In this document: piece by piece, positions 1 through 64,000 of the stretch | Layout: every line of letters starts with the position of its first letter | Numbering within the stretch: position 1 is the first letter of the stretch | From: Theocolax elegans | Taxonomy: Eukaryota > Arthropoda > Insecta > Hymenoptera > Cerocephalidae | Length of the DNA: 64,000 bases | Direction: 5' to 3' | NCBI GenBank assembly: GCA_026168455.1 | Contig: CM047431.1 | Location: 62,206,910 to 62,270,909 of the forward strand | The notes under the pieces: generated by a model | What the model was told of the DNA's origin: nothing | The model's database searches: none | Seen by the model: the letters and a program-made list of their open reading frames with translations, nothing else | Made by a program: the position numbers and the translations under genes

Positions 1-377
1 CGCCGAGAGTTATATATATATATACATGAACCACTGAGTGAGAACTGTGTATACCCGTACGCACGTATACATACACGCCTATTTTTTATCTTGGATACGT
101 GTGCACATACATATACGGGTGGGTTCGAAAAAAAAAAGAAAAAAATTTAGTGTTCGTCGTGCGAATTCGGTTAAAGAGGTTGCTCTCGTACACCTATGTA
201 TCCCTGGAACTCTCGGCGCTTTGGATTTCGGGAGTGACTTGCGGGAGAGTTTTAGGTTACATTTTCGTGGGGGTGCCCGTGACTCCTACAACGGTATACA
301 AGGGTTCCGGTTGTTTCTTCCTATTTCTTATCTCTTGGGGGGTGCGCGTGTGGTGTTACCTGGATTTCACGATTTCG
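1..377 (+). other. possible 5' exon ending at a strong splice donor
   Basis: After a TA-rich start this stretch is clearly richer in G and C than the kilobases that follow, and it ends in TTTCG|GTGAGTAT at about 376/377, a near-ideal metazoan splice donor. It carries overlapping short open frames but none that I recognise. The best reading is an untranslated or partly coding first exon whose partner lies outside or far downstream. I found no matching acceptor with a clear coding exon, so this remains a guess. A (GA)n tract follows at 422-443. Confidence 0.25.
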
Positions 378-421
378 GTGAGTATATTTTATTTATTATA
401 TCGAAACCAAGCGAATGAGAA

Positions 422-443
422 AGAGAGAGAGAGAGAGAGAGAG
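422..443. repeat. (GA)n microsatellite
   Basis: Eleven perfect GA dinucleotides. Similar GA/AG tracts occur at 16614-16636, 26552-26575 and 26642-26663, all in the GC-richer islands of the window. Confidence 0.9.
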
Positions 444-3400
444 TGAAAGAGATGTTCGTTGATAGTTTCGAGAGGATATAGTTGTATCGTATACCGAGCT
501 TTTTCTTTTTATTTTTGGTTTTCTTATGTAGCTTCAAAGCGTATTCGTATATACCTATATATGCACTTACGAGACGCTGTTGCGGAAAAAAAAACGAGTC
601 GAGTTCGTCGATCTTACCACTTGACGAGTATATCTATATATATAGGTGTACACGTATACTTAATATTTGACATTTTGAATTATAAAGAAATGTGCAAGCT
701 TATATATAAATATATAAATAAGTTAATTTATTTATAAGACACTCTCGTGCATATATGTCTGGTCGTCCCATTATCATTCCGAAAACTTGAATTTTGATAT
801 TTTATACTTATATTCGCGTATAGCCGATAATTAAGTATAATTTATAAATAAAATATATCCTATTTTATTAGTTACACATACGTTTAAAAAGTGTGATTTT
901 GATGAAAAATCTGTTTGTTTACAACATCGTTGTGTCTTCGGTATTTAATTTTTTATATATCCCGAAACTGGGTAAGGATAATTAAAGAAAAAGAACAAAA
1001 TGAACATATACTGTGCTTTTTACGCGCTTCTATACGCGAAATCGGTTAACCTCAAAGCTTTTCCTTTAAAAGTCGCAAGAATTTTATCGCTTATCATCGA
1101 TTATTCGAATTAATAATTCGCGCACATCGTTAAACAATTTAATATATACGGTTCAAGAAGATAATGAAAATAAAACACTCTAAACTTTAAATCGATAACT
1201 TATACTTTTGAATGGAGTATAAAATGCGAGATTAAACTTTTGGTAAGTGCAATTTTCACATTTTAAACTGCTCTTAAGTGTAAAGTGGTTGATTCGCACA
1301 GTCAATTACTCAAAATTCTGAAAATACTAATAAATTCTGGATGGACTTTGGAATATAGAAGTTCAAAACATTGCTTTAAAAATTCTTCAAAATCTAAGAA
1401 TACAGTAAGTCAAATAAAATTTCACTACTGTTGAGTATTTTAAATATTAAGTAAGAGCGAATCGTTGTAAAAAAAATAAAATGCACGCTAAGATCATAGA
1501 TAATCAAAATAATTGCATATATATAGTGTTTTCTGGAATTTTCTGTGACTTCGTAAAATTTTTGTCCATGTGAAATATATGTACAAAAGTTTTTAGGTAG
1601 TGAGTACTACAAAACTATTAAACTCATCGTGTATTGCAATATAAGTTATTTACCGACTAAGAAATACTATTTTTACAAAAAGTAATGTTTTCTACAAAGA
1701 TTTGAAAGAAACCATGATACCGTCCTTTGAAATTTATGATTATAGAAATATTACAAAAATAATTATAATAAAAATTCAAAATTAACCGCGTATAAAATTT
1801 ATTAATACGATTGATCTCAAAAAGTATAGTTTACTTCGAATCTGTATATTACATATTCTATATTACAGTTCAACAAAAGGCGATGTTCTCGTAATTTAAT
1901 TTTTAATATTTATGTCAAATATTATCTATTAAAATACTACTCCCCGGTCGATAATATGTGAGCGCGGCAAATTCGAATTTGTAATTTGGATTAGACGTCT
2001 ATTTAGTAATTAACCTTTCGATATACATTAATTTACGATAATACACTTATATTTACATTCGCACTTACAACCGACGATTACTAAAATTTAACAAATTTTT
2101 TTGTCGTCAGTGTAACTGTTCATCTCTATTTATTATCTTTTATAGTATCGATGTTACTGCGTACACGAACTCGTGGTAATAAAGTACGATAGTACAACTA
2201 TTCGAACTAGAATTTATATATTTTTTTTATTATTATACGCAATGTGTGTGTAAACCGATAAAAAGTGCATCGTTTTTAGTATTTTAGGTAATTAATATTT
2301 ATTAAATTGCATTGTTATAAAATTTATTGATATATCGATTATAAAAATTTGGAATTTATATATATACAGACAGTTTATGAAACTTAATGGGGATATAGAG
2401 GTAAATTAAATTACCGTTTTCATTTATGAAAATTGATTAGTAATCTAAATTCAATAATGAAGCTTTATTACATAAAATTCGGAATTAATAATACACTCAA
2501 GTAGAGTTTTAACCACAAAAATACAAATACACTCAATGTACATACGTATAACACGATTATCAACATTTTCACTTCATCAACATCGTTAATATTAATTATT
2601 TATTACCTTTTTTAAATATAAATATAGGTTAATTTTGATTCACGTTTCTCATTAAATAAAGTACTTCTTAAAAAGTATACTTTCATTGTTCCACGTACTT
2701 TGACGCACACTTAGGGATATTCTACATGCAAGAAAATTAAATTCTATTGTTTGACTCGTACGATAGACGTGTCTATTATTTTTCTTTTATTCTCCGCTAT
2801 TCTGTTTTCAATATATAAATATGGAATATCAACTATGTATAAAAGAATGAGAAGTTATCTTTGTTATACGTTAACATTTCATTTTTATACACAGGTATAT
2901 ATATATAAATGTAAGCACGGAGAAAAAATGTGTTCTAAAATGTATCTAAATGTTTTGGGAAAATTTTTTAGTACTATATGGTAAACAATTTAAAACAAAA
3001 CACGGTATTCAAAGTCTGCTTATTTTTCGTCTGGAAAAAATGACTTTTCGGTACGGTAAAAAATTTAATGTAATTCTCAATTTTTATATAATAATTCTTA
3101 GATACAAAAATTATAAAAATAAGTGAACATCATCGATCTATCTATAGAACATTTAGGTAATTTTTATTCAGCTTACTTTCTGTGAACGGTATATATATAT
3201 ATTCCATGTATTACAGAATATTACTACTTTTTAGTCTGTTTACGACTCTTTTGATGTATTGATTCAAATATACAGATTGATATAAAAAATGTTCCAATTT
3301 AACATAACAGTTTTAATAGATAATTGTATGCAAAATACATCCATTCTTTTTTTTTCAATTCGAGCGTTGAAACATTTACATAAAATTTCAAATAAGAATT

Positions 3401-4160
3401 TTAGTCAATATCTTCGAAGCACAACAATTTTTGCACTTATGTTTGCCACTCCGACTTCCCTTTTCGCAAAACATTTTAATAGAACTTGTTATTTACTATT
3501 TTGTAAAGTTTTCTATTGAAGAAGTTGACAATAAGTTTAATTTAAAAACAGGTAATAGAAACCTTTGAGCGTTACAGTTAAAATTATGTGTATAATTTTA
3601 GTGGTAAAATGGATTTGAATTCAGATATCTACAATGTTTTCAAGGTTGATGTTGACATATTGTTTATGCTAGACGTTGATCTTGGAACTAGCAGTTCTAA
3701 TCCGGAATGATTAATTAATATAATATAATAATATTATATAATACAATTTTGAAATTTAGATGCTTCTTCTTGACGTAGAATGCGTCATTGTATATGTTAA
3801 AATTACTATTAACTACCAATAATAGTAAAAAATACAATTTGGTGAAAAAGTATAAAAACGCAATTAACAAGTTTATTAAATGAACATAATATAATTCAAA
3901 TAATTATGTAAAAAATGTTTCATCCAGAACAATAATTGTTGAATAAAACTGTCAAGGGGTTGAATAGAACTGTTAGTTCTATACCTTATACACATGTACC
4001 GACATTATCGATTTTCCGTTTCGTGTAGTCAATTTTTGTTTAATCGCAATTTTACGAATGTATCTACATCCTATGTAATATATAGATTGTTGGTACCTTG
4101 CCGAAATTGGAAATTTTACGTATCAATCAGATAAAATGAAAATTTGAAAAATTGTATTGT
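444..4160. other. AT-rich non-coding stretch, nothing recognised
   Basis: No open frame has recognisable protein similarity or paired splice signals. Open frames at 2751-2984 and 3289-3519 are short, AT-driven and lack any motif. Confidence 0.6.
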
Positions 4161-5060
4161 CGGTATTACGACTTCCCCTTAAATAGTATAAAATAGGCAC
4201 TCGAGTGCTGAAATAATTTTTAGAATATCTTTGATTTCACGTATCTTTGGTATGAATCAAGATTCCATATTAAATCAAATTTCGTTAAAAAGCTATTATT
4301 ACAGAGATCAATAATCTGGTTCAAATTGGGGCATATTGATGCTCTTGTACAGACCAAAATCAAAACTGAGAAAATGAGCCATCACATTACTGCAAATTAG
4401 ATATTTGTAAAAATAATAAAAAATTTTATTGAGCATTTCAAAAATTGTATGCATTTAATGTGTAATACAGAAAGCTAATCCATTTTGAATTATTTATCAT
4501 CCAAAATTGTGAAAAATTGAAAAAAGGAAAAACAACTGTTTTTCAAACATACATAACTCTGGTGCAAATTAATATTTTAACGGGATTTCGGACCTAAATT
4601 ACAGGAATCTGCACCTTTCAACCCAAAAATTATATCTAAAATATTGCATTAAAAATCTGAAAAAATTCATACGGATAACTGAAAACATAAGGAAGGGCTT
4701 GACGTTTAGATTTTTTAATGAAAAAGCATTTTTTACATAATAATTGAGTAAACAATGTTTGGTCGGTAATTATTAGTCCACAAAAGCATAATCTTTCAAC
4801 TCAAACATCGTGATCAAATTATGGATTTAAAAATCTGGAAAAATTTGGGTATATTATTTAAAACATACCTAAGGGCTTGACGTTCAGCGTTTTTTAAAAG
4901 CTTTATTCATTTATTTATAAAAAAAAGTACAAAATGACCATTTTCTGGGTCCGACATCCCCTTAACTTAAAATTTTTTTGCAAAACTTAGAAGATATTTT
5001 TAATCTGTATCGAAAATTTGAGTCATTTTAAAATTTTGACACTTTGACGTGAAATCACCC
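4160..5060. repeat. degenerate duplicated repeat with a GACATCCCCTTAA motif
   Basis: Two segments of about 105 bp, at 4619-4727 and 4798-4903, are diverged direct copies. Both begin near CTTTCAAC(C/T)CAAA, pass through TTAAAAATCTG(A/G)AAAAATT and end in AAGGGCTTGACGTT followed by a T run. A third relative is at 23278-23340 (CAACCCAAACATTACACA, then ATTTGGGTATATT). The phrase CCGACATCCCCTTAA at 4953 recurs as CCGACATCCCGTTAA near 50878 and, inverted, as TTAACGGGATGTCG near 23092. This points to an old, dispersed non-coding family. The class is unknown. Confidence 0.55.
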
Positions 5061-5889
5061 ATATACAAGAACATCAAATATCTAAGACATCAAAGGAATA
5101 GAGTTCATACTTATCAATTTATTAATTATTAAAATGCGAGAAAATATCGAATTCGCGCCAACAGATTATTTTGCACGATAAAATACGACTATAGTATAAA
5201 TAGAAATATTTTTATTTACCGCGTACTTATACGTATATATAGAATTTCTGGTAGCATTTATAGATGTATATAGGTGTACGGGCTACGAATGTTATTTATT
5301 TGATCGAATGGAACCAAATATTATATAAAACAAATAAAAAATTTTTTGCATTCAAATTTTGAAACGTTTTTTAAGATATTTTCTGCTATTGTTGTTTGTA
5401 TAGGAAAGTTTCGCGAAAATGGATGCACGAAAAAATGCGACAATTACTGTACTTCGGATATATTGACTAAAATTATTATTTTAAACAAAATATTTTATTT
5501 TCAACTTTTTGTAGTTGTAGTAAAAATGACAATTTTATTATATGATCGAGAGACATAGTTGACAAAAATTATAAAATAATTATTAGATATAAATAATCTT
5601 GTAATATATAAATAATCTAATAGACAAAATTATTTTTGTACTGCTATAGTAGATACGCGTACTTCAAATTCGATTCTGCGCTCACTTCGTGATAGCAAAA
5701 TTATAATGTGTTTATGTTCGAGTATGAAGATTTTCGTATACTTTGTAAAGTAGACGGTGGGTCGTCTATTTGCTCTTTATTTTACGATATGAAAAAAAAT
5801 TAATATAAGAGTTGATTGAATTGCATATAAAAATCTATATTTTATTTGATAGAAAATTTCTATTTTTGAAAGTGTATATAATTTTTATT
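5061..5889. other. AT-rich stretch, nothing recognised
   Basis: No motif-bearing frame, RNA gene or clear repeat was seen. Short open frames (for example 5346-5558) have no features of a gene. Confidence 0.6.
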
Positions 5890-5894
5890 TTATT

Positions 5895-6035
5895 TTATTT
5901 AATGTCGCTCTTTTTATGCTCACAATTTCTACATACAATGTTTTTGAGTAAAGCACTACATTTAACACAAAATACATTTCCCGAGGCTCGATCGAAAAAT
6001 AGTCATGGCTAGCCGAGTCAGATCATAAGGACCAC
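5895..6035 (-). mobile_element. SINE relic, same family as 14770-15137
   Basis: The segment containing GTCGCTCTTTTTATGCTC and ACAAAATACATTTCCC matches, with many substitutions, the body of the tRNA-headed element at 15 kb (GTCGCTCTTTTCATGCTCCC ... GAAAATACATTCCCCA). The order of the blocks is kept. On the minus strand the promoter end would lie near 6030, where the tRNA-like head is too decayed to confirm. Confidence 0.5.
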
Positions 6036-6389
6036 GTATGGTTACCATCAATGACCCATTTTCGAAACCTAATGTAAATACTTAGCGCTTTCTTTAAAAA
6101 ATAAGTAGGAGTTTCTAATGGTACGTTACAAGCAACCCATGTTACCAAGAAATCAGTAAATATTTCCGACATGGGTAGTTAAAGATTTTAATAGTTTGTA
6201 ATGAAACTAGGATTACAGACTAAAATATGTATATATTGATTAAATGTGGGTATCACGGCTAGCAAGATGAATTTTAAACAATTAAGAAAAATAATTTCTT
6301 TATTTCGTATCCGCAAATTAAAATTAAAATTAAAATACTTTCGGTCAGTCTGTCGTCGTTGTCATTGATGACTTATATCTCATTGGCGA

Positions 6390-6480
6390 TTTCTTGACGA
6401 AGAGTATATTGAATACCTCTTAGTTCCTGCCGAATAATGCGCTGAGCAAATTTACATGCCACTCCGGGAGAATTTTTTTA
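6390..6480 (-). pseudogene. short degenerate coding relic
   Basis: On the minus strand about 30 codons stay open (6480 to about 6390), reading ...GVACKFAQRIIRQELRG and on through TLRQEIANEI, with amino-acid composition unlike the random AT-rich frames around it. In-frame stops lie on both sides and no start or splice sites fit. I do not recognise the family. It may be a fragment of an old mobile element or a dead gene. Confidence 0.25.
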
Positions 6481-6499
6481 TGTTTAGGTTGGGCCCTCA

Positions 6500-9400
6500 G
6501 TCCGTGACTGCAAGTTCTTCATATAACTAATGGAAGTACCAGGAGTGGACCATTCTTATCTCCTGATCGATAGTTCATAGTCGAGGGAGCTTTGAAAATC
6601 TTCCTTCTAATTACCGAACTGATTTGACAAAGTTGTTACACTATCCTTTCTTCTTTTATTGTATCGAGCATAAGCGATATTAATAGTACAGCTTGAACGT
6701 CGCTCGGCATATTAAGATACATTACAATAAGTTGTAATGTAGATTTCTAAAACAAAGAAAAAAAATTTAACTAACTTGTAAGGTCTTACATACATAAAAG
6801 AAAATGTATTTTAATTCGTTTTATATTTACATATTTATTAATTTCATAGTATATTCATTTGACAATGACTATTTCATCAAAGAGATCTAACTGAGTCTCT
6901 GACTATAGTTTCTCAAAGTTTTTTTTTACAAGAGATTTGTTATTAAAATATATAGCGTAAAAAAAGTCAAGGGAGAAGTTATTATTTAAAGACACACGAT
7001 TTTATATGTGTTTTCGAGGTATAACCCTTTGAACCAAAAGAACCTTTCGGACATAAGAGTATTCTGAATATAATATTTACTGTCACATATACATTATGTA
7101 TTATCTCTTATTCATTTTTAGAAGCATTGATAAAACTTTTTAAAAGTTAGTGTAGTAGAAATATGGATGAAATGGTTGTTTTATATGCGATGTGCAAAAT
7201 TATTTCCAATTGTAAAGACTGGGATGGACTTAGAATAATAAGAGAAGCTAATTGTAAAATATAAGGTTTGTGTAGTGCCGTGTGCAGTATTCCAAATCAG
7301 TATTGTTTTAATCAATAAAAATTATTTAATAAAATTAAAATAAATTAGATAAATTATTAATGTAAATTTATTATTTAAATAACTATTAACTTGTATATAA
7401 ATATTATTTTTCTTATAACACAATTATAGTTATGTAAAAATTAAAAATAAATACTACATATTTATTTAATAACTAATATATTATCTTTAAATAAAAAAGT
7501 ATTTTTTATTATTTTATAACTTGCCTTACGTAGGCTCTATAATACATAAAATAAAACATAATCACTTAGATGATAGTCAAATAAGGGCCTCATATGAATA
7601 AAAAATTATTTTTGCCACATTAGGGCCTTGCTACAGCCTCGTTACAAACCAAAGATGGGCTTCGTCCGATGTCGTTGTACGGTCTTATCACTTTTCTAGG
7701 GTACCACATGCGGCCCCGATGAACACTATAAGTTTAATTCCGATCAGAGTAATGTTTGCGTCAATCGAACGTACTGGGAGACCTCCAGTTTACGAGCCCA
7801 ACGTTTTGTCATCGCAGACCTCATATAATTTTGTAATAAAATGTTTACGCTGGGAGATTGTATAATTAAAAATTCTTTACGAATTACATAAAATTTTTCG
7901 TTGAAGACATCGTGCGATTCCCAATAAGTGTAGTACCGTTATACATTTCGATGTTTATTGTACAATTAATAAAATCATAATGAATTTAAATGTAAATATT
8001 ACATACGCGCAGGAAGAATCCTTTAATATTTCCCAGTGGTTAAAAATATATCGGTTTCCGTAGTATACGTAATTTATTACATTCATTTTTCATTAATTTT
8101 CACGTACGATTTTCTCTCGTATATACGTGTACCAGATATATGTTGAAATTTTCGCGAGGATTTGTAAATACTTGACATGTATATGATGTACCATTTATTT
8201 TCTAATCAAAACGAAAAATAAATTGTACATAGTTTACTACGTTAAATATTTAATTAAATTTTAGTTAAATCTAGGAGATAATTAATGAATCGATTATAGG
8301 ATATACTGGTAGACCTCTAATATGAAAACACTTGTATTTGAGAAACTTTAAAATAATAAATTTTTCATAATTAGATAGTTGATCATTTGTTGTACATTCA
8401 CACCCAAAGAAATGCAGAATCATTCAAAGATTCGCTAAATTTAAGTTTAGACAAAATTGATATTTAGTTAGCTAACGGGACTATATGCCAAGCATGGTAA
8501 ATAATAGTACTAAACTTGTTGAAAAGTTCGGACGAAAGGCTTATTTTTTCAATAAGATTTTATTCAAATGTTTCATGATACAGAATATACATTATACATT
8601 ATACAGTAGGTGTAGTGAATAATCTACAATATATATATATATATATATATATATTTCATGAAGATTAACGGTATGGTAATGAGATGCTCGCAATCGTTAT
8701 TAATAAGTGACGTGTAATTATTTAAATAAGTTTAATACAATATTGATTATAAGTTAACTTATTATTATATTACATTATATTATAATATTATTATTATATT
8801 ATATTAATCGTGTATAATATCTGGCCAAACGCTTACTAGCTCTTTATCACTGACCCATTTTGTTATTTGAACAGGTTATAAAAACATTAATTGATGACTT
8901 AAACACTTTTTAACTTGAAATTGCGAAAAAAAAAACATAACCTTCAAAATTTACTACTAACAATAAGAAAAGAAAATTAATGGTAGAGTAATCAAATTTG
9001 CTATTGTCAATATAATTTTTATAAAGAATAAAAAAAAGATAATGTAACATATTTTATTTGTTGTATGTTTTTATTTTTTGAGATGTATTAATTTTCTTTA
9101 TTTTGATAAACTTTACATTACGATACCAGTGCGCAAAGTAGGTTATATCCGCACGAGCGAAAGACCTATAAAATTCGATTAGTCGAGGCACATGAGTGTA
9201 CAAAATGATAATTGACTTTCGCACTAGTGCGGGATATATACTATTTTGCAAAATCATTTTCGCGTGTGTAAAATTCGAACTTTACGCGCTCAGTCGGGAA
9301 AAATTATGTTTGGGTCAATGATTATATTTGCATCCTTGTACATTAATATTCCGATATTTAAACATTTAAGGGCTGTCCTTGCGGAATAATCGCTCAAACG

Positions 9401-10160
9401 TCAGGGTATCTTTAATCCCAATTTCTAAAATCCGACTGTGAATCGCCGGTATGTAAGAGCTTGATTTTAAAAGAACCTTCGCGTTATCATCAGGCTGCTG
9501 GAAAAAATTTTAAGCTGATGGAGCAGTTTTGAAAATTCGATTCACGATACTAATTAATTTTTTCTTTTAATTTTATTAATTTCCCTCTTTTTTCAAATTT
9601 TCCCATATTTTTCATCAAGATTTATAATATATTATTTACCATGTATGGGTTGATTCCGTTGGAAAAGTGAATATCAACTTTAAGTAAATTTAAGTTTAGA
9701 TAAGGTTTAAACTTCAATTTTTTTTATATTTTAAAATGTAAAAATCGATGGTAAAATGTGTAAATCGACAGCCTTTCAATAGTGGAGAATATGAGAATTT
9801 CATATTTTTAGAATATACAATATGTTGTAAGAGTAAATATATATATAATAATTAGTAGTACTTGAATAAAATATTAACAAATTAACGTAATTATTTTTGA
9901 AAAGTTTAAAGTACATTTCCATAAGGATTCGAATCTATTTATATGTAGATGCTTTAATGGACGTTCTAGCCCTCTAATGGCTAGAGGTTAAAAATATCTT
10001 TCATATTTTTTTTATGCACGGTACGTGATAAAAGCTTATAATATTTTGAGGTTCATATTTACTTGTTTCGTATTGTACTAAAGTAATTATTGTTAAAATT
10101 TTATTTTTTTTCCAAAGTGTAAGATCTATTAAGTTATACACTATATAACGGGTACCTCGT
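6500..10160. other. AT-rich stretch with a microsatellite and one GC-richer island
   Basis: The interval holds an (AT)n tract at 8629-8654, a TTA/TA-rich low-complexity tract at 8757-8810 and a somewhat GC-richer island at 7590-7820 with no intact frame on either strand. No gene or RNA was recognised. Confidence 0.55.
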
Positions 10161-10180
10161 TATATATATAATATATATAT

Positions 10181-10338
10181 ATCTTTAATTTAATATAATG
10201 CAGTCACATTTAGTTACGTACAGAGCATAGGTATGGTTGTTGTAACCTATATAAACCCTTTTATTTATAATTTTTATTATTATTTTACCATTAATTTCCG
10301 CACTTATTTATGTTTCAACCAATAGAATTACTTTCCGT

Positions 10339-10369
<31 letters not shown>

Positions 10370-10925
10370 CTTTAATTTAATATAATGCAGTCACATTTAG
10401 TTACGTCAGAGCATAGGTATGGTTGTTGTAACCTATATAAACCCTTTTTATTTATAATTTTTATTATTATTTTACCATTAAATTTCTTATAAATTATTAT
10501 TGGTTAACCGCATTGACAACTATCATTTATCACCGATAGCTAAAAACAAAAATTACTCATTTATTATATAAAATAGGATAATTTGGTGAGGTTATATTTC
10601 CTACCACGCTATAAACTCTTGCGATTCCTTCTCTTTTTACATTAGCGGAAGGTATTTATGACGTAAATTTTTTTCATTCATGTTTATGCACATTTCTCAT
10701 TTCCGCACTTATTTATGTTTCAACCAATAGAATTACTTTCCGTTATTTTTATTTATATATATATATATCTTTAATTTAATATAATGCAGTCATCAAGGGA
10801 AGGTTTATGACGTAAATTTTTTTCATTCATGTTTATGAACATTTCTCATTTCAGCACTTATTTATGTTTCAACCAATAGAATTACTTTCCGTTATCTTTT
10901 ATTTATATATATATATATATATATG
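10181..10925. repeat. locally triplicated repeat with (TA)n hinges
   Basis: Three direct copies begin with ATCTTTAATTTAATATAATG at 10181, 10368 and 10767. Each is preceded by a (TA)n run and ends with ACCAATAGAATTACTTTCCG. Copy 1 lacks a block that copy 2 contains (about 10475-10695), and copy 3 lacks the first part of the unit but keeps the TTTATGACGTAAATTTTTT block. The copies are almost identical outside these gaps, so the expansion is recent. The (TA)n runs at each junction suggest replication slippage or unequal exchange. Confidence 0.85.
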
Positions 10926-13900
10926 TATATACTATATTTATCGTGCAGTAGAGAAAATGATTTTTATACGTTTTACTTACTAAATATAAAATGGTCTCAA
11001 TAACAATTTAATACTTTTGTGTTGTTTATTAATCTATAACATACGTACAATGTATACAACATTTGAATATTTATCATTTTTATGCACGTAATTTTACGTA
11101 TGCGATACCAGTATTAAAAAGTGTTACTTTTATGCAAAATTTTATTTCGGGGCTTTTAGAGGATTCTTTTTTAGAATTGGTAATTAGTTTTTCGTAAAAA
11201 ATTTTCGCATTAGAAAAATAAAAAAATCAATTTTGAAAGTTAATTTTTTTGGAATGGGCTTCTTGGTAATAATTGTAGTTGTATTTTTAATAATCACAAC
11301 TCCATCAGGCATCGTGTTCCGAATTTTAAAAATTTTTTATTCATTTGTTGAATTTAAAATTTGGATCACATTTTGTAATCGTCTGCTATTTGGGTAACTT
11401 TATACACTTTTTATATATAGTATTTACGTTTTTTTTGCGAATTATACTTTTGGTGTAGTAAGTCACAATTCACTTTTTTCGGGTCTTTTCTAGTTGTTCA
11501 AAATACGATTCACTTTGGAATTCTAAACATGGTGAAAACATCACTTTAGAAAAATCTTCCATGGTTTGTTAAAATTTTAAACACTAGAATCACGATTCCT
11601 TGTCGGTGTCATAATTATTAAACTGCAACGACAAGTAAAAAGTCTTTTATTAAATCCAAAAACAATAACGTTTCAAAATTTTTTCAAAAAACCAAATTTA
11701 AATATTGAAAATTTCGGAAAGTATCAGAAAAAAAAGAGAAACATTATTTTCATACTGGTATCGCATGCTCAAAATTGCGTGCGCAAAATCGTGGGGTTTT
11801 CCGTACAACCGGGTTACAAAGTGAAATTTTTATCGCATTTAATGGAACGCTAATCGTATAAATGATGTTCATAACCCTTTAGAATTGTGGTTATTTCTGT
11901 ACATAATGACGGTCTTATCTATTCAAACGTCTATCGTCACTTTGTAATAAAAATCGATACAAGACGAGGTATCGGATGCCGTTAATACTCTTAATGGACC
12001 AAATAATATCTGCATAAAGTGCTCCCTCCCCTTGTTAACTTGACTTTCACTTACGTATTAGTTTGAAATTCAGTCAATTTTCTTTCAAACTCGAGTTTAA
12101 AAAACCCAATTCGCTAAACTTTTGTAATATTGTTACCTTGGCCGGTTGGTGGGTTTAAAATTGTAATTCGATTAAATGTCGCATTATAATTGAATGATTG
12201 ATCGTTTTAATGGGCATTACCTCATTTAAACATTTTAATCCTCTGCAGTTGCAAATTTGAATAATTCGCTTCCTAACGCTACTAATTTATTATACGTTAT
12301 ATACCTAATTATTTCCATCCTGTTCCAAAGTTTATTGATCTATTCAAAATTAATTCAAAATCGTACTACAAATCGATCGTCAAGCATTCGCTTAAGGAGG
12401 TGCTTACCGACCGAGCAAAAAAGATAATTATCACATTTACTTAAAAAAATACGCAATTTTATGCAAAACCCGAATACAGGACTGCACTAGATAATTAAAT
12501 AATAAGACACTCTATAAAGTTTCAGGTAAATAGAGTTTTTAGACGATTTTCGGTGCTGTTTTAAGATGTCTTTGTTGCATTTTTCGGGTTTTGCATGTAA
12601 TTCCATATTTTTTAAAATAATTGTAATAACTATCTTTTTGCACCGTCGGTAACCTACCGGGTAGCCTTTCCCTTAAATGTTAATATATAATAATTATTCG
12701 TATAATAGAAAACAGTACATTTCGGTCGGCAAATAATACTATAAGCTTGTTATCCTAGCTCTTGATAACGCATAATTAAATAGTTTGTTCTTTAACGTCG
12801 ACCAAGAACCACCTTCAAATAATAAACTGCATAGACGAAAATAATAATCAAATTAATATTTCAGCTGGAAGTTTCGTATTATATATGCAACATATTGTTG
12901 TGGAAATAGTTTATTTAAATTTAAGTGTTTTCGGATAAAATTAAATTATATTATATAAAATTAAAAATACAAATATTATCATGCAGTACAATTGTTCTTT
13001 AGAAACTAAACATAATAAACTGATATTTTTACTGATATTTACACATGTATCGCAATCTTGTATATTATATTATTGATGGAATTTTGAACAAGCCATAATT
13101 TTCATTTCTTGCGTTCGCGCAATGAAAATTCTCCTTTTTCATTAATCTATATGTATATATATATATGTTTATTAACATCGAAAAAATGTAACAAATATTT
13201 TCACGATTATATACATTGTCGAAAAATTGTTTATTTATATTATCATATTATATATTGTTCAATACAAAAGTACACGTACATATTAATAAAATTTCTGAGT
13301 CTAATTAAAATATTGTTAATTCGTACAGAAATTCTAATTATACTCGAAAATTAATTTTTTTCTTAAATGTCCATATTTTTAATATTTATAATAAACGAAG
13401 TAAATAAATTATACAATGAGAATTAGGAGGATGTTCATATGCATGGGGACGATCGGGAACGTGTAATAGTCATGCATTATCAAATTATTAGTTTTATTTT
13501 TAACGAAATGTAAATAATTAAAAAATATCATATATTAATTATAAATTAATCAATTTATTTATTTAGTATACGACTTAAATGTACAATTTAATTAAAATTT
13601 TTAACTTTACGATTTGTTTTTAATCTTTGGCTTCTCCTGACCAAGTTTTTTTCACTTTTATTAGGATTTTCTGATTTCAACTTTTTATTTCAGTTTTGTA
13701 TACGTTTTGGAGAAACCTTTAATTCTTTTAAAGACCATATGGTTGTCCAATAGCATAATGCACACACTTTGTACCTATAGTGCAGTTATAGCAACTTAAA
13801 TTATTAAACAAAATAAACACATAAACCTGAACTTTCTCTTTATAAATATTAGAGATATGGGTAAAAGTATCTGTACATAACTATATGTACTGTATCATGA

Positions 13901-14404
13901 TAAATGAGGATAAATAGCATTTACCAATATTTGAAATAATTTATTGATAAAAAATTCATGTCGAGAGAGTGAGTATGAAAGAATCAAAATGGTACTTATT
14001 TGAAGAATTGACCATTTACAAATTTTCAATATACTTAGATATATCTCCAATATATTCCATGGGCATCATCATTTACCTATATTTTATAGTAAATATTAAA
14101 TTTTAACAAGAAAACTTTTTACTGAAAAATAATATAGTAAATTCAATAAAATATATGAAACTTTAAATTAATGTACAAAACGGTATCTTTCAAATTCAAT
14201 TAAACTTTTTTTTTGATCTTCATAAATATTTTTTAGTTCCAAGCAAATACTTATTGGGATCTATTCAAACAAATGTTTTTTTGAATTAATTAAATTTATT
14301 TTTGAATGCTGCTATAAAATGTAGTCAAAATTATGATGATCTAAGTATATATTTGATAATTAATACGATAATATATTTGTCATTTTTTTAAGGTCATCAA
14401 GTAG
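10926..14404. other. AT-rich stretch, nothing recognised
   Basis: No coding motif, RNA gene or well-formed inverted repeat was found. The open frame at 13109-13354 is composed almost only of AT-rich codons and has no motif. Confidence 0.55.
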
Positions 14405-14603
14405 ATTTTGTTTTATTTAAATAAAGATAAAAGCCATTTGTTTACCTTATATGCAACGTTTCGTTGGCAAAATTCGTAGATATAAAGTACGAAGAGATTA
14501 TTTTCAAATTAAGCCTGAAAAGGTCGGTGACTTTTGCCAACGAAACATTGTATATAACGTAATAAATGATTGTTTTCTTTATTTAAATTAAAAGAAAATC
14601 TAC
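14405..14603. repeat. small foldback element, arms about 75 bp
   Basis: The left arm (TTTATTTAAATAAAGATAAA ... GCAACGTTTCGTTGGCAAAA, ending at about 14472) is an imperfect inverted copy of the right arm (TTTTGCCAACGAAACATTG ... TTTCTTTATTTAAATTAAA, beginning at about 14534). They are separated by roughly 60 bp containing GCCTGAAAAGG. The CGAAACATTG motif recurs at 23067-23076. This looks like a head-to-head pair of element tails. Confidence 0.75.
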
Positions 14604-14769
14604 CTCGCCCTGAAGAAATGGACAAACACATACATTTTAATTCTGAAATCAACAGTGGAGGGTGAATGACAAGTATTATCATCAAGTAATCCAAGTATAT
14701 TCCTACCTTACTATAAAATAATAATTTTTACAAAATTAATTCGACTAGGTTGAATGTTTGTCTCGGTAA

Positions 14770-15137
14770 ATGTGAGAAAAGCAAGGTTTTATGACATGTC
14801 CTGCACGAACATTGATAAATGCAACGACTGTTCTACCTGACTATTTTTTTTTATATTTGGCCTAATGTCACATGTGTGCCGCCATATATGCTTGTGATGC
14901 AGATTCGGAGACTTTTTTATAGTATTAAACATATATTTTTTAATAAATTTTTTAAAAATTATTTTAACGTCGCTCTTTTCATGCTCCCAAATCGGTGCTA
15001 ATAAGCGTTGGAGGTCACACAATGTCTTTGTTAAGAAAGCACGTTGTTGAAAATACATTCCCCAGTGGTGGTTGTATCAATCGGCCGGGACCGGGAATCG
15101 AACCTTATGCCCTAACCGACCGATCCAACGCAGGCCT
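14770..15137 (-). mobile_element. tRNA-derived SINE
   Basis: Read on the minus strand from 15137, the element opens with a tRNA-like head: an A-box-like TGGATCGGTCGGTTAGGGC and then a perfect B box GGTTCGATTCCCGG (15104-15091). These are the internal RNA polymerase III promoter elements of tRNA genes. A non-tRNA body follows (CCACTGGGGAATGTATTTTC ... TTGGGAGCATGAAAAGAGCG). The anticodon region is degenerate, so this is not a working tRNA. Diverged body copies occur at 5895-6035 and 25345-25385, which supports a dispersed family. The 3' end near 14770-14850 is uncertain, and I could not find a convincing target-site duplication. Confidence 0.65.
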
Positions 15138-15665
15138 AAAAAAAATATTGATATTAATTTTAGTCTTGAGATGATAATCGTTTGAATAAAAATCTAACTT
15201 TCCTCTTTGATATTTATTCAAGTGTCAAAATTTATTCATGTAATATTGTTATATTTTATTTACTCCAAACTCTTATTTATATAACTTGTTTTTCTCAATG
15301 TATTTTATAAATAAATTTTCAATGGTAATAGCGAAACTTTAAAAGATTTTGTCTTTCCTCGCTTACATCCTTTTTCTTTCGAAAATAAATTATCAGGATT
15401 AAATGTAAACGATCACCCGTTTCAATAAGTATGGTTACTCTTCTTGAATAAATATTATTTTGGAGGCAATTACCCTACGATCAAACGATTACACTACAGT
15501 ACTTTCAGGTCGGACGAGTTCCCCAATTTTAACAATTTTGGTAATTCTTTGTTCGAGTCGATCGAATCTGGTTGTTTCGCGTTTAATTTGTCACTATTTG
15601 CTTAATCCTGGTTTACGCCGATCGACGACATTACGCGAAGTAAAATGTTTGATTAAAAATTACTG

Positions 15666-15679
15666 CCCCCCCCCCCCCC
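15666..15679. repeat. homopolymer (C)14
   Basis: Fourteen consecutive C followed by TCTCTTTTT. It is rare in such AT-rich DNA and is a likely slippage or sequencing-error site. Confidence 0.9.
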
Positions 15680-16289
15680 TCTCTTTTTAGCAAAGGTGGA
15701 ACAAACATAAGCAAAATGGCTATACTAATATATAAGGGTAAAATTTAATAGAGGTTGTAGCCAAAATAACATATAATAAAATAATTTTCTATTTTTTTTC
15801 TCCCGGTGTATAAAAGTTTATATACGAATAATTTACAAACGATGTTTGCCTCACGCGAATATTAATTAAAAATGTTTATACAATCAAATAATTTATAGTT
15901 ATATAGATCGAGACGTGAAATTTCCATAGTTATCGAAAGTTTATTCAAATAACGAATTAGCGTAACATATACCTTATTTCTGATCACACTCGTACCTGCA
16001 AAAAAGTTAATAATAAGCATAATACATATAGCGAAAAAAATGTTTAATTATTATTTATATAAACAAATTGATCAACAATTGGATAATGATAAGAAATAGC
16101 GCGACGCAATCGGAACAAATGAAAGGTATAGATAAACAAGAAATTAAGTGACATAGATCAGTGTCGCAATCTCAAATGGAAGAAAAAGAAACATCGACGT
16201 GTCGGAGGAAGATGGTTAAAATAAAAAAAGAGGTTTAACTTGTATAAGTAACGTCAGGGTCTATATATATATTTATATATATATACATA
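15680..16289. other. AT-rich stretch, nothing recognised
   Basis: No gene-like frame or repeat was seen apart from a (TA)n patch at about 16262-16285. Confidence 0.55.
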
Positions 16290-16640
16290 ACGTTAGCTCG
16301 AATCCAACTGTTTGACGTTGAAGGAAACGTCACCCCCCTTTGGAGCAATTGGAATAGCGGGTAGTTATCTCGTTGTTCTACACCATACACGGGTATGCCT
16401 CAGGGGAAGCGAAAGGATGGGGGAGTGGGTGGGTTTGCGCGGTACAGGCGCCGCGCTACCTCGTCAAGCTCGTCTACGCAAATTGACTCGATCGATCGTG
16501 TACTTGAGCTGCCCTACCTATACCTTCCGTTATACCCCGCATTCGGGCCAATTCCATATGACAAATTGGGTTGTTACCATTCCCATGTTTAATGTATATA
16601 TATATATACATTTAGAGAGAGAGAGAGAGAGAGAGATTAC
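16290..16640. promoter_or_regulatory. GC-richer island followed by (TA)n and (AG)n
   Basis: The block has clearly elevated GC and CpG (for example GCGCGGTACAGGCGCCGCGC at 16437-16456) in an AT-rich background and ends in (TA)n and then (AG)n at 16614-16636. A 116-codon frame covers part of it but runs into the microsatellite and has no motif. Such islands often mark promoters or enhancers in insects. No TATA box or initiator could be assigned, so the regulatory reading is inference. Confidence 0.25.
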
Positions 16641-17594
16641 CTGTACGGCACGCTCAAGTTGATCGTTTTGTTACAAGGTGCATTTAAAATTTCAAAGTTG
16701 AAGTTAAAAGGCCGGTCCATTGATTATTGAATAAAAGAAAAAATTTTCAACTCTTCACAAAATTCTAGTCATTGTTTGACGGTGCTTGTATATATATAAG
16801 AATCGATCGACGCCAAGTTTCCTGACTTTTGTTGTACGATCCGCGTGCGATAAATGTATATATGCACTAATTTCTATACTATTGTTTATGTCACGCCATT
16901 ATATAGACACATTTTTATTTATTTAATTGAGAGTCTATAATTATATTTATATTATAGTATAGACGCATTGTCGAATGTGCGGTATATACTATTTCACAAC
17001 CAATATCTGCAGATCATATTTAATTCTTGATTTTTTGGACAAACTTATAAAGTAATAGATCAAGTATAACGAATATCCATACATTATTTGGAAGTATTAT
17101 ATACTTTTTATTGTTAACTTTTTAATATACCTATATATTAAAAATTATATGGGAATATATACAGGATATATATGTATATATGAGATTCCAAGTCAAGTGA
17201 TCCGGACAAAAAATTAATATTGTTTTAAATAGTTGCAACCTACAGAAAATCACTTGAAGTAAAAAAATTTTTTTGGATTTTGATCTCATATTGGTGCAAC
17301 GTTATAGACAGTCAAAACGAAAAATAAGCCTTTTCAGCAATTTTAACAATTTATTACTCAAAAACTATCAATTTTTTGTTATATATGTTAAATGGAGAAA
17401 ATCTTATACATGTGAAGAAGATTCTGTTAAATTTTTGTTTATACATTAGTAATATTATCACTTTTATTATGTTTCAGAAGCATAATAAGTCTTAAAATAC
17501 AAAAAAAGGAATGTACGATCAAATATTTTTTAAAATTTTTGTTATAGCTAAAAAAATTATCTTTCTTTTGACAGGTGTATGGTCGAGCTTTTTG

Positions 17595-17694
17595 AGCCGA
17601 GTTATGGCATTTTTAAAAAAACGATGACATGTAGTACATGCGCATTTCCATATCAACATGTTTTTAATTTTATTAAAAATGCCATCACTCGGCT
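17595..17694. repeat. hairpin with 22-bp imperfect arms
   Basis: AGCCGAGTTATGGCATTTTTAA (17595-17616) pairs with the inverted copy TTAAAAATGCCATCACTCGGCT (17673-17694), leaving a loop of about 56 bp. It resembles the end-to-end core of a small foldback element. No target duplication was identified. Confidence 0.75.
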
Positions 17695-17879
17695 ATATAA
17701 ATATAAGTGTATGTAGGTGATGTGATCAGAAATCGGGTATGATACGTTATGCGATAGTAACGGTGACGAAAGTGTGATATAATAACGTTAATGACAGAAA
17801 TAGTTTTTTTTTATAAAGCATTTAGACGTCATAAAAAGAGCTATTTCCCATGTATGGAACTCGTTGGAGGATTTGACCA

Positions 17880-18360
17880 TCCCCGAAAATACCCACTGAA
17901 CCAATATCTTTTTTGTCATACGAGCGAACCAGCGTTCGTCCGTATCATACCCTAGCACCATTTCACGTTCACTTCAGGGTAGGTTTCTATTTTCTTTTCT
18001 CGTCACATATTCTTCAATAGTCCAATCGGTTCTTCACTTCAGCTCATCATATCACTCCTCTCTTCATCAGCTCTCCACGGCGTTGACAAAGTCCTTTTTT
18101 TGATCGAAGGAAAACGTTTCTATAACGACGGATACCTTCGCCCAATTCTCCTCACTGTCGAGCCTCAACCACACTATGCAGTCTGGAGTGGATTATCCAA
18201 CAGTTACACAAGTACCCCTCTTTCGTCACCCCACCTGTCGCAAACGGAAGAGGCGTGTAAAAGTTTTGCAGCATAACAATGATAACGATGTCAATAATAA
18301 TAATAATCGGGAGGTCAACAACGTTAATTTCATAATGTATAGAATTTGTAATTTGTAAAT
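17880..18360 (+). other. GC-richer island with possible short exon
   Basis: GC content rises here and a frame of about 80 codons (from about 18115; first ATG 18176, stop 18356-18358) reads through a serine-rich part into a basic stretch (RKRKRRVK) and an asparagine run. It could be an exon fragment of a regulatory protein, but no domain, splice donor or partner exon is evident. A second frame is also open over most of it, which weakens the case. Confidence 0.2.
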
Positions 18361-21300
18361 TAATCGATATAGTCCGTAACTAATTTATAACATAGTATTT
18401 GCAATGATTAAGTTAAAATATTAAGTTTCTCTGACCAAAATGGTTAACGATAAGGATGCAATTTTTTTCTATCTTTTTTACTTTTCACTAATTATCTACG
18501 CTTTTACATTACCTTTTTTATCTTATTAATTTTACCTTATTATTAATACTAATATTAATATTAATTTATTAATTTTTAACTTGTTAATATAACTGATTAA
18601 GCATTTATTCGAATTAATACCTATTATACTAATTAGAATTTCTCGTCGTACGTTATTAATTAATTGTACGTGATTTATGCTATTAATTAAATTTTGATAC
18701 TGTGTACAAATATTTATTTATCGCTAAAAATAATTTTGTGTGTTTGTTAAAATTAAAAATTTTGTTATATTTATATAGATCATTTGTCATAGAACGAGAT
18801 AATAATGCGAAATTTTCACGTAAAATATCAAGTGTAATATGGAGCGCGTAAACAAATTTATTATTAACATCCTTCGAGATTAGTGCGATAAATAATAAAG
18901 AACACAGCGAATGATAATCAACAGCTGGCTCGAGTATATCTGTTCGATCGGTAACGTTGATGGTGTGCTTTAAGCCTGGTGGGTCAATAAACGCGTACCG
19001 TCAGGAAAATCCATTCGTATAGTTGTTATTTCTTGTCTATCAAATAAAATAGAAAAAAAGCAATAAGTTATAGTTAAATGACCGTATTGTTTAATTTTGG
19101 AAACGTTCGTAGGATTGAATGGTCGAAGGTGTCAATAGTAAGGGTTGAAATATAAGAAAAAATAATGTTACGTCTTTTTTTTAATGGTTTTATATTGCAA
19201 TGACGTGAAATATTTTTCAATTCTTAAATTATAAGTAATATCGTTAACATTTATCAACTATTTTTTAATTTATTTATGTATAACTGAATCATTTTAATTC
19301 TCTGTGCCGTTCGCACTGTGATTTTCTAACGTAATCCACTCAGCGCATGATTTCTCAGCGACGACTTCATCGAATAAGATAAAATTGTAACGCAGTCACC
19401 GTTGTTGCATTGATTCAAATCCACTTAAATGGAACAGAACTTAAAAAAATAATCATTTGCATAAATTATAAATTTTTTAATTTTTCGAATGATTTTGCAA
19501 ATTATTTATTTATTAAAATATTTTTAAATTCTACTCCACTCAAGTTGGTTAAACACATGTTTAATTGTTAATGTTAAAATTTTAATTTACCCGATAAAGT
19601 GGTACAAGAAGTGCGGTACTGGTCAACATTTTTCGAGAATTATTTAAAAAAAGGGTAATTCTGTAAACTAATATATCTCGAATTCCATTAATCGTGGAAT
19701 AAAAATGCTGAAACATATTACTACAATTTTTTGTTTCAAAAAGTTTATTAAAGCTATAATTTTACATTTTTCGTTTTTAGAAATATATTTTTTAAAATTG
19801 TACTATTGCTTCAATTACTTATAGTTTTATAGCATAAAGTTGTAGGTATAAAATTCCAAACAAATTTAAAATACCTTGGAAAATTCAAAATTTTATTACT
19901 TAGGTTTCTTTGCTTAGTATATGCTTAAAAAAATAATAAGAACATAGGACCATTAGATCTTAGTAAAACGAAATAAAGTAAATATTATTTATACTGGTTA
20001 TACGTATTTATTGTATTTCTGTACGCAATTTGTTAAAAAAAAATTTATATTGATTAAATATGTACAATAAAATGTTATTATTGTGAATTGTAAAATAAAG
20101 GAGAATGTCCATAAGTGTGAAAATGTTGTACAACGCAAACATCTTGGTTCATCCTTAAATTTTAATCATGATATTCTATTTTTAAAAAAAGGAAATTGTT
20201 AGAAAATAAAGATTAAAACTACTATTAACCATCATGGTTTCATTTTTAGTAAAAAATTACAATAGTGCATAATAAATTTTAATATAAACTATAGTAATTT
20301 CCCTTAGTTTGTGATCGGACTGTGATTTAATTACTAGAAACTATTGTAATTTTTAATACAAAATTTCTCTCCGTGGTACAGATATATGTCCAATGCATTT
20401 CATGGGACATTCTCTTTTGTATTACTAAACTTCAAGTATTAATAATTAACTGCAAAGTAGGATAAAGTATAGAATAATTCAAAAGTAAAACGTTTACTAT
20501 AGCGGTTAAAGGAATTATGTTATTTTTTATTACTTTTACAATATATTAACTTATTTTTATCGTATAAAGTACACAATCTCTTAAAGTTGGTAAGCTGCTA
20601 CGATCTTTTTATCACGCTTTTATTCAAAGAAAATATTTATTTTTTTACTTTCAATGTATAGCGTCAAAATGTTGCATTAAAAATGCCTCGTGTTTAAAAA
20701 TAGAGAAAATGTTTATATCAAACGTATATTTTGTTTTTTAAATGAACAATACTATATTGATACTATTTTTTAACTTAATCCGATTGTTTATTGTACATGA
20801 CAATAATAATAAGATTTTTACACAATATTTATTGTCATTATATCCGATTCACAAAATAAGTATAACTGTGCAAAACGATCCGTTAGATTATTCGATACAA
20901 CGAGGACAGGTCCTACCGCATCACAACTGTTCAACTTATTAAAATTGTCTACAATCTGAAAAGAAAAAGTTTAAAAGAACATCCAAGACGCGATTGAATT
21001 CCCCTTATCGTTCCCCTCAAGTTGCACAAGTTCACCGCAAAAAAAAACAGGCGCTACGGGCGTCACCCTCCCGAGCGCTAGAGAATCGATAAATCTTTGA
21101 GATTATGTATAAGAATGTTCTCTTTTCTACTAAATGCCAACTCGTTCAGTGATTTAAACGTTCCATTCGATAAGCTTTGATGATGTTGGAATCCTTGTAA
21201 TAAAAATATGCAGTGTGGTTTATTCAGCTAGATTGTAACCGTTTTACGGCTTAAAAATGGCACGACGCGATCTTAAAATTCTACGTTTGAAAAATTTTAT

Positions 21301-22840
21301 AAAAAAATTGAACGTTCATGGGATCTTTTTCATTTTATCATCTACTGAGAAAAAATCAGTTGCTTTTTGGATATTATAAAAAAAAATTTTATTTTTTTGA
21401 AGAAACGTATTTTTTATTGTAATAACAAAATATTGGACTATTTTTTTAGTTGTATATTCATTGTTATCATTTGTTATTAGGCTATTACATTATTGGGTTA
21501 TATTTGTAAAAATAAATAAAAAGAATAATTTGGTTTTTTACACCAAAATAAGTTATAGTAACATAAATTTTATGCTAATTTTTTATCAATTGGCACAAGA
21601 AGAGCTTGTATTATTCATTGACAAAAAAATAACTACATTTTTTGGACGGGTATAAATGAGAAGAAACTACATTATTATTACAAAAGTATAAGCGTTGGAA
21701 ATTTTTTTCGAATACTTTTATCCGTTGGATACTGTATTCGGGTACTTTTTCTAATTGTTTTTTCTATTATCAACTTACGAACAGTGTTAAACTTATATGT
21801 GCGAAAAAAAGTATTCAATTTTTTTCTTGCATCCGGATATCTCCCAGGTTTTGTCTGAAATATACTAAAAATTTAACAATATCGAACAAAATTTAGAAAT
21901 TTAAAAATAAATTGTTGTAGCATAAAGTGGCCTTTGAAATGATCAGGGTGAATAATTTTATATGCACTTTGAGAGTAATAAAGGCGATTATATTCCCTTG
22001 GACGAAATTTTCATCCCGGGAATAAATACCTATTTTACTCCCTATAATTTCATAGATAACTATTATATGGTTATTTGATATGGTTTTCGAGTCATAATAT
22101 TAATTTTTTTTATTAGTCATAATAATTTATGTATACCAATATTATTGTAATAAAGTCATTTAAAAAAATTTTCTAATCTTCTTCCACTTACAAGTATACT
22201 AAAAATTTAGATCGCATTGAATAAAAAAAATAATAAAGAAGAATAAAATAGAAGTAGCGTACCCGCATGTAATGTCGCTTTGAATGATCGTACTGTAATA
22301 TTCTGAAGGGATAACGTCAATTTTATCAGGTAATCAGTTAGTCTCCAGGCCCCTGTGCACACGTATACAGAGATTTAATCGAGCTTTCCGTTGGCATTGT
22401 AACTTCGTATACGAAACTTTTTGACATGCGATATTAATGGAAAATTAATATATTTTTGAATAATCAATTAATCTTTGTTAGCAACATCGTGTTATGGATT
22501 TTTCGTATCCGCGGATTTCATTAAGAAACTTTCAATCTGAATATATAACCATGAATTTTATACATATACACACATTCGATTAAAGGTATATATTCTGACG
22601 ATATTCTGCAGTACCGTTCGATCAATTTTCTCATATTTTCTTTTCGAACGTTTAACGCATCGAATAAACAGATGCAGTCTGTCTGCATCATTCGTCAATA
22701 TATACAATTTAAAATTCATCGCCGAAGAAAGATGTGTAAATATTCGAATAAACATATATATATTTATTCAAACATACGAATTGTTTTTAGTAATCCGAGA
22801 AATTGCAAAATTCTTCGTTTATTAAATCTACTCTCTAAAA
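18361..22840. other. AT-rich stretch, nothing recognised
   Basis: No conserved motif, RNA gene or well-formed repeat was found on either strand. Short open frames (20742-20942, 21461-21655, 22558-22878) look random. Confidence 0.55.
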
Positions 22841-22844
22841 ATGA

Positions 22845-23085
22845 AATAGTGATGCGTCTGTCACTGTCACGAAATTAGTGAATATTCACTATTAAAATAG
22901 TAAATTTTGACTAATTGAATTAGTAACAATTCACTAATTTGTGCTAGTGACTGACTTATCACTATATTTTTAGTGATTATTCACTAATTCACATTTAGAA
23001 AGTAGCTTAATAAATTAATTTTTGCATAATGTTAACTGCGCCTGAAGAGGGAAACAAAGATATTTCCGAAACATTGCGTATTAAC
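22845..23085. repeat. AGTGAATATTCACT-rich element followed by a PLE-like tail motif
   Basis: AGTGAATATTCACT (22877-22890) is a perfect palindrome. Variants such as AGTGATTATTCACTAATTCAC follow at about 22973, so the segment folds back on itself. At 23042-23072 lies CTGAAGA, a potential GGAAA/TTTCC stem and GAAAC, the spacing of a hammerhead-like core. The same GAAACATTG block occurs in the foldback element at 14.5 kb. This is probably the end of a degenerate retroelement. Confidence 0.4.
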
Positions 23086-24040
23086 GGGATGTCGAACTTA
23101 AATTATTTTAACTAAAATATTGCATTAAACATTTCAAAGATTCATTTGAATAAGTTATATAAAGTAACATAGTTTCTGCCGTTTTCATTTTGAAAGAAAC
23201 AATTACTTTGTAATAATAATTGAATAAATTAATTTAGACTGCAATTATTAATCAATCAAGATATAAACTTTCAACCCAAACATTACACATTGACGATTTA
23301 AAAATTTGAAATATTTGGGTATATTGTTTGATGCAAGAATGGAGTACTAAATGTAAAGTATTTTTCTAAAAATTCTCTTTTTATACTTATAATAAATATA
23401 ATGAATGCCAATTGATGCTGAGTTTGGCATCCTAACAATCAAATTACCTTATTTAATATATATATTATTCTAAAATATGAAAATTGTTTAGTTTTGCACT
23501 AATTTAATTTGGATAATTATTACATAAATAAAAAATGCTCCGAAAAATTTGAATTACATAAAAAGTAAAGAAATACTACTCATTTGAATTCAACTTTCAA
23601 CTCTGCTTTCGAACGGCGATTAATGCATTTTCCAAGTTTTCTGCACCAATACTTAACTTTTCTTTTCATCTACACTTGACGAAATGTTCTGAAATTTTTT
23701 CAGTATTTAGCCACTATGAACCTCAATTTTATCAGTCCTTTCGACTAATTAGTTCCAGAGTCATAACAAATTAAAAAAAAACGCTTTTTCTTTATAACTA
23801 TAAAACTATACTACAGATAATTTGAAAAATCTAAATCGAGAGCAATTTTAAGGCACGACCATTATATAGGAGAGCCTTACAGTTTTGTCATCGATAAAAG
23901 TGTTGTTCCACGAATATCTCTAAAAGTTATTACCCGATTTGGCTGAAAATTTTAAAGGTAGTTTTCTAAACCCTTGCGAAGGTGCTGATTAAAAATAAAT
24001 TATTGAATTTCGATATTTGAGACTATGTAAAACGAAAACA
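23086..24040. other. AT-rich stretch with one diverged repeat copy
   Basis: It contains the third relative (23278-23340) of the duplicated repeat at 4.6-4.9 kb. No gene was recognised. Confidence 0.5.
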
Positions 24041-24905
24041 AATTTTAAAATATAGAACAATTAAAATATACCAAATTTTACATAAACTGGAAATTTTTTT
24101 CAGAAAACAGATACAAATTTTTAGATACTGGAATCTATTTAGTCAAAAGTTGTTTTAACCTTAAAAAATGAGTTTTTTTCAAGTTTTTTTCAACACTAGC
24201 TGTGTTTGCCGTTATTTATCTCAAAATCTATCAACTTTTACTATATAACATTATTGACTCTAAACTCGAATTCATCCTTCTGGGTTAGAATTTTTAATCT
24301 CGAGGTCAATGTCTCATTATATGTCAATATTAAGAGATTTTTAATGGTCTGCAGCTTATGACTGGTATTCGAGTCTGTAAAATGTTATAATAATTTGAAG
24401 AATCGCAAGATTTGTTTAGAAATTTAAATGGAAATTACCATGTTAATTTTTTATTTTTTTATGTTTAATTAAATTATCATAACTTTTTACAAAATTGAAG
24501 GACATTTTTTAATGACTTTTGGATGAAAAAATCAATTGTGGCGAAGTTTAATAATTTAATCATTTTTTCGATTTGAATATTTACATATAGTTTATGAGAC
24601 ATTGACCTTCAGATTAGAAATTGTAACTCAGAAGGATAATTTCTAGAGGCAACTAGCAACCAATGTTACATATAATGTTGTAAAAAATGTTAGATTTTGA
24701 GATAAATAACGACAAACACATCACCTGGTGCTGAAAAAAAAACTTGAAAAACTTAACGTTTTAAGGGTAGAATAACTTTTTAACAAATAGATTTCAGTAA
24801 CTAAAAATTTGTTTCGTTTTTCTGAAAAACGTTTCCAGTCTGTACCTGAAATTTTGTGCATTCTAAAATTTTGATTGGACTACTTTACGTGGAATGAATG
24901 CTCCA
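24041..24905. mobile_element. foldback element, copy 1
   Basis: The left half (about 24060-24350, with TTATTTATCTCAAAATCTATC and ATCTCGAGGTCAATGTCTCA) is repeated inverted in the right half (about 24590-24900, with GAGACATTGACCTTCAGATT and GATTTTGAGATAAATAACG). The same core is found in both arms of the element at 50787-52113, so four related arms are present in the window. There is no open frame, so it is a non-autonomous element. Outer ends are not sharply defined here. Confidence 0.75.
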
Positions 24906-25344
24906 TATATGTGTATACACATACACGTAATTTAAGAAATGGAAATATTTTTCTATTAGAAAGTTTCTCCCAGAGCTTTATATTTTTGATAAAGCTTCGA
25001 AAATTAGAAATGTCGCAAAAAATGTAATAAATGAAGCAGTATAAATAGCCTATGCAATATCAGTTTTCACGAATGAACGCGCAAGGTAAAACTAATAAAT
25101 GCAAGTATTCTTTGTTAAATCAACAGGCAATCAAAACAGCGCGATATGCGCACGCATTACACGAGAGCAAACGAAATACAAAATTTGCGAAAAATATAGA
25201 TTTTTCGTCGAAAATTCATCATTTTTACTATACAGAAAAATGTTTATAATTGAATTTACGATTAAGCTTCTGTAATATAAACTACTTTATTCCGTTATGT
25301 ATATCGGAGTTGCTTGATTTCATTCATTTGACGTTATACATAAA

Positions 25345-25385
25345 AATGTTGGGAGCAAAAAAAGTGTGACGTTAAAATAATAATT
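25345..25385 (-). mobile_element. SINE body fragment
   Basis: TTGGGAGCAAAAAAAGTGTG followed by ACGTTAAAATAATAATTAAA matches the minus-strand body of the SINE at 14770-15137 (TTGGGAGCATGAAAAGAGCG, ACGTTAAAATAATTTTTAAA). The head is missing. Confidence 0.45.
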
Positions 25386-26380
25386 AAAAAAGATGCATTA
25401 CCTTATATATATGTAGTATAGAAATCAAAATATTTATCGCTTGGCGAAAAATAAGTATTCGTAATGAACGGTCAAATATTGGTTTCAATTATTCTATAGA
25501 AAATCAGGAAATAAAATATTTGGAAAAGAAAAATATACTTTCGTTCGAAAATTATACTTTACTGGCTATTATACTATACTCGCACGGTTACGTACTTCTT
25601 ATACCTTAGATTCCATTAAGAATATTTGGGAACAATCAGAACTAACGTAAAAAATCACGAACGTACATTATTTTAAAAAATGAAATGTTTTGTAAAAGAA
25701 GAAATGTGTATAAATTGAAATAATTACAATCGGAAGAAAAGTGAACCGTATATAACCAACTAATAAATCGATAAATCAAAATATATATAGGTTATGCTTT
25801 CCGATATTACGTTAAGGTGACTTGAGCGGAACGAAGAGTTGCATTTAACGCGCGCGGTGCCCTCGGGGATTTAATAAACTGGGTATCCCCTTTGAATTTT
25901 CATTTAATTCGAATTACTATTTTACAATCTGACTCTATCTCGCTGTAAATTAAAAATCTATATCACGCGACCGCGTTCTTCAATTTGACATTACAATTTA
26001 AATATTCACATTTTATATATATAAATTAACTTTAGGGATATATAAATGTACCTGCGATTGCCGAAACTTCCGTAACAATTCGCCGAATTGTCAAACGAAA
26101 ATTTCGGGCGAACCCGGAAGATAAATCCCTTCGTGTCGCGAATAACTTACATCGAAATATAACGGGATGAAGAATATATATATATATATACGTAAGAAGG
26201 ACAAAGAGAGAAGAAGTGGGAAGAAGAAATTAATCAAACCTGAAATTGCTTTCGGGAAAGTCAACTCTCATATATAAATACGCCCAATCAAAAACTTTAA
26301 ACAAGAAACCGAAAGTAAACGCAATATCGTTCGGGGCTAGAAATCACTGGTGTATGTGTATATATATATAAATATATAGG
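25386..26380. other. mostly AT-rich stretch, nothing recognised
   Basis: A slightly GC-richer patch at 25815-25890 has no intact frame. There are short (TA)n tracts at 26175-26191 and 26358-26371. Confidence 0.5.
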
Positions 26381-26389
26381 CCTTTAAAC

Positions 26390-26641
26390 GGATAAAACGC
26401 GAGAACGATTTTCCATTCTACTCGTGTTCAGAACGACGTATACCCTTCTCTCGCGCGCATAAATATGGCGCCGAGTGCAAAGGAAACTTTTGACCCCCGT
26501 CGCACCTCTTTGCTTTTCTTTCGACCTTAGGTTGAAATAAATTTTCACGCGGAGAGAGAGAGAGAGAGAGAGAGAAAGCCGGAAGGAAGGAAGATGAGGG
26601 TCGGTAAAAGGGATGACGAAATTCACACGGCGAGGAGCTCA

Positions 26642-26672
<31 letters not shown>

Positions 26673-26690
26673 AAGTTTAACTTCGTGGGT
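26390..26690. promoter_or_regulatory. GC-richer island with two (GA)n tracts
   Basis: The block includes TCGCGCGCATAAATATGGCG (26450-26469), which looks TATA-like, then a GC-rich stretch and two GA tracts (26552-26575, 26642-26663). GA tracts are binding sites for GAGA-type factors in insects, so a promoter or enhancer role is conceivable. Minus-strand frames of 74 and 80 codons run through the GA tract and read SLSLSL, which marks them as repeat-driven. Confidence 0.25.
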
Positions 26691-27862
26691 GTGGATTTCG
26701 TATACGGTTGACTAATTATACGGATGTTGGTGGCGTTTCTCTCGTACACGAGATAACTTTACTCGGCGATAATAAGGCTCTAATGAATCTCGCGACAAAG
26801 GCGTCAACGATGATTAGTCGTACGGTGAATACCGCGATTATCTTCATTCCCATCGATGTATACTATGTACATATATATAAATAAATATTATAATTTAGCC
26901 TATTAATTTCAATTGGATTTCAATCGATTCAAAGGTAGATTTAATTTTGAGTTGTATATATATTATAGTTCCATGTAGTTTGCGTGCCTCAAGCGAAATT
27001 CGCGTTTAGAATATTACATTGGATCAACGATGCTCTATTAGATTTGTGATGCTCGATCATCATCAGAATTTATTGTCATATAGTCTGGCCTGCTTTTTCA
27101 TTTATTTACGCCGATTATAACACGTTGACATTTAATGCCAGTGCAGTATGGAAAGCTTATTATTGTAAAGTTCATTTAAGTACAAATGAGAATTAGACAT
27201 TCATTACAAATAAATATATATAGTTAAAAAAATAATTTCTATTTTTCCGTTGGGATATATAAATTGTTTTTCTTTTTCTACTGAAATCCACTATTTATTG
27301 CAACGGAATCAGGCGTCCATGTTACTTGTCGATTTACAAGCCAGATTAACTTTTCAAAAGTGATTTTCATTGAGTTACAGTCAAAATCGAAAGAAGAAGC
27401 TTTTAACACGCCATTAAAAAATGTACTTAAATTTCGATAATTCTAACGTTAGAAAGTTAATGTGACATAAGTTTTGGGAGGTTGTTTTAATGGCGAATGT
27501 AATAAGCAATTTACTACTGATCCGAGTTGATAGGAAATTCAGACTTTAGAACGCCACAAGGATCGGAAACTTAATTAAAATAAATTCGATGTTTGCTCCA
27601 AATAGCTAACTGGAGAGATCACAGTGAAAAAAACACTTCTATACACACAATAGGTAAATGCAATTATTTTATCTTGTTTGCCGTTTACACATTTGGGAAG
27701 TGAAGGTAATGTTGAAAATTGCCATTCTTACGTAAATTTTGCAAATTAAATTGGATGAGTAGACAAAATTTTCTATTTCGTGTTACTCGTTACCATGTAG
27801 GTGTATATCATTTTTTTTAGTAGCGTGTTCAAAGAAAAGTTTAAATTTCAACATTCGGTACA
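26691..27862. other. AT-rich stretch, nothing recognised
   Basis: No gene-like frame or repeat was recognised up to the edge of the giant palindrome. Confidence 0.55.
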
Positions 27863-27868
27863 CAGAAA
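27863..27868. repeat. 6-bp target-site duplication CAGAAA (left)
   Basis: It directly abuts the first base of the left arm. The identical hexamer in the same orientation abuts the last base of the right arm at 42689-42694. Chance agreement at both edges is about one in 4,000. Confidence 0.7.
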
Positions 27869-27939
27869 AGTAGATAGGCAAGGGGGCTTCTGGACCCCCC
27901 CACCACTCCACCATCCCATATAAATACACGGTCCCCTCC

Positions 27940-28640
27940 AAATTAATTAACAGGTGTGCATACGCCAGGTAAAATTCTAAGAATTTCATTTTTCCAAGAA
28001 TTACGATTATCAATTGCATCGTGCTCAACGTGAATGAGACATGCATAGATGACGAGTATAGTTCGATGCGACTAAGGATCAAGTTACACACCTTTGCATT
28101 CGAAAGTGCAGTAAAATTATCAGCTTATTACTTAACAAGTGTGCGAGTCAAATTTCTCCGAAAATCTTTTCCAAGAATTAGATCTTTTTTAATTAATAAA
28201 ATTGTTTAATTTATTTTAAGATATAAAATGCATGCACAAATACATAGTTGTACTTTTCGAGACAATTTTATAATAATTATGTCGATTAACTTTAAACTAA
28301 ATTACAAATAAATTAACAAGTTTGCATGGGTCAAGTAAAATTTCCCCGAAAATTATTTCCGAGTATTAGGCACAACTGTTCAAGTTAATGTCACAATTGA
28401 TGAGAAAGTCATACTTTTTACTGTCGTTTAGTCTAAACATTAATTTCCAAGAATTAAATTGCTTAATTAATAAAATCGTTTAAATCATTCGTTTTAAGAA
28501 ATGAAATGCATGTGCAAATATATATTGTACTTTTCGAGCCAATTTCTAAACAAATAAATATTTACTTATTGTTCAATACTAATTATGTCAATTAAATTTA
28601 AAGTAGATTACATATATTTTATATAACATGCATAAGTATA
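27940..28640. repeat. subterminal repeats of the giant element (left)
   Basis: Diverged direct repeats of roughly 300 bp share TTAACAAG(T)(T/G)TGC, AAATTT(C)TCCGAAAAT, TTTCCAAGAATTA, TTAATTAATAAAAT(T/C)GTTTAA and TTGTACTTTTCGAG. Blocks start near 27950, 28125 and 28315, with a further partial at 28440. Subterminal repeats near transposon ends often bind transposase or replication proteins. That role is inference here. Confidence 0.6.
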
Positions 28641-28689
28641 GGTGAAAAGGATTCTTAATAAACTAGAGTAAAATAAATTTATTTCACAT

Positions 28690-29010
28690 TTATTTTATTG
28701 TTTGAGTACATGTGTTACAATCTTTCTTTAACGGTGGTATCGCATTTACACTACAATGTTCACGACATCTTAAACATTTTAAAATTTCTGGATCACTTTT
28801 CAATTTTTTAGGTAATTTATTCCATGCCTGTTCGATACTGTTTGCTCCAAAAGTTGTCAGGAAACTTGTAGGTAATTGTGCAATATCGATCGAATCCATG
28901 AATGACAGATGTTCAGTTTTAAAAAATATTTTTAACGATCTTTCAATTGATGGAATATTGTCATGATAAAATTTTTTCAACAATAGGACGTTTCTGTGTT
29001 GTCTGTCAGT
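28690..29010 (-). CDS. terminal-exon-like ORF of unknown function (left copy)
   Basis: On the minus strand the frame is open from just after a TAG (29011-29013) to the TAA at 28690-28692, about 106 codons with no ATG near the start, so it is most likely a 3' exon. It begins TDRQHRNVLLLKKF and contains a C-terminal cysteine cluster (CLRCREHC, then CNTC) that could bind zinc. The stop is followed at once by AATAAA-type polyadenylation signals. Codon and residue use looks coding, unlike the surrounding DNA. I do not recognise the family. The FLYWCH exons at 35202-35682 lie upstream on the same strand, so both could belong to one gene, but intermediate exons were not found. Confidence 0.4.
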   Translation of the reverse strand, partial: TDRQHRNVLLLKKFYHDNIPSIERSLKIFFKTEHLSFMDSIDIAQLPTSFLTTFGANSIEQAWNKLPKKLKSDPEILKCLRCREHCSVNAIPPLKKDCNTCTQTIK

Positions 29011-29214
29011 CTAACCCTCAACGTCGACTTGGAATGTCGTGATGCGACGACTTGAAGAAATTCACCTTGGACGTTGGATCTTTTTGCAAAACATATGTAT
29101 AAATTTTTTTCAGGTATAAATAAGGTGATATTAAATAAATATTAATTCGTTTTTTTTACAAGAAACTTTAAATTATTAAAATGTCTAAAGAAATTTTATA
29201 AAGTGTAGGTAAAT

Positions 29215-29460
29215 GTAACCTACATTTGTACCACACTTTCAAGAACTTTCCCCATATTTTTCTCAACATAAGTTTAATTTATAATAACTTTGTATAATGT
29301 TTGGCGTAAGTTTATCACATACTTTTCCAAACTTGTCCCACATTTAAATGTGTGAGTTGTCAAGTTTGGGAAAGTCTCATTGCCCAAGTTGCGCCAACTT
29401 TATACAAACATAAACTTGGGCCAAGTTTGGCACAAACTTTCACATTTTTACGCGGGTAAT
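29215..29460. repeat. CAAACTTG-rich non-coding repeat (left copy)
   Basis: Variants of CCAAACTTGTCCCACA, CAAGTTTGGGAAAG, CCCAAGTTGCG and GGCCAAGTTTGGC alternate in both orientations and can pair with one another. There is no open frame. It may be a small foldback element nested in the arm. The mirror copy is at 41097-41342. Confidence 0.5.
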
Positions 29461-30139
29461 CGATAAGATTGATAATGTAAATATACTCTCTATATTAATG
29501 ATAATAATTGTCTTTCACCCTTTATTATTGATTTCAAAACTAAAAGGAATATTTTTTAATTTCTTGTACTTAAAGTAAGTATTTAAATAAAGAAACCCAT
29601 TTCCCAACTTCAAGGAATTGTAATAACATTTCCAAATCATCCGCCATCAACATGAAAGGAATATTACACACAAAATCAAGTTTTGGGCAAGACCTAATCA
29701 ACAATTAGCACAAGCAACCTTTAATAGAAGGTTTTTATTAAGATGTTGAACCAACGATCTTGTACCTCCTCATTTAAAAAACCAAAGTAAGCTGCAAAAG
29801 GACTTCATTTTCCATATTAATTTTAGTTAGAACAAATTATTTATATAAGTTCCACATTGAATTAAAAGTGTAAATAATTTCTTATTAAAATTGAAGATGT
29901 AATTTGGAATTTTCCAAAAGATAAGAATTTAATTTATGACTTTTTAACTTTGAAGAAATAAAGTTTTGACGCTTACATTGGGAATATAATGTATTACACA
30001 AAAGAAAATTTGATTTATATTATTGTTATTGATATTGATTCGTTAGGCTACAATTTTAATATTCATTTAAATTTATAAATCTCAAATATTACATATGTTA
30101 TTAAAAACGTTGAAGTGTCACTGCAAAATCTGCATATGC

Positions 30140-31150
30140 ATGTTGACGTTGAAAGTGAAATTAGAGACGAAATTACAAGTAACTTATATAGTGTAAACAA
30201 CAAAAATAAACATATAAAAATTCAAGACAAACTTTTAACTAAACAATTAAAGAAAAACAAATAATTTTTTAAAAATCATTCAGGAGTAATTTTTTCCAAA
30301 GGCTGATAAGGGTAAAGTATTGGTTATGTTTAAAAAAATCTAATTATATTCAAGATATGGATAAACTATTATTAGACATATATCGCATGTGAAAATAAAA
30401 ATCCATTAAAAAAATTACAAGAAAACGCATAAAATTTTTAAAACTTTGTATACAATAATGAATTAAAATATAAATTAGTATAACGGACGCTTTATTAGCA
30501 AAATGCTATGGTCTACCAAAACTTTACAAACTTACTTTATTTGTTCGACTTATTATTTCTATTTATACCAGTCAATATCAATCATAACTATATATTCTTT
30601 AGCTAAGCACATTTATGAACATTGAAAGTTAGGTGTGATGTTACCAAAATCACATAGCAATAGTTTTGAATTGAAATCCAAATGAAATAAAATTAATATT
30701 TTTGAAAATTACATATATTTTCACTTAATGTTAATTCATTATTTACAAATGCTGCTCGTAATTTAATATTAAATAGTTTAAAAAGATGCGTACAAGATAT
30801 ACAAAACAATTGAAAAATACCGGTTAACGAAAAACAAAAATAAACAAAATTGCTTTTTCACCACGTTCGCACATTATTTTCGGATATCGTAATGGATAAC
30901 TTGGAAAAATAATGTTTAAATAAACTTAAATAGGAATTTAATTGTATACCTCTTTTTTGTCACAGATATGTAGATGACATAATTTCATGTGTAAAAAAGA
31001 CCATATTAAATTAATTGTTACCACATTCAACGATTTACGACCAAAATCTAAAATTTACATATAAAATTGAAGAAGTACGATGGTACAATTAATCTTTTAA
31101 TAAATTGGTATTAAAACCTAACGTTTTCATTAAAAAATGGTTTTCTTAAA
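30140..31150 (+). pseudogene. decayed Penelope-like reverse transcriptase (left arm)
   Basis: In order on the plus strand I read ADKGKVLVMF (from 30302), AKCYGLPKLYK (from 30498) with VRLIIS shortly after, NSFEL (near 30664), NVNSLFTNAA (near 30731) and CHRYVDDI (30961-30981). These match the order of Penelope-like RT blocks: the ADKG block, the GLPKIHK block with LRPI(V/I)S, the SLFTN block and the YVDD catalytic box. The blocks sit in different frames with many stops and frameshifts, so the copy is dead. No GIY-YIG endonuclease domain could be traced downstream. It is nested inside the giant element. Confidence 0.75.
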
Positions 31151-34131
31151 TTAAGAATCCCACCTGGACTAGAAGAAATAAAAAAATAATTCTTTTCATT
31201 TTTAAATTTATTGTATATTACTTACATTAAAAATGAATATTCTAATGCGTTAGTATACATATTTTGTTTACTACAATGACACGCAGCTTTTTCAAACTCC
31301 CACCGCGAAAAATTATACAATTAGTTTTTCTCATCGGCGATCTCCAAAGTTTTATATCTTTTTTCTTTATTTTTCGTTTTTTACACCATTGATATACCTT
31401 ATAAGAATTGATCATCACTTTTATAAATTCTCATTAAATTTTGGTGATCGCCGATTCAAATGAGGGTTTGAAACAACTTTATACAAACGTGTAAATCTCT
31501 TAAAGATAGTCCTTTCATAAAATCGAACATTACGCAAATGTTCTTTTATTTTGTATAAGAAATACCTTATAGTTTCCTTTAATCGGAAATAAATTTTAAC
31601 TATAAAAATGAATAAAAAATATCTTTAAAATTGCATATGCTTATCACGAGATCTTGCGAAAGTATCGCAAGCTAAATGCCATAATTCAACATAATATTTT
31701 TTTACATTTGAGACGGTTGTAGTCAATCGCATTTATTACTTATGTATCCAAATATTGTTCAGTACCGGATAGATCACATAATTTTTCTGTTTATCAAAAT
31801 GGTATAAACATTATTTTCAAGTTCATCGATGCACCGAGACAATTAAATACTGATATAGTATTGTAACTATCTTAAATAGTTAAAGTTAAGATGTAAAATT
31901 GAAATGTTATTGTAACCAGTTTATACGATTCTAATTTATAGTACTCACTTAAAGTATTGAAAATACTTAAAAGTTAAGAACCTTATGTAAAAAAATTATG
32001 TAGATATATAATTTGTTGCTAATTTTATAAATTCAAATACGAGTTAAGGAAAGGTATGCAAATTTTTTGTATCTACTTATGCAAACGCATATAATTAATA
32101 CGATCTATCCGTTACTAAACTAGAATGCCACAAAATAATCGCAAAGATTGAGCACATATACTTAACCGTCGAAAGATCGTTTAATGAATTTGTAAGAATA
32201 TAATGCGCTGATATGGGTATGTGCGCGACCCGTTAATCGTATATATGGGAAAAGCGAATTTCATAAGGTGTCAAGTCACCGTGATCGCTCATGCTTTGCT
32301 CTATTTGACAGAGAACGAATCGAAGTCAGTACCCTGCATCGTCCACAATTACGAATCTCTACATTCGAGGTATATATCTTAAACAGTGCATTGAGACGAT
32401 TATTCATAATTTTGGCCAAATTATAATTGATACGTATATACATGCATCAAATTTTGTATTTTACGTTTCAAGTGAATAACAGTTATAATTGGATTTATGC
32501 GTGAGATGGTGCGTTAATTAAAATATTTTTATTACTTAATCTTGTTGCAAGTGTAGCGATCGAATTAATTAATTCTATAATTCCGATTAATCGTCATTCG
32601 CACCATTGTCTTCCTCGAACAGTCGTACTGGGTATATAGACAGATAGATTGATCGTTTTTTTATTAATATTAAAAGTCTAATTCACTTAAAAACTCTCGA
32701 TGCGATACAAATTTTAAATAAGACGAGCAAAAGAGCAGTTGAAAATACATCCGAAACGGGCCTATTGTGGAACGGGGACGAAATACCGAAAGTAAATAGC
32801 TATAACACAGCTTATAAACGATTAATTTCTTTACGTACTAACCGACTCGTTTATTATTTGTATATAGGAAAACAATTATTTTGCTTCAATTGTATAATTG
32901 TTAAAACAAAAATAATTTTACAAATTGTACACTGAGAAAAAAATTTTTTTGATTAAAAAAAAGTTTCATTAATTCAAAGAAATGCATTTTATTTTGAAAT
33001 ATTTAATTGAACCAAGGAAATATATGTTTAAGTAGAAGGAATATTTTTATACTTCAAAGAAATGTTTCTTTTGAGGATAATTGTCAAATCTTATATTCTT
33101 CCAAAATAATATTTGATTGTTTCAACACAATCTTCTTTAAATTTACAATCGAAAAATTGTGGTGTGTAAAACTATTTTTTCTATCGAAAGAAACACTCAA
33201 TAATACAATAATATATGTTTTAAAAATTAAAAAACGATATATTAATTGAAAAGATAATAATCTTCGTTGAAGGAAGCATTTCTTTAATCATATTGACTTA
33301 TCATTGTGAAAATTAAAATTTTCTGTACATAGATGTAAACTTTTTTTAATATAATGAAATATTTCTTAGACTAGAAATTTTTTTTCAGTTTTAAGATTTT
33401 AGAATTATATTGAAAATTGAAAAACCTTGGCATATTTAAATATTTTTTTAAATTAAAATATTCAGCTTCCTGCTACACAAATATTTCTATATTCCAAATA
33501 AACAGTTGTGTGATTCAAATGAATATGTTTTGACCCAAAAGTTTATTTAGTCAAATCAATAGCTAAACTTATCCATTTAAAGAAATATTGTTATAATTTA
33601 ATAAAATATAATGTCACATGAAACATTATTTAAGTTGCTTAAAGATCAAATTTTGATGACTTTAAAAAATATATGTGTGAAACAAACAATATGTTTTTTA
33701 GACCAATAAAATGTAGTTACAACTTAATTATATGCAATATATAATAAAAGATATATTAATTTTTTAAATACAATATTTTATTGAATTTGTTAAACATGTC
33801 ATCAATGTTAAGAAATATAATTTTTATTACAAGAATTACTTTCTATGCTGCAAAAAATATTTGACCGATTGCCCGCAATGACATAATTTCTTTAATTCAA
33901 TCTACTTTTTTTTGTTTTTAAGAAATTTTTTGGGACGACGACAAAACGCCTACTGATAAAACGCCTAATACCAATGTTCAGTTGATAGATTATAATAAGA
34001 ATAAGAAACACTGGTAAACGAACCACCTGCAAAATATTTTTTAAGTGTAAATTAAAATACTGTTTTGATTAAGAACTCAATAACGAATAACTTTATTAGG
34101 TAAACGCTAAAAATTCAAAAAAGGATTACAA
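31151..34131. other. AT-rich inner part of left arm
   Basis: Mostly AT-rich DNA with no recognisable gene. At 32936 a CACTGAGAAAAAAATTTTTT motif begins a stretch with repeated AAAGAAAT/ATTTCTTT words up to about 33900, which may be a small terminal-inverted-repeat element. At 33935-33975 lies GGGACGACGACAAAACGCC with a second AAAACGCCTA 16 bp on. The mirror region is 36426-39406. Confidence 0.5.
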
Positions 34132-34332
34132 TTTCAAGGGAGTGCCGTACTCAATTAAAAAGTCAAATTTCGCGCCACAAAATAGCAGACAAAAAATTAA
34201 CTAATTTACTTATAACAATTAATAAAAACAAACTTACGCAAAACCGGGAGTTAGTACCCTCCGTTATGTAATTTTCTGGTAATTACAAAGTTACACGTTA
34301 TTATAACAATATGTCGACAAGGACCTTGAAAA

Positions 34333-34348
34333 ATGCAATTTTCTTATA
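34333..34348. repeat. SINE target-site duplication (left)
   Basis: ATGCAATTTTCTTATA, identical to 34795-34810. The pre-insertion site is preserved at 34975-34990. Confidence 0.9.
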
Positions 34349-34794
34349 AAAATTTGGTAGTTTCCACGTACACCTTTTTACAGGTTTTTACGTATCCCCT
34401 ACACCTTTATTATTCCATTTCATTCCATTTCCAATTTTTACCCCCTCTTTACCCCACCTTCTCGCATTCGCCCGGGGTTATGCCCGTGGAGAGAGGGAAA
34501 ACCTGTGGCCAAACCCGTTGGGATAAATGCCATTTAGGAAAACCTCCTCCGAGAAGGGCGGTGTATTCGAGAACAATTCTGTTTGGGTGGCAAGGTCACA
34601 TTGCGTAGACTTTAACACCGAAACCGAATGCCTCACACCTCCCGCTCACGTTGAGGCATGTGAAAAAACACCTAACCGATCATTTAAGCTAAGCCCGAGA
34701 ACGGTCACCCATCCAAGTGCCAACCGCGCTCGGTGCTGCTTAACTTTCATGACCGGCCGAGGTGCGTTCTCGCCACTCCGCCACCGTGTCGGTT
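34349..34794 (-). mobile_element. 5S rRNA-derived SINE (SINE3-type)
   Basis: On the minus strand the element opens with a head resembling 5S rRNA: GTTAAGCAGCACCGAGCGCG, then GTTGGCACTTGGATGGGTGACCG (about 34745-34703). This is the region holding the internal polymerase III control elements (box A, intermediate element and box C) of 5S genes. A body of about 340 bp of unknown origin follows. ATGCAATTTTCTTATA lies on both sides (34333-34348 and 34795-34810) and occurs once, uninterrupted, at 34975-34990. The 16-bp duplication is typical of LINE-mobilised SINEs. It is not a functional 5S gene, because the first and last parts do not match. Confidence 0.85.
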
Positions 34795-34810
34795 ATGCAA
34801 TTTTCTTATA
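34795..34810. repeat. SINE target-site duplication (right)
   Basis: Second copy of ATGCAATTTTCTTATA, directly upstream of the 5S-like head on the minus strand. Confidence 0.9.
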
Positions 34811-34898
34811 TTTTTTATGGTTTTGTTGGCGACATATTGTTATAATAACTTGCAACTTTGTAAAATAATAGATAATTACATAACGGAGGGAGTTAGTA

Positions 34899-35070
34899 CC
34901 CTCCGTTATGTAATTTTCTGGTAATTACAAAGTTACACGTTATTATAACAATATGTCGACAAGGACCTTGAAAAATGCAATTTTCTTATATTTTTTATGG
35001 TTTTGTTGGCGACATATTGTTATAATAACTTGCAACTTTGTAAAATAATAGATAATTACATAACGGAGGG
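34899..35070. mobile_element. 172-bp MITE-like palindrome, copy 2, uninterrupted
   Basis: It is identical to copy 1 apart from the SINE and its duplication, and is joined to copy 1 by AGTTAGTA, giving a 180-bp tandem period. It documents the empty SINE site. Confidence 0.85.
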
Positions 35071-35201
35071 CAATAAACTCCTGGTTTCCCGTAAATTTGT
35101 TTTTATTAATTGTTATAAGTAAATTAGTTAATTTTTTGTCTGCTATTTTGTGGCGCGAAATTTGAATTTTTAATTGAGTACGGCACTCCCTTGAAACTTA
35201 C

Positions 35202-35682
35202 TTGCATTTGATTGCATCATATACACTTTTCACATCCACCTTTCCAGGAGCTGTAACAGCTTCTCGTAGCCGCATTTTAAATTTATTGTCCTCTTCTAGT
35301 GTGAGTATAGGAGAATGAGTATGACGAGATTTTCCTTCCTCATACTTCCCATTCCGTATAATGCATGTACCAGAACATTTATCATCTTTTTTGTCTGACT
35401 TTATACATATGAGGTATCTAAAGAATTTTATAAACTAACTTAAATCCGTATAGTATATTAACCTTTTAGTTAAAAAGATTTTTCACAACATAAACATTAA
35501 ACATATTAAAGAGCTAATTGAAGAAATTTAACTTCTTATTTTTCAACAATATTGAAATTGTAAACATGGCAAATAATAAATTATACATACAAAATATCTC
35601 CAACTTTTCTATTCAATTTATACTGATAGCCATTAAAAGCATATCCCCTTGAAAAAGAACTTGTATTTTGATTTTTCTCCAT
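35202..35682 (-). CDS. FLYWCH zinc-finger protein, first two exons (partial)
   Basis: Exon 1 runs 35682-35591 (ATG at 35682-35680, 30 codons plus 2 bases) and reads through RGYAFNGYQYKLNRK. Exon 2 runs 35417-35202 (216 bases) and contains KCSGTC and RHTHSP. Together they give the FLYWCH zinc-finger pattern: a glycine-tyrosine strand, two cysteines and an HxH pair. Both splice junctions are good: donor GTATGT at 35590, acceptor CTTTAG before 35417, donor GTAAGT at 35201. The phase-2 joins match. FLYWCH domains bind DNA or protein and in insects often precede a MULE-type transposase. The rest of the protein is not found: the nested palindrome begins right after the last donor. It may be a truncated host gene or a gene of the giant element. 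Confidence 0.7.
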
Positions 35683-35689
35683 TATTTAC

Positions 35690-36422
35690 ATTTATTTAAT
35701 AAACTAATTTCAATAAATTATAAATACTTTCACGAATTGCTATACGTTTACAGCAACTTATATATGCATAAATATATTTTCTTTTTTTCGTTTTTTTTAT
35801 ATAATTACTACTACAAATTGAACAACAGAGTGTGTGTTTTTTGCGCGCACGCGTTGGCAACGAAAACAAAACAAGACTTATTATCACATACGTACAACTT
35901 GTAGTAGTATATATATACACATCAAATATTTAATTCTAATTAAATGTAATTTTTTATTTAATCTATAACATATACATTGCATACTAAATTATTATTTATT
36001 TGTAAAAAAAACCATAATTATACTACTATATAAGACAGTTGATATAACTAGAATTATAAAAAAAATTAAAAACAATTGTAATAGATATTTGTGTAATATA
36101 CTTATACTGTTTATAAAAACAATTTAATACGTGTCAATATATTTAACACCCAATAACAGACGAGCATTAAAACTTTCTTACAGTGATATATTCTACATCT
36201 AAAAGAAAAGGTCCGCTTTTAATCTATGCATATACAATTTAATTTTTTGAAATTGACTCACTTTATCAAAATAAATGTCTTAAAATAATATAAAGCAATA
36301 CAATTTATTAATATGTAATTATAATATTTAGATAATCCCATTGTTTAAATCTACTGTTTATGAGAGAATTTAAAAAAACATTTTACTCGAGTTACTACGG
36401 ATTAATTACTTTTTTAATTTTT
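35690..36422. other. spacer remainder upstream of the FLYWCH exons
   Basis: AT-rich, except for GCGCGCACGCGTTGGCAACG at about 35841-35860 on the plus strand. Lying about 160-180 bp upstream of the FLYWCH start codon, it could belong to the promoter or 5' leader of that gene. Nothing else was recognised. Confidence 0.4.
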
Positions 36423-39406
36423 AAATTGTAATCCTTTTTTGAATTTTTAGCGTTTACCTAATAAAGTTATTCGTTATTGAGTTCTTAATCAAAACAGTAT
36501 TTTAATTTACACTTAAAAAATATTTTGCAGGTGGTTCGTTTACCAGTGTTTCTTATTCTTATTATAATCTATCAACTGAACATTGGTATTAGGCGTTTTA
36601 TCAGTAGGCGTTTTGTCGTCGTCCCAAAAAATTTCTTAAAAACAAAAAAAAGTAGATTGAATTAAAGAAATTATGTCATTGCGGGCAATCGGTCAAATAT
36701 TTTTTGCAGCATAGAAAGTAATTCTTGTAATAAAAATTATATTTCTTAACATTGATGACATGTTTAACAAATTCAATAAAATATTGTATTTAAAAAATTA
36801 ATATATCTTTTATTATATATTGCATATAATTAAGTTGTAACTACATTTTATTGGTCTAAAAAACATATTGTTTGTTTCACACATATATTTTTTAAAGTCA
36901 TCAAAATTTGATCTTTAAGCAACTTAAATAATGTTTCATGTGACATTATATTTTATTAAATTATAACAATATTTCTTTAAATGGATAAGTTTAGCTATTG
37001 ATTTGACTAAATAAACTTTTGGGTCAAAACATATTCATTTGAATCACACAACTGTTTATTTGGAATATAGAAATATTTGTGTAGCAGGAAGCTGAATATT
37101 TTAATTTAAAAAAATATTTAAATATGCCAAGGTTTTTCAATTTTCAATATAATTCTAAAATCTTAAAACTGAAAAAAAATTTCTAGTCTAAGAAATATTT
37201 CATTATATTAAAAAAAGTTTACATCTATGTACAGAAAATTTTAATTTTCACAATGATAAGTCAATATGATTAAAGAAATGCTTCCTTCAACGAAGATTAT
37301 TATCTTTTCAATTAATATATCGTTTTTTAATTTTTAAAACATATATTATTGTATTATTGAGTGTTTCTTTCGATAGAAAAAATAGTTTTACACACCACAA
37401 TTTTTCGATTGTAAATTTAAAGAAGATTGTGTTGAAACAATCAAATATTATTTTGGAAGAATATAAGATTTGACAATTATCCTCAAAAGAAACATTTCTT
37501 TGAAGTATAAAAATATTCCTTCTACTTAAACATATATTTCCTTGGTTCAATTAAATATTTCAAAATAAAATGCATTTCTTTGAATTAATGAAACTTTTTT
37601 TTAATCAAAAAAATTTTTTTCTCAGTGTACAATTTGTAAAATTATTTTTGTTTTAACAATTATACAATTGAAGCAAAATAATTGTTTTCCTATATACAAA
37701 TAATAAACGAGTCGGTTAGTACGTAAAGAAATTAATCGTTTATAAGCTGTGTTATAGCTATTTACTTTCGGTATTTCGTCCCCGTTCCACAATAGGCCCG
37801 TTTCGGATGTATTTTCAACTGCTCTTTTGCTCGTCTTATTTAAAATTTGTATCGCATCGAGAGTTTTTAAGTGAATTAGACTTTTAATATTAATAAAAAA
37901 ACGATCAATCTATCTGTCTATATACCCAGTACGACTGTTCGAGGAAGACAATGGTGCGAATGACGATTAATCGGAATTATAGAATTAATTAATTCGATCG
38001 CTACACTTGCAACAAGATTAAGTAATAAAAATATTTTAATTAACGCACCATCTCACGCATAAATCCAATTATAACTGTTATTCACTTGAAACGTAAAATA
38101 CAAAATTTGATGCATGTATATACGTATCAATTATAATTTGGCCAAAATTATGAATAATCGTCTCAATGCACTGTTTAAGATATATACCTCGAATGTAGAG
38201 ATTCGTAATTGTGGACGATGCAGGGTACTGACTTCGATTCGTTCTCTGTCAAATAGAGCAAAGCATGAGCGATCACGGTGACTTGACACCTTATGAAATT
38301 CGCTTTTCCCATATATACGATTAACGGGTCGCGCACATACCCATATCAGCGCATTATATTCTTACAAATTCATTAAACGATCTTTCGACGGTTAAGTATA
38401 TGTGCTCAATCTTTGCGATTATTTTGTGGCATTCTAGTTTAGTAACGGATAGATCGTATTAATTATATGCGTTTGCATAAGTAGATACAAAAAATTTGCA
38501 TACCTTTCCTTAACTCGTATTTGAATTTATAAAATTAGCAACAAATTATATATCTACATAATTTTTTTACATAAGGTTCTTAACTTTTAAGTATTTTCAA
38601 TACTTTAAGTGAGTACTATAAATTAGAATCGTATAAACTGGTTACAATAACATTTCAATTTTACATCTTAACTTTAACTATTTAAGATAGTTACAATACT
38701 ATATCAGTATTTAATTGTCTCGGTGCATCGATGAACTTGAAAATAATGTTTATACCATTTTGATAAACAGAAAAATTATGTGATCTATCCGGTACTGAAC
38801 AATATTTGGATACATAAGTAATAAATGCGATTGACTACAACCGTCTCAAATGTAAAAAAATATTATGTTGAATTATGGCATTTAGCTTGCGATACTTTCG
38901 CAAGATCTCGTGATAAGCATATGCAATTTTAAAGATATTTTTTATTCATTTTTATAGTTAAAATTTATTTCCGATTAAAGGAAACTATAAGGTATTTCTT
39001 ATACAAAATAAAAGAACATTTGCGTAATGTTCGATTTTATGAAAGGACTATCTTTAAGAGATTTACACGTTTGTATAAAGTTGTTTCAAACCCTCATTTG
39101 AATCGGCGATCACCAAAATTTAATGAGAATTTATAAAAGTGATGATCAATTCTTATAAGGTATATCAATGGTGTAAAAAACGAAAAATAAAGAAAAAAGA
39201 TATAAAACTTTGGAGATCGCCGATGAGAAAAACTAATTGTATAATTTTTCGCGGTGGGAGTTTGAAAAAGCTGCGTGTCATTGTAGTAAACAAAATATGT
39301 ATACTAACGCATTAGAATATTCATTTTTAATGTAAGTAATATACAATAAATTTAAAAATGAAAAGAATTATTTTTTTATTTCTTCTAGTCCAGGTGGGAT
39401 TCTTAA

Positions 39407-40417
39407 TTTAAGAAAACCATTTTTTAATGAAAACGTTAGGTTTTAATACCAATTTATTAAAAGATTAATTGTACCATCGTACTTCTTCAATTTTATATGT
39501 AAATTTTAGATTTTGGTCGTAAATCGTTGAATGTGGTAACAATTAATTTAATATGGTCTTTTTTACACATGAAATTATGTCATCTACATATCTGTGACAA
39601 AAAAGAGGTATACAATTAAATTCCTATTTAAGTTTATTTAAACATTATTTTTCCAAGTTATCCATTACGATATCCGAAAATAATGTGCGAACGTGGTGAA
39701 AAAGCAATTTTGTTTATTTTTGTTTTTCGTTAACCGGTATTTTTCAATTGTTTTGTATATCTTGTACGCATCTTTTTAAACTATTTAATATTAAATTACG
39801 AGCAGCATTTGTAAATAATGAATTAACATTAAGTGAAAATATATGTAATTTTCAAAAATATTAATTTTATTTCATTTGGATTTCAATTCAAAACTATTGC
39901 TATGTGATTTTGGTAACATCACACCTAACTTTCAATGTTCATAAATGTGCTTAGCTAAAGAATATATAGTTATGATTGATATTGACTGGTATAAATAGAA
40001 ATAATAAGTCGAACAAATAAAGTAAGTTTGTAAAGTTTTGGTAGACCATAGCATTTTGCTAATAAAGCGTCCGTTATACTAATTTATATTTTAATTCATT
40101 ATTGTATACAAAGTTTTAAAAATTTTATGCGTTTTCTTGTAATTTTTTTAATGGATTTTTATTTTCACATGCGATATATGTCTAATAATAGTTTATCCAT
40201 ATCTTGAATATAATTAGATTTTTTTAAACATAACCAATACTTTACCCTTATCAGCCTTTGGAAAAAATTACTCCTGAATGATTTTTAAAAAATTATTTGT
40301 TTTTCTTTAATTGTTTAGTTAAAAGTTTGTCTTGAATTTTTATATGTTTATTTTTGTTGTTTACACTATATAAGTTACTTGTAATTTCGTCTCTAATTTC
40401 ACTTTCAACGTCAACAT
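39407..40417 (-). pseudogene. decayed Penelope-like reverse transcriptase (right arm)
   Basis: Mirror copy of the relic at 30140-31150, with the YVDD codons at 39579-39590 on the minus strand. It shares the same frameshifts and stops. The decay therefore happened before the two arms became identical, or has been copied between arms since. Confidence 0.75.
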
Positions 40418-41096
40418 GCATATGCAGATTTTGCAGTGACACTTCAACGTTTTTAATAACATATGTAATATTTGAGATTTATAAATTTAAATGAATATTA
40501 AAATTGTAGCCTAACGAATCAATATCAATAACAATAATATAAATCAAATTTTCTTTTGTGTAATACATTATATTCCCAATGTAAGCGTCAAAACTTTATT
40601 TCTTCAAAGTTAAAAAGTCATAAATTAAATTCTTATCTTTTGGAAAATTCCAAATTACATCTTCAATTTTAATAAGAAATTATTTACACTTTTAATTCAA
40701 TGTGGAACTTATATAAATAATTTGTTCTAACTAAAATTAATATGGAAAATGAAGTCCTTTTGCAGCTTACTTTGGTTTTTTAAATGAGGAGGTACAAGAT
40801 CGTTGGTTCAACATCTTAATAAAAACCTTCTATTAAAGGTTGCTTGTGCTAATTGTTGATTAGGTCTTGCCCAAAACTTGATTTTGTGTGTAATATTCCT
40901 TTCATGTTGATGGCGGATGATTTGGAAATGTTATTACAATTCCTTGAAGTTGGGAAATGGGTTTCTTTATTTAAATACTTACTTTAAGTACAAGAAATTA
41001 AAAAATATTCCTTTTAGTTTTGAAATCAATAATAAAGGGTGAAAGACAATTATTATCATTAATATAGAGAGTATATTTACATTATCAATCTTATCG

Positions 41097-41342
41097 ATTA
41101 CCCGCGTAAAAATGTGAAAGTTTGTGCCAAACTTGGCCCAAGTTTATGTTTGTATAAAGTTGGCGCAACTTGGGCAATGAGACTTTCCCAAACTTGACAA
41201 CTCACACATTTAAATGTGGGACAAGTTTGGAAAAGTATGTGATAAACTTACGCCAAACATTATACAAAGTTATTATAAATTAAACTTATGTTGAGAAAAA
41301 TATGGGGAAAGTTCTTGAAAGTGTGGTACAAATGTAGGTTAC
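41097..41342. repeat. CAAACTTG-rich non-coding repeat (right copy)
   Basis: Mirror of the repeat at 29215-29460 in the right arm. Confidence 0.5.
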
Positions 41343-41546
41343 ATTTACCTACACTTTATAAAATTTCTTTAGACATTTTAATAATTTAAAGTTTCTTGTA
41401 AAAAAAACGAATTAATATTTATTTAATATCACCTTATTTATACCTGAAAAAAATTTATACATATGTTTTGCAAAAAGATCCAACGTCCAAGGTGAATTTC
41501 TTCAAGTCGTCGCATCACGACATTCCAAGTCGACGTTGAGGGTTAG

Positions 41547-41867
41547 ACTGACAGACAACACAGAAACGTCCTATTGTTGAAAAAATTTTATCATGACAAT
41601 ATTCCATCAATTGAAAGATCGTTAAAAATATTTTTTAAAACTGAACATCTGTCATTCATGGATTCGATCGATATTGCACAATTACCTACAAGTTTCCTGA
41701 CAACTTTTGGAGCAAACAGTATCGAACAGGCATGGAATAAATTACCTAAAAAATTGAAAAGTGATCCAGAAATTTTAAAATGTTTAAGATGTCGTGAACA
41801 TTGTAGTGTAAATGCGATACCACCGTTAAAGAAAGATTGTAACACATGTACTCAAACAATAAAATAA
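41547..41867 (+). CDS. terminal-exon-like ORF of unknown function (right copy)
   Basis: Mirror copy of the ORF at 28690-29010 with an identical translation. Acceptor-like AG dinucleotides occur in ACTGACAG|AC at about 41554. The stop is followed by CAATAAAATAAATG. In this orientation no FLYWCH-like exon lies upstream, so this copy would lack the 5' part of the putative gene. No family was recognised. Confidence 0.4.
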   Translation, partial: TDRQHRNVLLLKKFYHDNIPSIERSLKIFFKTEHLSFMDSIDIAQLPTSFLTTFGANSIEQAWNKLPKKLKSDPEILKCLRCREHCSVNAIPPLKKDCNTCTQTIK

Positions 41868-41916
41868 ATGTGAAATAAATTTATTTTACTCTAGTTTATT
41901 AAGAATCCTTTTCACC

Positions 41917-42617
41917 TATACTTATGCATGTTATATAAAATATATGTAATCTACTTTAAATTTAATTGACATAATTAGTATTGAACAATAAGTAAATATT
42001 TATTTGTTTAGAAATTGGCTCGAAAAGTACAATATATATTTGCACATGCATTTCATTTCTTAAAACGAATGATTTAAACGATTTTATTAATTAAGCAATT
42101 TAATTCTTGGAAATTAATGTTTAGACTAAACGACAGTAAAAAGTATGACTTTCTCATCAATTGTGACATTAACTTGAACAGTTGTGCCTAATACTCGGAA
42201 ATAATTTTCGGGGAAATTTTACTTGACCCATGCAAACTTGTTAATTTATTTGTAATTTAGTTTAAAGTTAATCGACATAATTATTATAAAATTGTCTCGA
42301 AAAGTACAACTATGTATTTGTGCATGCATTTTATATCTTAAAATAAATTAAACAATTTTATTAATTAAAAAAGATCTAATTCTTGGAAAAGATTTTCGGA
42401 GAAATTTGACTCGCACACTTGTTAAGTAATAAGCTGATAATTTTACTGCACTTTCGAATGCAAAGGTGTGTAACTTGATCCTTAGTCGCATCGAACTATA
42501 CTCGTCATCTATGCATGTCTCATTCACGTTGAGCACGATGCAATTGATAATCGTAATTCTTGGAAAAATGAAATTCTTAGAATTTTACCTGGCGTATGCA
42601 CACCTGTTAATTAATTT
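41917..42617. repeat. subterminal repeats of the giant element (right)
   Basis: Exact mirror of the subterminal repeats at 27940-28640, placed just inside the right terminus. Confidence 0.6.
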
Positions 42618-42688
42618 GGAGGGGACCGTGTATTTATATGGGATGGTGGAGTGGTGGGGGGGTCCAGAAGCCCCCTTGCCTATCTACT

Positions 42689-42694
42689 CAGAAA
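42689..42694. repeat. 6-bp target-site duplication CAGAAA (right)
   Basis: Right partner of the hexamer at 27863-27868. The sequences outside the two hexamers are unrelated, as expected for an insertion. Confidence 0.7.
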
Positions 42695-45382
42695 AATTTT
42701 CAATTTATTTGCAATTTCATCTCTATTGTTTTATTTGGTTCATGGTGGATCTTTGTTAAAAATCTGTTTACATCTCTAAAAAAATGGACCTCACAGTTTA
42801 ACGTGCTCATCAAAGTGAGTTAAGTGATGAACCCCTGGTAGTAGAGAATTGCCTAGTTTGACTCGGCAGTACACTAATTATTAGGAATATCTGTTGGCTA
42901 ATATTTTAAATAAAAACTTTCGAAGAACTACGGAAGAATTGGTCAAATAAAGTTTTGAGACGTATTGTGACCGCGCTCATCAGGTTAGTTACATTGAATC
43001 TTAGACAAGTACCGTACACTGCTCATCAAATACGGCGATTCGAGTAATACGAAATGAATAACCTCAAAAAGTTGCTAAATGGTAAACAAGTATACAAGCA
43101 ATATATATTATTTAAATAAGTTAAAAATAAAAAAAAATATATAATGTATTTACTGAACTATAAATTTATAGGTGTGTAAATTAATAACACTTAAGTAATA
43201 AACACTTAAGTAAGGAAAGGATTGGATTCTGCACACGTGAATATCCGAATAACAAATTTCCAAGTATACTGGTAAATTTACCCAAGAATGCAGATCCCAA
43301 ACCTCAGCATCCTCAATAAACACTTTCTTATTTATTAAAAATAATTAGCTGCGTCGCCTTATAAAAAAACATATATATATATATTTATGCATTGACAAAT
43401 TCTTCCCGAATTTTCATCCAAGAAGATAAAAATATAAGATCACTTTTTTAGCTAGACATTTTTGAAAAAACTAGCCAGTGATAAAGAAATGAGCGAAGGA
43501 CTCGCGAATAACTTTCGAATAGGAGTAATTTTCAAAACCGTATATAACATATTATAAAGAGATCTTTTGACCTCTTCGTGGTTGACGTTCACAAACCATA
43601 CACAAATAATAAAAAACGTTTGTAATACTTTTCTGGCTATTTGTGTTTTAAGTAAAATTGGAGCGTAAAACAATATAAAACCTTGTATCTCGGAACCATT
43701 CCAGCTATTTTATGTTTATAATATGGTTTATAAGTTTCCTCGTAATTAAATAATAGGTATAAAAATGTTAACTAATTCATCATCTTTATGGAAAAGTACA
43801 AAGCGATTTTTGTTCATTTAATGAGAACCACAAATAAAAATAATGATTGACATCGGAGTAATGCTGCGTGCAAGTAATCTCGTGGAAAAGATGTAGCGCT
43901 ACATCAATATCAATAATTAATGAAGTTGAAATAAAATGAATCTATCGTTCCTTAATATGTGTATATGTATATAATATAATATCCGTCTTTCCGAAATAAA
44001 TAATTTAATTTTAGAATAAAGCAGGCCTATTGTAATTAATGAAGTTATTGGACGACTTTTTGAATATTTTTACAAGCTATGTTTTTATTTCACACTTGAA
44101 ATGCTTGTAAAATCATTTTCTCTTTGGTTCTCTTTTTGAACAAAACGATAAACATGATTATAACCTGCGCAGGTAGGGCGCATTTCTCTGCGGATAATCA
44201 TAGAAGATGAACACTCGCTGAATTGCATGATAATATTTTGGATGGGAGCAATAACAATATTATTTCGGATCTGATTGCTTGAATGGTTGAACCAATCAAT
44301 TCCGTTATTTCGGAGATTTTTAGACTTTTTCTTCCCAGGGTCTTAAAATGACCAAAATTTATGGTTTCTATATTCTATTGTAATACTAAAATATATACTT
44401 GTATACTAGCCATACTTGACCATTAGAGCTGTTAGAAATAGGTAAACCGTCCGTATTTCATAGTGATGAAAAAAAAGATTTTTTTTCTATTTTCTCAACT
44501 TAACTCTACCCTTAAATGTTCAGTAATTTTTACTTAAATTCTTCTTTTCCCGTGTATATATAGAAATGATATATGTGGTAATAAGCTCATCAAGAAAAAT
44601 GGTAAATAAGGTACAATAATGAAGATTTTGGTGACACGTTTATGATACTAATAAATAAATAAAAAATTAGTCTATAGCGATCGAATACCAACGTTTTCTT
44701 TAATAAAATATATAATTATAAATATTATTGTAGAGACAAAATTAAGTATATTTATTATTAAAACAATTATTACTATAATTTATTATTATTATTATTTTTA
44801 TTAATTTAATGCTTCGAAACGTGTTAACAATGATTTTTAAAGGATTCTCTCGAAGTTCACTAAAACTGAGAGAGAAGAAAAGAAGCGCAGTCTTTAAAAT
44901 AGTAGAACAAGCGGTGTCGGAGAAAGTATACACGAACCTGCTACGGAAATTTAATAGCTCTAGGAATTTTAAAAAATATTTTATTAAAATTTTTTTCAAG
45001 GTACGTGAAAAATCTTACTGTGTTGTCCGAATAATAGGAAGTTTCACAGATCTTAGAGCACTGTGCACATAGTGAAAAAATTTGTAAAAGTTTAACAGAT
45101 ATACTTTATATTAAATAAAAAGAATATATACTTTATAACATCAAGAGTATTTATATCATTTTTTCTAATACATTATGATTTAAATACTGGAAAATCGTGC
45201 ATGTAATTAAACATTTTCGAATGTAATAAATGTCTATATAGGTATAAGAATATTATAAAAAAGAAAAAATTACTTCAAGCTTTACAACTTTTTTTATTTA
45301 TCTTGTTCCGATGCGCTAAGAAACCACGCGAAACGAATGTAAAAAAGTATGATCCTCGATCATGATCGGAGCATATATATCC
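42695..45382. other. AT-rich stretch between the two large elements
   Basis: No gene or RNA was recognised. A frame of 87 codons at 44809-45072 overlaps an 85-codon frame on the other strand, has no motif and is not annotated. Confidence 0.55.
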
Positions 45383-45384
45383 TA

Positions 45385-48300
45385 AGGTAAAGTACCCAAT
45401 GGCGGGACAAAACTTAAATGTAAGGAAGTTCTCTATTGATTTACGCAAAAATAATGTCTGCGTAATAAGATTTTTTGTTTTAAAAAGATGCGCTACTTCA
45501 TAATAAAGACGACAAAACAAGAAATTTTATGAAAATGAAAATATTATTTAAGTAATTAGTAAAATAAAAATGACGTATGTTCTGCTAAAGTGGGACAATA
45601 AGATACTGTCGGGACGGTAAGTTGGGACACCATAGGACTGGAATGTGGGACAAGACATTGTAATACAATTTTTTATGTAATAAGATATGGAGATAAACAA
45701 ATCATAATTCAAAATGAAATAACATTATAATTTTATGTAAATTAAAGTAATACAATGTAATATAAACACTTTGCAATTAATACATGTACACAAAACATAA
45801 ATTATTAATACTGACTTGCACTGTATTTAAAATCTCTTATTATTAATATCACAAGTAATTTATCATTAATAATAAAATCTTTATTCACGCCATATTTTCT
45901 TTAAATTGAAGTTTAAATCTTAAATCTTCTTTTTCAATCTCAATTAGAAGTTTCTGCAATTCTTGAAATTGGTTTTGTAAATCAAGTTGTTCATTTGCGA
46001 ATTCTTTTTTTCTCGTTTCGTCCGATTCTTTTTTAAGGTTTTTTTTAAGAAGCTTTAATTTTTCATTGGTTTCTTTTTTTCGTTCATTTAATTGTTTTTT
46101 CCTCTCTTGATATTCTTTGCATCTTTGTGTTTCTTTCTCTTTGATTATTTTCCGTTTTTCCTGATCTTTCTTTTTTTGTAAAACTTCGTCGGTTTTTTCT
46201 TTTTTTATTTTCTGTTGAATATTTAAATGATCTATTATATCATCTAATAAAAAGCCAGTTGGGATTTTATTTTTACTTTTCTTTGATAAATCAGGATTAG
46301 GGTAAATGAACGCGTCTGCAAATGGATCTTTTTGAGTACCTAAAATAAATTTAATAAAAATAATAAAATAATTTTACACGTAATTAATTATGTAAACGTA
46401 TACTCGATTTTACCTTGATTAGAGTTATCTGAGGACAAATCTAGAGGAAAAACGTTAGCAGCGTCATCTAAAAAGAACATTCAATATGTAAAAAATATTA
46501 TACAATAATTGCAAAAACAAAGTACGTAGTAAACATCTAAAACCATTCAATTCAGCAATAGAGCACTTGATAATTGTTGCAGAGTTATTTTGAACTTCTT
46601 TAGAACTACTTTTAGAACAATTATTCAAATCCTTTTCAGAAGATATGCAGTTCAAAGCATTTAAGTCACCCTGACATTCATTCTTATTAGTTATAGAATA
46701 ACTTTGCAAAGAGTTAGCAATTTCACAGCTTTCATATTGTGGTTTTTCAATGAATCCTGCTTGTTCATTAATCAATTTGGTCCGAGAAATACATTGACTG
46801 TTAGTAGAAATATCTGCAAAAATATTAAATAATTTATTTGCAAATAAATATTTACAATACAATTATAAACAAAGTTTTTCAATATAACATTTGAAGTTAC
46901 CAATAAGTTGATTCTTGTCCTTTGTTGTATAATTAAGTGCAGTATTTGTACAATTTTCTTCTCTTGTCAAATCTGTAGACTCGAAGTTTGAATTAGTCAA
47001 GGAATTGAAACTGCTACTTCCACTGTCTAGATTAATTTGTTGACTAATAACTGTAAAAAATTTAAAAATAGAATATTAAAAATGTTATACGTACACAATA
47101 ATTATGTAGAATAAAGTATTAAAATTACCTTTTAAATCGACAGTAGGATTGATCTTGCCATCGGTTGTAGCACTTACATGTTTTATAGATGCAAGTTCTG
47201 ATGTACTCAGGTTATCGAGCATAACAATTTCATAACTATTCACTGTAAATGGATGTAAAAACACAAAATTAATTATTTTAAAGTTCATGAAAAACTAATA
47301 TATTAAATTTTACCTTCTGTAGTCATATCTGACATAATGTTTGATGGATCAGCAATGTCATTTTCATTGAAAACTATTAATATTTGTTCATCCGTACTTT
47401 CATTTGGCAGAATATTGCTTAGCGTAACATCAGTTTCAGTATCAAGATTATTCGAAGCATGTACTTCAGCAATAGTTTCACAAGATGATTGTAAATTATT
47501 ATTGACATTAGCCTCTGCGCTGTCTAAATTTTTACTGATTTGACCTATTCACGTATAAATAATAATTATATTAAAATACCATTTACAAAATCTAAGCGAT
47601 TACACTCACAACACAAGATAATCAAAAAATAAATACCACTCATTTTTCTTAATGCGCACCAAACTTCAAACAAAGATTCTTTATGAAGAATTTGTTGGTC
47701 ATGATCCTCTTTAGAAATTTTAATGGATTCTTCAAATTCTTTTATTAAATTTTTATCTAGAAAATTAGTTTCAAAATATTCTAAAAAATTTTTATTGTCT
47801 ACAACGTTACCATCTTCTTTTTCATTAGATTGTAGGGTTACTGCATTCTTCTTCTTTCTTTTTTTATCTAAGACATTATAATCAACTGCATCAGGGTTAA
47901 AAGGGTTTAACCCGCATTTTCTAAAGCCATTAATTACAATATTTTTTAAATCAATTTCTTGAAGGCTAATATTTAAGACAGTAGCAAACATGTCTTTCTT
48001 AAAGTTGATGACTTTATTTTCAATTCTCCATTGCAACAGCACATCTTTATACTTTGACTTTAGCGGGTGAAATAATGCCACATCTAATGGTTGCAACAAA
48101 TGTGTTGCATTGGGATATAAAGGCACTAGTTCTATGTTGTGTTCTTTACAAAACTTGCACAAAGGTAAAGATAAGTGACTGGAGTGTCCGTCTAGATATA
48201 ACACAACTGGAAAAACAATATCCTGTTGCTGCAACCACTTGAAGAAAACATTGCTTACAAAGCAATAGAAACTATCGCTGGTCATCCAACCACTTTCTGA

Positions 48301-49915
48301 CAGCCCAACTCCCCAACCTTTGGGAATTTTATTTAAAATATTCTTGTTTGGAAGTTTTTTACATTCAAATAAAATCATTGGTGGAGCCAATACACCTGAA
48401 GCACTGGCTGTTATCAAGACAGTTAAGCATTCTTTTTCACTACCACCAACAATGTTGTATACACTAGATCTTCCTTTCTGTGCTAAAACAGCATCGTTGT
48501 CAGGGCACAGCATAAAAGAGGATTCATCACAATTAAAAATTCGATCCGGACTGACATTCAACAGATTCTTTTCTTCCAAGTTATTCTTGACATTTTGGAA
48601 CCATTGGCGAAGATCAGATTCTTGCACAGACGCCCTAGTTGATGTTAAATTTTGAGCAACACGCAGACTTATGTCAGAGTGTCGTTGCATAAATCCTTTG
48701 TACCAGTGTTTACCTGGCCTGTTATTAACAAACGGATTATCTCTCTTCACTTCAATAATATATTTTTGAATGGAGTCGAGCAACTGATTTTTTCTAACCG
48801 GACAACCTTTATCAGCACAGTACTTGATCCAAGAAACAATATCTTCTTCTTCTTTCTTTGTTAGAACTGTTGGAGCCCCAAGTTTACAATCAAGTGTTGA
48901 AAAATTCTTATACTTATTAAAGAGCGTACTTTTTGGCACTCCGTAAACTTCAGCAATCTGTCTAAGTGTTTGCCCGTTTCCAATATCATTTAAAGCACTT
49001 TTTAGATTTTCTTGAGTGTAAGTTTTAACATTTTGCTTAGTTTTCTTTTTTATTGTTTTTTTTACACAATTTTTATCTTTCACTTTCTTGTTTCCTTTTG
49101 CATTCTTATTTTCTTTATTTGTAATGTTTTTCTTCAGCTTCATTTTATCTTATTTATAGTACTTAATCTGTAATAATAATAAGTTTTATAAAATTACTTT
49201 TATCATTCACTTTAAATATTAGTTTTTCAAAAAGAGGTTAGAATTGAAACATTTTTACTTACACATATAAATTTCTATTTATTACTCAGTAATAGTCAAA
49301 ACAAGTTCACATTTAGATTTTTTTTATTATTCACATTACAAAGTAATAATTTATCTTTATTAAAATAATTATTTGTCAGAGATCTGCTAACAACAACAAA
49401 CACTTCAATTATGCGGTCTCACTTTAGGGTCTGTCTCGCAACCGTGACGGTAAGTCTGGGACAAAACTCGAATCTTGTCCAACTTTAAGTTACCTAACAC
49501 AATGTGAGATGGTAAATTAGGACACGTATTTTATTATTTAAAATCATTATTAATTTATAAAATTGCTTTAAATTTTTGAAATTTAAATATATTTAAGTAT
49601 TTTAGATAAGTTAGATATGTTTATTTATATTACTAGCTTAAAATTTACAAAAATTAAATATGTACATGACTCGACCTGGAACGCAGTAAAATCACGTCAA
49701 AATGCAGTACTATATTTCACTTTAAAATTTCATAGTAAATTAATAATTTTTGATAAGATGTAACACAAAAAATTGAAACTTAATATTCAAAAATGTTATA
49801 TTTTAGTGAAAAACATTTGTGTTAACAAGTATTAATATAATTTAAAACGATTTTCGAAGTATGTCCCACTTTAAGGTCTGAAATTGCGCCTGTCCCACGA
49901 ATGGGTACTTTACCT
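45385..49915 (-). mobile_element. complete pogo-like DNA transposon, 4.53 kb
   Basis: The left end AGGTAAAGTACCCAATGGCG and the inverted right end AGGTAAAGTACCCATTCGTG match at 22 of 25 positions counting through GGGACA. TA flanks both ends (45383-45384 and 49916-49917), the signature of Tc1/mariner/pogo insertion. GGGACA/TGTCCC words recur just inside both ends (about 45590-45656 and 49430-49525, 49863, 49892) and probably serve as subterminal binding sites. One seven-exon transposase gene fills the interior. Both ends and the gene appear intact, so the copy may be young or active. Confidence 0.9.
45885..49143 (-). CDS. pogo/Tigger-like transposase, seven exons, 926 aa
   Basis: Exons by position: 49143-47637, 47544-47314, 47242-47129, 47050-46901, 46813-46544, 46467-46414, 46339-45885. 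Every intron is GT-AG and phase 1, and the joined frame has no internal stop (2,781 bases including TGA). Residues about 41-85 form a psq/CENP-B-type helix-turn-helix, and about 95-165 a Tc5-type DNA-binding domain. The DDE_1 nuclease follows, with D206 in NCDES, D318 in LDGHSSH and D354 in LQPLDVALF; 35 residues separate the last two, as in pogo elements. Exons 2-6 encode a Ser/Asn-rich linker, and exon 7 a Lys/Glu-rich coiled coil of about 130 residues. AATAAA overlaps the stop (45880-45885). The 420-residue C-terminal extension is unusually long. It cuts and pastes the element at TA sites in the nucleus. Confidence 0.88.
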
Positions 49916-49917
49916 TA

Positions 49918-50786
49918 TGCACGTATATACACCGCATCAGTCCGATCAACACCTCGACTCAAATTTATTTTATGTGATTTTACGAATAAATTGTTCATAA
50001 TGTAAATTATTTACATTTTTTAAACATTTTGTATAACAAATGCATCTTTTTTATTTATCTTTATATTATTGTTATCGACTACCTCACAAAAATTATATAT
50101 ATGAACAATTCCATTATTTTTCTACAAAATCGTGCAGACTTAAAATTTTTCTTTCGTTCAAAGTACTTTATTCTTTAAACACATTAAAAAGTTGAATTGA
50201 ATTGAAACTTAATAATGCAATAATATTTTAATTTCAAATTGAACACACAGTTAGATTATTGATAAACGCACCTCTTCTCTTATGTTTGTACATATTGTTT
50301 CACAGATTTATTACCAATTAAATATTGACTATGGCACACCGTTAAAGGTTAATATTGTAGTATTAACATTAAAGGTAATATATTTTTATTATATTTAAAT
50401 ATTTTATTAAATTTTATAAAAAATATACAAATTTTATGAAACTTATAAATTGTATAAATATAACTGAATATATAGTAAATACAATTAAATATTTAGTATT
50501 TAAGAGTATGTCAAACTCAAAAAATAGTCATTTTAAATATTTTTTTATAAATAAAAGAATAAATTATTGAAAAAATCCTGAACCCCTGCCCTTAGGCATG
50601 TTTCAAACAGTGTACTCAAATTTTCTTTCAGACTTTTAAATATATAATTTAATTTTAAATTTATTCTGTTGAAAATTCATGCCTTTCTAGATAAATTATT
50701 ACAGACCGAAAATTGTTTATTGAATTATTATTAACAAATATATTTTTTCTGGAAAAATCAAAATGTTATGCCCTCGCTTTTGTTTT
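49918..50786. other. AT-rich stretch, nothing recognised
   Basis: No motif, RNA gene or structured repeat was seen between the pogo element and the next foldback element. Confidence 0.55.
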
Positions 50787-50935
50787 AAACTACCCATATG
50801 GATTTTCTCACATTTTTAATTCAATATTTCAAATATCATTCTTATGTTGAATGGTGTTGATCCCTGTAACTTGGGTCCGACATCCCGTTAAAACGAACGG
50901 GGATATAATAATCGGAATCAATTTCACGAGTCTAT

Positions 50936-50966
<31 letters not shown>

Positions 50967-51386
50967 TATGCATTATACTTCAAATGATCTGATCAAAATT
51001 TTAAAATGCATCAAATTTTATGTACGTTGCAAATATTTTTCAGAAAACCGAAACAAATTTTTAGGTATACTCAAATCTATTAGCTCAAAAGTTATACTAA
51101 CCTCAAAAAATAAGTTTTTTCAAGTTTTTTTCATCCACAGCTGTGTTTAACGTTATTTATCTCAAAATCTATCAATTTTTACTTAATGGCCTTCAAGTCT
51201 GTAAAAAGTTATTATAATTAGAAACACAAAAGAATTTCAAAAAATAACATGGTAATTTTCATGTAAATTTCTAAAGAATGTTGCAATTCTTTATATTATA
51301 ATAACTTTTTACAGCTTTGAAAGCCACTTTCAAGCTAGAAACTATTTAAAAGGTATTGCTTCAAGATTTTTTTAGACTTTTGGATG

Positions 51387-51583
51387 TGTCACGGGCGTCT
51401 CCGCGCGACTTAGGTGTATGAGAAGGATAGAGAGAGCGATAAGGTGTCTCGACTAATGTAAGCGTTGCATTGCAGCGCGGACGTTAGTTCGATGGTCAGA
51501 GTACGAGATTCGTAATCCAAGGTCCGTGTGTTCGAATCCCGTCGTCCGCCTTTTTTCGCTCCTCGCCTTTTTAATCCGTAACA
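51387..51583 (+). mobile_element. 197-bp TG...CA element carrying a tRNA-like RNA
   Basis: The insertion begins TGTCACGG and ends CCGTAACA, so its ends are inverted at 7 of 8 positions, and GATG flanks both sides (51383-51386 and 51584-51587). The related foldback copy at about 24520-24540 shows the empty site (TTTTGGATGAAAAAATC), which fixes both borders. TG...CA ends with a 4-bp duplication are typical of an LTR made by a retroviral-type integrase, so a solo LTR or terminal-repeat miniature element is likely. A SINE would usually have its tRNA part at the very 5' end and an A-rich tail, neither of which is the case here. Confidence 0.6.
51477..51550 (+). tRNA. tRNA-like sequence (Thr-CGT-like), probably not a working tRNA
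   Basis: GCGGACG (51477-51483) pairs perfectly with CGTCCGC (51543-51549). A box-A-like segment TTAGTTCGATGGTCAGAG and a B box GTTCGAATCCC are present, followed by a T6 terminator at 51551-51556. The loop TTCGTAA would place CGT as the anticodon (51511-51513). However, the anticodon stem has only two good pairs, and the T stem has one mismatch plus two wobbles. The promoter boxes are better kept than the cloverleaf, which fits a polymerase III promoter carried by a mobile element. Confidence 0.5.
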
Positions 51584-52113
51584 GATGAAAAAATCAAAGG
51601 TGGCGCACTTGCACTTTTTTCAAGTTGAATATTGACATGTAGTTTATGTAACATTGACCTTGAGATTAGAAATTCTAACCCAGAAGAATAAATTCTAGAT
51701 ATAATTAGCAACGAATGTTACATATAATGTTATATAGTAAAAGTTGATAGATTTTGAGATAAATGAAGACAAACACAGGTAGTGTTGGAAAAACTCATTG
51801 TTTGAGGTTAGAATAACTTTTGAAGAAATAAATTTCAGTAACTAAAAATTTTTTTCTATTTTCTGATAAATATTTCCAGTGTATACCCAAAATTTGGTGC
51901 ATTTTAAAATTTTGATCGGACCACTTGAAGTGGAATGCTTCATATATATACACACACTCCTGAATTTGATTCCAATAGTCTGTCGCTGTTGTTATATCCC
52001 CGCTCATTTTAACGACATGTCTTACATAAGTTACATGGATCAACACCTTTCAACATAAGAGTGATATTGGAAGTATTGAATTAAAAATTTAAATAATTCA
52101 TATGGGTAGTTTG

Positions 52114-55100
52114 ATAAAATTGTAAAATATATCAGAATCAATATACTTTTATTAAATTAAAATTAATTATAGCATTATAGAATCCATACGTCCCTTTTTT
52201 ATTCTGCTGGCAGTCTGTAAATCTATTACTAAACAATATATATTTAATAATTTGTAATACAACAATTTTCTTATAGTGTATATACATTTTTAGATTTCGA
52301 TAATTGCACTTGTTCAAATGAAATCTCTCCACGCGCGATTCGCAATTCTTGGTTAACAGTGTCAAAAATGATAAGATCATTTAAATTTCGATCGATTCCT
52401 TTGTTCTCCTATGTGCGTATTGTTTATTTTTTTCTAATGATGCTACGTTCACCAATCATCGAGTATTGTCACTTATTGTTTCATTTATTCAAAAATGGAT
52501 TTACGGACGGACACAAAGGGTTACGGTCTAATATCACACAAGAGAGAAAGAAAAGAGAAAGAGAGAGACTGCGTAACAATTGAAAACGGACCAATCGCCC
52601 AATAGACCTTCTGACCAACATACCGAATAATTGTATTTTCCGCGAATCACTTTTAAACGAATATTGGAATAGTCCTATATACATTTTTAATCACATTCGC
52701 TCGAAAAGAAAAAAGATTTTCAACGATTCTGTTTTTCTATCGAATAGAGCTTATACTCAAATAATCGGATATCCCGTTCACAATTTTGTAATAATAAATA
52801 AATCTACTAATTTTATTAATCATTTTTTTTTCTTTACAGCAAGTATATACCTATATATGGACCGAGATTTTTATATGATCCGATAAGAAAAAGGTATATG
52901 CGGTAAACCCGAGTTCGTAAATATTCAATATATACCCTTAAATTTATGTAAAATAAAAATGAAATTGTAAGATCCTCCGAACGAGGGTAAGGAAATAAAC
53001 CTGATGATCCTCTCTCAAATGTATTCGGAGCTTTCGGGGATCCCAAAGGGAGTAACCCAAAAATAAGGCGGCTGTGTGATAATCGCCCATTTCTTGAGAA
53101 AATCACGTGATGTTTGATCTCCCTGCATCTTACCATTTTATTTGCCGATTTTTTTTTTAGTTTGCTTTTGGAATTTATTTTGGGGACGGGTATATATACG
53201 AGTATTGGTAAAATGATTATACAGAAGGATGATTCGAGATACGAGAGGACGTGGAAACTAGCGTCGGTATACCAAAATTATATGTTTGACAGTTTTTAAT
53301 TTTTAGTAATTATTGAACGAGTTTTCGGGGATTTTTGGCGTCAGAAAAGATAAATTTTTAGATATAGGTAGAAAGAGTTATAAATAGCCACAAAACAAAA
53401 ATTTTGTTATTTTATATTAATATGTACAATTTTCATGACAAGTTGCTTGAAGATTTCATTGATTTAATTACAATGAATAATTTGTTATCAGATATACTGA
53501 TATAATTACATGTGTTAATTATGTAAATTGAAAAGATTACGAGACATACATTTTTTAATACAAAATAATAATTATAACAGAATCGAAATTTTTTAATATA
53601 AAATTATAATTATAATGAAATCTAAATTTTTTAATAGCAACATATCCTGATTCTTTGTTAAAATCCTCTTGGATTTCAAACATATGGTGCATTCTCATAG
53701 TAGAAGGTCCCACCCTAGTAGAAATCAAACCAGTTTTAGAGAAAAAAAAAAAACTACAACACTACTACTTTTATCTGCTGAGTTATATATATGCAAGACA
53801 TTTTTCTCTTTTGAGATGTATACATCATTTCTTAGTTATTAATAATTATTCACTTATCTATCAGTGTATATAATGTTACAAGTAACCTATGACATTTTGG
53901 TGTAAATTTCGTAATCGACACATGTAATAAAGTCTTTTCAGGTTATACGTTATGTGATATATTCACATATAGTGAACACTGATATTCACCATTTCTTGAC
54001 AGATTAACAAAAAAATTTGACAGATTATAAGCACATAACCCTAGAACTTTTAAATTATTTATATAAAATTAGAAACTGTCCTAATTGCAGAACTGGAACG
54101 AGTTTCTTAAGTATAAATTAACTGCTTGTTTAAAAATTAGTAGAAATGTGTTCATTATAAGTTATAACTATAGCTATGTTTAATCTCAAACTATTATACA
54201 CAGCCAAGTTTCTATATACCTGAGAATTTGTATGCTATAGATAAAGACGCAGCTAGCTTCGACGTAAATTTTATATATATAAGATTTAAATTTTATGTAA
54301 AAAATAATTGTTTGTTAAATTAATTAGTATTTTTTGTAAAGCTAATAATAATAGGTAAACTTTATTTTAAAGAAGTTTATTTACTTCTTTTTATGTATAT
54401 ATATGTTTATTTATTTCTTATTATATTGTAAATATTCTTTCTGCTTATCACAGCACAATTTTTAAAATCCAGTGAATTTCCTTTGAAATATCATTCTCTC
54501 GTCGTAGCTATTATAATTTGGTTTTTTTTTCTTTTCATTTGTTAAAACGTAAGAGAAAAATCTGTAATGAAGTACCGGTGGGTATCGCGCGTCGAAATTA
54601 ATATTACACAATTGTATAGTATTTCCTCCTATATAACGATGAAACGGAACTTTCCCTGCGAGACGAACAAATTTTCTATTTGTTCCTTATCATCCACGCG
54701 GCATTTTAATCCAACAAAGTTAGGATTAAAAATTCTCGAAATTCGCGAACAATGTAACCAAGTATCATAATGTAATCAGATATCCTTCAGTCTTTTTATG
54801 ATTCTTTCTATACATTTTCGAGAAAAAGACCCGGAAAATTTTTTTTTCCTTCCCTATTCATTCGGTTTAAAGGGCGAATCGCGCGAATTCATCATATATA
54901 AAACCGAGATTTTTACGTTTTATACCTCTTTCCATATTACCACCGCCTTCTCATTCCGTACCTTTTTTTTTATAGTCCGGGAAATTCCGAAAGTGGAATG
55001 CATTCGATGTTCTATTGTATGTATATATACATATATCGAACTTATTTGATTATGAAAAATTGCTAGTGAGTACATTTATTTTTCTCTCTCGCGCGCATTC

Positions 55101-55391
55101 GAGATCTTTCGCGTTATAAATATAAACAAGTGAATCAATTCAGTTCATTTGGATGTGTAAATTGTACTTTGCGGTTATGTGTATTTACGTGTTTGCGTGT
55201 ATGCACCGAAATAACCATATATATTGTATAAACTAAAGGTGGAAGGATATCCAACGTTGTAACAAGTAATTGAAATATGTATGCTTTTAATTTTATATAA
55301 CTTATATTGTCATAAATAATAAAGCAGACAAATTTCCAAATAGATTCAAATCTCAGACACGGAATTGTTCTTCGATTTTGTTTATCTAACC
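52114..55391. other. AT-rich stretch, nothing firmly recognised
   Basis: A GC-richer patch at 52970-53120 has a minus-strand frame of 100 codons (52834-53136) without any domain. No RNA gene or structured repeat was found. Confidence 0.5.
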
Positions 55392-56002
55392 AGGAGAGTG
55401 ACACACCTGCGGGAAACGAATCTTTACCATACTCTATAGGATATGATTAAAGAAAGCCGGAGTTTTAAATTCTAACGTTTTTTTTTACGATAGATATAAT
55501 CAAATAACGAAAAATATCGCCAAGAAACCCTTAAATTTGATAGCTTATAATTCAAAAACAATTAAGGATGTATAACTAAATCAAAGTTTAAAAGTAGATT
55601 GAGATCGAGTAGATACGTCATGAAAAAAAGAAGCTCCAATATTTTAATTTGGTCAAAAATTATGGAAGAAATAAGAATCGGACGAAATATAGCATTAAAA
55701 TCTCTTGATGTTTTTAGGTAAAAATTAAAATTAAAATATTAAAATAGATTTAATTTCAATTAAATAAAATATTTGAGCTTCTTTTTTCAAAATGTATCTA
55801 CTTGATCTCAGTTTTCTTTTAAACTTTGGTTTGAATTTTTACTCGTTTCCAAGTTATAAGCAATCAAATTTAAGGGTATTTTCGGCAATATTTTTCGTAA
55901 TTTGTATATATGTAACACTCTGGCTTTCTTTATATTTTTATAGTAGAAAACATATCCTAAAGTATGGTAAAGATTCGTTTCCCGCAGGTATGACACTCTC
56001 CT
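55392..56002. mobile_element. 611-bp foldback element
   Basis: AGGAGAGTGACACACCTGCG at 55392 is inverted as CGCAGGTATGACACTCTCCT ending at 56002. The arms extend to about 55625 and 55785 (for example AACCCTTAAATTTGATAGC against its mirror near 55875) with about 80-85 percent identity by eye, leaving a loop of about 160 bp. There is no coding potential beyond mirrored short frames. The target duplication is not obvious. Confidence 0.8.
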
Positions 56003-57636
56003 AGTAAGTGTTACACGTTCAAAAAAATTATTTTTATTTATATTTAACTAATCCGTTGACTTAAGTTTATGCTAAACTTCATGAATCCGATATGTTTAAT
56101 TGATACAAATTTAAGATTCAAAATGTCTCGTCCGATACGTCGGTATATCAATAAACTTTATCTAAATGTAATTTTAATAGAAAGATTAGGTATAAACGTA
56201 CGTTTCAAAATTACAACAATAATAAACTGAAGAACTTACTTTAGACGTTGGATGAAAGTAAAAATGGCAAAATTTGACGATTAGCACATATAATAATCTT
56301 TTTAGATAAGGATGAGAAAACTATGAAACAATCTTTGTAGGATAAATAAATTCCAACAATATCTACAGTTTATATAAAATTTAATTAACTATTTTATTAT
56401 TTATATCAGAAACAGACTTGGTGCACATCAAATTATGTAAATAACTTATAACAATTCGCGCATTCATTCCTCACACTATGAATTTTATTCTGAATGCAAA
56501 TTAAATAAAATATTAGATATATTTAAATTAATTTATTATTTTTGATGATGCTTATATTCGTCGACTCTGCTTATAATTATTCGTATTATTAACTTATAAT
56601 TTATTTTTCAATACACATTTATTATACTCCACTTTCTTAAAACGTTTATAAAGTTTAATTCTGACGATTAGGATGACAGGTACATTATACGCATCCTTCA
56701 GTCCTTCTTTGAATCCCCATATGTTTTGATCCGAGAATAACGTGCAAAAATGAGTGTCTTTTAATGCATAATATATACGTTTCTCAAGGAAAAATAGTAG
56801 TAACCTTTGATAATTAGAGTATATTAATTTTCTTTGGCCTGAAGGATCACTGCTTCGAATCAGTCTTTCCACATGAAACTGAAGTTAGCATCCAGATAGC
56901 AGCAGCCAGATAGATTTATCAACGGTTCTCAACGAAACTTTTTCTTTATATTTATCCCTTTTAAACGATGCTAAATAACAAACAAGTATGTAAATACATA
57001 ACATAAAATTTTAGAAAATTCCATTAAATTTTTTTAAATACAATTAATAATAAATATATCTGGCTGCTATTAGTTTACGCGTATTCTAGGAAGATATACA
57101 TTAAGACCTGATAAAAATATGTAAATGTATGAAAATCCCAGTTATGGTATATACCAGAGTTGGGCAAGTATTCCTCCCTAACTTAACTCCCTAATAAATT
57201 AAAAAATTAAATAAATATATGTATAAAACAAGAAAAAAGTGGTATCTATGAAATTAATTTGGCGAATACTTTTTTAAATTGTTTCAAGTGAGCATTGATT
57301 CATTACATTTTATTGTTTTTTCACAATTTCTATTTCATTTTTAATAAGTATCCCTCGTAAAGTTGTAGAATATACTTACCTAGTTCTGGTATCCACGTTA
57401 GGCCAGATAACATATCCGTCGATATCTTTATACCTTTCAAAGTTTCGATTTAAGGTCTGCTCGATAATTCCCGTCGATATTATAGTTGAGGAAATTATAA
57501 TTTAAATGTTAAATAAATTGTGCATTATGCAGTTTCACACTAAAATTTTCGTTTTGTACCATATCGAGGAGCACAAACGCATACCTTTTAAGAACAGTTA
57601 TCGATCACATGTTTACATCAGGCACGAAACAATATT
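56003..57636. other. AT-rich stretch, nothing recognised
   Basis: A 92-codon minus-strand frame at 56594-56872 has no recognisable domain and no splice context, so it is not annotated as a gene. Confidence 0.5.
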
Positions 57637-60118
57637 TATTATATCAATTAATATTGGTAATTTTATTTTTTCAGTCAATTAACGATAAAAGATAAAATTC
57701 AGATACGTCAGTTAATCACTTGACACCGATAATATAAGAAGATCCGTTTTCGAACTAAATAAAATAATTAATTTATCAAACAAATTATGAATATTTAATA
57801 CAAAAATTGTTAAGTAAATTTTGTTATGATATCATAAACTATATATATCATTTAAAACTACAGGGTATACTGAAAAATACAAAATAAGTTTGATGCAAGT
57901 TGTATAAATATTATATAAGGAACATAAGTAAAAAATTACGAAGTGTCTATTCGCACTAAATCTATACCATTAAGTGTCGCATAAAAAACGTGTCTATGTA
58001 AAATGTCAATCCCAAAGTGTAGTAACAACCTCTAAGCTATACACAAGAGAATAGGGTGGTTGGTGTGGGAGGAAGGATGTTACATTTATTAATTTTACAA
58101 TCAAGGTATACCGATGTCCCTGATTATATATATTATATATTTTTTTGCTTAAACTCCATAAAGTTTCTGCAATAGAAAATACTGCAATAGAAAATCAACC
58201 TTCGGTACCAACATTCAAATTCCAATAGTGAATACCAATATTGGTCCAACGTTGGGTACCAATATTGGTCAAACGTAGGGTACCAATATTGATTCAACGT
58301 TGGGTACCAACATTGGTCCAACGTTGGGTACCAACATTGGTCCAACGTTGGGTACCAACATTGGTCCAACGTTGGGTACCAACATTGGTCCAACGTTGGG
58401 TACCAATATTGATTCAACGTTGGGTACCAACATTGGTCCAACGTTGGGTACCAATATTGGTCAAACGTAGGGTACCAATATTGATTCAACGTTGGGTACC
58501 AATATTGATTCAACGTTGGGTACCAATATTGGTCAAACGTAGGGTACCAATATTGATTCAACGTTGGGTACCAATATTGGTCAAACGTAGGGTACCAATA
58601 TTGATTCAACGTTGGGTACCAATATTGGTCAAACGTAGGGTACCAATATTGATTCAACGTTGGGTACCAATATTGGTCAAACGTAGGGTACCAATATTGA
58701 TTCAACGTTGGGTACCAATATTGGTCAAACGTAGGGTACCAATATTGATTCAACGTTGGGTACCAATATTGGTCAAACGTAGGGTACCAATATTGATTCA
58801 ACGTTGGGTACCAATATTGGTCAAACGTAGGGTACCAATATTGATTCAACGTTGGGTACCAACATTGGTCCAACGTTGGGTACCAATATTGGTCAAACGT
58901 AGGGTACCAATATTGATTCAACGTTGGGTACCAATATTGGTCAAACGTAGGGTACCAATATTGATTCAACGTTGGGTACCAATATTGATTCAACGTTGGG
59001 TACCAATATTGATTCAACGTTGGGTACCAATATTGGTCAAACGTAGGGTACCAATATTGATTCAACGTTGGGTACCAATATTGATTCAACGTTGGGTACC
59101 AATATTGGTCAAACGTAGGGTACCAATATTGATTCAACGTTGGGTACCAACATTGGTCCAACGTTGGGTACCAATATTGGTCAAACGTAGGGTACCAATA
59201 TTGATTCAACGTTGGGTACCAATATTGGTCAAACGTAGGGTACCAATATTGATTCAACGTTGGGTACCAACATTGGTCCAACGTTGGGTACCAATATTGG
59301 TCAAACGTAGGGTACCAATATTGATTCAACGTTGGGTACCAATATTGGTCAAACGTAGGGTACCAATATTGATTCAACGTTGGGTACCAACATTGGTCCA
59401 ACGTTGGGTACCAACATTGGTCCAACGTTGGGTACCAATATTGGTCAAACGTAGGGTACCAATATTGATTCAACGTTGGGTACCAATATTGGTCAAACGT
59501 AGGGTACCAATATTGATTCAACGTTGGGTACCAACATTGGTCCAACGTTGGGTACCAACATTGGTCCAACGTTGGGTACCAATATTGATTCAACGTTGGG
59601 TACCAACATTGGTCCAACGTTGGGTACCAACATTGGTCCAACGTTGGGTACCAACATTGGTCCAACGTTGGGTACCAATATTGGTCAAACGTAGGGTACC
59701 AATATTGATTCAACGTTGGGTACCAATATTGATTCAACGTTGGGTACCAATATTGGTCAAACGTAGGGTACCAATATTGATTCAACGTTGGGTACCAATA
59801 TTGGTCAAACGTAGGGTACCAATATTGATTCAACGTTGGGTACCAATATTGGTCAAACGTAGGGTACCAATATTGATTCAACGTTGGGTACCAACATTGG
59901 TCCAACGTTGGGTACCAACATTGGTCCAACGTTGGGTACCAATATTGATTCAACGTTGGGTACCAATATTGGTCAAACGTAGGGTACCAATATTGATTCA
60001 ACGTTGGGTACCAATATTGATTCAACGTTGGGTACCAATATTGGTCAAACGTAGGGTACCAATATTGATTCAACGTTGGGTACCAATATTGGTCAAACGT
60101 AGGGTACCAATATTGATT
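57637..60118. repeat. macro-repeat unit 1 (unique block plus minisatellite)
   Basis: A 0.56-kb block starting ATTATATCAATTAATATTGG is repeated from 60115 with only a 2-bp and a 1-bp deletion, so the duplication is recent. The offset is about 2.48 kb. In this unit the block is followed by the long 24-bp minisatellite, and in unit 2 by a short array. Confidence 0.9.
58205..60115. repeat. 24-bp minisatellite, about 79 units
   Basis: Three unit types occur: a (GGTACCAATATTGGTC then AAACGTAG), b (GGTACCAATATTGATT then CAACGTTG) and c (GGTACCAACATTGGTC then CAACGTTG). Type a is always followed by b, giving 48-bp dimers. Each unit is built of small palindromes (GGTACC, CCAATATTGG, CCAACGTTGG). Because 24 is a multiple of 3, several frames stay open for over 600 codons on both strands, for example repeats of NQYWYPTL. 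I regard these as by-products and not as a protein. Confidence 0.95.
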
Positions 60119-60905
60119 ATATCAATTAATATTGGTAATTTTATTTTTTCAGTCAATTAACGATAAAAGATAAAATTCAGATACGTCAGTTAATCACTTG
60201 ACACCGATAATATAAGAAGATCCGTTTTCGAACTAAATAAATAATTAATTTATCAAACAAATTATGAATATTTAATACAAAAATTGTTAAGTAATTTTGT
60301 TATGATATCATAAACTATATATATCATTTAAAACTACAGGGTATACTGAAAAATACAAAATAAGTTTGATGCAAGTTGTATAAATATTATATAAGGAACA
60401 TAAGTAAAAAATTACGAAGTGTCTATTCGCACTAAATCTATACCATTAAGTGTCGCATAAAAAACGTGTCTATGTAAAATGTCAATCCCAAAGTGTAGTA
60501 ACAACCTCTAAGCTATACACAAGAGAATAGGGTGGTTGGTGTGGGAGGAAGGATGTTACATTTATTAATTTTACAATCAAGGTATACCGATGTCCCTGAT
60601 TATATATATTATATATTTTTTTGCTTAAACTCCATAAAGTTTCTGCAATAGAAAATACTGCAATAGAAAATCAACCTTCGGTACCAACATTCAAATTCCA
60701 ATAGTGAATACCAATATTGGTCCAACGTTGGGTACCAATATTGGTCAAACGTAGGGTACCAATATTGATTCAACGTTGGGTACCAACATTGGTCCAACGT
60801 TGGGTACCAACATTGGTCCAACGTTGGGTACCAACATTGATCCAACGTTGGGTACCAACATTGGTCCAACGTTGGGTACCAATATTGATTCAACATTGGG
60901 TACCA
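60115..60905. repeat. macro-repeat unit 2 with short minisatellite
   Basis: Copy of the unique block (60118-60690) followed by about eight 24-bp units (60700-60905). The array then breaks off into CCAAACCAACTATGGCAC and a hAT-like terminus. Confidence 0.9.
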
Positions 60906-61603
60906 ACATTCCAAACCAACTATGGCACAGGGATGGGCGATTCTACTCGATTCTCTAAAATTTATTCGATTCTTTTTTTAAAGTATCGATTATTTATTCG
61001 ATTCTTGAAGAAACGATACTCCAGAAACAAAGAATCGATACTCCAGAAACGAAGAATCGATACGACTATACGACAACACTTATATGAATCACGAAAATAT
61101 TCTGTATTAAGTGGTTTACAAAACTTAAAACACGACAAGTGGTTTACAATACTTAGAACACGAAAAACGGCAAAGAAGCACTGAGCAGAGCAGGATGATG
61201 TAGTCTATAAGTAAACAGAAATCAGTATAATCATAGAGGCCATTAGTATGTACAGCACAGCTATTACATTACAGCATAGATTAACGTAAAACTAATTTTG
61301 AAAACTTAATCTCCAAGTATTTTTAATTTCAAATTTTCAACCCAATTTTTGTATAAGTTTATATAAATGTGTATCTAAAACAACGGCAAGTATTTTTTAG
61401 ATGTCCTTAAATAATTAAATCTTATAAATCATACTTAATAACCAATCTTAAAATATTTTATAAGTCTTTTATACAAACATGCATATGCAATTCGCTATTT
61501 AATTCAAATCAGACGTATTATTCAAAAGTAAGATGGCAATCCAACGTGTGGTGCAAGTATTATTTTATTTAAAGAGCATAAAAAAGAGAGAAATTACTTT
61601 TTC
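60868..61603. repeat. duplicated segment, copy 1, with hAT-like end
   Basis: It is nearly identical to 62669-63402. Inside, CAGGGATGGGCGATTC at 60928 resembles the CAGGGATGGGCAA-type terminal inverted repeat of hAT transposons, and is followed by clustered CGATTC/GAATCG words (60940-61065), including a doubled AATCGATACTCCAGAAAC. No opposite hAT end or transposase was found in the window. The similarity to 62669-63402 stops at about 61602, where a hairpin begins. Confidence 0.8.
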
Positions 61604-61683
61604 ACCACACGTAGACCGAAAGTACCACATTCCCTCCCGGCACCGAAAAAGGAATGTGTTATTTTCGGCCTACTGGTGGTGAA
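61601..61683. repeat. hairpin, 33-bp arms
   Basis: TTCACCACACGTAGACCGAA at 61601 and the inverted arm ending GGTGGTGAA at 61683 match at 28 of 33 positions around a 17-bp loop. The start coincides with the breakpoint of the flanking duplication, so it may be a miniature element inserted there or the edge of a larger insertion. Confidence 0.85.
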
Positions 61684-63402
<1,719 letters not shown>

Positions 63403-63900
63403 TTATTAGTTATGCAGAAATTAATTTTGCATAAATGAATTATTATTATTCTATAAAATTTTTTATCTACATACTGATGTAAAGCACGGAAAGGATAGAC
63501 ATTGTTTATTTAAAGAGAATAAAAAAAAGAAGTTTCCTTTTTATCAGTTTTGTGGAAATTAATAAAAACTTTTAATGGAGTTGAAGCAAAATATATAAAA
63601 GTTTAATTAAAAAAATACAATGTATTACATGGTAAAAAATACTTGTCGATTATTCCGCTTTGATTTCAGTACTTTCTATCGCAGAAACTTTTTACGGAGT
63701 TTTAACAAAAAAAAATATATAAATATTTAATTAAAATAATGTTACTTATTGGATTTGATTGCAGTATTTATGCAGAACTTATGAGTTTAAGCAAAAAAAA
63801 TATATAAATATTTAATTAAGATACTTGTTGCTTATGTCGATTTGATTTCAGTATTTTCTATTGCAGAAACTCTATGAAGTATAAGCAAAATATAAGTAGA
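63403..63900. repeat. degenerate tandem repeat of about 85-110 bp
   Basis: Three clear copies (63583-63689, 63701-63779, 63786-63871) share AAGCAAAA(n)ATATATAAA, (A/G)TTTAATTAA, GATTT(C/G)AT(T)TCAGTA and GCAGAAACT, with partial copies on both sides. Diverged and non-coding. Confidence 0.7.
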
Positions 63901-64000
63901 AATAGGATGGGAGTAAGAATTAAAGATTTTTTTATCAGATAACATTTTTAAAAGTGTGATTGGAAACCATACTTGCGAATGTTGACACCTTCGTGGAAGG

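What the first reader, a model, noticed from the sequence alone, without database searches (positions are those of the whole stretch)
27863..42694. A 14.8-kb palindromic element with 6.27-kb indel-free arms and a 6-bp target duplication
Two inverted arms of 6,266 bp map onto each other without any length change, end in 5'-AGTAGATAGG, and are bracketed by CAGAAA on both sides. The size, 5'-AG ends and 6-bp duplication fit Polinton/Maverick elements, but no Polinton protein was recognised and the inverted repeats take up 85 percent of the element. It is either a non-autonomous giant relative or an undescribed foldback class.
Basis: partly seen in the sequence, partly recalled or inferred. Interest (0 to 1): 0.9.

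Follow-up and report, generated by a model that had tools for sequence, protein, structure and literature searches.

The report
Palindromic Polinton carrying copied host DNA
A virus-like transposon in an animal genome, probably an insect's, seems to have picked up a stretch of host DNA, folded back on a natural hairpin and copied itself into a near-perfect 15-kb palindrome, which then reached several chromosomes, apparently with the proteins of its intact relatives.

Summary
In detail: arms 27869-34137 and 36420-42688 differ at 1 of 6,269 positions, begin AGTAGATAGG and are flanked by CAGAAA.

The same genome holds three full Polintons with the same tips (integrase, ATPase, capsid and pPolB-related ORFs in the copy scanned); they match arm positions 1-1131 at 99.4-99.6%. 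Five loci carry the palindrome; four have both ends, three of these with different perfect 6-bp duplications. Its only helper-protein remnant is the last 102 codons of one ORF, once per arm.

Inside is host DNA: one stem of a 1.06-kb foldback repeat, then sequence 99.6-99.7% identical to a locus at C3:60.43 Mb. That locus contains a natural 404-bp inverted repeat, and the palindrome turns round at its base. Arms of one copy differ less than arms of different copies (10/22,980 against 331/136,582).

Best reading: a non-autonomous Polinton made by Polinton-host template switching and snap-back copying at a host hairpin, then spread in trans by Polinton machinery. It resembles adenovirus 'symmetric recombinants' (recalled). 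The anatomy is shown; the replication steps are inferred.

The parts
27863..27868 (+). left target duplication CAGAAA
42689..42694 (+). right target duplication CAGAAA
27869..34137 (+). left arm, 6,269 bp
36420..42688 (-). right arm, 6,269 bp, one mismatch with the left arm
27869..28999 (+). Polinton end (arm positions 1-1131), 99.4-99.6% identical to three full Polintons
41558..42688 (-). Polinton end, mirror copy
28693..28998 (-). last 102 codons of a 252-aa Polinton ORF, 99% aa identity
41559..41864 (+). the same ORF remnant, mirror copy
29000..29457 (+). one stem of a ~1.06-kb foldback repeat; the Polinton is joined at the loop edge
41100..41557 (-). the same stem, mirror copy
29457..34137 (+). 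host DNA collinear with C3:60428914-60433311 (99.6-99.7%), except 30602-31048, which replaces 161 bp there
36420..41100 (-). the same host DNA, mirror copy
34132..35196 (.). central hairpin derived from the 404-bp inverted repeat of the C3 locus (L029 7150-7553), here with an internal duplication and an insert; the turn point is the stretch at 34147-34161
34349..34794 (.). ~450-bp insert inside the hairpin, absent from the C3 locus, C1, C714 and C6
35197..36419 (-). host DNA (L029 7140-5913) left on one side only; its left counterpart was deleted, as in C714

Best explanation
A non-autonomous, palindromic Polinton. SHOWN: both tips are the same end of a Polinton family present in the genome; inside lie one stem of a foldback repeat and then host DNA matching C3:60.43 Mb; the second arm starts at the base of a natural 404-bp inverted repeat of that host locus; the palindrome sits at several sites with different 6-bp duplications; arms of one copy are more alike than arms of different copies. 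INFERRED: during protein-primed, strand-displacing replication of a Polinton, a nascent strand left its template 1,131 nt from the tip, switched to the loop edge of a foldback repeat in host DNA, copied about 6 kb of host sequence up to the 404-bp inverted repeat, snapped back there within a shared 15-nt stretch (GTACTCAATTAAAAA) at the stem base and was copied back to the tip. The product is a linear molecule of about Polinton size with a Polinton tip at each end, which the polymerase, terminal protein and integrase of full Polintons could replicate and insert in trans. The displaced single strand of such a molecule can fold into one long duplex, in which one arm corrects or templates the other; this would keep the arms alike. 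Later deletions near the centre made the copies asymmetric, which should stabilise them.
For: Shared tips and 1,131 bp with full Polintons that encode integrase, A32-type ATPase and double-jelly-roll capsid and a polymerase ORF 92% identical over 699 aa to one matching DNA_pol_B_2. Different perfect 6-bp duplications in 3 of 4 two-ended palindromes. The window and C714 share one asymmetric centre junction at different targets, so the palindrome itself moved. C3 locus in single orientation, with the hairpin, and the turn at its base in all four copies that keep the hairpin. Inner arms of C1 and C6 continue symmetrically to the hairpin. Both edges of the captured DNA coincide with hairpin-forming repeats. 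Within-copy arm differences 10/22,980 against 331/136,582 between copies; the true pairing is the closest of 105. Derived changes present in both arms: 941 and 4177 (window and C714), 1233 and 5569 (window), 936 and 1108 (C1), 1069, 3659 and a 176-bp deletion (C4). Nine non-palindromic relatives have terminal repeats of only about 150-320 bp.
Against: No replication intermediate or read was seen; protein priming, switching and trans-mobilisation are inferred. The C4 palindrome has no 6-bp duplication (TTAATT/TTATGT), and the C6 copy is left-truncated with about 1.24 kb of target duplicated. The short terminal repeats of full Polintons differ by 2-12%, so copying between ends is not perfect in the helpers. 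The shared asymmetric centre of the window and C714 shows that the whole molecule was not rebuilt from one arm in that lineage; their own-arm advantage is small (1 and 5 differences within, 3-6 between). C714 arms differ near the tip (19, 25, 26, 44). The C3 locus lacks the foldback repeat present in the arm, so the exact donor allele was not seen. If short reads were used for polishing, arms could look too alike.
Confidence: 0.6

Rival explanations
1. Chromosomal origin: a truncated Polinton end lay beside the host segment in a chromosome. A break near the 404-bp inverted repeat was healed by intrastrand annealing and hairpin copying, giving an inverted duplication with Polinton ends facing outward, which Polinton machinery only later mobilised. 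Arm identity is kept by gene conversion within the palindrome.
For: Hairpin-primed inverted duplication after a break is known from other systems (recalled). The turn lies at the base of an inverted repeat. Patchy exchange between the hairpin stems differs among copies, as conversion would give. The C6 copy shows repair-like joining.
Against: No single-armed precursor or Polinton end at C3 appears in the searches (one search scored only 40 of 837 candidates). The Polinton-host join lies at a loop edge, which suggests single-stranded DNA.
Confidence: 0.25
2. Each palindrome arose independently by snap-back of a one-armed Polinton-host molecule.
For: Arms within a copy are most alike; the hairpin could prime repeatedly.
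Against: The turn lies in the same 15-nt stretch in all four copies with a hairpin, and the window and C714 share one asymmetric centre.
Confidence: 0.1
3. Assembly artefact: palindromic chimeric reads or polishing that made arms alike.
For: Near-perfect arms; no reads available.
Against: Five loci with different flanks, three different perfect duplications, different central deletions and a 176-bp deletion in both arms of one copy only.
Confidence: 0.03
4. A separate foldback class with machinery of its own.
For: No intact gene in the element: only short ORFs and one ORF remnant.
Against: Tips, 1,131 bp and duplication length are those of Polintons of the same genome.
Confidence: 0.02

Closest known systems
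Polinton/Maverick (adintovirus-type) elements
   Same: Tips AGTAGATAGG, 6-bp target duplication and terminal 1,131 bp are shared with three full Polintons here. Named capsid relatives include 'Megastigmus wasp adintovirus' hexon. 6-bp duplications and AG-type end motifs are described for vertebrate Mavericks (PMC8097293, passages).
   Different: No coding capacity of its own; terminal inverted repeats of 6-7.5 kb instead of about 0.15-0.32 kb in nine relatives here; the same end on both sides; most of its length is host DNA.
Adenovirus-host symmetric recombinants (SYREC, adenovirus 12) and gene-less adenovirus genomes arising through inverted repeats (both recalled; not found in the library)
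   Same: One viral end on both tips, cellular DNA in a large palindrome, helper-dependent, in a protein-primed linear DNA virus (recalled).
   Different: Those are virus populations in cell culture; this is a germ-line transposon family with target duplications and an identified host donor and turn point.
Snapback genomes of adeno-associated virus (PMC8235507, abstract start in a listing)
   Same: Double-stranded genome in snap-back form derived from one end of a parent virus.
   Different: Hairpin-primed, not protein-primed, replication (recalled); no host DNA is mentioned in the text seen.
Pack-type DNA transposons (Pack-MULEs and animal relatives; PMC8277862, abstract start in a listing)
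   Same: Non-autonomous elements with captured host sequence.
   Different: Ordinary short inverted ends in that class (recalled); here capture and palindrome formation go together.
Mu killer of maize (recalled)
   Same: Inverted duplication of a transposon end.
   Different: A single-locus silencer, not a mobile family; no RNA data were available here.

Membership tests
Polinton/Maverick, as a non-autonomous member | 6-bp target duplication | tested here: met
   Perfect in the window, C1 and C714; absent in C4; not assessable in left-truncated C6.
Polinton/Maverick, as a non-autonomous member | tips beginning 5'-AG, shared with autonomous copies | tested here: met
   AGTAGATAGG in the palindromes and in all three full Polintons.
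Polinton/Maverick, as a non-autonomous member | sequence identity with an autonomous Polinton in the genome | tested here: met
   1,131 bp at 99.4-99.6%; helpers encode integrase, ATPase, capsid and a pPolB-related ORF. No protease was identified in the helper ORFs scanned.
Polinton/Maverick, autonomous | own pPolB, integrase, ATPase and capsid genes | tested here: not met
   Ten helper ORFs against the element: only the last 102 codons of one ORF at E<=1e-3.
Polinton/Maverick, as a non-autonomous member | mobilisation by Polinton proteins | not testable with these tools
   Inferred from tips and duplications only.
Symmetric recombinant (SYREC-like) genome | same viral end on both tips, host DNA between, head-to-head | tested here: met
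Symmetric recombinant (SYREC-like) genome | helper-dependent replication as free linear DNA | not testable with these tools
   No reads or particles available.
Foldback transposon class of its own | tips unrelated to a known superfamily | tested here: not met
   Tips are Polinton tips.
Foldback transposon class of its own | arms built of short tandem repeats (recalled for Drosophila FB elements) | tested here: not met
   Tandem-repeat search found one 32-bp array per arm.

The most novel reading that the evidence does not exclude
Polintons give birth to new mobile elements in the way recalled for adenovirus symmetric recombinants: a nascent strand that left its template takes up host DNA, snaps back at a host hairpin, and the resulting palindrome becomes a germ-line transposon whose arms are copied from or corrected against each other during a single-stranded stage. 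Host inverted repeats then act as ready-made 'second ends' that turn half an element into a whole one. Transcribed palindromes might also yield double-stranded RNA against the helper Polintons (no evidence yet).
Probability: 0.5. Interest if true: 0.85.

Novelty: new variant of a known kind. Interest (0 to 1): 0.75.

Why it matters
How Polintons replicate is inferred mainly from their genes. Here the product of what looks like a rare replication accident, its probable host donor, both junctions and several daughter copies lie in one genome, so the steps can be read and tested. It shows how an element with one usable end can be made whole by a host hairpin, how Polintons can carry host DNA in two copies, and it offers a natural case of 6-kb arms that stay alike while copies diverge.

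Tried and rejected
Separate foldback class: not supported, because of the shared Polinton end. Arm interior as unrecognised Polinton genes: rejected, it matches host DNA, and ten helper ORFs match only the end of one ORF. Central unit 34132-35196 as a repeat that landed in the spacer: replaced, since the C3 locus itself has this hairpin; only the ~450-bp insert and an internal duplication are extra. Insert 34349-34794 as 5S-derived (by eye): no Rfam match. FLYWCH-type exon at the C3 locus (by eye): no Pfam match at or above cut-off; a joined reading found one unlabelled 116-aa protein that resembles the part beyond the hairpin. Insertion of Polintons at centres of inverted repeats: flanks are inverted around two of ten elements tested (full Polintons on C6 and C2), so not pursued. 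The count of 14 two-armed private substitutions in C4 is inflated: 11 of them, at 367-653, come with the 176-bp deletion between two diverged repeats and are treated as one event. differ slightly in their arm-difference counts because they used different block sizes and coverage rules.

Literature: searches for a palindromic or foldback Polinton were and for adenovirus parallels; they cover open-licence papers, mostly the top of each listing. None listed describes such an element; absence from print is not shown. Passages only were seen of PMC9147251, PMC13035915, PMC6431247, PMC2836005 and PMC8097293; other papers as listings.
Full report
OBSERVATION. The inverted arms lie at 27869-34137 and 36420-42688. 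Both ends read AGTAGATAGG inward and CAGAAA flanks both. The element is 14,820 bp long.

COPIES. The window lies in a 658-Mb eukaryotic assembly of 1,277 contigs. Among the 120 listed of 2,779 relatives of the capsid protein, those that name an organism are wasps and sawflies (that these are Hymenoptera is recalled), so the host is probably a hymenopteran (inference). A search with the first 801 bp of the arm gave 44 matches, a lower bound. The palindromic family is: the window, C1:7615470-7630621, C714:4256-18436, C4:7141009-7153207, and a C6 copy ending at 54368121 with one complete arm. C1:11740383 holds only arm positions 1-1261.

POLINTON ENDS. Three elements of 16.0-16.5 kb (C4:86759753-86776251, C6:20739198-20755699, C2:71740761-71756809; lengths) share arm positions 1-1131 at 99.4-99.6% at one end and 1-258 at 94.6-97.3% at the other. 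ORFs of the C6 copy match integrase (rve; a weak chromo domain), poxvirus A32-type ATPase, phospholipase A2 and double-jelly-roll capsid. Its 1,273-aa ORF had no polymerase match in Pfam but is 92% identical over 699 aa to an ORF of a related element that matches DNA_pol_B_2 at 2.8e-27. No protease was identified. Target duplications are CTCGCT, ATAGTA and GGTGCT; two more distant relatives have TTCAAG and GAGATA. Of four further relatives whose ends were read, two show a perfect duplication (GTAACT, ATTGTT), one does not, and in one the right tip was not found by exact pattern. In the nine non-palindromic relatives examined the terminal repeat is about 150-320 bp at 88-98% identity (for four of them only 2.5 kb per end was compared). 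In the palindrome only the last 102 codons of the helpers' 252-aa ORF remain, once per arm.

MOBILITY. Target duplications of the palindromes differ: CAGAAA (window), AATTTC (C1), TATACA (C714); C4 has none. The C6 copy has a canonical right end, but its left arm stops in mid-sequence and about 1.24 kb of target is duplicated. The window and C714 share one asymmetric centre junction yet sit at different targets, so the palindrome moves as a palindrome.

HOST DNA INSIDE. Just past arm position 1131 comes one stem of a foldback repeat of about 1.06 kb (stems ~455 bp, loop ~150 bp in the three copies fetched), of which many two-stemmed copies appear in the genome search. The join to the Polinton lies at the loop edge. 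From 29457 inward the arm is collinear with C3:60428914-60433311 at 99.6-99.7%, apart from one replaced stretch (161 bp there, 447 bp in the arm). The C3 locus has this sequence in one orientation; part of it is also tandemly duplicated there, and no Polinton end was found there. It lacks the foldback repeat, so the exact donor allele was not seen. A search with 35200-36425 (9 of 9 candidates scored) hit the palindromes (two places each in C1 and C6, one each in the window, C714 and C4, plus a 58-bp piece in C1), C3, and one 82% stretch on C7. The corresponding search with 29000-34137 scored only 40 of 837 candidates because of the repeats in it.

THE TURN. Bases 7150-7553 of the C3 stretch (L029) are an inverted repeat, 83% alike with itself. 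In C1, C714, C6 and the window the palindrome follows the C3 sequence through this hairpin and, within the shared stretch GTACTCAATTAAAAA at the stem base, changes to the reverse complement of what precedes the hairpin. In C1 the inner arms match over 897 bp (99.9%) and 79 bp (100%) on the two sides of the hairpin, with about 270 bp missing from one side; the C6 stub matches over about 0.74 kb. The window and C714 have lost the left partner of 35197-36419 by a deletion with a 3-bp shared stretch at the join (by eye); C4 has lost most of the hairpin. The first palindrome thus had arms of about 7.5 kb up to the hairpin (inference), and copies now differ by central deletions.

ARM IDENTITY. Substitutions between the two arms of one copy: 1 of 6,269 (window), 4 of 5,969 (C1), 5 of 5,965 (C714), 0 of 4,777 (C4), in all 10 of 22,980; between arms of different copies, 24 pairs, 331 of 136,582. 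Of 105 ways to pair the eight arms the true pairing is closest. The C6 arm was left out of these counts because it has no full partner. Changes derived by comparison with full Polintons, the foldback repeat or C3 that occur in both arms: 1233 and 5569 (window), 941 and 4177 (window and C714), 936 and 1108 (C1, single-base deletions), 1069, 3659 and the 176-bp deletion (C4). Against: C714 arms differ at 19, 25, 26, 44 and by an indel at 607; C1 and C4 arms differ at a few sites and indels; for the window against C714 the own-arm advantage is slight. Near the tip the palindromes carry two versions (positions 19-27) that also occur in full Polintons, and the two arms of C714 differ in this, which suggests exchange with helpers (inference).

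MECHANISM. Shown: composition, host match, turn, mobility, arm likeness. Inferred: protein-primed replication, template switching, snap-back, trans-mobilisation. Two points favour a replication accident over a chromosomal inversion: both edges of the captured DNA coincide with hairpin-forming repeats, and no chromosomal precursor was seen. The two-ended palindromes measure 12.2-15.2 kb against 16.0-16.5 kb for the full Polintons, which would suit packaging, but these are too few for a test.

RELATION TO KNOWN THINGS. It meets the tests made here for a non-autonomous Polinton and fails the test for an autonomous one. Its plan is that of adenovirus symmetric recombinants, which I recall and did not find in the library. 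No palindromic Polinton appeared in the listings, which cover open-licence papers only.

VERDICT. The finding is real, its anatomy is explained, and its likely origin is unusual: a new variant of a known kind, interest 0.75.

Noticed in passing
window 34349-34794: About 450 bp inserted in the central hairpin, absent from the C3 locus, C1, C714 and C6; 5S-like by eye but no Rfam match.
   Followed up: partly
L019/L020/L033 (C6:54358245-54369378): Left-truncated palindrome with about 1.24 kb of target duplicated instead of 6 bp, as if one end was joined by integrase and the other by repair.
   Followed up: partly
L017 501-1761 (C1:11740383-11741643): One-ended 1,261-bp fragment of the Polinton-foldback-repeat chimera with no second end or duplication seen; a 1,447-aa Copia-type ORF lies in the neighbouring stretch L018.
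   Followed up: partly
L011/L012 and L013/L014 flanks: The sequences flanking two of the three full Polintons are inverted copies of each other (150 bp at 97%, 187 bp at 85%).
   Followed up: partly
window 47566-49149 (-): 527-aa open frame with DDE_1, HTH_Tnp_Tc5 and HTH_psq domains, a pogo-type transposase by recalled domain make-up.
   Followed up: no
window 58133-60160 and 62015-62929: Long minisatellite open on both strands, and a TA-rich microsatellite.
   Followed up: no
C7:41.24, C4:79.85, C7:27.70 and C2:71.76 Mb (L034-L041): Larger Polinton-like elements (about 22-32 kb between ends) with the same tips and short terminal repeats; their interiors were not read.
   Followed up: partly
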